A stretch of DNA of 64,000 bases, from positions 6,554,073 to 6,618,072 of the forward strand of contig OY811985.1 in assembly GCA_963681505.1 (NCBI GenBank), written 5' to 3'. The number at the start of each line of letters is the position of its first letter. The first letter of the stretch is position 1. Both the position numbers and the translations under genes were made by a program. This document shows positions 1 through 64,000 of this stretch, one piece after another. Source of the DNA: Eunapius fragilis. Its lineage: Eukaryota; Porifera; Demospongiae; Spongillida; Spongillidae. The notes under the pieces were generated by a model that worked only from the letters and a program-made list of their open reading frames with translations, had not been told where the DNA came from and did no database searches.

Positions 1-564
1 TCAAAAGTAGGTTCCCACCCATACATTTCCATAGGAAATTTTTGACTATCTTAGCATCGAGGTGTTGATGAGACATGCAATATGAGCAAACCACTGCACA
101 CATGAAGATAGCAGTAACCATTCCTCTATCTGTTTTAAATGCCACCCCGAGGATACCTGCTTTGGTATGGGTTTACCAAGCGATTCAAAAGTAGGTTCCC
201 ACCCATACATTCCTATGGGAAACCACCCATGCATTTCTATGGGAAATTTTTGACTATCTTAGCATCGAGGTGTTGATGAGACATGCAATATGAGCAAACC
301 ACTGCACACATGGAAGATAGCAGTAACCACTCCTCTATCTCATTTTAATGCCACCCCGAGGATACCTGCTTTGGTATGGTTTTACCAAGCGATTCAAAAG
401 TAGGTTCCCACCCATACATTTCTATGGGAAATTTTTGACTATTTTAGCATCGAGGTGTTGATGAGACATGCAATATGAGCAAACCAATGCACACATGGAA
501 GATAGCAGTAACCATTCCTCTATCTGTTTTAAATGCCACCCCGAAGATACCTGCTTTGGAATGG

Positions 565-3308
565 GTTTACCAAGCGATTCAAAAGTAGGTTCCCACCCAT
601 ACATTCTTATGGGAAACCATCCATACATCTCTATGGGAAATATTGACTATATTTGCATCGAGGTGTTGATGAGACATGTAATATGAGCAAACCACTGCAC
701 ACATGGAAGATAGCAGTAACCATTCCTCTATCTGTTTTAAATGCTACCCCGAGGATACCTGCTTTGGTATGGGTTTACCAAGCGATTCAAAAGTAGGTTC
801 CCACCCATACATTTCTATGGGAAATTTTTGACTATCTTAGCATCGAGGTGTTGATGAGATATGCAATATGAGCAAACCACTGCACACATGGAAGATAGCA
901 GTAACCATTCCTCTATCTGTTTTAAATGCCACCCTGTGGATACCTGCTTCAGTATGGGTTACCCAAGCGATTCAAAAGTAGGTTCCCACCCAAACATTCC
1001 TATGGGAAACCACCCATACATCTCTATGGGAAATATTGACTAGTTTTGCATCGAGGTGTTGATGAGACATGTAATATGAGCAAACCACTGCACACATGGA
1101 AGATAGCAGTAACCATTCCTCCATCTGTTTTAAATGCCACCCCGAGGATACCTGCTTTGGTATGGGTTTACCAAGCGATTCAAAAGTAGGTTCCCACCCA
1201 TACATTTCTATGGGAAATTTTTGACTAACTTAGCATAGAGGTGTTGATGAGACATGCAATATGAGCAAACCACTGCACACTTTAAAGATAGCAGTAACCA
1301 CTCCTCTATCTGTTTTAAATGCCACCCCGAGCATTCGTGCTTTGGTATGGGTTTACGAAGCGATTCAAAAGTAGGTTCCCACCCATACATTTCTAGGGGA
1401 AATTTATGACTATTTTAGCATCGAGGTGTGGATAAGACATGCAAAATGAGCAAACCACTGTACACATGGAAGATAGCAGTAACCATTCCTCTATCTGTTT
1501 TAAATGCCACCCCGAGCTTACCTGCTTCGGTATGGGTTACCCAAGCGATTCAAAAGTAGGTTCCCACCCATACATTCCTATGGGAAACCACCCATACATC
1601 TCTATGGGAAATATTGACTATCTTAGCATCGAGGTGTTGATGAGGCATGCAATATGAGCAAACCACTGCACACATGGAAGATAGCAGTAACCACTCCTCT
1701 ATCTCTTTTTAATGCCACCCCGAGGATACCTGCTTTGGTATGGGTTTACCAAGCAATTCAAAAGTAGGTTCCCACCCATACATTTCCATTGGAAATTTTT
1801 GACTATCTTAGCATCGAGGTGTTGATGAGACATGCAATATGAGCAAACCACTGCACACATGGAAGATAGCAGTAACCATTCCTCTATCTGTTTTAAATGC
1901 CACCCCGAGGATACCTGCTTTGGTATGGGTTTACCAAGCGATTCAAAAGTAGGTTCCCACCCATACATTCTTATGGGAAACCATCCATACATCTCTATGG
2001 GAAATATTGACTATATTTGCATCGAGGTGTTGATGAGACATGTAATATGAGCAAACCACTGCACACATGGAAGATAGCAGTAACCATTCCTCTATCTGTT
2101 TTAAATGCTACCCCGAGGATACCTGCTTTGGTATGGGTTTACCAAGCGATTCAAAAGTAGGTTCCCACCCATACATTTCTATGGGAAATTTTTGACTATC
2201 TTAGCATCGAGGTGTTGATGAGATATGCAATATGAGCAAACCACTGCACACATGGAAGATAGCAGTAACCATTCCTCTATCTGTTTTAAATGCCACCCTG
2301 TGGATACCTGCTTCAGTATGGGTTACCCAAGCGATTCAAAAGTAGGTTCCCACCCAAACATTCCTATGGGAAACCACCCATACATCTCTATGGGAAATAT
2401 TGACTAGTTTTGCATCGAGGTGTTGATGAGACATGTAATATGAGCAAACCACTGCACACATGGAAGATAGCAGTAACCATTCCTCCATCTGTTTTAAATG
2501 CCACCCCGAGGATACCTGCTTTGGTATGGGTTTACCAAGCGATTCAAAAGTAGGTTCCCACCCATACATTTCTATGGGAAATTTTTGACTAACTTAGCAT
2601 AGAGGTGTTGATGAGACATGCAATATGAGCAAACCACTGCACACTTTAAAGATAGCAGTAACCACTCCTCTATCTGTTTTAAATGCCACCCCGAGCATTC
2701 GTGCTTTGGTATGGGTTTACGAAGCGATTCAAAAGTAGGTTCCCACCCATACATTTCTAGGGGAAATTTATGACTATTTTAGCATCGAGGTGTGGATAAG
2801 ACATGCAAAATGAGCAAACCACTGTACACATGGAAGATAGCAGTAACCATTCCTCTATCTGTTTTAAATGCCACCCCGAGCTTACCTGCTTCGGTATGGG
2901 TTACCCAAGCGATTCAAAAGTAGGTTCCCACCCATACATTCCTATGGGAAACCACCCATACATCTCTATGGGAAATATTGACTATCTTAGCATCGAGGTG
3001 TTGATGAGGCATGCAATATGAGCAAACCACTGCACACATGGAAGATAGCAGTAACCACTCCTCTATCTCTTTTTAATGCCACCCCGAGGATACCTGCTTT
3101 GGTATGGGTTTACCAAGCAATTCAAAAGTAGGTTCCCACCCATACATTTCCATTGGAAATTTTTGACTATCTTAGCATCGAGGTGTTGATGAGACATGCA
3201 ATATGAGCAAACCACTGCACACATGGAAGATAGCAGTAACCATTCCTCTATCTGTTTTAAATGCCACCCCGAGGATACCTGCTTTGGTATGGGTTTACCA
3301 AGCGATTC
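565..3308 (+). repeat. Higher-order repeat, 1,364 bp x 2
   Basis: Copy 1 covers about 565-1,928 and copy 2 about 1,929-3,292. Shared marks at +1,364 include ATTCTTATGGGAAACCATCC (about 604/1,968), CACCCTGTGGATACC, the ACACTTTAAAGATAG variant (1,277/2,641), GGGTTTACGAAGC and the CATTTCTAGGGG change (1,389/2,753). Left and right limits are set where neighbours stop matching (GGAATGGG before, GATTCAGAAG after). 1,364 = 3 L + 4 S. Edges are good to about 20 bp. Confidence 0.9.
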
Positions 3309-6200
3309 AGAAGTAGGTTCTCACCCATACATTCCTATGGGAAACCACCCATACATCCCTATGGGAAATATTGACTATCTTAGCATCGAGGTGTTGATGA
3401 GGCATGCAATATGAGCAAACCACTGCACACATGGAAGATAGCAGTAACCACTCCTCTATCTATTTTTAATGCCACCCCGAGGATACCTGCTTTGGTATGG
3501 GTTTACCAAGCAATTCAAAAGTAGGTTCCCACCCATACATTTCCATAGGAAATTTTTGACTATCTTAGCATCGAGGTGTTGATGAGACATGCAATATGAG
3601 CAAACCACTGCACACATGAAGATAGCAGTAACCATTCCTCTATCTGTTTTAAATGCCACCCCGAGGATACCTGCTTTGGTATGGGTTTACCAAGCGATTC
3701 AAAAGTAGGTTCCCACCCATACATTCCTATGGGAAACCACCCATGCATTTCTATGGGAAATTTTTGACTATCTTAGCATCGAGGTGTTGATGAGACATGC
3801 AATATGAGCAAACCACTGCACACATGGAAGATAGCAGTAACCACTCCTCTATCTCATTTTAATGCCACCCCGAGGATCCCTGCTTTGGTATGGTTTTACC
3901 AAGCGATTCAAAAGTAGGTTCCCACCCATACATTTCTATGGGAAATTTTTGACTATTTTAGCATCGAGGTGTTGATGAGACATGCAATATGAGCAAACCA
4001 ATGCACACATGGAAGATAGCAGTAACCATTCCTCTATCTGTTTTAAATGCCACCCCGAAGATACCTGCTTTGGAATGGGTTTACCAAGCGATTCAAAAGT
4101 AGGTTCCCACCCATACATTCTTATGGGAAACCATCCATACATCTCTATGGGAAATATTGACTATATTTGCATCGAGGTGTTGATGAGACATGTAATATGA
4201 GCAAACCACTGCACACATGGAAGATAGCAGTAACCATTCCTCTATCTGTTTTAAATGCTACCCCGAGGATACCTGCTTTGGTATGGGTTTACCAAGCAAT
4301 TCAAAAGTAGGTTCCCACCCATACATTTCTATGGGAAATTATTGACTATCTTAGCATCGAGGTGTTGATGAGATATGCAATATGAGCAAACCACTGCACA
4401 CATGGAAGATAGCAGTAACCATTCCTCTATCTGTTTTAAATGCCACCCTGTGGATACCTGCTTTAGTATGGGTTACCCAAGCGATTCAAAAGTAGGTTCC
4501 CACCCAAACATTCCTATGGGAAACCACCCATACATCTCTATGGGAAATATTGACTATATTTGCATCGAGGTGTTGATGAGACATGTAATATGAGCAAACC
4601 ACTGCACACATGGAAGATAGCAGTAACCATTCCTCCATCTGTTTTAAATGCCACCCCGAGGATACCTGCTTTGGTATGGGTTTACCAAGCGATTCAAAAG
4701 TAGGTTCCCACCCATACATTTCTATGGGAAATTTTTGACTAACTTAGCATAGAGGTGTTGATGAGACATGCAATATGAGCAAACCACTGCACCCTTTAAA
4801 GATAGCAGTAACCACTCCTCTATCTGTTTTAAATGCCACCCCGAGCATTCGTGCTTTGGTATGGGTTTACCAAGCGATTCAAAAGTAGGTTCCCACCCAT
4901 ACATTTCTATGGGAAATTTATGACTATTTTAGCATCGAGGTGTTGATGAGACATGCAATATGAGCAAACCACTGCACACATGGAAGATAGCAGTAACCAT
5001 TCCTCTATCTGTTTTAAATGCCACCCCGAGCATACCTGCTTCGGTATGGGTTACCCAAGCGATTCAGAAGTAGGTTCTCACCCATACATTCCTATGGGAA
5101 ACCACCCATACATCCCTATGGGAAATATTGACTATCTTAGCATCGAGGTGTTGATGAGGCATGCAATATGAGCAAACCACTGCACACATGGAAGATAGCA
5201 GTAACCACTCCTCTATCTCTTTTTAATGCCACCCCGAGGATACCTGCTTTGGTATGGGTTTACCAAGCAATTCAAAAGTAGGTTCCCACCCATACATTTC
5301 CATAGGAAATTTTTGACTATCTTAGCATCGAGGTGTTGATGAGACATGCAATATGAGCAAACCACTGCACACATGAAGATAGCAGTAACCATTCCTCTAT
5401 CTGTTTTAAATGCCACCCCGAGGATACCTGCTTTGGTATGGGTTTACCAAGCGATTCAAAAGTAGGTTCCCACCCATACATTCCTATGGGAAACCACCCA
5501 TGCATTTCTATGGGAAATTTTTGACTATCTTAGCATCGAGGTGTTGATGAGACATGCAATATGAGCAAACCACTGCACACATGGAAGATAGCAGTAACCA
5601 CTCCTCTATCTCATTTTAATGCCACCCCGAGGATCCCTGCTTTGGTATGGTTTTACCAAGCGATTCAAAAGTAGGTTCCCACCCATACATTTCTATGGGA
5701 AATTTTTGACTATTTTAGCATCGAGGTGTTGATGAGACATGCAATATGAGCAAACCAATGCACACATGGAAGATAGCAGTAACCATTCCTCTATCTGTTT
5801 TAAATGCCACCCCGAAGATACCTGCTTTGGAATGGGTTTACCAAGCGATTCAAAAGTAGGTTCCCACCCATACATTCTTATGGGAAACCATCCATACATC
5901 TCTATGGGAAATATTGACTATATTTGCATCGAGGTGTTGATGAGACATGTAATATGAGCAAACCACTGCACACATGGAAGATAGCAGTAACCATTCCTCT
6001 ATCTGTTTTAAATGCTACCCCGAGGATACCTGCTTTGGTATGGGTTTACCAAGCAATTCAAAAGTAGGTTCCCACCCATACATTTCTATGGGAAATTATT
6101 GACTATCTTAGCATCGAGGTGTTGATGAGATATGCAATATGAGCAAACCACTGCACACATGGAAGATAGCAGTAACCATTCCTCTATCTGTTTTAAATGC
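3309..6200 (+). repeat. Higher-order repeat, 1,757 bp, about 1.6 copies
   Basis: Copy 1 is about 3,309-5,065; copy 2 starts at about 5,066 and keeps matching to about 6,200, where it switches to another block. Marks at +1,757 include the ACACATGAAG 1-bp deletion (3,613/5,370), GAGGATCCC (about 3,871/5,628) and GATATGCAATATG (about 4,372/6,129). 1,757 = 4 L + 5 S. Bases 1-564 of the window match this unit at +3,514 (twice 1,757), so it also existed left of the 1,364-bp block. Confidence 0.88.
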
Positions 6201-6860
6201 CACCCTGAGGATACCTGCTTTGGTATGGGTTTACCAAGCGATTCAAAAGTAGGTTCCCACCCATACATTCCTATGGGAAACCACCCATGCATTTCTATGG
6301 GAAATTTTTGACTATCTTAGCATCGAGGTGTTTATGAGACATGCAATATGAGCAAACCACTGCACACATGGAAGATAGCAGTAACCACTCCTCTATCTCA
6401 TTTTAATGCCACCCCGAGGATCCCTGCTTTGGTATGGTTTTACCAAGCGATTCAAAAGTAGGTTCCCACCCATACATTTCTATGGGAAATTTTTGACTAT
6501 TTTAGCATCGAGGTGTTGATGAGACATGCAATATGAGCAAACCAATGCACACATGGAAGATAGCAGTAACCATTCCTCTATCTGTTTTAAATGCCACCCC
6601 GAAGATACCTGCTTTGGAATGGGTTTACCAAGCGATTCAAAAGTAGGTTCCCACCCATACATTCTTATGGGAAACCATCCATACATCTCTATGGGAAATA
6701 TTGACTATATTTGCATCGAGGTGTTGATGAGACATGTAATATGAGCAAACCACTGCACACATGGAAGATAGCAGTAACCATTCCTCTATCTGTTTTAAAT
6801 GCTACCCCGAGGATACCTGCTTTGGTATGGGTTTACCAAGCAATTCAAAAGTAGGTTCCC
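5420..6860 (+). repeat. 787-bp duplication (second copy partial)
   Basis: From about 5,420-6,206 the sequence recurs at +787 up to about 6,860. Shared marks are GAGGATCCC, ACCAATGCACACATGG, GGAATGGGTTTACC and ATTCTTATGG. 787 = 185 + 209 + 185 + 208; the odd base comes from the L monomer that keeps the TTTTTGAC tail. The right limit coincides with the shortened 184-bp monomer at 6,706-6,889. Confidence 0.82.
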
Positions 6861-6889
6861 ATCCATACATCTCTATGGGAAATATTGAC
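6706..6889 (+). repeat. Hybrid 184-bp monomer
   Basis: The unit has S-like length but an L-type end (CATCCATACATCTC...AAATATTGAC). Its length, 184, equals an L monomer minus exactly one 24-bp hairpin segment (208 - 24). The simplest reading is that one of the two tandem segments was lost by slippage or unequal exchange inside an L monomer. Confidence 0.88.
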
Positions 6890-9800
6890 TATATTTGCAT
6901 CGAGGTGTTGATGAGACATGTAATATGAGCAAACCACTGCACACATGGAAGATAGCAGTAACCATTCCTCCATCTGTTTTAAATGCCACCCCGAGGATAC
7001 CTGCTTTGGTATGGGTTTACCAAGCGATTCAAAAGTAGGTTCCCACCCATACATTTCTATGGGAAATTTTTGACTAACTTAGCATAGAGGTGTTGATGAG
7101 ACATGCAATATGAGCAAACCACTGCACCCTTTAAAGATAGCAGTAACCACTCCTCTATCTGTTTTAAATGCCACCCCGAGCATTCGTGCTTTGGTATGGG
7201 TTTACCAAGCGATTCAAAAGTAGGTTCCCACCCATACATTTCTATGGGAAATTTATGACTATTTTAGCATCGAGGTGTTGATGAGACATGCAATATGAGC
7301 AAACCACTGCACACATGGAAGATAGCAGTAACCATTCCTCTATCTGTTTTAAATGCCACCCCGAGCATACCTGCTTCGGTATGGGTTACCCAAGCGATTC
7401 AAAAGTAGGTTCCCACCCATACATTCCTATGGGAAACCACCCATACATCTCTATGGGAAATATTGACTATCTTAGCATCGAGGTGTTGATGAGACATGCA
7501 ATATGAGCAAACAACTGCACACATGGAAGATAGCAGTAACCATTCTTCTATCTGTTTTAAATGCCACCCCGAGGATACCTGCTTTGGTATGGGTTTACCA
7601 AGCGATTCAAAAGTAGGTTCCCACCCATACATTTCTATGGGAAATTTTTGAGTATCTTAGCATCGAGGTGTTGATGAGACATGCACTATGAGCAAACCAC
7701 TGCACACATGGAAGATAGCAGTAACCACTCCTCTATCTCATTTTAATGCCACCCCGAGGATACCTGCTTTGGTATGGTTTTACCAAGCGATTCATAAGTA
7801 GGTTCCCACCCATACATTTCTATGGGAAATTTTTGACTATTTTAGCATCGAGGTGTTGATGAGACATGCAATATGAGCAAACCGATGCACACATGGAAGA
7901 TAGCAGTAACCATTCCTCTATCTGTTTTAAATGCCACCCCGAAGATACCTGCTTTGGAATGGGTTTACCAAGCGATTCAAAAGTAGGTTCCCACCCATAC
8001 ATTCTTATGGGAAACCATCCATACATCTCTATGGGAAATATTGACTATATTTGCATCGAGGTGATGATGAGACATGTAATATGAGCAAACCACTGCACAC
8101 ATGGAAGATAGCAGTAACCATTCCTCTATCTGTTTTAAATGCCACCCCGAGGATACCTGCTTTGGTATGGGTTTACCAAGCGATTTAAAAGTAGGTTCCC
8201 ACCCATACATTTCTATGGGAAATTTTTGACTATCTTAGCATCGAGGTGTTGATGAGACATGCAATACGAGCAAACCACTGCACACATGGAAGATAGCAGT
8301 AACCATTCCTCTATCTGTTTTCAATGCCACCCCGGGAATACCTGCTTCGGTATGGGTTACCCAAGCGATTCAAAAGTAGGTTCCCACCCATACATTCCTA
8401 TGGGAAACCACCCATACATCTCAATGGGAAATATTGACTATCTTAGCATCGAGGTGTTGATGAGGCATGCAATATGAGCAAACAACTGGAAACATGGACG
8501 ATAGCAGTAACCACTCCTCTATCTCTTTTTAATGCCACCCCGAGGATACCTGCTTTGGTATGGGTTTACCAAGCGATTCAAAAGTAGGTTCCCACACATA
8601 CATTTCTATGGGAAATTTTTGACTATCTTAGCATCGAGATGTTGATGAGACATGCAATATGAGCAAACCACTGCACACATGGAAGATAGCAGTAACCATT
8701 CCTCTATCTGTTTTAAATGCCACCCCGAGGATACCTGCTTTGGTATGGGTTTTCCAAGCGATTCAAAAGTAGGTTCCCACCCATACATTTCTATGGGAAA
8801 TTTTTGACTATCTTAGCATCGAGGTGTTGATGAGACATGCAATATGAGCAAACCACTGCATACATGGAAGATAGCAGTAAACATTCCTCTATCTGTTTTA
8901 AATGCCACCCCGAGCATACCTGCTTCGGTATGGGTTACCCAAGCGATTCAAAAGTAGGTTCCCGCCCATACATTCCTATGAGAAACCACCCATACATCTC
9001 TATGGGAAATATTGACTATCTTAGCATCGAGGTGTTGATGAGGCATGCAATATGAGCACACCACTGCACACATGGAAGATAGCTGTAACCACTCCTCTTT
9101 CTCTTTTTAATGCCACCCCGAGGATGCCTGCTTTGGTATGGGTTTACCAAGCGATTCAAAAGTAGGTTCCCACCCATACATTTCTATGGGAAATATTTGA
9201 CTATCTTAGCAACGAGGTGTTGATGAGACATGCAATATGAGCAAACCACTGCACACATGGAAGATAGCAGTAACCATTCCTCTATCTGTTTTCAATGCCA
9301 CCCCGAGAATACCTGCTTCGGTATGGGTTACCCAAGCGATTCAAAAGTAGGTTCCCACCCATACATTCCTATGAGAAACCACCCATACATCTCTATGGGA
9401 AATATTGACTATCTTACCATCGAGGTGTTGATGAGGCATGCAATATGAGCAAACCACTGCACACATGGAAGATAGCAGTAACCACTCCTCTATCTCTTTT
9501 TAATGCCACCCCGAGGATACCTGCTTTGGTATGGGTTTACCGAGCGATTCAAAAGTAGGTTCCCACCCATACATTTCTATGGGAAATTTTTCACTATCTT
9601 AGCATCGAGGTGTTGATGAGACATGCAATATGAGCAAACCACTGCACACATGGAAGATAGCAGTAACCATTCCTCTATCTGTTTTAAATGCCACTCCGAG
9701 GATACCTGCTTTGGTATGGGTTTACCAAGCGATTCAAAAGTAGGTTCCCACCCATACATTTCTATGGGAAATTTTTGACTATCTTAGCATCGAGGTGTTG

Positions 9801-10284
9801 ATGAGACATGCAATATGAGCAAACCACTGCACACATGGAAGATAGCAGTAACCATTCCTCTATCTGTTGTAAATGCCACCCCGAGCATACCTGCTTCGGT
9901 ATGGGTTACCCAAGCGATTCAAAAGTAGGTTCCCACCCATACATTCCTATGGGAAACCACCCATACATCTTTATGGGAAATATTGACTATCTTAGCATCG
10001 AGGTGTTGATGAGGCATGCAATATGAGCAAACCACTGCACACATGGAAGATAGCAGTAACCATTCCTCTATCTGTTTTAAATGCCACTCCGAGGATACCT
10101 GCTGTGGTATGGGTTTACCAAGCGATTCAAAAGTAGGTTCCCACCCATATATTTCTATGGGAAATTTTTGACTATCTTAGCATCGAGGTGTTGATGAGAC
10201 ATGCAATATGAGCAAACCACTGCACACATGGAAGATAGCAGTAAACATTCCTCTATCTGTTTTAAATGCAACCCCGAGCATACC

Positions 10285-12250
10285 TGCTTCGGTATGGGTT
10301 ACCCAAGCGATTCACAAGTAGGTTCCCACCCATACATTCCTTTGAGAAACCACCCATACATCTCTATGGGAAATATTGACTATCTTAGCATCGAGGTGTT
10401 GATGAGGCATGCAATATGAGCACACCACTGCACACATGGAAGATAGCAGTAACCACTCCTCTTTCTCTTTTTAATGCCACCCCGAGGATACCTGCTTTGG
10501 TATGGGTTTACCAAGCGATTCAAAAGTAGGTTCCCACCCATACATTTCTATGGGAAACCATCCATACATCTCTTTGGGTAATATTGACTATCTTACCATC
10601 GAGGTGTTGATGAGGCATGCAATATGAGCAAACCACTGCACACATGGAAGATAGCAGTAACCACTCCTCTATCTCTTTTTAATGCCACCCCGAGGATACC
10701 TGCTTTGGTATGGGTTTACCGAGCGATTCAAAAGTAGGTTCCCACCCATACATTTCTATGGGAAATTTTTGACTATCTTAGCATCGAGGTGTTGATGAGA
10801 CATGCAATATGAGCAAACCACTGCACACATGGAAGATAGCAGTAACCATTCCTCTCTCTGTTTTAAATGCCACTCCCAGGATACCTGCTTTGGTATGGGT
10901 TTACCAAGCGATTCAAAAGTAAGTTCCCACCCATACATTTCTATGGGATATTTTTGACTATCTTAGCATCGAGATGTTGATGAGACATGCAATATGAGCA
11001 AACCACTGCACACATGGAAGATAGCAGTAACCATTCCTCTATCTGTTTTAAATGCCACCCCGAGGATACCTGCTTTGGTATGGGTTTACCAAGCGATTTA
11101 AAAGTAGGTTCCCACCCATACATTTCTATGGGAAATTTTTGACTATCTTAGCATCGAGGTGTTGATGAGACATGCAATATGAGCAAACTACTGCACACAT
11201 GGAAGATAGCAGTAAACATTCCTCTATCTGTTTTAAATGCCACCCCGAGCATTCCTGCTTCGGTATGGGTTACCCAAGCGATTCACAAGTAGGTTCCCAC
11301 CCATACATTCCTTTGAGAAACCACCCATACATCTCTATGGGAAATATTGACTATCTTAGCATCGAGGTGTTGATGAGGCATGCAATATGAGCACACCACT
11401 GCACACATGGAAGATAGCAGTAACCACTCCTCTTTCTCTTTTTAATGCCACCCCGAGGATACCTGCTTTGGTATGGGTTTACCAAGCGATTCAAAAGTAG
11501 GTTCCCACCCATACATTTCTATGGGAAACCATCCATACATCTCTTTGGGTAATATTGACTATCTTACCATCGAGGTGTTGATGAGGCATGCAATATGAGC
11601 AAACCACTGCACACATGGAAGATAGCAGTAACCACTCCTCTATCTCTTTTTAATGCCACCCCGAGGATACCTGCTTTGGTATGGGTTTACCGAGCGATTC
11701 AAAAGTAGGTTCCCACCCATACATTTCTATGGGAAATTTTTGACTATCTTAGCATCGAGGTGTTGATGAGACATGCAATATGAGCAAACCACTGCACACA
11801 TGGAAGATAGCAGTAACCATTCCTCTCTCTGTTTTAAATGCCACTCCCAGGATACCTGCTTTGGTATGGGTTTACCAAGCGATTCAAAAGTAAGTTCCCA
11901 CCCATACATTTCTATGGGATATTTTTGACTATCTTAGCATCGAGATGTTGATGAGACATGCAATATGAGCAAACCACTGCACACATGGAAGATAGCAGTA
12001 ACCATTCCTCTATCTGTTTTAAATGCCACCCCGAGGATACCTGCTTTGGTATGGGTTTACCAAGCGATTTAAAAGTAGGTTCCCACCCATACATTTCTAT
12101 GGGAAATTTTTGACTATCTTAGCATCGAGGTGTTGATGAGACATGCAATATGAGCAAACTACTGCACACATGGAAGATAGCAGTAAACATTCCTCTATCT
12201 GTTTTAAATGCCACCCCGAGCATTCCTGCTTCGGTATGGGTTACCCAAGC
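10285..12250 (+). repeat. Higher-order repeat, 971 bp x 2
   Basis: Copy 1 is about 10,285-11,255 and copy 2 about 11,256-12,226. Shared marks are GATTCACAAGTAGG upstream, TCTCTTTGGGTAATATTG (about 10,569/11,540), CCACTCCCAGG (about 10,871/11,842), GTAAGTTCCC and GGGATATTTTTGAC. 971 = 2 L + 3 S. Unit edges are approximate because neighbouring monomers are similar. Confidence 0.87.
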
Positions 12251-14175
12251 GACTCAAAAGTAGGTTCCCACCCATACATTCCTATGAGAAACCACCCATA
12301 CATCTCTATGGGTAATATTGACTATCTTAGCATCGAGGTGTTGATGAGGCATGCAATATGAGCACACCACTGCACACATGGAAGATAGCAGTAACCACTC
12401 CTCTTTCTCTTTTTAATGCCACCCCGAGGATACCTGCTTTGGTATGGGTTTACCAAGCGATTCAAAAGTAGGTTCCCACCCATACATTTCTATGGGAAAT
12501 ATTTGACTATCTTAGCAACGAGGTGTTGATGAGACATGCAATATAAGCAAACCACTGCACACATGGAAGATAGCAGTAACCATTTCTCTATCTGTTTTAA
12601 ATGCCACCCCGAGCATACCTGCTTCGGTATGGGTTACCCAAGCGATTCAAAAGTAGGTTCCAACCCATACATTCCTATGGGAAACCACCCATACATCTCT
12701 ATGGGAAATATTGACTATCTTAGCATCGAGGTGTTGATGAGGCATGCAATATGAGTAAACCACTGCACACATGGAAGATAGCAGTAACCATTCCTCCATC
12801 TGTTTTAAATGCCACCAGGAGGATACCTGCATTGGTATGGGTTTACCAAGCGATTCAAAAGTAGGTTCCCACCCATACATTCCTATGGGAAACCACCCAT
12901 ACATCTCTATGGGAAATATTGACTATCTTAGCATCGAGGTGTTGATGAGGCATGCAATATGAGCAAACCACTGCACACATGGAAGATAGCAGTAACCACT
13001 CCTCTATCTCTTTTTAATGCCACCCCGAGCATACCAGCTTCGGTATGGGTTTACAAAGCGATTCAAAAGTAGGTTCCCACCCATACATTTCTATGGGACA
13101 TTTTTGACTATCTTAGCATCGAGGTGTTGATGAGACATGCAATATGAGCAAACCACTGCACACATGGAAGATAGCAGTAAACATTCCTCTATCTGTTTTA
13201 AATGCCACCCCGAGCATTCCTGCTTCGGTATGGGTTACCCAAGCGATTTAAAAGTAGGTTCCCACCCATACATTCCTATGAGAAACCACCCATACATCTC
13301 TATGGGAAATATTGACTATCTTAGCATCGAGGTGTTGATAAGGCATGCAATATGAGCACACCACTGCACACATGGAAGATAGCAGTAACCACTCCTCTTT
13401 CTCTTTTTAATGCCACCCCGAGGATACCTGCTTTGGTATGGGTTTACCAAGCGATTCAAAAGTAGGTTCCCACCCATACATTTCTATGGGAAATATTTGA
13501 CTATCTTAGCAACGAGGTGTTGATGAGACATGCAATATAAGCAAACCACTGCACACATGGAAGATAGCAGTAACCATTCCTCTATCTGTTTTAAATGCCA
13601 CCCCGAGCATACCTGCTTCGGTATGGGTTACCCAAGCGATTCAAAAGTAGGTTCCAACCCATACATTCCTATGGGAAACCACCCATACATCTCTATGGGA
13701 AATATTGACTATCTTAGCATCGAGGTGTTGATGAGGCATGCAATATGAGCAAACCACTGCACACATGGAAGATAGCAGTAACCATTCCTCCATCTGTTTT
13801 AAATGCCACCAGGAGGATACCTGATTTGGTATGGGTTTACCAAGCGATTCAAAAGTAGGTTCCCACCCATACATTCCTATGGGAAACCACCCATACATCT
13901 CTATGAGAAATATTGACTATCTTAGCATCGAGGTGTTGATGAGGCATGCAATATGAGCAAACCACTGCACACATGGAAGATAGCAGTAACCACTCCTCTA
14001 TCTCTTTTTAATGCCACCCCGAGCATACCAGCTTCGGTATGGGTTTACAAAGCGATTCAAAAGTAGGTTCCCACCCATACATTTCTATGGGACATTTTTG
14101 ACTATCTTAGCATCGAGGTGTTGATGAGACATGCAATATGAGCAAACCACTGCACACATGGAAGATAGCAGTAAC
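12157..14175 (+). repeat. Higher-order repeat, 994 bp x 2
   Basis: Copy 1 is about 12,157-13,150 and copy 2 begins at about 13,151 and matches to about 14,175. Shared marks are GAGCATTCCTGC, GCAATATAAGC, GTTCCAACCC, GCCACCAGGAGG (about 12,814/13,808), CATACCAGCTTCGG and GGGACATTTTTGAC. 994 = 3 L + 2 S, so it differs from the adjacent 971-bp unit by one S-to-L swap (23 bp). Confidence 0.87.
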
Positions 14176-16645
14176 CATTCCTCTCTCTGTTTTAAATGCC
14201 ACTCCCAGGATACCTGCTTTGGTATGGGTTTACCAAGCGATTCAAAAGTAGGTTCCCACCCATACATTTCTATGGGAAATTTTTGACTATCTTAGCATCG
14301 AGGTGTTGATGAGACATGCTATATGAGCAAACCACTGCACACATGGAAGATAGCAGTAACCATTCCTCTATCTGTTTTAAATGCCACCCCGAGCATACCT
14401 GCTTCGGTATGGGTTACCCAAGCGATTCAAAAGTAGGTTCCCACCCATACATTCCTATGGGAAACCACCCATACATCTCTATGGGAAATATTGACTATCC
14501 TAGCATCGAGGTGTTGATGAGGCATGCAATATGAGCAAACCACTGCACACATGGAAGATAGCAGTAACCACTCCTCTATCTCTTTTTAATGCCACCCCGA
14601 GCATACCAGCTTCGGTTTGGGTTTACAAAGCGATTCAAAAGTAGGTTCCCACCCATACATTTCTATGGGAAATTTTTGACTATCTTAGCATCGAGGTGTT
14701 GATGAGACATGCAATATAAGCAAACCACTGCACACATGGAAGATAGCAGTAACCATTTCTCTATCTGTTTTAAATGCCACCCCGAGCATACCTGCGTCGG
14801 TATGGGTTACCCAAGCGATTCAAAAGTAGGTTCCAACCCATACATTCCTATGGGAAACCACCCATACATCTCTATGGGAAATATTGACTATCTTAGCATC
14901 GAGGTGTTGATGAGACATGCAATATAAGCAAACCACAGCACACATGGAAGATAGCAGTAACCATTCCTCTATATGTTTTAAATGCCACCCCGAGCATACC
15001 TGCTTCGGTATGGGTTACCCAAGCGATTCAAAAGTAGGTTCCCACGAATACATTCCTATGGGAAACCACCCATACATCTCAATGGGAAATATTGACTATC
15101 TTAGCATCGAGGTGTTGATGAGGCATGCAATATGAGCAAACCACTGCACACATGGAAGATAGCAGTAACCACTCCTCTATCTCTTTTTAATGCCACCCCG
15201 AGCATACCTGCTTCGGTATGGGTTTACAAAGCGATTCAAAAGTAGGTTCCCACCCATACATTTCTATGGGAAATTATTGACTTACTTAGCATCGAGGTGT
15301 TGATGAGGCATGCAATATAAGCAAACCACTGCACACATGGAAGATAGCAGTAACCATTCCTCCATCTGTTTTAAATGCCACCAGGAGGATACCTGCTTTG
15401 GTATGGGTTTACCAAGCGATTCAAAAGTAGGTTCCCACCCATACATTCCTATGGGAAACCATCCATACATCTCTATGGGAAATATTGACTATCTTACCAT
15501 CGAGGTGTTGATGAGGCATGCAATATGAGCACACCACTGCACACATGAAAGATAGCAGTAACCATGCCTCTATCTCTTTTTAATGCCACCCCGAGGACAC
15601 CTGCTTTGGTATGGGTTTACCGAGCGATTCAAAAGTCGGTTCCCACCCATACATTTCTATGGGAAATTTTTGACTATCTTAGCATCGAGGTGTTGATGAG
15701 ACATGCAATATGAGCAAACCACTGCACACATGGAAGATAGCAGTAACCATTCCTCTCTCTGTTTTAAATGCCACTCCCAGGATACCTGCTTTGGTATGGG
15801 TTTACCAAGCGATTCAAAAGTAGGTTCCCACCCATATATTTCTATGGGAAATTTTTGACTATCTTAGCATCGAGGTGTTGATGAGACATGCAATATGAGC
15901 AAACCACTGCACACATGCAAGATAGCAGTAACCATTCCTCTATCTGTTTTAAATGCCACCCCGAGCATACCTGCTTCGGTATGGGTTACCCAAGCGATTC
16001 AAAAGTAGGTTCCCACCCATACATTCCTATGGGAAACCACCCATACATCTCTATGGGAAATATTGACTATCTTAGCATCGAGGTGTTGATGAGGCATGCA
16101 ATATGAGCAAACCACTGCACACATGGAGGATAGCAGTAACCACTCCTCTATCTCTTTTTAATGCCACCCCGAGCATACCTGCTTCGGTATGGGTTTACAA
16201 AGCGATTCAAAAGTAGGTTCCCACCCATACATTTCTATGGGAAATTTTTGACTATCTTAGCATCGAGGTGTTGATGAGACATGCAATATGAGCAAACAAC
16301 TGCACACATCGAAGATAGCAGTAACCATTCCTCTATCTGTTTTAAATGCCACCCCGAGCATACCTGCTTCGGTATGGGTTACCCAAGCGATTCAAAAGTA
16401 GGTTCCCACCCATACATTCCTATGGGAAACCACCCATACATCTCTATGGGTAATATTGACTATCTTAGCATCGAGGTGTTGATGAGGCATGCAATATGAG
16501 CAAACCACTGCACACATGGAAGATAGCAGTAACCACTCCTCTATCTCTTTTTAATGCCACCCCGAGGATACCTGCTTTGGTATGGGTTTACCAAGCGATT
16601 CAAAAGTAGGTTCCCACCCATACATTTCTATGGGAAATTTTTGAC

Positions 16646-16830
16646 TATCTTAGCATCGAGGTGTTGATGAGACATGCAATATAAGCAAACCACTGCACAC
16701 ATGGAAGATAGCAGTAACCATTCCTCTATCTGTTTTAAATGCCACCCCGAGGATACCTGCTTTGGTATGGGTTTACCGAGCGATTCAAAAGTAGGTTCCC
16801 ACCCATACATTTCTATGGGAAATTTTTGAC
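16646..16830 (+). repeat. Representative short (S) monomer, 185 bp
   Basis: This unit runs from TATCTTAGC to the next GAC and is exactly 185 bp. It holds one copy of the hairpin-like CCCATA-N6-TATGGG near its 3' end, followed by GGGAAATTTTTGAC. It also carries the TTGGTA-N6-TACC dyad; here the following A is G, so the last base pair is lost. S monomers occur throughout both arms. In + reading they end the open frame at TTTTTGA. 185 bp is close to the size of one nucleosome plus linker, a length common among satellites; that link is general knowledge, not shown here. Confidence 0.95.
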
Positions 16831-17038
16831 TATCTTAGCATCGAAGTGTTGATGAGACATGCAATATGAGCAAACCACTGCACACATGGAAGATAGCAGT
16901 AACCATTCCTCTATCTGTTTTAAATGCCACCCCGAGGATACCTGCTTTGGTATGGGTTTACCAAAAGATTCAAATGTAGGTTCCCACCCATACATTTCTA
17001 TGGGAAACCACCCATACATCTCTATGGGAAATATTGAC
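16831..17038 (+). repeat. Representative long (L) monomer, 208 bp
   Basis: This unit is exactly 208 bp. It matches the preceding S monomer until near the 3' end, where the CCCATA-N6-TATGGG segment is present twice, at 16,987-17,004 and 17,011-17,028, a step of 24 bp. The tail is AAATATTGAC instead of AAATTTTTGAC, one base shorter, giving 185 + 24 - 1 = 208. A 209-bp version that keeps the TTTTTGAC tail exists, for example near 6,086-6,310, and shows the two changes are separable. Confidence 0.95.
16947..17028. other. Dyad-symmetry cluster within a monomer
   Basis: Three short perfect inverted repeats lie in the 3' half of this L monomer: TTGGTA-N6-TACCAA at 16,947-16,964, CCCATA-N6-TATGGG at 16,987-17,004 and again at 17,011-17,028. 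S monomers have the first and one of the second. Monomers of the TTACCC class keep only GGTA-N5-TACC. Stem length is six base pairs, enough to note but not enough to claim a folded structure. Whether a protein binds here is unknown. Confidence 0.75.
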
Positions 17039-20000
17039 TATCTTAGCATCGAGGTGTTGATGAGGCATGCAATATGAGCAAACCACTGCACACATGGAAG
17101 TAACCACTCCTCTATCTCTTTTTAATGCCACCCCGAGGATACCTGCTTTGGTATGGGTTTACCAAGCGATTCAAAAGTAGGTTCCCACCCATACATTTCT
17201 ATGGGAAATTTTTGACTATCTTAGCATCGAGGTGTTGATGAGACATGCAATATAAGCAAACCACTGCACACATGGAAGATAGCAGTAACCATTCCTCTAT
17301 CTGTTTTAAATGCCACCCCGAGCATACCTGCTTCGGTATGGGTTACCCAAGCGATTCAAAAGTAGGTTCCCACCCATACATTCCTATGGGAAACCACCCA
17401 TACATCTCTATGGGAAATATTGACTATCTGAGCATCGAGGTGTTGATGAGGCATTTAATATGATAAAACCACTGCACACATGGAAGATAGCAGTAACCAC
17501 TCCTCTATCTCTTTTTAATGCCACCCCGAGGATACCTGCTTTGGTATGGGTTTACCAAGCGATTCAAAAGTAGGTTCCCACCCATATATTTCTATGGGAA
17601 ATTTTTGACTATCTTAGCATCGAGGTGTTGATGAGACATGCAATATGAGCAAACCACTGCACACATGCAAGATAGCAGTAACCATTCCTCTATCTGTTTT
17701 AAATGCCACCCCGAGCATACCTGCTTCGGTATGGGTTACCCAAGCGATTCAAAAGTAGGTTCCCACCCATACATTCCTATGGGAAACCACCCATACATCT
17801 CTATGGGAAATATTGACTATCTTAGCATCGAGGTGTTGATGAGGCATGCAATATGAGCAAACCACTGCACACATGGAGGATAGCAGTAACCACTCCTCTA
17901 TCTCTTTTTAATGCCACCCCGAGCATACCTGCTTCGGTATGGGTTTACAAAGCGATTCAAAAGTAGGTTCCCACCCATACATTTCTATGGGAAATTTTTG
18001 ACTATCTTAGCATCGAGGTGTTGATGAGACATGCAATATGAGCAAACAACTGCACACATCGAAGATAGCAGTAACCATTCCTCTATCTGTTTTAAATGCC
18101 AACCCGAGCATACCTGCTTCGGTATGGGTTACCCAAGCGATTCAAAAGTAGGTTCCCACCCATACATTCCTATGGGAAACCACCCATACATCTCTATGGG
18201 TAATATTGACTATCTTAGCATCGAGGTGTTGATGAGGCATGCAATATGAGCAAACCACTGCACACATGGAAGATAGCAGTAACCACTCCTCTATCTCTTT
18301 TTAATGCCACCCCGAGGATACCTGCTTTGGTATGGGTTTACCAAGCGATTCAAAAGTAGGTTCCCACCCATACATTTCTATGGGAAATTTTTGACTATCT
18401 TAGCATCGAGGTGTTGATGAGACATGCAATATAAGCAAACCACTGCACACATGGAAGATAGCAGTAACCATTCCTCTATCTGTTTTAAATGCCACCCCGA
18501 GGATACCTGCTTTGGTATGGGTTTACCGAGCGATTCAAAAGTAGGTTCCCACCCATACATTTCTATGGGAAATTTTTGACTATCTTAGCATCGAAGTGTT
18601 GATGAGACATGCAATATGAGCAAACCACTGCACACATGGAAGATAGCAGTAACCATTCCTCTATCTGTTTTAAATGCCACCCCGAGGATACCTGCTTTGG
18701 TATGGGTTTACCAAAAGATTCAAATGTAGGTTCCCACCCATACATTTCTATGGGAAACCACCCATACATCTCTATGGGAAATATTGACTATCTTAGCATC
18801 GAGGTGTTGATGAGGCATGCAATATGAGCAAACCACTGCACACATGGAAGTAACCACTCCTCTATCTCTTTTTAATGCCACCCCGAGGATACCTGCTTTG
18901 GTATGGGTTTACCAAGCGATTCAAAAGTAGGTTCCCACCCATACATTTCTATGGGAAATTTTTGACTATCTTAGCATCGAGGTGTTGATGAGACATGCAA
19001 TATAAGCAAACCACTGCACACATGGAAGATAGCAGTAACCATTCCTCTATCTGTTTTAAATGCCACCCCGAGCATACCTGCTTCGGTATGGGTTACCCAA
19101 GCGATTCAAAAGTAGGTTCCCACCCATACATTCCTATGGGAAACCACCCATACATCTCTATGGGAAATATTGACTATCTGAGCATCGAGGTGTTGATGAG
19201 GCATTTAATATGATAAAACCACTGCACACATGGAAGATAGCAGTAACCACTCCTCTATCTCTTTTTAATGCCACCCCGAGGATACCTGCTTTGGTATGGG
19301 TTTACCAAGCGATTCAAAAGTAGGTTCCCACCCATACATTTCTATGGGAAATTTTTGACTATCTTACCATCGAGGTGTTGATGAGACATGCAATATAAGC
19401 AAACCACTGCACACATGGAAGATAGCAGTAACCATTCCTCTATCTGTTTTAAATGCCACCCCGAGCATACCTGCGTCGGAATGGGTTACCCAAGCGATTC
19501 AAAAGTAGGTTCCAACCCATACATTCCTATGGGAAACCACCCATACATCTCTATGGGAAATATTGACTATCTTAGCATCGAGGTGTTGATGAGACATGCA
19601 ATATGAGCAAACCACTGCACACATCGAAGATAGCAGTAACCATTCCTCTATCTGTTTTAAATGCCACCCCGAGCATACCTGCTTCGGTATGGGTTACCCA
19701 AGCGATTCAAAAGTAGGTTCCCACCCATACATTCCTATGGGAAACCACCCATACATCTCTATGGGAAATATTGACTATCTGAGCATCGAGGTGTTGATGA
19801 GGCATGCAATATGAGCAAACCACTGCACACATGGAAGATAGCAGTAACCACTCCTCTATCTCTTTTTAATGCCACCCCGAGGATACCTGCTTTGGTATGG
19901 GTTTACCAAGCGATTCAAAAGTAGGTTCCCACCCATACATTTCTATGGGAAATTTTTGACTATCTTAGCATCGAGGTGTTGATGAGACATGCAATATAAG

Positions 20001-20168
20001 CAAACCACTGCACACATGGAAGATAGCAGTAACCATTCCTCTATCTGTTTTAAATGCCACCCCGAGCATACCTGCTTCGGTATGGGTTACCCAAGCGATT
20101 TAAAAGTAGGTTCCCACCCATACATTCCTATGGGAAACCACCCATACATCTCTATGGGAAATATTGAC

Positions 20169-20334
20169 TATCTTAGCATCAGGCATGCAATATGAGCAAA
20201 CCACTGCACACATGGAAGTAACCACTCCTCTATCCCTTTTTAATTGCACCCCGAGGATACCTGCTTTGGTATGTGTTTACCAAGCGATTCAAAAGTAGGT
20301 TCCCACCCATACATTTCTATGGGAAATTTTTGAC
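20169..20334 (+). repeat. Doubly deleted 166-bp monomer
   Basis: The unit has lost 12 bp at about 20,180 (AGCATC joined directly to AGGCATGC) and 7 bp at about 20,218 (GGAAG joined to TAACC): 185 - 12 - 7 = 166. The 7-bp loss is the same one seen at 17,100 and 18,850, so this monomer shares ancestry with the 1,750-bp repeat and gained the 12-bp loss separately. Confidence 0.88.
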
Positions 20335-20362
20335 TATCTTAGCATCGAGGTGTTGATGAGAC

Positions 20363-22720
20363 ATGCAATATAAGCAAATTACTGCACACATGGAGGATAG
20401 CAGTAACCATTTCTCTATCTGTTTTAAATGCCACCCCGAGCATACCTGCGTCGGTATGGGTTACCCAAGCGATTCAAAAGTAGGTTCCAACCCATACATT
20501 CCTATGGGAAACCACCCATACATCTCTATGGGAAATATTGACTATCTTAGCATCGAGGTGTTGATGAGACATGCAATATAAGCAAACCACTGCACACATG
20601 GAAGATAGCAGTAACCATTCCTCTATCTGTTTTAAATGCCACCCCGAGCATACCTACTTCGGTATGGGTTACCCAAATGATTCAAAAGTAGGTTCCAACC
20701 CATACATTCCTATGGGAAACCACCCATACATCTCTATGGGAAGTATTGACTATCTTAGCATCGAGGTGTTGATGATGCATGCATTATGAGCAAACCACTG
20801 CACACATGGAAGATAGCAGTAACCATTCCTCTATCTGTTTTAAATGCCACCCCGAGAATACCTGCTTTGGTATGGGTTTACCGAGCGATTCAAAAGTAGG
20901 TTCCCACCCATACATTTCTATTGGAAATTTTTGACTATCTTAGCATCAAGGTGTTGATGAGACATGCAATATGAGCAAACCACTGCACACATGGAAGATA
21001 GCAGTAACCATTCCTCTATCTGTTTTAAATGCCACCCCGAGGATACCTGCTTTGGTATGGGTTTACCAAGCGATTAAAATGTAGGTTCCCACCCATACAT
21101 TTCTATGGAAATTTTTGACTATCTTAGCATCGAGGTGTTGATGAGACATGCAATATGAGCAAACCACTGCACACATCGAAGATAGCAGTAACCATTCCTC
21201 CATCTGTTTTAAATGCCACCCCGAGCATACCTGCTTCGGTATGGGTTACCCAAGCGATTCAAAAGTAGGTTCCCACCCATACAATCCTATGGGAAACCAC
21301 CCATACATCTCTATGGGAAATATTGACTATCTTAGCATCGAGGTGTTGATGAGGCATGCAATATGAGCAAACCACTGCACACATGGAAGATAGCAGTAAC
21401 CACTCGTCTATCTCTTTTTAATGCCACCCCGAGGATACCTGCTTTGGTATGGGTTTACCAAGCGATTCAAAAGTAGGTTCCCACCCATACATTTCTATGG
21501 GAAATTTTTGACTATCTTAGCATCGAGGTGTTGATGAGACATGCAATATAAGCAAACCACTGCACACATGGAAGATAGCAGTAACCATTCCTCTATCTGT
21601 TTTAAATGCCACCCCGAGCATACCTGCGTCGGTATGGGTTACCCAAGCGATTCAAAAGTAGGTTCCCACCCATACATTCCTATGGGAAACCACCCATACA
21701 TCTCTATGGGAAATATTCACTATCTTAGCATCGAGGTGTTGATGAGTCATGCAATATAAGCAAACCACTGCACACATGGAAGATAGCAGTAACCATTCCT
21801 CTATCTGTTTTAAATGCCATCCCGAGCATACCTACTTCGGTATGGGTTACCCAAGCGATTCAAAAGTAGGTTCCAACCCATACATTCCTATGGGAAACCA
21901 CCCATACATCTCTATGGGAAATATTGACTATCTTAGCATCGAGGTGTTGATGATGCATGCAATATGAGCAAACCACTGCACACATGGAAGATAGCAGTAA
22001 CCATTCCTCTATCTGTTTTAAATGCCACCCCGAGGATACCTGCTTTGGTATGGGTTTACCGAGCGATTCAAAGGTAGGTTCCCACCCATACATTTCTATG
22101 GGAAATTTTTGACTATCTTAGCATCGAGGTGTTGATGAGACATGCAATATGAGCAAACCACTGCACACATGGAAGATAGCAGTAACCATTCCTCTATCTG
22201 TTTTAAATGCCACCCCGAGGATACCTGCTTTGGTATGGGTTTACCAAGCGATTCAAATGTAGGTTCCCACCCATACATTTCTATGGGAAAATTTTGACTA
22301 TCTTAGCAACGAGGTGTTGATGAGACATGCAATATGAGCAAACCACTGCACACATCGAAGATAGCAGTAACCATTCCTCTATCTGTTTTAAATGCTACCC
22401 CGAGCATACCTGCTTCGGTATGGGTTACCCAAGCGATTCAAAAGTAGGTTCCCACCCATACATTCCTATGGGAAACCACCCATACATCTCTATGGGAAAT
22501 ATTGACTCTCTTAGCATCGAGGTATTGATGAGGCATGCAATATGAGCAAACCACTGCACACATGGAAGATAGCAGTAACCACTCCTCCATCTCTTTTTAA
22601 TGCCACCCCGAGGATACCTGCTTTGGTATGGGTTTACCAAGCGATTCAAAAGTAGGTTCCCACCCATACATTCCTATGGGAAACCACCCATACATCTCTA
22701 TGGGAAATATTGACTATCTT
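20363..22720 (+). repeat. Diverged higher-order repeat, about 1,178-1,179 bp
   Basis: Monomers from about 20.4 kb recur at +1,178 (GCATACCTGCGTCGG, then GCATACCTACTTCGG at 20,650/21,828). After the 1-bp loss at about 21,108 (CTATGGAAATTTTTG) the offset becomes 1,179 (ACATCGAAGATAG). 1,179 = 3 L + 3 S. The copies differ at several sites, so this is an older duplication than the 1,750-bp one. Confidence 0.7.
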
Positions 22721-23518
22721 AGCATCGAGGTGTTGATGAGGCATGCAATGTGAGCAAACCACTGCACACATGGAAGATAGCATTAACCATTCCTCTATCT
22801 GTTTTAAATGCCACCCCGAGCATACCTGCTTCGGTATGGGTTACCCAAGCGATTCAAAAGTAGGTTCCCACCCATACATTCCTATGGGAAACCACCCATA
22901 CATCTCTATGGGAAATATTGACTATCTTAGCATCGAGGTGTTGATGAGGCATGCAATATGAGCAAACCACTGCACACATGGAAGATAGCAGTAACCACTC
23001 CTCTATCTCTTTTTAATGCCACCCCGAGGATACCTGCTTTGGTATGGGTTTACCAAGTGATTCAAAAGTAGGTTCCCACCCATACATTTCTATGGGAAAT
23101 TTTTGACTATCTTAGCATCGAGGTGTTGATGAGACATGCAATACAAGCAAACCACTGCAGACATGGACGATAGCAGTAACCATTCCTCTATCTGTTTTAA
23201 ATGCCACCCCGAGCATACCTGCGTCGGTATGGGTTACCCAAGCCATTCAAAAGTAGGTTCCAACCCATACATTCCTATGGGAAACCACCCATACATCTCT
23301 ATGGGAAATATTGACTATCTTAGCATCGAGGTGTTGATGAGACATGCAATATGAGCAAACCACTGCACACATGGAAGATAGCAGTAACCATTCCTCTATC
23401 TGTTTTAAATGCCACCCCGAGGATACCTGCTTTGGTATGGGTTTACCAAGCGATTCAAATCTAAGTTCCCACCCATACATTCCTATGGGAAACCACCCAC
23501 ACATTTCTATGGGAAATA

Positions 23519-23530
23519 TTGACTAGTCAA
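23519..23530. repeat. Inversion junction between the two array arms (12-bp palindrome)
   Basis: Left-arm monomers end in ...GGGAAATATTGAC followed by TATCTTAG. Here GAC is instead followed by TAGTCAAAAATTTCCC, which is a monomer end read backwards. The result is the perfect palindrome TTGACTAGTCAA, tail-to-tail with respect to the monomer definition used here. The join falls within the short shared letters GACTA/TAGTC, so no filler DNA is needed. Flanking GGGAAA and TTTCCC also pair, with a 1-bp offset. The left flanking monomer is L with an unusual TTCAAATCTAAG; the right is S with TTAACACAG and GTGTCCAG. The arms therefore are not copies of each other at the join. Confidence 0.95.
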
Positions 23531-25559
23531 AAATTTCCCATAGAAATGCATGGGTGGGAACCTACTTTTGAATCGCTTGGTAAACCCATACCAAAGCAGG
23601 TATGCTCGGGGTGGCATTTAACACAGATAGAGGAGTGGTTACTGCTATCTTCCATGTGTCCAGTGGTTTGCTCATATTGCATGCCTCATCAACACCTCGA
23701 TGCTAAGATAGTCAATATTTCCCATTGAGATGTATGGGTGGTTTCCCATAGGAATGTATGGGTGGGAACCTACTTTTGAATCGCTTGGGTAACCCATACC
23801 GAAGCAGGTATGCTCGGGGTGGCATTTAAAACAGATAGAGGAATGGTTACTGCTATCTTCCATGTGTGCAGTGGTTAGCTCATATTGCATGTCTCATCAA
23901 CACCTCGATGTAAGATAGTCAAAAATTTCCCTTAGAAATGTATGGGTGGGAACCTACGTTTGAATCGCTTGGTAAACCCATACCAAAGCAGGTATCCTCG
24001 GGGTGGCATTTAAAACAGATAGAGGAATGGTTACTGCTATCTTCCATGTGTGCAGTGGTTTGCTCATATTGCATGTCTCATCAACACCTCGATGCTAAGA
24101 TAGTCAAAAATTTCCCATAGAAATGTATGGGTGGGAACCTACTTTTGAATCGCTTGGGTAACCCATACCGAAGCAGGTATGCTCGGGGTGGCATTTAAAA
24201 CAGATAGAGGAATGGTTACTGCTATTTTCCATGTGTGCAGTGGTTTGCTCATACTGCATGTCTCATCAACACCTCGATGCTAAGATAGTCAAAAATTTCC
24301 CATAGAAATGTATGGGTGGGAACCTACTTTTGAATCGCTTGGTAAACCCATACCAAAGCAGGTATCCTCGGGGTGGCAATAAAAAGAGATAGAGGAGTGG
24401 TTATTGCTATCTTCCATGTGTGCAGTGGTTTGCTCATATTGCATGCCTCATCAACACCTCGATGCTAAGATAGTCAATATTTCCCATAGAGATGTATGGG
24501 TGGTTTCCCATAGGAATGTATGGGTGGGAACCTACTTTTGAATCGCTTGGTAAACCCATACCAAAGCAGGTATCCTCGGGGTGGCATTAAAAAGAGATAG
24601 AGGAGTGGTTACTGCTATCTTCCATGTGTGCAGTGGTTTGCTCATATTGCATGCATCATCAACACCTCGATGCTAAAATAGTCAATATTTCCCATAGAGA
24701 TGTATGGGTGGTTTCCCATAGGAATGTATGGGTGGGAACCTACTTTTGAATCGCTTGGTAAACCCATACCAAAGCAGGTATCCTCGGGGTGGCATTTAAA
24801 ACAGATAGAGCAATGGTTACTGCTATCTTCCATGTGTGCAGTGGTTTGCTCATATTGCATGTCTCATCAACACCTCGATGCTAAGATGGTCAAAAATTTC
24901 CCTTAGAAATGTATGGGTGGGAACCTACTTTTGAATCGCTTGGTAAACCCATACCAAAGCAGGTATCCTCGGGGTGGCTTTAAAAACAGATAGAGGAATG
25001 GTTACTGCTATCTTCCATGTGTGCAGTGGTTTGCTCATATTGCATGTCTCATCAACACCTCGATGGTAAGATAGTCAAAAATTTCCCATAGAAGTGCATG
25101 GGTGGGAACTTACTTTTGAATCGCTTGGTAAACCCATACCAAAGCAGGTATCCTCGGGGTGGCATTAAAAAGAGATAGAGGAGTTGTTACTGCTATCTTC
25201 CATGTGTGCAGTGGTTTGCTCATATTGCATGCCTCATCAACACCTCGATGCTAAGATAGACAATATTTCCCATAGAGATGTATGGGTGGTTTCCCATAGG
25301 AATGTATGGGTGGGAACCTACTTTTGAATCGCTTGGGTAACCCATACCGAAGCAGGTATGCTCGGGGTGGCATTTAAAACAGATAGAGGAATGGTTACTG
25401 CTATCTTCCATGTGTGCAGTGGTTTGCTCATATTGCATGTCTCATCAACACCACGATGCTAAGATAGTCAAAAATTTCCCATAGAAATGTATGGGTGGGA
25501 ACCTACTTTTGAATCGCTTGGGTAACCCATACCGAAGCAGGTATGCTCGGGGTGGCATT

Positions 25560-28349
25560 TAAAACAGATAGAGGAATGGTTACTGCTATCTTCCATGTGT
25601 GCAGTGGTTTGCTCATATTGCATGTCTCATCAACACCTCGATGCTAAGATAGTCAAAAATTTCCCATAGAAATGTATGGGTGGGAACCTACTTTTGAATC
25701 GCTTGGTAAACCCATACCAAAGCAGGTATCCTCTGGGTGGCATTAAAAAGAGATAGAGGAGTGGTTACTGCTATCTTCCATGTGTGCAGTGGTTTGCTCA
25801 TATTGCATGCCTCATCAACACTTCGATGCTAAGAGAGTCAATATTTCCCATAGAGATGTATGGGTGGTTTCCCATAGGAATGTATGGGTGGGAACCTACT
25901 TTTGAATCGCTTGGTAAACCCATACCAAAGCAGGAATCCTCGGGGTGGCATTTAAAACAGATAGAGGAATGGTTACTGCTATCTTCCATGTGTGCAGTGG
26001 TTTGCTCATATTGCATGTCTCATCACCACCTCGATGCTAAGATAGTCAAAAATTTCCCATGGAAATGTATGGGTGGGAACCTACTTTTGAATTGCTTGGT
26101 AAACCCATACCAAAGAAGGTATCCTTGGGGTGGCATTTAAAACAGATAGAGGAATGGTTATTGCTATCTTCCATGTGTGCAGTGGTTTGCTCATATTGCA
26201 TGCCTCATCAACACCTCGATGCTAAGATAGTCAATATTTCCCATAGAGATGTATAGGTGGTTTCCCATAGGAATGTATGGGTGGGAACCTACTTTTGAAT
26301 CGCTTGGTAAACCCATACCAAAGCAGGTATCCTCGGTGTGGCATTTAAAACAGATAGAGGAATGGTTACTGCTATCTTCCATGTGTGCAGTGGTTTGCTC
26401 ATATTGCATGTCTCATCAACACCTCGATGCTAAGATAGTCAAAAATTTCCCATAGAAATGTATGGGTGGGAACTTACTTTTGAATCGCTTGGTAAACCCA
26501 TACCAAAGAGGTATCCTCGGGGTGGCATTAAAAAGAGATAGAGGAGTTGTTACTGCTATCTTCCATGTGTGCAGTGGTTTGCTCATATTGCATGCCTCAT
26601 CAACACCTCGATGCTAAAATAGTCAATATTTCCCATAGAGATGTATGGGTGGTTTCCCATAGGAATGTATGGGTGGGAACCTACTTTTCAATCGCTTGGG
26701 AAACCCATACCAAAGCAGGTATGCTCGGGGTGGCATTTAAAACAGATAGAGGAATGGTTACTGCTATCTTCCATGTGTGCAGTGGTTTGCTCATATTGCA
26801 TGTCTCATCAACACCTCGATGCTAAGATAGTCAAAATTTTCCCATAGAAATGTATGGGTGGGAACCTACTTTTGAATCGCTTGGGTAACCCATACCGAAG
26901 CAGGTATGCTCGGGGTGGCATTTAAAACAGATAGAGGAATGGTTACTGCTATCTTCCATGTGTGCAGTGGTTTGCTCATATTGCATGTCTCATCAACACC
27001 TCGATGCTAAGATAGTCAAAAATTTCCCATAGAAATGTATGGGTGGGAACCTACTTTTGAATCGCTTGGTAAACCCATACCAAACCAGGTATCCTCAGGG
27101 TGGCATTAAAAAGAGATAGAGGAGTGGTTACTGCTCTCTTCCATGTGTGCAGTAGTTTGCTCATATTGCATGCCTCATCAACACCTCGATGCTAAGAGAG
27201 TCAATATTACCCATAGAGATGTATGGGTGGTTTCCCATAGGAATGTATGGGTGGGAACCTACTTTTGAATCGCTTGGTAAACCCATACCAAAGCAGGAAT
27301 CCTCAAGGTGGCATTTAAAACAGATAGAGGAATGGTTACTGCTATCTTCCATGTGTGCAGTGGTTTGCTCATATTGCATGTCTCATCAACACCTCGATGC
27401 TAAGATAGTCAAAAATTTCCCATAGAAATGTATGGGTGGGAACCTACTTTTGAATCGCTTGGGTAACCCATACCGAAGCAGGTATGCTCTGGGTGGCATT
27501 TAAAACAGATAGAGGAATGGTTACTGCTATCTTCCATGTGTGCAGTGGTTTGCTCATATTGCATGTCTCATCAACACCTCGATGCTAAGATAGTCAAAAA
27601 TATCCCATAGAAATGTATGGGTGGGAACCTACTTTTGAATCGCTTGGTAAACCCATACCAAAGCAGGTATCCTCAGGGTGGCATTAAAAAGAGATAGAGG
27701 AGTGGTTACTGCTATCTTCCATGTGTGCAGTGGTTTGCTCATATTGCATGCCTCATCAACACCTCGATGCTAAGAGAGTCAATATTTCCCATAGAGATGT
27801 ATGGGTGGTTTCCCATAGGAATGTATGGGTGGGAACCTACTTTTGAATCGCTTGGTAAACCCATCCCAAAGCAGGAATCCTCGGGGTGGCATTTAAAACA
27901 GATAGAGGAATGGTTACTGCTATCTTCCATGTGTGCAGTGGTTTGCTCATATTGCATGTCTCATCAACACCTCGATGCTAAGATAGTCAAAAATTTCCCA
28001 TGGAAATGTATGCGTGGGAACCTACTTTTGAATTGCTTGGTAAACCCATACCAAAGCAGGTATCCTCGGGGTGGCATTTAAAACAGATAGAGGAATGGTT
28101 ACTGCTATCTTCCATGTGTGCAGTGGTTTGCTCATATTGCATGCCTCATCAACACCTCGATGCTAAGATAGTCAATATTTCCCATAGAGATGTATGGGTG
28201 GTTTCCCATAGGAATGTATGGGTGGGAACCTACTTTTGAATCGCTTGGTAAACCCATACCAAAGCAGGTATCCTCGGTGTGGCATTTAAAACAGATAGAG
28301 GAATGGTTACTGCTATCTTCCATGTGTGCAGTGGTTTGCTCATATTGCA
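25560..28349 (-). repeat. Duplicated block at 1,941-bp spacing
   Basis: About 25,560-26,408 recurs at about 27,501-28,349. Shared marks are AAGAGAGTCAATATTTC, GCAGGAATCCTCGGGG, TTTCCCATGGAAATG with GAATTGCTTGG, and CCTCGGTGTGGC. 1,941 = 4 L + 6 S - 1, and the missing base is visible at about 26,507 (CCAAAGAGGTATCC lacks the C of GCAGG). Intervening monomers are only loosely similar. Confidence 0.75.
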
Positions 28350-31300
28350 TGCCTCATCAACACCTCGATGCAAAGATAGTCAATATTTCCCATAGAGATG
28401 TATGGGTGGTTTCCCATAGGAATGTATGGGTGGGAACCTACTTTTGAATCGCTTGGTAAACCCATACCAAAGCAGGTATCCTCGGTTTGGCATTTAAAAC
28501 AGATAGAGGAATGGTTACTGCTATCTTCCATGTGTGCAGTGGTTTGCTCATATTGCATGTCTCATCAACACCTCGATGCTAAGATAGTCAAAAATTTCCC
28601 ATAGAAATGTATGGGTGGGAACTTACTTTTGAATCGCTTGGTAAACCCATACCAAAGCAGGTATCCTCGGGGTGGCATTAAAAAGAGATAGAGGAGTTGT
28701 TACTGCTATCTTCCATGTGTGCAGTGGTTTGCTCATATTGCATGCCTCATCAACACCTCGATGCTAAGATAGTCAATATTTCCCATAGAGATGTATGGGT
28801 GGTTTCCCATAGGAATGTATGGGTGGGAACCTACTTTTGAATCGCTTGGGTAACCCATACCGAAGCAGATATGCTCGGGGTGGCATTTAAAACAGATAGA
28901 GGAATGGTTACTGCTATCTTCCATGTGTGCAGTGGTTTGCTCATATTGCATGTCTCATCAACACCTCGATGCTAAGAGAGTCAAAAATTTCCCATAGAAA
29001 TGTATGGGTGGGAACCTACTTTTGAATCGCTTGGGTAACCCATACCGAAGCAGGTATGCTCGGGGTGGCATTTAAAACAGATAGAGGAATGGTTACTGCA
29101 ATCTTCCATGTGTGCAGTGGTTTGCTCATATTGCATGTCTCATCAACACCTCGATGCTAAGATAGTCAAAAATTTCCCATAGAAATGTATGGGTGGGAAC
29201 CTACTTTTGAATCGCTTGGTAAACCCATACCGAAGCAGGTATGCTCGGGGTGGCATTTAAAACAGATAGAGGAATGGTTACTGCTATCTTCCATGTGTGC
29301 AGTGGTTTGCTCATATTGCATGTCTCATCAACACCTCGATGCTAAGAGAGTCAAAAATTTCCCATAGAAATGTATGGGTGGGAACCTACTTTTGAATCGC
29401 TTGGCTAACCCATACCGAAGCAGGTATGCTCGGGGTGGCATTTAAAACAGATAGAGGAATGGTTACTGCTATCTTCCATGTGTGCAGTGGTTTGCTCATA
29501 TTGCATGTCTCATCAACACCTCGATGCTAAGATAGTCAATATTTCCCATAGAGATGTATGGGTGGTTTCCCATAGGAATGTATGGGTGGGAACCTACTTT
29601 TGAATCGCTTGGGTAACCCATACCGAAGCAGGTATGCTCGGGGTGGCATTTAAAACAGATAGAGGAATGGTTACTGCTATCTTCCATGTGTGCAGTGGTT
29701 TGCTCATACTGCATGTCTCATCAACACCTCGATGCTAAGATAGTCAATATTTCCCATAGAGATGTATGGGTGGTTTCCCATAGGAATGTATGGGTGGGAA
29801 CCTACTTTTGAATCGCTTGGTAAACCCATACCAAAGCAGGTATCCTCGGGGTGGCATTAAAAAGAGATAGAGGAGTGGTTACTGCTATCTTCCATGTGTG
29901 CAGTGGTTTGCTCATATTGCATGCCTCATCAACACCTCGATGCTAAGAGAGTCAATATTTCCCATAGAGATGTATGGGTGGTTTCCCATAGGAATGTATG
30001 GGTGGGAACCTACTTTTTAATCGCTTGGTAAACCCATACCAATGCAGGTATCCTCGGGGTGGCATTTAAAACAGATAAAGGAATGGTCACTGCTATCTTC
30101 CATGTGTGCAGTGGTTTGCTCATATTGCATGTCTCATCAACACCTCGATGCTAAGATAGTCAAAAATTTCCCATGGAAATGTATGGGTGGGAACCTACTT
30201 TTGAATCGCTTGGTAAACCCATACCAAAGCAGGTATCCTCGGGGTGGCATTAAAAAGAGATATAGGAGTGGTTACTGCTATCTTCCATGTGTGCAGTGGT
30301 TTGCTCATATTGCATGCCTCATCAACACCTCGATGCTAAGAGAGTCAATATTTCCCATAGAGATGTATGGGTGGTTTCCCATAGGAATGTATGGGTGGGA
30401 ACCTACTTTAGAATCGCTTGGTAAACCCATACCAAAGCAGGTATCCTCGGGGTGGCATTTATAACAGATAGAGGAATGGTTACTGCTATCTTCCATGTGT
30501 GCAGTGGTTTGCTCATATTGCATGTCTCATCAACACCTCGATGCTAAGATAGTCAAAAATTTCCCATGGAAATGTATGGGTGGGAACCTACTTTTGAATT
30601 GCTTGGTAAACCCATACCAAAGCAGGTATCCTCGGGGTGGCATTTAAAACAGATAGAGGAATGGTTACTGCTATCTTCCATGTGTGCAGTGGTTTGCTCA
30701 TATTGCATGCCTCATCAACACCTCGATGCTAAGATAGTCAATATTTCCCATAGAGATGTATGGGTGGTTTCCCATAGGAATGTATGGGTGGGAACCTACT
30801 TTTGAATCGCTTGGTAAACCCATACCAAAGCAGGTATCCTCGGTGTGGCATTTAAAACAGATAGAGGAATGGTTACTGCTATCTTCCATGTGTGCAGTGG
30901 TTTACTCATATTGCATGTCTCATCAACACCTCGATGCTAAGATAGTCAAAAATTTCCCATAGAAATGTATGGGTGGGAACCTACTTTTGAATCGCTTGGG
31001 TAACCCATACCGAAGCAGGTATGCTCGGGGTGGCATTTAAAACAGATAGAGGAATGGTTACTGCTATCTTCCATGTGTGCAGTGGTTTGCTCATACTGCA
31101 TGTCTCATCAACACCTCGATGCTAAGATAGTCAATATTTCCCATAGAGAGTATGGGTGGTTTCCCATAGGAATGTATGGGTGGGAACCTACTTTTGAATC
31201 GCTTGGGTAACCCATACCGAAGCAGGTATGCTCGGGGTGGCATTTAAAACAGATAGAGGAATGGTTACTGCTATCTTCCATGTGTGCAGTGGTTTGCTCA

Positions 31301-31811
31301 TACTGCATGTCTCATCAACACCTCGATGCTAAGATAGTCAATATTTCCCATAGAGATGTATGGGTGGTTTCCCATAGGAATGTATGGGTGGGAACCTACT
31401 TTTGAATCGCTTGGTAAACCCATACCAAAGCAGGTATCCTCGGGGTGGCATTAAAAAGAGATAGAGGAGTGGTTACTGCTATCTTCCATGTGTGCAGTGG
31501 TTTGCTCATATTGCATGCCTCATCAACACCTCGATGCTAAGAGAGTCAATATTTCCCATAGAGATGTATGGGTGGTTTCCCATAGGAATGTATGGGTGGG
31601 AACCTACTTTTGAATCGCTTGGTAAACCCATACCAAAGCAGGTATCCTCGGGGTGGCATTTAAAACAGATAAAGGAATGGTTACTGCTATCTTCCATGTG
31701 TGCAGTGGTTTGCTCATATTGCATGTCTCATCAACACCTCGATGCTAAGATAGTCAAAAATTTCCCATGGAAATGTATGGGTGGGAACCTACTTTTGAAT
31801 TGCTTGGTAAA

Positions 31812-34583
31812 CCCATACCAAAGCAGGTATCCTCGGGGTGGCATTTAAAACAGATAGAGGAATGGTTACAGCTATCTTCCATGTGTGCAGTGGTTTGCTC
31901 ATATTGCATGCCTCATCAACACCTCGATGCTAAGATAGTCAATATTTCCCATAGAATTGTATGGGTGGTTTTTCATAGGAATGTATGGGTGGGAACCTAC
32001 TTTTGAATCGTTTGGTAAACCCATACCAAAGCAGGTATCCTCGGGGTGGCATTAAAAAGAGATAGAGGAGTGGTTACTGCTATCTTCCATGTGTGCAGTG
32101 GTTTGCTCATATTGCATGCCTCATCAACACCTCGATGCTAAGAGAGTCAATATTTCCCATAGAGATGTATGGGTGGTTTCCCATAGGAATGTATGGGTGG
32201 GAACCTACTTTTGAATCGCTTGGTAAACCCATACCAAAGTAGGTATCCTCGGGGTGGCATGTAAAACAGATAGAGGAATGGTTACTGCTATCTTCCATGT
32301 GTGCAGTGGTTTGCTCATATTGCATGTCTCATCAACACCTCGATGCTAAGATAGTCAAAATTTTCCCATGGAAATGTATGGGTGGGAACCTACTTTTGAA
32401 TTGCTTGGTAAACCCATACCAAAGCAGGTATCCTCGGGGTGGCATTTAAAACAGATAGAGGAATGGTTACTGCTATCTTCCATGTGTGCAGTGGTTTGCT
32501 CATATTGCATGCCTCATCAACACCTCGATGCTAAGATAGTCAATATTTCCCATAGAGATGTATGGGTGGTTTCCCATAGGAATGTATGGGTGGGAACCTA
32601 CTTTTGAATCGCTTGGTAAACCCATACCAAAGCAGGTATCCTCGGTGTGGCATTTAAAACAGATAGAGGAATGGTTACTGCTATCTTCCATGTGTGCAGT
32701 GGTTTGCTCATATTGCATGTCTCATCACCACCTCGATGCTAAGATAGTCAAAAATTTCCCATAGAAATGTATGGGTGGGAACTTACTTTTGAATCGCTTG
32801 GTAAACCCATACCAAAGCAGGTATCCTCGGGGTGGCATTAAAAAGAGATAGAGGAGTTGTTACTGCTATCTTCCATGTGTGCAGTGTTTGCTCATATTGC
32901 ATGCCTCATCAACACCTCGATGCTAAGATAGTCAATATTTCCCATAGAGATGTATGGGTGGTTTCCCATAGGAATGTATGGGTGGGAACCTACTTTTGAA
33001 TCGCTTGGGTAACCCATGCCGAAGCAGGTATGCTCGGGGTGGCATTTAAAACAGATAGAGGAATGGTTACTGCTATCTTCCATGTGTGCAGTGGTTTGCT
33101 CATATTGCATGTCTCATCAACACCTCGATGCTAAGATAGTCAAAAATTTCCCATAGAAATGTATGGGTGGGAACCTACTTTTGAATCGCTTGGGTAACCC
33201 ATACCAAAGCAGGTATCCTCGGGGTGGCATTTAAAACAGATAGAGGAATGGTTACAGCTATCTTCCATGTGTGCAGTGGTTTGCTCATATTGCATGCCTC
33301 ATCAACACCTCGATGCTAAGATAGTCAATATTTCCCATAGAATTGTATGGGTGGTTTTTCATAGGAATGTATGGGTGGGAACCTACTTTTGAATCGTTTG
33401 GTAAACCCATACCAAAGCAGGTATCCTCGGGGTGGCATTAAAAAGAGATAGAGGAGTGGTTACTGCTATCTTCCATGTGTGCAGTGGTTTGCTCATATTG
33501 CATGCCTCATCAACACCTCGATGCTAAGAGAGTCAATATTTCCCATAGAGATGTATGGGTGGTTTCCCATAGGAATGTATGGGTGGGAACCTACTTTTGA
33601 ATCGCTTGGTAAACCCATACCAAAGTAGGTATCCTCGGGGTGGCATGTAAAACAGATAGAGGAATGGTTACTGCTATCTTCCATGTGTGCAGTGGTTTGC
33701 TCATATTGCATGTCTCATCAACACCTCGATGCTAAGATAGTCAAAAATTTCCCATGGAAATGTATGGGTGGGAACCTACTTTTGAATTGCTTGGTAAACC
33801 CATACCAAAGCAGGTATCCTCGGGGTGGCATTTAAAACAGATAGAGGAATGGTTACTGCTATCTTCCATGTGTGCAGTGGTTTGCTCATATTGCATGCCT
33901 CATCAACACCTCGATGCTAAGATAGTCAATATTTCCCATAGAGATGTATGGGTGGTTTCCCATAGGAATGTATGGGTGGGAACCTACTTTTGAATCGCTT
34001 GGTAAACCCATACCAAAGCAGGTATCCTCGGTGTGGCATTTAAAACAGATAGAGGAATGGTTACTGCTATCTTCCATGTGTGCAGTGGTTTGCTCATATT
34101 GCATGTCTCATCACCACCTCGATGCTAAGATAGTCAAAAATTTCCCATAGAAATGTATGGGTGGGAACTTACTTTTGAATCGCTTGGTAAACCCATACCA
34201 AAGCAGGTATCCTCGGGGTGGCATTAAAAAGAGATAGAGGAGTTGTTACTGCTATCTTCCATGTGTGCAGTGTTTGCTCATATTGCATGCCTCATCAACA
34301 CCTCGATGCTAAGATAGTCAATATTTCCCATAGAGATGTATGGGTGGTTTCCCATAGGAATGTATGGGTGGGAACCTACTTTTGAATCGCTTGGGTAACC
34401 CATACCGAAGCAGGTATGCTCGGGGTGGCATTTAAAACAGATAGAGGAATGGTTACTGCTATCTTCCATGTGTGCAGTGGTTTGCTCATATTGCATGTCT
34501 CATCAACACCTCGATGCTAAGATAGTCAAAAATTTCCCATAGAAATGTATGGGTGGGAACCTACTTTTGAATCGCTTGGGTAA
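31812..34583 (-). repeat. Higher-order repeat, 1,386 bp x 2
   Basis: Copy 1 is about 31,812-33,197, copy 2 about 33,198-34,583. Shared marks at +1,386 are GGTTACAGCTATC (31,865/33,251), ATAGAATTGTATGG, GGTTTTTCATAGG, AAAGTAGGTATCC with GGCATGTAAAAC, CCTCGGTGTGGC, CTCATCACCACC, and the 1-bp loss GCAGTGTTTGC. 1,386 = 4 L + 3 S - 1. Few differences were seen (CCCATGCCG versus CCCATACCG). Confidence 0.9.
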
Positions 34584-37500
34584 CCCATACCGAAGCAGGT
34601 ATGCTCGGGGTGGCATTTAAAAAAAATAGAGGAATGGTTACTGCTATCTTCCATGTGTGCAGTGGTTTGCTCATACTGCATGTATCATCAACACCTCGAT
34701 GCTAAGATAGTCAAAAATTTCCCATAGAAATGTATGGGTGGGAACCTACTTTTGAATCGCTTGGTAAACCCATACCAAAGCAGGTATCCTCGGGATGGCA
34801 TTAAAAAGAGATAGAGGAGTGGTTACTGCTATCTTCCATGTGTGCAGTGGTTTGCTCATATTGCATGCCTCATCAACACCTCGATGCTAAGATAGTCAAT
34901 ATTTCCCATAGAGATGTATGGGTGGTTTCCCATAGGAATGTATGGGTGGGAACCTACTTTTGAATCGCTTGGTAAACCCATACCATAGCAGGTATCCTCG
35001 GGGTGGCATTTAAAACAGATAGAGGAATGGTTACTGCTATCTTCCATGTGTGCAGTGGTTTGCTCATATTGCATGCCTCATCAACACCTCGATGCTAAGA
35101 TAGTCAATATTTCCCATAGAGATGTATGGGTGGTTTTTCATAGGAATGTATGGGTGGGAACCTACTTTTGAATCGCTTGGTAAACCCATACCAAAGCAGG
35201 TATCCTCGGGGTGGCATTAAAAAGAGATAGAGGAGTGGTTACTGCTATCTTCCATGTGTGCAGTGGTTTGCTCAGATTGCATGCCGCATCAACACCTCGA
35301 TGCTAAGAGAGTCAATATTTCCCATAGAGATGTATGGGTGGTTTCCCATAGGAATGTATGGGTGGGAACCTACTTTTCAATCGCTTGGAAATCCCATACC
35401 AAAGTAGGTATCCTCGGGGTGGCATGTAAAACAGATAGAGGAATGGTTACTGCTATCTTCCATGTGTGCAGTGGTTTGTTCATATTGCATGTCTCATCAA
35501 CACCTCGATGCTAAGATAGTCAAAAATTTCCCATGGAAATGTATGGGTGGGAACCTACTTTTGAATTGCTTGGTAAACCCATACCAAAGCAGGTATCCTC
35601 GGGGTGGCATTTAAAACAGATAGAGGAATGGTTACTGCTATCTTCCATGTGTGCAGTGGTTTGCTCATATTGCATGCCTCATCAACACCTCGATGCTAAG
35701 ATAGTCAATATTTCCCATAGAGATGTATGGGTGGTTTCCCATAGGAATGTATGGGTGGGAACCTACTTTTGAATCGCTTGGTAAACCCATACCAAAGCAG
35801 GTATCCTCGGGGTGGCATTTAAAACAGATAGAGGAATGGTTACTGCTATCTTCCATGTGTGCAGTGGTTTGCTCATATTGCATGTCTCATCAACACCTCG
35901 ATGCTAAGATAGTCAAAAATTTCCCATGGAAATGTATGGGTGGGAACCTACTTTTGAATTGCTTGGTAAACCCATACCAAAGCAGGTATCCACGGGGTGG
36001 CATTTAAAACAGATAGAGGAATGGTTACTGCTATCTTCCATGTGTGCAGTGGTTTGCTCATATTGCATGCCTCATCAACACCTCGATGCTAAGATAGTCA
36101 ATATTTCCCACAGAGATGTATGGGTGGTTTTTCATAGGAATGAATGGGTGGGAACCTACTTTTGAATCGCTTGGTAAACCCATACCAAAGCAGGTATCCT
36201 CGGGGTGGCATTAAAAAGAGATAGAGGAGTGGTTACTGCCATCTTCCATGTGTGCAGTGGTTTGCTCATATTGCATGCCTCATCAACACCTCGATGCTAA
36301 GAGAGTCAATATTTCCCATAGAGATGTATGGGTGGTTTCCCATAGGAATGTATGGGTGGGAACCTACTTTTGAATTGCTTGGTAAACCCATACCAAAGCA
36401 GGTATCCTCGGGGTGGCATTTAAAACAGATAGAGGAATGGTTACTGCTATCTTCCATGTGTGCAGTGGTTTGCTCATATTGCATGTCTCATCAACACCTC
36501 GATGCTAAGATAGTCAAAAATTTCCCATGGAAATGTATGGGTGGGAACCTACTTTTGAATTGCTTGGTAAACCCATACCAAAGCAGGTATCCTCGGGGTA
36601 GCATTTAAAACAGATAGAGGAATGGTTACTGCTATCTTCCATGTGTGCAGTGGTTTGCTCATATTGCATGCCTCATCAACACCTCGATGCTAAGATAGTC
36701 AATATTTCCCATAGAGATGTATGGGTGGTTTCCCATAGGAATGTATGGGTGGGAACCTACTTTTGAATCGCTTGGTAAACCCATACCAAAGCAGGTATCC
36801 TCGGTGTGGCATTTAAAACAGATAGAGGAATGGTTACTGCTATCTTCCATGTGTGCAGTGGTTTGCTCATATTGCATGTCTCATCACCACCTCGATGCTA
36901 AGATAGTCAAAAATTTCCCATAGAAATGTATGGGTGGGAACTTACTTTTGAATCGCTTGGTAAACCCATACCAAAGCAGGTATCCTCGGGGTGGCATTAA
37001 AAAGAGATAGAGGAGTTGTTACTGCTATCTTCCATGTGTGCAGTGTTTGCTCATATTGCATGCCTCATCAACACCTCGATGCTAAGATAGTCAATATTTC
37101 CCATAGAGATGTATGGGTGGTTTCCCATAGGAATGTATGGGTGGGAACCTACTTTTGAATCGCTTGGGTAACCCATACCGAAGCAGGTATGCTCGGGGTG
37201 GCATTTAAAACAGATAGAGGAATGGTTACTGCTATCTTCCATGTGTGCAGTGGTTTGCTCATATTGCATGTCTCATCAACACCTCGATGCTAAGATAGTC
37301 AAAAATTTCCCATAGAAATGTATGGGTGGGAACCTACTTTTGAATCGCTTGGGTAACCCATACCGAAGCAGGTATGCTCGGGGTGGCATTTTAAAAAAAT
37401 AGAGGAATGGTTACTGCTATCTTCCATGTGTGCAGTGGTTTGCTCATACTGCATGTATCATCAACACCTCGATGCTAAGATAGTCAAAAATTTCCCATAG

Positions 37501-40500
37501 AAATGTATGGGTGGGAACCTACTTTTGAATCGCTTGGTAAACCCATACCAAAGCAGGTATCCTCGGGATGGCATTAAAAAGAGATAGAGGAGTGGTTACT
37601 GCTATCTTCCATGTGTGCAGTGGTTTGCTCATATTGCATGCCTCATCAACACCTCGATGCTAAGATAGTCAATATTTCCCATAGAGATGTATGGGTGGTT
37701 TCCCATAGGAATGTATGGGTGGGAACCTACTTTTGAATCGCTTGGTAAACCCATACCATAGCAGGTATCCTCGGGGTGGCATTTAAAACAGATAGAGGAA
37801 TGGTTACTGCTATCTTCCATGTGTGCAGTGGTTTGCTCATATTGCATGCCTCATCAACACCTCGATGCTAAGATAGTCAATATTTCCCATAGAGATGTAT
37901 GGGTGGTTTTTCATAGGAATGTATGGGTGGGAACCTACTTTTGAATCGCTTGGTAAACCCATACCAAAGCAGGTATCCTCGGGGTGGCATTAAAAAGAGA
38001 TAGAGGAGTGGTTACTGCTATCTTCCATGTGTGCAGTGGTTTGCTCAGATTGCATGCCGCATCAACACCTCGATGCTAAGAGAGTCAATATTTCCCATAG
38101 AGATGTATGGGTGGTTTCCCATAGGAATGTATGGGTGGGAACCTACTTTTCAATCGCTTGGAAATCCCATACCAAAGTAGGTATCCTCGGGGTGGCATGT
38201 AAAACAGATAGAGGAATGGTTACTGCTATCTTCCATGTGTGCAGTGGTTTGTTCATATTGCATGTCTCATCAACACCTCGATGCTAAGATAGTCAAAAAT
38301 TTCCCATGGAAATGTATGGGTGGGAACCTACTTTTGAATTGCTTGGTAAACCCATACCAAAGCAGGTATCCTCGGGGTGGCATTTAAAACAGATAGAGGA
38401 ATGGTTACTGCTATCTTCCATGTGTGCAGTGGTTTGCTCATATTGCATGCCTCATCAACACCTCGATGCTAAGATAGTCAATATTTCCCATAGAGATGTA
38501 TGGGTGGTTTCCCATAGGAATGTATGGGTGGGAACCTACTTTTGAATCGCTTGGTAAACCCATACCAAAGCAGGTATCCTCGGGGTGGCATTTAAAACAG
38601 ATAGAGGAATGGTTACTGCTATCTTCCATGTGTGCAGTGGTTTGCTCATATTGCATGTCTCATCAACACCTCGATGCTAAGATAGTCAAAAATTTCCCAT
38701 GGAAATGTATGGGTGGGAACCTACTTTTGAATTGCTTGGTAAACCCATACCAAAGCAGGTATCCACGGGGTGGCATTTAAAACAGATAGAGGAATGGTTA
38801 CTGCTATCTTCCATGTGTGCAGTGGTTTGCTCATATTGCATGCCTCATCAACACCTCGATGCTAAGATAGTCAATATTTCCCACAGAGATGTATGGGTGG
38901 TTTTTCATAGGAATGAATGGGTGGGAACCTACTTTTGAATCGCTTGGTAAACCCATACCAAAGCAGGTATCCTCGGGGTGGCATTAAAAAGAGATAGAGG
39001 AGTGGTTACTGCCATCTTCCATGTGTGCAGTGGTTTGCTCATATTGCATGCCTCATCAACACCTCGATGCTAAGAGAGTCAATATTTCCCATAGAGATGT
39101 ATGGGTGGTTTCCCATAGGAATGTATGGGTGGGAACCTACTTTTGAATTGCTTGGTAAACCCATACCAAAGCAGGTATCCTCGGGGTGGCATTTAAAACA
39201 GATAGAGGAATGGTTACTGCTATCTTCCATGTGTGCAGTGGTTTGCTCATATTGCATGTCTCATCAACACCTCGATGCTAAGATAGTCAAAAATTTCCCA
39301 TGGAAATGTATGGGTGGGAACCTACTTTTGAATTGCTTGGTAAACCCATACCAAAGCAGGTATCCTCGGGGTAGCATTTAAAACAGATAGAGGAATGGTT
39401 ACTGCTATCTTCCATGTGTGCAGTGGTTTGCTCATATTGTATGCCTCATCAACACCTCGATGCTAAGATAGTCAATATTTCCCATAGAGATGTATGGGTG
39501 GTTTCCCATAGGAATGTATGGGTGGGAACCTACTTTTGAATCGCTTGGGTAACCCATACCGAAGCAGGTATGCTCGGGGTGGCATTTAAAACAGATAGAG
39601 GAATGGTTACTGCTATCTTCCATGTGTGCAGTGGTTTGCTCATATTGCATGTCTCATCAACACCTCGATGCTAAGATAGTCAAAAATTTCCCATAGAAAT
39701 GTATGGGTGGGAACCTACTTTTGAATCGCTTGGGTAACCCATACCGAAGCAGGTATGCTCGGGGTGGCATTTAAAAAAAATAGAGGAATGGTTACTGCTA
39801 TCTTCCATGTGTGCAGTGGTTTGCTCATACTGCATGTATCATCAACACCTCGATGCTAAGATAGTCAAAAATTTCCCATAGAAATGTATGGGTGGGAACC
39901 TACTTTTGAATCGCTTGGTAAACCCATACCAAAGCAGGTATCCTCGGGATGGCATTAAAAAGAGATAGAGGAGTGGTTACTGCTATCTTCCATGTGTGCA
40001 GTGGTTTGCTCATATTGCATGCCTCATCAACACCTCGATGCTAAGATAGTCAATATTTCCCATAGAGATGTATGGGTGGTTTCCCATAGGAATGTATGGG
40101 TGGGAACCTACTTTTGAATCGCTTGGTAAACCCATACCATAGCAGGTATCCTCGGGGTGGCATTTAAAACAGATAGAGGAATGGTTACTGCTATCTTCCA
40201 TGTGTGCAGTGGTTTGCTCATATTGCATGCCTCATCAACACCTCGATGCTAAGATAGTCAATATTTCCCATAGAGATGTATGGGTGGTTTTTCATAGGAA
40301 TGTATGGGTGGGAACCTACTTTTGAATCGCTTGGTAAACCCATACCAAAGCAGGTATCCTCGGGGTGGCATTAAAAAGAGATAGAGGAGTGGTTACTGCT
40401 ATCTTCCATGTGTGCAGTGGTTTGCTCATATTGCATGCCTCATCAACACCTCGATGCTAAGAGAGTCAATATTTCCCATAGAGATGTATGGGTGGTTTCC

Positions 40501-41753
40501 CATAGGAATGTATGGGTGGGAACCTACTTTTCAATCGCTTGGAAATCCCATACCAAAGTAGGTATCCTCGGGGTGGCATGTAAAACAGATAGAGGAATGG
40601 TTACTGCTATCTTCCATGTGTGCAGTGGTTTGTTCATATTGCATGTCTCATCAACACCTCGATGCTAAGATAGTCAAAAATTTCCCATGGAAATGTATGG
40701 GTGGGAACCTACTTTTGAATTGCTTGGTAAACCCATACCAAAGCAGGTATCCTCGGGGTGGCATTTAAAACAGATAGAGGAATGGTTACTGCTATCTTCC
40801 ATGTGTGCAGTGGTTTGCTCATATTGCATGCCTCATCAACACCTCGATGCTAAGATAGTCAATATTTCCCATAGAGATGTATGGGTGGTTTCCCATAGGA
40901 ATGTATGGGTGGGAACCTACTTTTGAATCGCTTGGTAAACCCATACCAAAGCAGGTATCCTCGGGGTGGCATTTAAAACAGATAGAGGAATGGTTACTGC
41001 TATCTTCCATGTGTGCAGTGGTTTGCTCATATTGCATGTCTCATCAACACCTCGATGCTAAGATAGTCAAAAATTTCCCATGGAAATGTATGGGTGGGAA
41101 CCTACTTTTGAATTGCTTGGTAAACCCATACCAAAGCAGGTATCCACGGGGTGGCATTTAAAACAGATAGAGGAATGGTTACTGCTATCTTCCATGTGTG
41201 CAGTGGTTTGCTCATATTGCATGCCTCATCAACACCTCGATGCTAAGATAGTCAATATTTCCCACAGAGATGTATGGGTGGTTTTTCATAGGAATGAATG
41301 GGTGGGAACCTACTTTTGAATCGCTTGGTAAACCCATACCAAAGCAGGTATCCTCGGGGTGGCATTAAAAAGAGATAGAGGAGTGGTTACTGCCATCTTC
41401 CATGTGTGCAGTGGTTTGCTCATATTGCATGCCTCATCAACACCTCGATGCTAAGAGAGTCAATATTTCCCATAGAGATGTATGGGTGGTTTCCCATAGG
41501 AATGTATGGGTGGGAACCTACTTTTGAATTGCTTGGTAAACCCATACCAAAGCAGGTATCCTCGGGGTGGCATTTAAAACAGATAGAGGAATGGTTACTG
41601 CTATCTTCCATGTGTGCAGTGGTTTGCTCATATTGCATGTCTCATCAACACCTCGATGCTAAGATAGTCAAAAATTTCCCATGGAAATGTATGGGTGGGA
41701 ACCTACTTTTGAATTGCTTGGTAAACCCATACCAAAGCAGGTATCCTCGGGGT
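33827..41753 (-). repeat. Higher-order repeat, 2,773 + 2,773 + 2,381 bp
   Basis: Three copies: about 33,827-36,599, 36,600-39,372 and 39,373-41,753. Marks recurring in each are GCATTTAAAAAAAATAG (or a near variant), ACCATAGCAGG, GGAAATCCCATACC, GTATCCACGGGG, CCCACAGAGATG, GAATGAATGGG and TACTGCCATC. The third copy lacks one 392-bp L+S module carrying CCTCGGTGTGGC and GCAGTGTTTGC. 2,773 = 8 L + 6 S - 1 and 2,381 = 7 L + 5 S, so the dropped module also carried the missing base. Confidence 0.92.
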
Positions 41754-41771
41754 AGCATTGAAAACAGATAG
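41406..41771 (+). other. Open frame of 121 codons across monomers, judged non-coding
   Basis: One of the longest open frames in the window; the longest, 140 codons, is at 30,042-30,464. It begins in one monomer and ends in the next, reading through the satellite against the monomer orientation used here. It has no recognisable domain. Its identical copy lies at 53,911-54,276 only because the DNA is duplicated. The frame cannot continue through the array, since neither 208 nor 185 is a multiple of three. I list it so the reader knows it was considered; I do not call it a gene. Confidence 0.8.
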
Positions 41772-44700
41772 AGGAATGGTTACTGCTATCTTCCATGTGT
41801 GCAGTGGTTTGCTCATATTGTATGCCTCATCAACACCTCGATGCTAAGATAGTCAATATTTCCCATAGAGATGTATGGGTGGTTTCCCATAGGAATGTAT
41901 GGGTGGGAACCTACTTTTGAATCGCTTGGTAAACCCATACCAAAGCAGGTATCCTCGGTGTGGCATTTAAAACAGATAGAGGAATGGTTACTGCTATCTT
42001 CCATGTGTGCAGTGGTTTGCTCATATTGCATGTCTCATCACCACCTCGATGCTAAGATAGTCAAAAATTTCCCATAGAAATGTATGGGTGGGAACCTACT
42101 TTTGAATCGCTTGGGTAACCCATACCGAAGCAGGTATGCTAGGGGTGGCATTTAAAAAAAATAGAGGAATGGTTACTGCTATCTTCCATGTGTGCAGTGG
42201 TTTGCTCATACTGCATGTCTCATCAACACCTCGATGCTAAGATAGTCAATATTTCCCATAGAGATGTATGGGTGGTTTCCCATAGGAATGTATGGGTGGG
42301 AACCTACTTTTGAATCGCTTGGGTAACCCATACCGAAGCAGGTATGCTCGGGGTGGCATTTAAAACAGATAGAGGAATGGTTACTGCTATCTTCCATGTG
42401 TGCAGTGGTTTGCTCATATTGCATGTCTCATCAACACCTCGATGCTAAGATAGTCAAAAATTTCCCATAGAAATGTATGGGTGGGAACCTACTTTTGAAT
42501 CGCTTGGGTAACCCATACCGAAGCAGGTATGCTAGGGGTGGCATTTAAAAAAAATAGAGGAATGGTTACTGCTATCTTCCATGTGTGCAGTGGTTTGCTC
42601 ATACTGCATGTCTCATCAACACCTCGATGCTAAGATAGTCAAAAATTTCCCATAGAAATGTATGGGTGGGAACCTACTTTTGAATCGCTTGGTAAACCCA
42701 TACCAAAGCAGGTATCCTCGGGGTGGCATTAAAAAGAGATAGAGGAGTGGTTACTGCTATCTTCCATGTGTGCAGTGGTTTGCTAATATTGCATGCCTCA
42801 TCAACACCTCGATGCTAAGATAGTCAATATTTCCCATAGAGATGTATGGGTGGTTTCCCATAGGAATGTATGGGTGGGAACCTACTTTTGAATCGCTTGG
42901 TAAACCCATACCAAAGCAGGTATCCTCGGGGTGGCATTTAAAACAGATAGAGGAATGGTTACTGCTATCTTCCATGTGTGCAGTGGTTTGCTCATATTGC
43001 ATGTCTCATCAACACCTCGATGCTAAGATAGTCAAAAATTTCCCATGGAAATGTATGGGTGGGAACCTACTTTTGAATTGCTTGGTAATCCCATACCAAA
43101 GCAGGTATCCTCGGGGTGGCATTTAAAACACATAGAGGAATGGTTACTGCTATCTTCCATGTGTGCAGTGGTTTGCTCATATTGCATGCCTCATCAACAC
43201 CTCGATGCTAAGATAGTCAATATTTCCCATAGGAATGTATGGGTGGTTTCCCATAGGAATGTATGGGTGGGAACCTACTTTTGAATCGCTTGGTAAACCC
43301 ATACCGAAGCAGGTATCCTCCGTGTGGCATTTAAAACAGATAGAGGAATGGTTACTGCTATCTTCCATGTGTGCAGTGGTTTGCTCATATTGCATGTCTC
43401 ATCAACACCTCGATGCTAAGATAGTCAAAAATTTCCCATAGAAATGTATGGGTGGGAACCTACTTTTGAATCGCTTGGGTAACCCATACCGAAGCAGGTA
43501 TGCTCGGGGTGGCATTTAAAACAGATAGAGGAATGGTTACTGCTATCTTCCATGTGTGCAGTGGTTTGCTCATACTGCATGTCTCATCAACACCTCGATG
43601 CTAAGATAGTCAATATTTCCCATAGAGATGTATGGGTGGTTTCCCATAGGAATGTATGGGTGGGAACCTACTTTTGAATCGCTTGGGTAACCCATACCGA
43701 AGCAGGTATGCTCGGGGTGGCATTTAAAACAGATAGAGGAATGGTTACTGCTATCTTCCATGTGTGCAGTGGTTTGCTCATACTGCATGTCTCATCAACA
43801 CCTCGATGCTAAGATAGTCAATATTTCCCATAGAGATGTATGGGTGGTTTCCCATAGGAATGTATGGGTGGGAACCTACTTTTGAATCGCTTGGTAAACC
43901 CATACCAAAGCTGGTATCCTCGGGGTGGCATTTAAAACAGATAGAGGAATGGTTACTGCTATCTTCCATGTGTGCAGTGGTTTGCTCATACTGCATGTCT
44001 CATCAACACCTCGATGCTAAGATAGTCAATATTTCCCTTAGAGATGTATGGGTGGTTTCCCATAGGAATGTAGGGGTGGGAACCTACTTTTGAATTGCTT
44101 GGTAAACCCATACCAAAGCAGGTATCCTCGGGGTGGCATTTAATACAGATAGAGGAATGGTTACTGCTATCTTCCATGTGTGCAGTGGTTTGCTCATATT
44201 GCATGCCTCATCAACACCTCGATGCTAAGATAGTCAATATTTCCCATAGAGATGTATGGGTGGTTTCCCATAGGAATGTATGGGTGGGAACCTACTTTTG
44301 AATCGCTTGGTAAACCCATACCAAAGCAGGTATCCTCGGGGTGGCATTTAAAACAGATAGAGGAATGGTTACTGCTATCTTCCATGTGTGCAGTGGTTTG
44401 CTCATATTGCATGTCTCATCAACACCTCGATGCTAAGATAGTCAAAAATTTCCCATGGAAATGTATGGGTGGGAATCTACTTTTGAATTGCTTGGTAAAC
44501 CCATACCAAAGCAGGTATCCTCGGGGTGGCATTTAAAACAGATAGAGGAATGGTTACTGCTATCTTCCATGTGTGCAGTGGTTTGCTCATATTGCATGCC
44601 TCATCAACACCTCGATGCTAAGATAGTCAATATTTCCCATAGAGATGTATGGGTGGTTTCCCATAGGAATGTATGGGTGGGAACCTAATTTTGAATCGCT

Positions 44701-45603
44701 TGGGTAACCCATACCGAAGCAGGTATGCTCGGGGTGGCATTTAAAACAGATAGAGGAATGGTTACTGCTATCTTCCATGTGTGCAGTGGTTTGCTCATAC
44801 TGCATGTCTCATCAACACCTCGATGCTAAGATAGTCAATATTTCCCATAGAGATGTATGGGTGGTTTCCCATAGGAATGTATGGGTGGGAACCTACTTTT
44901 GAATCGCTTGGTAAACCCATACCAAAGCAGGTATCCTCGGGGTGGCATTTAAAACAGATAGAGGAATGGTTACTGCTATCTTCCATGTGTGCAGTGGTTT
45001 GCTCATACTGCATGTCTCATGAACACCTCGATGCTAAGATAGTCAATATTTCCCATAGAGATGTATGGGTGGTTTCCCATAGGAATGTATGGGTGGGAAC
45101 CTACTTTTGAATTGCTTGGTAAACCCATACCAAAGCAGGTATCCTCGGGGTGGCATTTAAAACAGATAGAGGAATGGTTACTGCTATCTTCCATGTGTGC
45201 AGTGGTTTGCTCATATTGCATGCCTCATCAACACCTCGATGCTAAGATAGTCAATATTTCCCATAGAGATGTATGGGTGGTTTCCCATAGGAATGTATGG
45301 GTGGGAACCTACTTTTGAATCGCTTGGTAAACCCATACCAAAGCAGGTATCCTCGGGGTGGCATTTAAAACAGATAGAGGAATGGTTACTGCTATCTTCC
45401 ATGTGTGCAGTGGTTTGCTCATATTGCATGTCTCATCAACACCTCGATGCTAAGATAGTCAAAAATTTCCCATGGAAATGTATGGGTGGGAACCTACTTT
45501 TGAATTGCTTGGTAAACCCATACTAAAGCAGGTATCCTCGGGGTGGCATTAAAAAGAGATAGAGGAGTGGTTACTGCTATCTTCCATGTGTGCAGTGGTT
45601 TGC

Positions 45604-47694
45604 TCATACTGCATGTCTCATCAACACCTCGATGCTAAGATAGTCAATATTTCCCATAGAGATGTATGGGTGGTTTCCCATAGGAATGTATGGGTGGGAA
45701 CCTACTTTTGAATCGCTTGGGTATCCCATACCGAAGCAGGTATGTTCGGGGTGGCATTTAAAACAGATAGAGGAATGGTTACTGCTATCTTCCATGTGTG
45801 CAGTGGTTTGCTCATACTGCATGTCTCATCAACACCTCGATGCTAAGATAGTCAATATTTCCCATAGAGATGTATGGGTGGTTTCCCATAGGAATGTATG
45901 GGTGGGAACCTACTTTTGAATCGCTTGGTAAACCCATACCAAAGCAGGTATCCTCGGGGTGGCATTTAAAACAGATAGAGGAATGGTTACTGCTATCTTC
46001 CATGTGTGCAGTGGTTTGCTCATACTGCATGTCTCATCAACACCTCGATGCTAAGATAGTCAATATTTCCCATAGAGATGTATGGGTGGTTTCCCATTGG
46101 AATGTATGGGTGGGAACCTACTTTTGAATTGCTTGGTATACCCATACCAAAGCAGGTATCCTCGGGGTGGCATTTAAAACAGATAGAGGAATGGTTACTG
46201 CTATCTTCCATGTGTGCAGTGGTTTGCTCATATTGCATGTCTCATCAACACCTCGATGCTAAGATAGTCAATATTTCCCATAGAGATGTATGGGTGGTTT
46301 CCCATAGGAATGTATGGGTGGGAACCTACTTTTGAATCGCTTGGTAAACCCATACCGAAGCAGGTATCCTCGGTGTGGCATTTAAAACAGATAGAGGAAT
46401 GGTTACTGCTATCTTCCATGTGTGCAGTGGTTTGCTCATACTGCATGTCTCATCAACACCTCGATGCTAAGATAGTCAATATTTCCCATAGAGATGTATG
46501 GGTGGTTTCCCATAGGAATGTATGGGTGGGAACCTACTTTTGAATCGCTTGGGTAACCCATACCGAAGCAGGTATGGTCGGGGTGGCATTTAAAACAGAT
46601 AGAGGAATGGTTACTGCTATCTTCCATGTGTGCAGTGGTTTGCTCATACTGCATGTCTCATCAACACCTCGATGCTAAGATAGTCAATATTTCCCATAGA
46701 GATGTATGGGTGGTTTCCCATAGGAATGTATGGGTGGGAACCTACTTTTGAATCGCTTGGGTAACCCATACCGAAGCAGGTATGGTCGGGGTGGCATTTA
46801 AAACAGATAGAGGAATGGTTACTGCTATCTTCCATGTGTGCAGTGGTTTGCTCATACTGCATGTCTCATCAACACCTCGATGCTAAGATAGTCAATATTT
46901 CCCATAGAGATGTATGGGTGGTTTCCCATAGGAATGTATGGGTGGGAACCTACTTTTGAATCGCTTGGTAAACCCATACCAAAGCAGGTATCCTCGGGGT
47001 GGCATTTAAAACAGATAGAGGAATGGTTACTGCTATCTTCCATGTGTGCAGTGGTTTGCTCATACTGCATGTCTCATCAACACCTCGATGCCAAGATAGT
47101 CAATATTTCCCATAGAGATGTATGGGTGGTTTCCCATAGGAATGTATGGGTGGGAACCTACTTTTGAATTGCTTGGTAAACCCATACCAAAGCAGGTATC
47201 CTCGGGGTGGCATTTAAAACAGATAGAGGAATGGTTACTACTATCTTCCATGTGTGCAGTGGTTTGCTCATATTGCATGCCTCATCAACACCTCGATGCT
47301 AAGATAGTCAATATTTCCCATAGAGATGTATGGGTGGTTTCCCATAGGAATGTATGGGTGGGAACCTACTTTTGAATCGCTTGGTAAACACATACCAAAG
47401 CAGGTATCCTCGGGGTGGCTTTTAAAACAGATTGAGGAATGGTTACTGCTATCTTCCATGTGTGCAGTGGTTTGCTCATATTGCATGTCTCATCAACACC
47501 TCGATGCTAAGATAGTCAATATTTCCCATAGAGATGTATGGGTGGTTTCCCATAGGAATGTATGGGTGGGAAACTACTTTTGAATTGCTTGGTAAACCCA
47601 TACCAAAGCAGGTATCCTCGGGGTGGCATTTAAAACAGATAGAGGAATGGTTACTGCTATCTTCCATGTGTGCAGTGGTTTGCTCATATTGCAT
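45604..47694 (-). repeat. Run of ten consecutive 208-bp monomers
   Basis: Equivalent points at 45,604, 45,812, 46,020, 46,228, 46,436, 46,644, 46,852, 47,060, 47,268 and 47,476 are each exactly 208 bp apart with no S monomer between. The steps just outside are 393 bp (L+S). The run recurs at 58,109-60,199 in the second 12.5-kb copy. Such pure L runs are absent from the left arm, where the longest I saw were two or three L in a row. Confidence 0.9.
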
Positions 47695-50600
47695 GTCTCA
47701 TCAACACCTCGATGCTAAGATAGTCAAAAATTTCCCATGGAAATGTATGGGTGGGAACCTACTTTTGAATTGCTTGGTAAACCCATACCAAAGCAGGTAT
47801 CCTCGGGGTGGCATTTAAAACAGATAGAGGAATGGTTACTGCTATCTTCCATGTGTGCAGTGGTTTGCTCATATTGCATGCCTCATCAACACCTCGATGC
47901 TAAGATAGTCAATATTTCCCATAGAGATGTATGGGTGGTTTCCCATAGGAATGTATGGGTGGGAACCTACTTTTGAATCGCTTGGTAAACCCATACCTAA
48001 GCAGGTATCCTCGGTGTGGCATTTAAAACAGATAGAGGAATGGTTACTGCTATCTTCCATGTGTGCAGTGGTTTGCTCATACTGCATGTCTCATCAACAC
48101 CTCGATGCTAAGATAGTCAAAAATTTCCCATGGAAATGTATGGGTGGGAACCTACTTTTGAATTGCTTGGTAAACCCATACCAAAGCAGGTATCTTCGGG
48201 GTGGCATTTAAAACAGATAGAGGAATGGTTACTGCTATCTTCCATGTGTGCAGTGGTTTGCTCATATTGCATGCCTCATCAACACCTCGATGCTAAGATA
48301 GTCAATATTTCCCATAGAGATGTATGGGTGGTTTCCCATAGGAATGTATGGGTGGGAACCTACTTTTGAATCGCTTGGGTAACCCATACCGAAGCAGGTA
48401 TGCTCGGGGTGGCATTTAAAACAGATAGAGGAATGGTTACTGCTATCTTCCATGTGTGCAGTGGTTTGCTCATACTGCATGTCTCATCAACACCTCGATG
48501 CTAAGATAGTCAATATTTCCCATAGAGATGTATGGGTGATTTCCCATAGGAATGTATGGGTGGGAACCTACTTTTGAATCGCTTGGTAAACCCATACCAA
48601 AGCAGGTATCCTCGAGGTGGCATTTAAAACAGATAGAGGAATGGTTACTGCTATCTTCCATGTGTGCAGTGGTTTGCTCATACTGCATGTCTCATCAACA
48701 CCTCGATGCTAAGATAGTCAATATTTCCCATAGAGATGTATGGGTGGTTTCCCATAGGAATGTATGGGTGGGAACCTACTTTTGAATCGCTTGGTAAACC
48801 CATACCAAAGCAGGTATCCTCGGGGTGGCATTTAAAACAGATAGAGGAATGGTTACTGCTATCTTCCATGTGTGCAGTGGTTTGCTCATACTGCATGTCT
48901 CATCAACACCTCGATGCTAAGATAGTCAATATTTCCCATAGAGATGTATGGGTGGTTTCTCATAGGAATGTATGGGTGGGAACCTACTTTTGAATTGCTT
49001 GGTAAACCCATACCAAAGCAGGTATCCTCGGGGTGGCATTTAAAACAGATAGAGGAATGGTTACTACTATCTTCCATGTGTGCAGTGGTTTGCTCATATT
49101 GCATGCCTCATCAACACCTCGATGCTAAGATAGTCAATATTTCCCATAGAGATGTATGGGTGGTTTCCCATAGGAATGTATGGGTGGGAACCTACTTTTG
49201 AATCGCTTGGTAAACACATACCAAAGCAGGTATCCTCGGGGTGGCTTTTAAAACAGATTGAGGAATGGTTACTGCTATCTTCCATGTGTGCAGTGGTTTG
49301 CTCATATTGCATGTCTCATCAACACCTCGATGCTAAGATAGTCAATATTTCCCATAGAGATGTATGGGTGGTTTCCCATAGGAATGTATGGGTGGGAAAC
49401 TACTTTTGAATTGCTTGGTAAACCCATACCAAAGCAGGTATCCTCGGGGTGGCATTTAAAACAGATAGAGGAATGGTTACTGCTATCTTCCATGTGTGCA
49501 GTGGTTTGCTCATATTGCATGTCTCATCAACACCTCGATGCTAAGATAGTCAAAAATTTCCCATGGAAATGTATGGGTGGGAACCTACTTTTGAATTGCT
49601 TGGTAAACCCATACCAAAGCAGGTATCCTCGGGGTGGCATTTAAAACAGATAGAGGAATGGTTACTGCTATCTTCCATGTGTGCAGTGGTTTGCTCATAT
49701 TGCATGCCTCATCAACACCTCGATGCTAAGATAGTCAATATTTCACATAGAGATGTATGGGTGGTTTCCCATAGGAATGTATGGGTGGGAACCTACTTTT
49801 GAATCGCTTGGTAAACACATACCAAAGCAGGTATCCTCGGGGTGGCATTTAAAACAGATAGAGGAATGGTTACTGCTATCTTCCATGTGTGCAGTGGTTT
49901 GCTCATATTGCATGTCTCATCAACACCTCGATGCTAAGATAGTCAAAAATTTCCCATGGAAATGTATGGGTGGGAACCTACTTTTGAATTGCTTGGTAAA
50001 CCCATACCAAAGCAGGTATCCTCGGGGTGGCATTTAAAACAGATAGAGGAATGGTTACTGCTATCTTCCATGTGTGCAGTGGTTTGCTCATATTGCATGC
50101 CTCATCAACACCTCGATGCTAAGATAGTCAATATTTCCCATAGAGATGTATGGGTGGTTTCCCATAGGAATGTATGGGTGGGAACCTACTTTTGAATCGC
50201 TTGGTAAACCCATACCTAAGCAGGTATCCTCGGTGTGGCATTTAAAACAGATAGAAGAATGGTTACTGCTATCTTCCATGTGTGCAGTGGTTTGCTCATA
50301 TTGCATGTCTCATCAACACCTCGATGCTAAGATAGTCAACAATTTCCAATGGAAATGTATGGGTGGGAACCTACTTTTGAATTGCTTGGTAAACCCATAC
50401 CAAAGCAGGTATCCTCGGGGTGGCATTAAAAAGAGATAGAGGAATGGTTACTGCTATCTTCCATGTGTGCAGTGGTTTGCTCATACTGCATGTCTCATCA
50501 ACACCTCGATGCTAAGATAGTCAATATTTCCCATAGAGATGTATGGGTGGTTTCCCATTGGAATGTATGGGTGGGAACCTACTTTTGAATTGCTTGGTAT

Positions 50601-52740
50601 ACCCATACCAAAGCAGGTATCCTCGGGGTGGCATTTAAAACAGATAGAGGAATGGTTACTGCTATCTTCCATGTGTGCAGTGGTTTGCTCATATTGCATG
50701 CCTCATCAACACCTCGATGCTAAGATAGTCAATATTTCCCATAGAGATGTATGGGTGGTTTCCCATAGGAATGTATGGGTGGGAACCTACTTTTGAATCG
50801 CTTGGTAAACCCATACCGAAGCAGGTATCCTCGGTGTGGCATTTAAAACAGATAGAGGAATGGTTACTGCTATCTTCCATGTGTGCAGTGGTTTGCTCAT
50901 ACTGCATGTCTCATCAACACCTCGATGCTAAGATAGTCAATATTTCCCATAGAGATGTATGGGTGGTTTCCCATAGGAATGTATGGGTGGGAACCTACTT
51001 TTGAATCGCTTGGGTAACCCATACCGAAGCAGGTATGCTCGGGGTGGCATTTAAAACAGATAGAGGAATGGTTACTGCTATCTTCCATGTGTGCAGTGGT
51101 TTGCTCATACTGCATGTCTCATCAACACCTCGATGCTAAGATAGTCAATATTTCCCATAGAGATGTATGGGTGGTTTCCCATAGGAATGTATGGGTGGGA
51201 ACCTACTTTTGAATCGCTTGGTAAACCCATACCAAAGCAGGTATCCTCGGGGTGGCATTTAAAACAGATAGAGGAATGGTTACTGCTATCTTCCATGTGT
51301 GCAGTGGTTTGCTCATACTGCATGTCTCATCAACACCTCGATGCCAAGATAGTCAATATTTCCCATAGAGATGTATGGGTGGTTTCCCATAGGAATGTAT
51401 GGGTGGGAACCTACTTTTGAATTGCTTGGTAAACCCATACCAAAGCAGGTATCCTCGGGGTGGCATTTAAAACAGATAGAGGAATGGTTACTACTATCTT
51501 CCATGTGTGCAGTGGTTTGCTCATATTGCATGCCTCATCAACACCTCGATGCTAAGATAGTCAATATTTCCCATAGAGATGTATGGGTGGTTTCCCATAG
51601 GAATGTATGGGTGGGAACCTACTTTTGAATCGCTTGGTAAACACATACCAAAGCAGGTATCCTCGGGGTGGCTTTTAAAACAGATTGAGGAATGGTTACT
51701 GCTATCTTCCATGTGTGCAGTGGTTTGCTCATATTGCATGTCTCATCAACACCTCGATGCTAAGATAGTCAATATTTCCCATAGAGATGTATGGGTGGTT
51801 TCCCATAGGAATGTATGGGTGGGAAACTACTTTTGAATTGCTTGGTAAACCCATACCAAAGCAGGTATCCTCGGGGTGGCATTTAAAACAGATAGAGGAA
51901 TGGTTACTGCTATCTTCCATGTGTGCAGTGGTTTGCTCATATTGCATGTCTCATCAACACCTCGATGCTAAGATAGTCAAAAATTTCCCATGGAAATGTA
52001 TGGGTGGGAACCTACTTTTGAATTGCTTGGTAAACCCATACCAAAGCAGGTATCCTCGGGGTGGCATTTAAAACAGATAGAGGAATGGTTACTGCTATCT
52101 TCCATGTGTGCAGTGGTTTGCTCATATTGCATGCCTCATCAACACCTTGATGCTAAGATAGTCAATATTTCCCATAGAGATGTATGGGTGGTTTCCCATA
52201 GGAATGTATGGGTGGGAACCTACTTTTGAATCGCTTGGTAAACCCATACCTAAGCAGGTATCCTCGGTGTGGCATTTAAAACAGATAGAGGAATGGTTAC
52301 TGCTATCTTCCATGTGTGCAGTGGTTTGCTCATACTGCATGTCTCATCAACACCTCGATGCTAAGATAGTCAAAAATTTCCCATGGAAATGTATGGGTGG
52401 GAACCTACTTTTGAATTGCTTGGTAAACCCATACCAAAGCAGGTATCCTCGGGGTGGCATTTAAAACAGATAGAGGAATGGTTACTGCTATCTTCCATGT
52501 GTGCAGTGGTTTGCTCATACTGCATGTCTCATCAACACCTCGATGCTAAGATAGTCAATATTTCCCATAGAGATGTATGGGTGGTTTCCCATAGGAATGT
52601 ATGGGTGGGAACCTACTTTTGAATCGCTTGGGTAACCCATACCGAAGCAGGTATGCTCGGGGTGGCATTTAAAACAGATAGAGGAATGGTTACTGCTATC
52701 TTCCATGTGTGCAGTGGTTTGCTCATACTGCATGTCTCAT
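45971..52740 (-). repeat. Internal duplication at 4,461/4,253-bp spacing
   Basis: About 45,971-48,480 recurs at about 50,432-52,733. The offset is 4,461 at first (17 L + 5 S) and becomes 4,253 (16 L + 5 S) after one L monomer with GTATGGTCGGGG is absent from the second copy. A sub-block at about 47.2-47.8 kb, marked by GTGGCTTTTAAAACAG and GGGAAACTAC, occurs a third time at +1,826 (7 L + 2 S), about 49.05-49.7 kb. Confidence 0.88.
46475..46682 (-). repeat. Representative long monomer in the right arm, 208 bp
   Basis: On the + strand it runs from GTCAATATTTCC to CTAAGATA. It has the doubled hairpin segment (GATGTATGGGTGG, then GGAATGTATGGGTGG). It lies in a run of ten L monomers in a row (about 45.6-47.7 kb). 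This copy has GGTATGGTCGGGG where most have GGTATGCTCGGGG, a mark shared only with the next monomer to the right and their 12.5-kb duplicates. Confidence 0.93.
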
Positions 52741-52797
52741 CAACACCTCGATGCTAAGATAGTCAATATTTCCCATAGAGATGTATGGGTGGTTTCC

Positions 52798-55700
52798 CAT
52801 AGGAATGTATGGGTGGGAACCTACTTTTGAATCGCTTGGTAAACCCATACCAAAGCAGGTATCCTCGGGGTGGCATTAAAAAGAGATAGAGGAGTGGTTA
52901 CTGCTATCTTCCATGTGTGCAGTGGTTTGCTCATATTGCATGCCTCATCAACACCTCGATGCTAAGAGAGTCAATATTTCCCATAGAGATGTATGGGTGG
53001 TTTCCCATAGGAATGTATGGGTGGGAACCTACTTTTCAATCGCTTGGAAATCCCATACCAAAGTAGGTATCCTCGGGGTGGCATGTAAAACAGATAGAGG
53101 AATGGTTACTGCTATCTTCCATGTGTGCAGTGGTTTGTTCATATTGCATGTCTCATCAACACCTCGATGCTAAGATAGTCAAAAATTTCCCATGGAAATG
53201 TATGGGTGGGAACCTACTTTTGAATTGCTTGGTAAACCCATACCAAAGCAGGTATCCTCGGGGTGGCATTTAAAACAGATAGAGGAATGGTTACTGCTAT
53301 CTTCCATGTGTGCAGTGGTTTGCTCATATTGCATGCCTCATCAACACCTCGATGCTAAGATAGTCAATATTTCCCATAGAGATGTATGGGTGGTTTCCCA
53401 TAGGAATGTATGGGTGGGAACCTACTTTTGAATCGCTTGGTAAACCCATACCAAAGCAGGTATCCTCGGGGTGGCATTTAAAACAGATAGAGGAATGGTT
53501 ACTGCTATCTTCCATGTGTGCAGTGGTTTGCTCATATTGCATGTCTCATCAACACCTCGATGCTAAGATAGTCAAAAATTTCCCATGGAAATGTATGGGT
53601 GGGAACCTACTTTTGAATTGCTTGGTAAACCCATACCAAAGCAGGTATCCACGGGGTGGCATTTAAAACAGATAGAGGAATGGTTACTGCTATCTTCCAT
53701 GTGTGCAGTGGTTTGCTCATATTGCATGCCTCATCAACACCTCGATGCTAAGATAGTCAATATTTCCCACAGAGATGTATGGGTGGTTTTTCATAGGAAT
53801 GAATGGGTGGGAACCTACTTTTGAATCGCTTGGTAAACCCATACCAAAGCAGGTATCCTCGGGGTGGCATTAAAAAGAGATAGAGGAGTGGTTACTGCCA
53901 TCTTCCATGTGTGCAGTGGTTTGCTCATATTGCATGCCTCATCAACACCTCGATGCTAAGAGAGTCAATATTTCCCATAGAGATGTATGGGTGGTTTCCC
54001 ATAGGAATGTATGGGTGGGAACCTACTTTTGAATTGCTTGGTAAACCCATACCAAAGCAGGTATCCTCGGGGTGGCATTTAAAACAGATAGAGGAATGGT
54101 TACTGCTATCTTCCATGTGTGCAGTGGTTTGCTCATATTGCATGTCTCATCAACACCTCGATGCTAAGATAGTCAAAAATTTCCCATGGAAATGTATGGG
54201 TGGGAACCTACTTTTGAATTGCTTGGTAAACCCATACCAAAGCAGGTATCCTCGGGGTAGCATTGAAAACAGATAGAGGAATGGTTACTGCTATCTTCCA
54301 TGTGTGCAGTGGTTTGCTCATATTGTATGCCTCATCAACACCTCGATGCTAAGATAGTCAATATTTCCCATAGAGATGTATGGGTGGTTTCCCATAGGAA
54401 TGTATGGGTGGGAACCTACTTTTGAATCGCTTGGTAAACCCATACCAAAGCAGGTATCCTCGGTGTGGCATTTAAAACAGATAGAGGAATGGTTACTGCT
54501 ATCTTCCATGTGTGCAGTGGTTTGCTCATATTGCATGTCTCATCACCACCTCGATGCTAAGATAGTCAAAAATTTCCCATAGAAATGTATGGGTGGGAAC
54601 CTACTTTTGAATCGCTTGGGTAACCCATACCGAAGCAGGTATGCTAGGGGTGGCATTTAAAAAAAATAGAGGAATGGTTACTGCTATCTTCCATGTGTGC
54701 AGTGGTTTGCTCATACTGCATGTCTCATCAACACCTCGATGCTAAGATAGTCAATATTTCCCATAGAGATGTATGGGTGGTTTCCCATAGGAATGTATGG
54801 GTGGGAACCTACTTTTGAATCGCTTGGGTAACCCATACCGAAGCAGGTATGCTCGGGGTGGCATTTAAAACAGATAGAGGAATGGTTACTGCTATCTTCC
54901 ATGTGTGCAGTGGTTTGCTCATATTGCATGTCTCATCAACACCTCGATGCTAAGATAGTCAAAAATTTCCCATAGAAATGTATGGGTGGGAACCTACTTT
55001 TGAATCGCTTGGGTAACCCATACCGAAGCAGGTATGCTAGGGGTGGCATTTAAAAAAAATAGAGGAATGGTTACTGCTATCTTCCATGTGTGCAGTGGTT
55101 TGCTCATACTGCATGTCTCATCAACACCTCGATGCTAAGATAGTCAAAAATTTCCCATAGAAATGTATGGGTGGGAACCTACTTTTGAATCGCTTGGTAA
55201 ACCCATACCAAAGCAGGTATCCTCGGGGTGGCATTAAAAAGAGATAGAGGAGTGGTTACTGCTATCTTCCATGTGTGCAGTGGTTTGCTAATATTGCATG
55301 CCTCATCAACACCTCGATGCTAAGATAGTCAATATTTCCCATAGAGATGTATGGGTGGTTTCCCATAGGAATGTATGGGTGGGAACCTACTTTTGAATCG
55401 CTTGGTAAACCCATACCAAAGCAGGTATCCTCGGGGTGGCATTTAAAACAGATAGAGGAATGGTTACTGCTATCTTCCATGTGTGCAGTGGTTTGCTCAT
55501 ATTGCATGTCTCATCAACACCTCGATGCTAAGATAGTCAAAAATTTCCCATGGAAATGTATGGGTGGGAACCTACTTTTGAATTGCTTGGTAATCCCATA
55601 CCAAAGCAGGTATCCTCGGGGTGGCATTTAAAACACATAGAGGAATGGTTACTGCTATCTTCCATGTGTGCAGTGGTTTGCTCATATTGCATGCCTCATC

Positions 55701-58700
55701 AACACCTCGATGCTAAGATAGTCAATATTTCCCATAGGAATGTATGGGTGGTTTCCCATAGGAATGTATGGGTGGGAACCTACTTTTGAATCGCTTGGTA
55801 AACCCATACCGAAGCAGGTATCCTCCGTGTGGCATTTAAAACAGATAGAGGAATGGTTACTGCTATCTTCCATGTGTGCAGTGGTTTGCTCATATTGCAT
55901 GTCTCATCAACACCTCGATGCTAAGATAGTCAAAAATTTCCCATAGAAATGTATGGGTGGGAACCTACTTTTGAATCGCTTGGGTAACCCATACCGAAGC
56001 AGGTATGCTCGGGGTGGCATTTAAAACAGATAGAGGAATGGTTACTGCTATCTTCCATGTGTGCAGTGGTTTGCTCATACTGCATGTCTCATCAACACCT
56101 CGATGCTAAGATAGTCAATATTTCCCATAGAGATGTATGGGTGGTTTCCCATAGGAATGTATGGGTGGGAACCTACTTTTGAATCGCTTGGGTAACCCAT
56201 ACCGAAGCAGGTATGCTCGGGGTGGCATTTAAAACAGATAGAGGAATGGTTACTGCTATCTTCCATGTGTGCAGTGGTTTGCTCATACTGCATGTCTCAT
56301 CAACACCTCGATGCTAAGATAGTCAATATTTCCCATAGAGATGTATGGGTGGTTTCCCATAGGAATGTATGGGTGGGAACCTACTTTTGAATCGCTTGGT
56401 AAACCCATACCAAAGCTGGTATCCTCGGGGTGGCATTTAAAACAGATAGAGGAATGGTTACTGCTATCTTCCATGTGTGCAGTGGTTTGCTCATACTGCA
56501 TGTCTCATCAACACCTCGATGCTAAGATAGTCAATATTTCCCTTAGAGATGTATGGGTGGTTTCCCATAGGAATGTAGGGGTGGGAACCTACTTTTGAAT
56601 TGCTTGGTAAACCCATACCAAAGCAGGTATCCTCGGGGTGGCATTTAATACAGATAGAGGAATGGTTACTGCTATCTTCCATGTGTGCAGTGGTTTGCTC
56701 ATATTGCATGCCTCATCAACACCTCGATGCTAAGATAGTCAATATTTCCCATAGAGATGTATGGGTGGTTTCCCATAGGAATGTATGGGTGGGAACCTAC
56801 TTTTGAATCGCTTGGTAAACCCATACCAAAGCAGGTATCCTCGGGGTGGCATTTAAAACAGATAGAGGAATGGTTACTGCTATCTTCCATGTGTGCAGTG
56901 GTTTGCTCATATTGCATGTCTCATCAACACCTCGATGCTAAGATAGTCAAAAATTTCCCATGGAAATGTATGGGTGGGAATCTACTTTTGAATTGCTTGG
57001 TAAACCCATACCAAAGCAGGTATCCTCGGGGTGGCATTTAAAACAGATAGAGGAATGGTTACTGCTATCTTCCATGTGTGCAGTGGTTTGCTCATATTGC
57101 ATGCCTCATCAACACCTCGATGCTAAGATAGTCAATATTTCCCATAGAGATGTATGGGTGGTTTCCCATAGGAATGTATGGGTGGGAACCTAATTTTGAA
57201 TCGCTTGGGTAACCCATACCGAAGCAGGTATGCTCGGGGTGGCATTTAAAACAGATAGAGGAATGGTTACTGCTATCTTCCATGTGTGCAGTGGTTTGCT
57301 CATACTGCATGTCTCATCAACACCTCGATGCTAAGATAGTCAATATTTCCCATAGAGATGTATGGGTGGTTTCCCATAGGAATGTATGGGTGGGAACCTA
57401 CTTTTGAATCGCTTGGTAAACCCATACCAAAGCAGGTATCCTCGGGGTGGCATTTAAAACAGATAGAGGAATGGTTACTGCTATCTTCCATGTGTGCAGT
57501 GGTTTGCTCATACTGCATGTCTCATGAACACCTCGATGCTAAGATAGTCAATATTTCCCATAGAGATGTATGGGTGGTTTCCCATAGGAATGTATGGGTG
57601 GGAACCTACTTTTGAATTGCTTGGTAAACCCATACCAAAGCAGGTATCCTCGGGGTGGCATTTAAAACAGATAGAGGAATGGTTACTGCTATCTTCCATG
57701 TGTGCAGTGGTTTGCTCATATTGCATGCCTCATCAACACCTCGATGCTAAGATAGTCAATATTTCCCATAGAGATGTATGGGTGGTTTCCCATAGGAATG
57801 TATGGGTGGGAACCTACTTTTGAATCGCTTGGTAAACCCATACCAAAGCAGGTATCCTCGGGGTGGCATTTAAAACAGATAGAGGAATGGTTACTGCTAT
57901 CTTCCATGTGTGCAGTGGTTTGCTCATATTGCATGTCTCATCAACACCTCGATGCTAAGATAGTCAAAAATTTCCCATGGAAATGTATGGGTGGGAACCT
58001 ACTTTTGAATTGCTTGGTAAACCCATACTAAAGCAGGTATCCTCGGGGTGGCATTAAAAAGAGATAGAGGAGTGGTTACTGCTATCTTCCATGTGTGCAG
58101 TGGTTTGCTCATACTGCATGTCTCATCAACACCTCGATGCTAAGATAGTCAATATTTCCCATAGAGATGTATGGGTGGTTTCCCATAGGAATGTATGGGT
58201 GGGAACCTACTTTTGAATCGCTTGGGTATCCCATACCGAAGCAGGTATGTTCGGGGTGGCATTTAAAACAGATAGAGGAATGGTTACTGCTATCTTCCAT
58301 GTGTGCAGTGGTTTGCTCATACTGCATGTCTCATCAACACCTCGATGCTAAGATAGTCAATATTTCCCATAGAGATGTATGGGTGGTTTCCCATAGGAAT
58401 GTATGGGTGGGAACCTACTTTTGAATCGCTTGGTAAACCCATACCAAAGCAGGTATCCTCGGGGTGGCATTTAAAACAGATAGAGGAATGGTTACTGCTA
58501 TCTTCCATGTGTGCAGTGGTTTGCTCATACTGCATGTCTCATCAACACCTCGATGCTAAGATAGTCAATATTTCCCATAGAGATGTATGGGTGGTTTCCC
58601 ATTGGAATGTATGGGTGGGAACCTACTTTTGAATTGCTTGGTATACCCATACCAAAGCAGGTATCCTCGGGGTGGCATTTAAAACAGATAGAGGAATGGT

Positions 58701-61700
58701 TACTGCTATCTTCCATGTGTGCAGTGGTTTGCTCATATTGCATGTCTCATCAACACCTCGATGCTAAGATAGTCAATATTTCCCATAGAGATGTATGGGT
58801 GGTTTCCCATAGGAATGTATGGGTGGGAACCTACTTTTGAATCGCTTGGTAAACCCATACCGAAGCAGGTATCCTCGGTGTGGCATTTAAAACAGATAGA
58901 GGAATGGTTACTGCTATCTTCCATGTGTGCAGTGGTTTGCTCATACTGCATGTCTCATCAACACCTCGATGCTAAGATAGTCAATATTTCCCATAGAGAT
59001 GTATGGGTGGTTTCCCATAGGAATGTATGGGTGGGAACCTACTTTTGAATCGCTTGGGTAACCCATACCGAAGCAGGTATGGTCGGGGTGGCATTTAAAA
59101 CAGATAGAGGAATGGTTACTGCTATCTTCCATGTGTGCAGTGGTTTGCTCATACTGCATGTCTCATCAACACCTCGATGCTAAGATAGTCAATATTTCCC
59201 ATAGAGATGTATGGGTGGTTTCCCATAGGAATGTATGGGTGGGAACCTACTTTTGAATCGCTTGGGTAACCCATACCGAAGCAGGTATGGTCGGGGTGGC
59301 ATTTAAAACAGATAGAGGAATGGTTACTGCTATCTTCCATGTGTGCAGTGGTTTGCTCATACTGCATGTCTCATCAACACCTCGATGCTAAGATAGTCAA
59401 TATTTCCCATAGAGATGTATGGGTGGTTTCCCATAGGAATGTATGGGTGGGAACCTACTTTTGAATCGCTTGGTAAACCCATACCAAAGCAGGTATCCTC
59501 GGGGTGGCATTTAAAACAGATAGAGGAATGGTTACTGCTATCTTCCATGTGTGCAGTGGTTTGCTCATACTGCATGTCTCATCAACACCTCGATGCCAAG
59601 ATAGTCAATATTTCCCATAGAGATGTATGGGTGGTTTCCCATAGGAATGTATGGGTGGGAACCTACTTTTGAATTGCTTGGTAAACCCATACCAAAGCAG
59701 GTATCCTCGGGGTGGCATTTAAAACAGATAGAGGAATGGTTACTACTATCTTCCATGTGTGCAGTGGTTTGCTCATATTGCATGCCTCATCAACACCTCG
59801 ATGCTAAGATAGTCAATATTTCCCATAGAGATGTATGGGTGGTTTCCCATAGGAATGTATGGGTGGGAACCTACTTTTGAATCGCTTGGTAAACACATAC
59901 CAAAGCAGGTATCCTCGGGGTGGCTTTTAAAACAGATTGAGGAATGGTTACTGCTATCTTCCATGTGTGCAGTGGTTTGCTCATATTGCATGTCTCATCA
60001 ACACCTCGATGCTAAGATAGTCAATATTTCCCATAGAGATGTATGGGTGGTTTCCCATAGGAATGTATGGGTGGGAAACTACTTTTGAATTGCTTGGTAA
60101 ACCCATACCAAAGCAGGTATCCTCGGGGTGGCATTTAAAACAGATAGAGGAATGGTTACTGCTATCTTCCATGTGTGCAGTGGTTTGCTCATATTGCATG
60201 TCTCATCAACACCTCGATGCTAAGATAGTCAAAAATTTCCCATGGAAATGTATGGGTGGGAACCTACTTTTGAATTGCTTGGTAAACCCATACCAAAGCA
60301 GGTATCCTCGGGGTGGCATTTAAAACAGATAGAGGAATGGTTACTGCTATCTTCCATGTGTGCAGTGGTTTGCTCATATTGCATGCCTCATCAACACCTC
60401 GATGCTAAGATAGTCAATATTTCCCATAGAGATGTATGGGTGGTTTCCCATAGGAATGTATGGGTGGGAACCTACTTTTGAATCGCTTGGTAAACCCATA
60501 CCTAAGCAGGTATCCTCGGTGTGGCATTTAAAACAGATAGAGGAATGGTTACTGCTATCTTCCATGTGTGCAGTGGTTTGCTCATACTGCATGTCTCATC
60601 AACACCTCGATGCTAAGATAGTCAAAAATTTCCCATGGAAATGTATGGGTGGGAACCTACTTTTGAATTGCTTGGTAAACCCATACCAAAGCAGGTATCT
60701 TCGGGGTGGCATTTAAAACAGATAGAGGAATGGTTACTGCTATCTTCCATGTGTGCAGTGGTTTGCTCATATTGCATGCCTCATCAACACCTCGATGCTA
60801 AGATAGTCAATATTTCCCATAGAGATGTATGGGTGGTTTCCCATAGGAATGTATGGGTGGGAACCTACTTTTGAATCGCTTGGGTAACCCATACCGAAGC
60901 AGGTATGCTCGGGGTGGCATTTAAAACAGATAGAGGAATGGTTACTGCTATCTTCCATGTGTGCAGTGGTTTGCTCATACTGCATGTCTCATCAACACCT
61001 CGATGCTAAGATAGTCAATATTTCCCATAGAGATGTATGGGTGATTTCCCATAGGAATGTATGGGTGGGAACCTACTTTTGAATCGCTTGGTAAACCCAT
61101 ACCAAAGCAGGTATCCTCGAGGTGGCATTTAAAACAGATAGAGGAATGGTTACTGCTATCTTCCATGTGTGCAGTGGTTTGCTCATACTGCATGTCTCAT
61201 CAACACCTCGATGCTAAGATAGTCAATATTTCCCATAGAGATGTATGGGTGGTTTCCCATAGGAATGTATGGGTGGGAACCTACTTTTGAATCGCTTGGT
61301 AAACCCATACCAAAGCAGGTATCCTCGGGGTGGCATTTAAAACAGATAGAGGAATGGTTACTGCTATCTTCCATGTGTGCAGTGGTTTGCTCATACTGCA
61401 TGTCTCATCAACACCTCGATGCTAAGATAGTCAATATTTCCCATAGAGATGTATGGGTGGTTTCTCATAGGAATGTATGGGTGGGAACCTACTTTTGAAT
61501 TGCTTGGTAAACCCATACCAAAGCAGGTATCCTCGGGGTGGCATTTAAAACAGATAGAGGAATGGTTACTACTATCTTCCATGTGTGCAGTGGTTTGCTC
61601 ATATTGCATGCCTCATCAACACCTCGATGCTAAGATAGTCAATATTTCCCATAGAGATGTATGGGTGGTTTCCCATAGGAATGTATGGGTGGGAACCTAC

Positions 61701-64000
61701 TTTTGAATCGCTTGGTAAACACATACCAAAGCAGGTATCCTCGGGGTGGCTTTTAAAACAGATTGAGGAATGGTTACTGCTATCTTCCATGTGTGCAGTG
61801 GTTTGCTCATATTGCATGTCTCATCAACACCTCGATGCTAAGATAGTCAATATTTCCCATAGAGATGTATGGGTGGTTTCCCATAGGAATGTATGGGTGG
61901 GAAACTACTTTTGAATTGCTTGGTAAACCCATACCAAAGCAGGTATCCTCGGGGTGGCATTTAAAACAGATAGAGGAATGGTTACTGCTATCTTCCATGT
62001 GTGCAGTGGTTTGCTCATATTGCATGTCTCATCAACACCTCGATGCTAAGATAGTCAAAAATTTCCCATGGAAATGTATGGGTGGGAACCTACTTTTGAA
62101 TTGCTTGGTAAACCCATACCAAAGCAGGTATCCTCGGGGTGGCATTTAAAACAGATAGAGGAATGGTTACTGCTATCTTCCATGTGTGCAGTGGTTTGCT
62201 CATATTGCATGCCTCATCAACACCTCGATGCTAAGATAGTCAATATTTCACATAGAGATGTATGGGTGGTTTCCCATAGGAATGTATGGGTGGGAACCTA
62301 CTTTTGAATCGCTTGGTAAACACATACCAAAGCAGGTATCCTCGGGGTGGCATTTAAAACAGATAGAGGAATGGTTACTGCTATCTTCCATGTGTGCAGT
62401 GGTTTGCTCATATTGCATGTCTCATCAACACCTCGATGCTAAGATAGTCAAAAATTTCCCATGGAAATGTATGGGTGGGAACCTACTTTTGAATTGCTTG
62501 GTAAACCCATACCAAAGCAGGTATCCTCGGGGTGGCATTTAAAACAGATAGAGGAATGGTTACTGCTATCTTCCATGTGTGCAGTGGTTTGCTCATATTG
62601 CATGCCTCATCAACACCTCGATGCTAAGATAGTCAATATTTCCCATAGAGATGTATGGGTGGTTTCCCATAGGAATGTATGGGTGGGAACCTACTTTTGA
62701 ATCGCTTGGTAAACCCATACCTAAGCAGGTATCCTCGGTGTGGCATTTAAAACAGATAGAAGAATGGTTACTGCTATCTTCCATGTGTGCAGTGGTTTGC
62801 TCATATTGCATGTCTCATCAACACCTCGATGCTAAGATAGTCAACAATTTCCAATGGAAATGTATGGGTGGGAACCTACTTTTGAATTGCTTGGTAAACC
62901 CATACCAAAGCAGGTATCCTCGGGGTGGCATTAAAAAGAGATAGAGGAATGGTTACTGCTATCTTCCATGTGTGCAGTGGTTTGCTCATACTGCATGTCT
63001 CATCAACACCTCGATGCTAAGATAGTCAATATTTCCCATAGAGATGTATGGGTGGTTTCCCATTGGAATGTATGGGTGGGAACCTACTTTTGAATTGCTT
63101 GGTATACCCATACCAAAGCAGGTATCCTCGGGGTGGCATTTAAAACAGATAGAGGAATGGTTACTGCTATCTTCCATGTGTGCAGTGGTTTGCTCATATT
63201 GCATGCCTCATCAACACCTCGATGCTAAGATAGTCAATATTTCCCATAGAGATGTATGGGTGGTTTCCCATAGGAATGTATGGGTGGGAACCTACTTTTG
63301 AATCGCTTGGTAAACCCATACCGAAGCAGGTATCCTCGGTGTGGCATTTAAAACAGATAGAGGAATGGTTACTGCTATCTTCCATGTGTGCAGTGGTTTG
63401 CTCATACTGCATGTCTCATCAACACCTCGATGCTAAGATAGTCAATATTTCCCATAGAGATGTATGGGTGGTTTCCCATAGGAATGTATGGGTGGGAACC
63501 TACTTTTGAATCGCTTGGGTAACCCATACCGAAGCAGGTATGCTCGGGGTGGCATTTAAAACAGATAGAGGAATGGTTACTGCTATCTTCCATGTGTGCA
63601 GTGGTTTGCTCATACTGCATGTCTCATCAACACCTCGATGCTAAGATAGTCAATATTTCCCATAGAGATGTATGGGTGGTTTCCCATAGGAATGTATGGG
63701 TGGGAACCTACTTTTGAATCGCTTGGTAAACCCATACCAAAGCAGGTATCCTCGGGGTGGCATTTAAAACAGATAGAGGAATGGTTACTGCTATCTTCCA
63801 TGTGTGCAGTGGTTTGCTCATACTGCATGTCTCATCAACACCTCGATGCCAAGATAGTCAATATTTCCCATAGAGATGTATGGGTGGTTTCCCATAGGAA
63901 TGTATGGGTGGGAACCTACTTTTGAATTGCTTGGTAAACCCATACCAAAGCAGGTATCCTCGGGGTGGCATTTAAAACAGATAGAGGAATGGTTACTACT
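52798..64000 (-). repeat. 12,505-bp higher-order unit, copy 2 (cut by window end)
   Basis: 11,203 bp of the second copy are visible. Rare marks all recur at +12,505: GGGTAGCATTGAAAAC (41,752/54,257), GTGGCTTTTAAAACAGATTG (47,415/59,920), GGGAAACTAC, GTGATTTCCCATAGG, GTATGGTCGGGG, GTCAACAATTTCC and GCTGGTATCC. I found no difference where I looked but did not align every base. The last about 1.3 kb of the unit lies beyond the window. Confidence 0.92.

What the first reader, a model, noticed from the sequence alone, without database searches (positions are those of the whole stretch)
23519..23530. Clean orientation switch of the satellite array at a 12-bp palindrome
About 23.5 kb of + monomers meet 40.5 kb of - monomers at TTGACTAGTCAA with no filler, joined within GACTA/TAGTC. 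The flanking arms differ in monomer type and variants (L with TTCAAATCTAAG versus S with TTAACACAG). That argues against a simple fold-back read artefact, which would give mirror-image arms. It looks like a real inversion breakpoint with microhomology, or an old inverted junction.
Basis: partly seen in the sequence, partly recalled or inferred. Interest (0 to 1): 0.75.

Follow-up and report, generated by a model that had tools for sequence, protein, structure and literature searches.

The report
Orientation flip in a satellite array
A long stretch of repeated DNA from an unidentified organism changes direction at one exact point, between two whole repeat units; such flips are already known in satellite DNA, and this one looks like an old inverted join, though no raw reads were available to rule out an assembly error.

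Summary
The 64 kb window is satellite DNA (185- and 208-bp monomers): 120 monomer anchors on +, then 202 on -, with one switch at 23519-23530 and no filler. The finding did not say that both arms end in a whole monomer at the same phase (...TTGACTA), sharing 2 bp (TA). Random joining gives the same phase within 2 bp about 2.5% of the time. I found no convincing mirror relation between the arms, and they share no identical monomer. Near-identical pairs across the junction are rarer than across most other points, and monomers beside it have few close relatives. This fits an old inverted junction whose arms then homogenised separately. Whether it began as a two-break inversion or as a same-phase fusion with palindromic microhomology is open; the phase match mildly favours fusion, the lack of mirror arms counts against it. 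With no reads, second haplotype or species name, a chimeric read or misassembly is not excluded. Inverted satellite sub-arrays are documented in Tribolium, pea and human. This is a new example of a known kind; interest is modest.

The parts
1..23525 (+). Left arm: satellite monomers in + orientation, 120 anchors; 121 pieces of which one is a 48-bp fragment at the window edge
23318..23525 (+). Last + monomer, whole, 208 bp (L type), ends TTGACTA; nearest other monomer in the window differs at 5 places
23519..23530 (.). Junction: 12-bp palindrome TTGACTAGTCAA; the two monomer ends overlap by TA at 23524-23525
23524..23708 (-). First - monomer, whole, 185 bp (S type), ends TTGACTA; nearest other monomer differs at 6 places, the largest such value in the right arm
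23524..64000 (-). Right arm: satellite monomers in - orientation, 202 anchors; 203 pieces of which one is a 146-bp fragment at the window edge

Best explanation
An old inverted junction inside a satellite array. Two DNA ends at the same monomer phase (after TTGACTA) were joined with 2 bp of palindromic microhomology (TA), or more if a rarer GACTAGT form was involved, most likely by microhomology-mediated joining. The ends came either from two breaks in one array (an inversion) or from sister chromatids (a U-type fusion). After that, unequal exchange could homogenise monomers only between copies in the same orientation, so each arm evolved separately and the junction stayed in an old, divergent zone. 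Shown: the switch, the shared phase, the 2-bp overlap, arms that are not recent mirror copies, monomers near the junction with few close relatives. Inferred: that the molecule exists, the joining pathway, the order of events.
For: One switch with whole monomers on both sides. Same phase within 2 bp in about 2.5% of simulated random joins (2.6%, whose test was slightly wider; 2.5% in the clean recount). Distance to the nearest other monomer in the window rises towards the junction in both arms (Spearman with distance -0.37 left, -0.66 right); within 2 kb 0 of 10 left and 0 of 10 right monomers have an exact twin, against 27 of 38 and 39 of 40 at 16-24 kb. 0 exact twins among 24,240 cross-arm pairs, while 51 of 120 left and 155 of 202 right monomers have an exact twin in their own arm. 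Only 9 of 273 split points have as few near-twins (2 or fewer differences, both within 5 kb of the split): 1 of 650 pairs at the junction, median 27 pairs over all splits; 5 of the 9 lie at 23.3-24.7 kb. Two monomer classes are about equally numerous in both arms (24 and 26; 17 and 16), others are mostly in one arm.
Against: No read evidence. Zero exact twins across a split is not special: 86 of 282 splits give zero. A second low point for near-twins lies at 8.0-8.6 kb, without a change of orientation. The mean cross-arm distance near the junction is reached or exceeded at 81 of 273 splits. The left-arm gradient is not smooth: at 10-16 kb only 9 of 31 have an exact twin. 45 cross-arm pairs differ at only 0-1 places, involving 9 left and 10 right monomers. 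Enrichment of the shared classes near the junction is clear only in the left arm. The phase match was noticed after looking. A monomer beside the junction has array neighbours of its own orientation on one side only, which by itself may raise nearest-neighbour distances.
Confidence: 0.65

Rival explanations
1. Two-break inversion of a block of the array with random breakpoints: one breakpoint is here, the other lies outside the window, and the shared phase is chance. (This is one origin of the old junction, so it overlaps with the main reading.)
For: The arms are not mirror copies. Inverted portions of satellite arrays are reported in pea and human (passages).
Against: Same phase within 2 bp has about a 2.5% chance; no second junction in the window, though it could lie outside.
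Confidence: 0.35
2. Same-phase end fusion (sister-chromatid or U-type, or fold-back with a spacer of whole monomers) that first made mirror arms, later diverged beyond recognition by unequal exchange and conversion.
For: Shared phase, no filler, palindromic 2-bp overlap. Absence of a spacer is named as the key feature of the U-type model (PMC3907307, passage). The mirror register is somewhat close at 30-50 monomers: 3.4, 1.4 and 3.2% of registers as close.
Against: Most mirror tests are ordinary: 17-40% of registers as close at 10, 20, 60, 80 and 100 monomers; 6-48% with shared variable sites only; no collinear run above shuffles. The two monomers that meet are of different length types.
Confidence: 0.3
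3. Artefact: a chimeric read or a misassembly joined two real arrays of opposite orientation.
For: Satellite arrays are hard to assemble (general knowledge; PMC13081366 says misassembly can occur, passage). An exact 11,203-bp repeat nearby could also be an assembly duplication.
Against: A fold-back read would give mirror arms, which are not seen. The window has only A, C, G and T, so no N gap. An overlap join cannot easily change strand at one base unless some read carries the switch (inference). The junction coincides with few near-twins across it, but that would also hold for two unrelated arrays joined by mistake.
Confidence: 0.2

Closest known systems
Tribolium madens TmSat1/TmSat2 macro-dyad symmetries (PMC13081366; passages seen)
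   Same: Inverted satellite sub-arrays up to tens of kb long; divergent subunits at the inversion site; strong hairpin potential.
   Different: There the inversion sites are found thousands of times and are highly conserved, and the predicted hairpins end in loops. Here one site is seen, without spacer. The satellite is a different one by its unit length (about 110-bp units there, 185/208 bp here).
Pea CEN6 FabTR-10 arrays (PMC10027222; passages seen)
   Same: One array (a2) contains an inverted portion; homogenisation mainly within arrays or parts of arrays.
   Different: The passages I saw do not describe the junction at base level.
Human pericentromeric satellite-associated inversions (PMC10150506; passages seen)
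   Same: Polymorphic inversions with breakpoints predicted in or near satellite repeats.
   Different: Much larger (about 1.3 Mb in the chromosome 1 example), found with Strand-seq and partly confirmed in assemblies.
Human fold-back inverted duplications (PMC3907307; passages seen)
   Same: Inverted joins with short microhomology (2-8 bp at 13 junctions).
   Different: [quoted passage not shown] here no mirror arms are recognisable and no spacer is visible.

Membership tests
Inverted junction within a satellite array | One monomer family in opposite orientations meeting at one point | tested here: met
Inverted junction within a satellite array | Present in the genome, not only in the assembly | not testable with these tools
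   no reads or second haplotype; no genome held for the window
Recent fold-back or U-type inverted duplication | Arms are inverted copies of each other | tested here: not met
   some mirror registers of 30-50 monomers are mildly close. The first 2 kb of the arms are 95.1% identical mirror-wise over aligned bases, gaps set aside; monomers of one satellite are about this alike anyway (median cross-arm difference 11)
Recent fold-back or U-type inverted duplication | Symmetric join with short microhomology, no filler | tested here: met
   same phase, 2-bp TA overlap
Two-break inversion | A second, opposite junction | not testable with these tools
   none in the window; flanks not available
Tribolium-type macro-dyad with a conserved inversion site | The same inversion-site sequence at many places in the genome | not testable with these tools
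   one site in the window; genome not held
Tribolium-type macro-dyad with a conserved inversion site | Divergent unit at the inversion site | tested here: inconclusive
   the two junction monomers are 5 and 6 differences from their nearest relatives; 10 of 120 left and 2 of 202 right monomers are at 5 or more

The most novel reading that the evidence does not exclude
The phase match is not chance: inverted joins in this satellite form at one fixed phase, TTGACTA|TAGTCAA, because a palindromic monomer variant (GACTAGT, present in 2 left-arm monomers) or a break-prone site lets ends join to themselves there. The junction would then be one copy of a recurrent, spacer-free inversion site that blocks homogenisation between the two sides.
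Probability: 0.1. Interest if true: 0.55.

Novelty: new member of a known kind. Interest (0 to 1): 0.3.

Why it matters
Base-level inverted junctions in satellite arrays record how arrays break and rejoin, and their two arms are a natural test of whether reversed orientation stops homogenisation. The join here is unusually symmetric; if it is found again at the same phase in the same genome, that would point to a preferred break phase and make the idea testable.

Tried and rejected
Recent fold-back origin with mirror arms: not supported by collinear, register and shared-site tests. Results in full: best collinear run 9 against a mean of 12 in 60 shuffles, 11 in a reversed-order control. Share of registers as close as the mirror one: 28% and 14% at 3 and 5 monomers; 17.9, 39.7, 3.4, 1.4, 3.2, 17.2, 19.6 and 33.1% at 10, 20, 30, 40, 50, 60, 80 and 100. 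Gapped end-anchored comparison: 27% of 300 random anchors as good. Shared sites: 14-50%, but that count was dominated by the columns of the L/S indel; the recount with 8 sites, with and without L/S as one character, gives 6-48% over 10 lengths.

Strong barrier claim: weakened, since 86 of 282 split points also show no exact twin across them.

Microhomology as evidence by itself: rejected, about 6.5% of simulated joins reach 2 bp.

Hairpin at the junction as a sign of function: rejected, since an inverted satellite junction folds by construction.

Species identification failed. No paper in the library holds any of 12 longer words tried. A search with 5 words listed 20 of 50 papers, and in those 20 only the 10-base word ACCCATACAT occurred; I opened one, the chicory/lettuce paper PMC11598091 (passages), where the word lies in a lettuce probe that is not this satellite. 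One 22-bp word had no match in viral or prokaryote contigs; no Rfam match; no paper with both monomer lengths. Paper searches led to nothing that I used beyond a paper already listed. Searches were seen as listings (20 of 37 and 12 of 21 papers).

Full report
What is there. The window is satellite DNA from end to end, with monomers of about 185 bp (S) and 208 bp (L); L carries an extra copy of a module of about 24 bp. Seven words of the monomer occur on + only left of the junction and on - only right of it. Anchors tile the left arm 120 times and the right arm 202 times with no gap over 230 bp or under 150 bp. Cut after TTGACTA, the arms give 121 and 203 pieces, one of each being a window-edge fragment (48 and 146 bp). 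The two fragments were dropped; the other 322 pieces were aligned and compared.

The junction. The last + monomer is a whole 208-bp L, the first - monomer a whole 185-bp S. Both end in TTGACTA and overlap by TA. That overlap makes the 12-bp palindrome, the only perfect palindrome of 12 bp or more in the window. In 200,000 simulated joins at random places, about 75% of distinct junctions had no microhomology and about 6.5% had 2 bp or more. The same phase within 2 bp came up in 2.6% of 400,000 joins (whose test let in a few further symmetric cases) and in 2.5% of 400,000 in a clean recount. So the 2 bp is weak evidence and the phase match moderately surprising, noticed after looking. Two left-arm monomers carry GACTAGT (at 1038 and 2402), which contains the palindrome ACTAGT; if such a variant stood at the break, the microhomology could have been longer (sites; the rest is inference).

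Are the arms mirror copies? I found no convincing sign. The best collinear run of monomers between the arms scores 9, below the mean of 60 shuffles, 12. The mirror register is ordinary at most lengths but mildly close at 30 to 50 monomers (3.4, 1.4 and 3.2% of registers as close). With only the sites that vary in both arms the figures are 6-48% over ten lengths (an earlier count, leaned on the L/S indel). A gapped end-anchored comparison gave 27% of random anchors as good. A fresh fold-back read or a recent inverted duplication is therefore unlikely; an old one is not excluded.

Age and separation. Within 2 kb of the junction 0 of 10 left and 0 of 10 right monomers have an exact twin in the window; at 16-24 kb 27 of 38 and 39 of 40 do, though the left arm is uneven (9 of 31 at 10-16 kb). 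No monomer is identical across the arms (0 of 24,240 pairs; 45 pairs differ at one place), against exact twins within the arm for 51 of 120 and 155 of 202. Control: with the split placed elsewhere, 86 of 282 points also have no exact twin across. For near-twins within 5 kb only 9 of 273 points are as low as the junction, five at 23.3-24.7 kb and four at 8.0-8.6 kb; by mean distance the junction is not unusual (81 of 273 as high). Two monomer classes are about equally numerous in both arms, others mostly in one. The shared classes are commoner within 8 kb of the junction in the left arm (27 of 41 against 30 of 79, p 0.004), not clearly in the right (13 of 41 against 31 of 161, p 0.09). The simplest reading is a common pool, an inverted join, then separate homogenisation.

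Structure. As single-stranded DNA the 150 bp around the junction fold to -43.5 kcal/mol, z -12.9; two ordinary stretches give z +1.1 and -2.3. An inverted satellite junction would do this by construction; it is no evidence of function.

What it is like. Inverted sub-arrays are described in Tribolium madens, with conserved inversion sites that carry divergent subunits (PMC13081366, passages), in pea CEN6 array a2 (PMC10027222, passages) and among human pericentromeric satellites (PMC10150506, passages). Human fold-back duplications had a spacer in all 21 sequenced junctions, and the absence of a spacer is named there as a key feature of the U-type model (PMC3907307, passages). The present junction has the join symmetry of the U-type model but no recognisable mirror arms.

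Limits. The organism is unknown to me: no genome is held and no paper or contig search identified the satellite. I saw no reads; I put an assembly or read artefact at about 0.2. The confidences of the two origins (0.35 and 0.3) divide the main reading (0.65) between them.

Noticed in passing
40293-51495 and 52798-64000: An exact 11,203-bp repeat at offset 12,505 in the right arm, running to the window edge: a very recent tandem duplication of about 60 monomers, or an assembly duplication.
   Followed up: partly
561-3309, 10283-12252, 16353-19336: Long exact local repeats in the left arm (1385, 999 and 1234 bp at offsets 1364, 971 and 1750): local higher-order blocks.
   Followed up: no
about 8042-8626: A second place with very few near-identical monomers across it, with no change of orientation.
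   Followed up: no
228, 3742, 5499, 6286 and 23544: The word CATGCATTT lies in the first - monomer and otherwise only at four places in the left arm: a possible old link between the arms, or a recurrent change.
   Followed up: no
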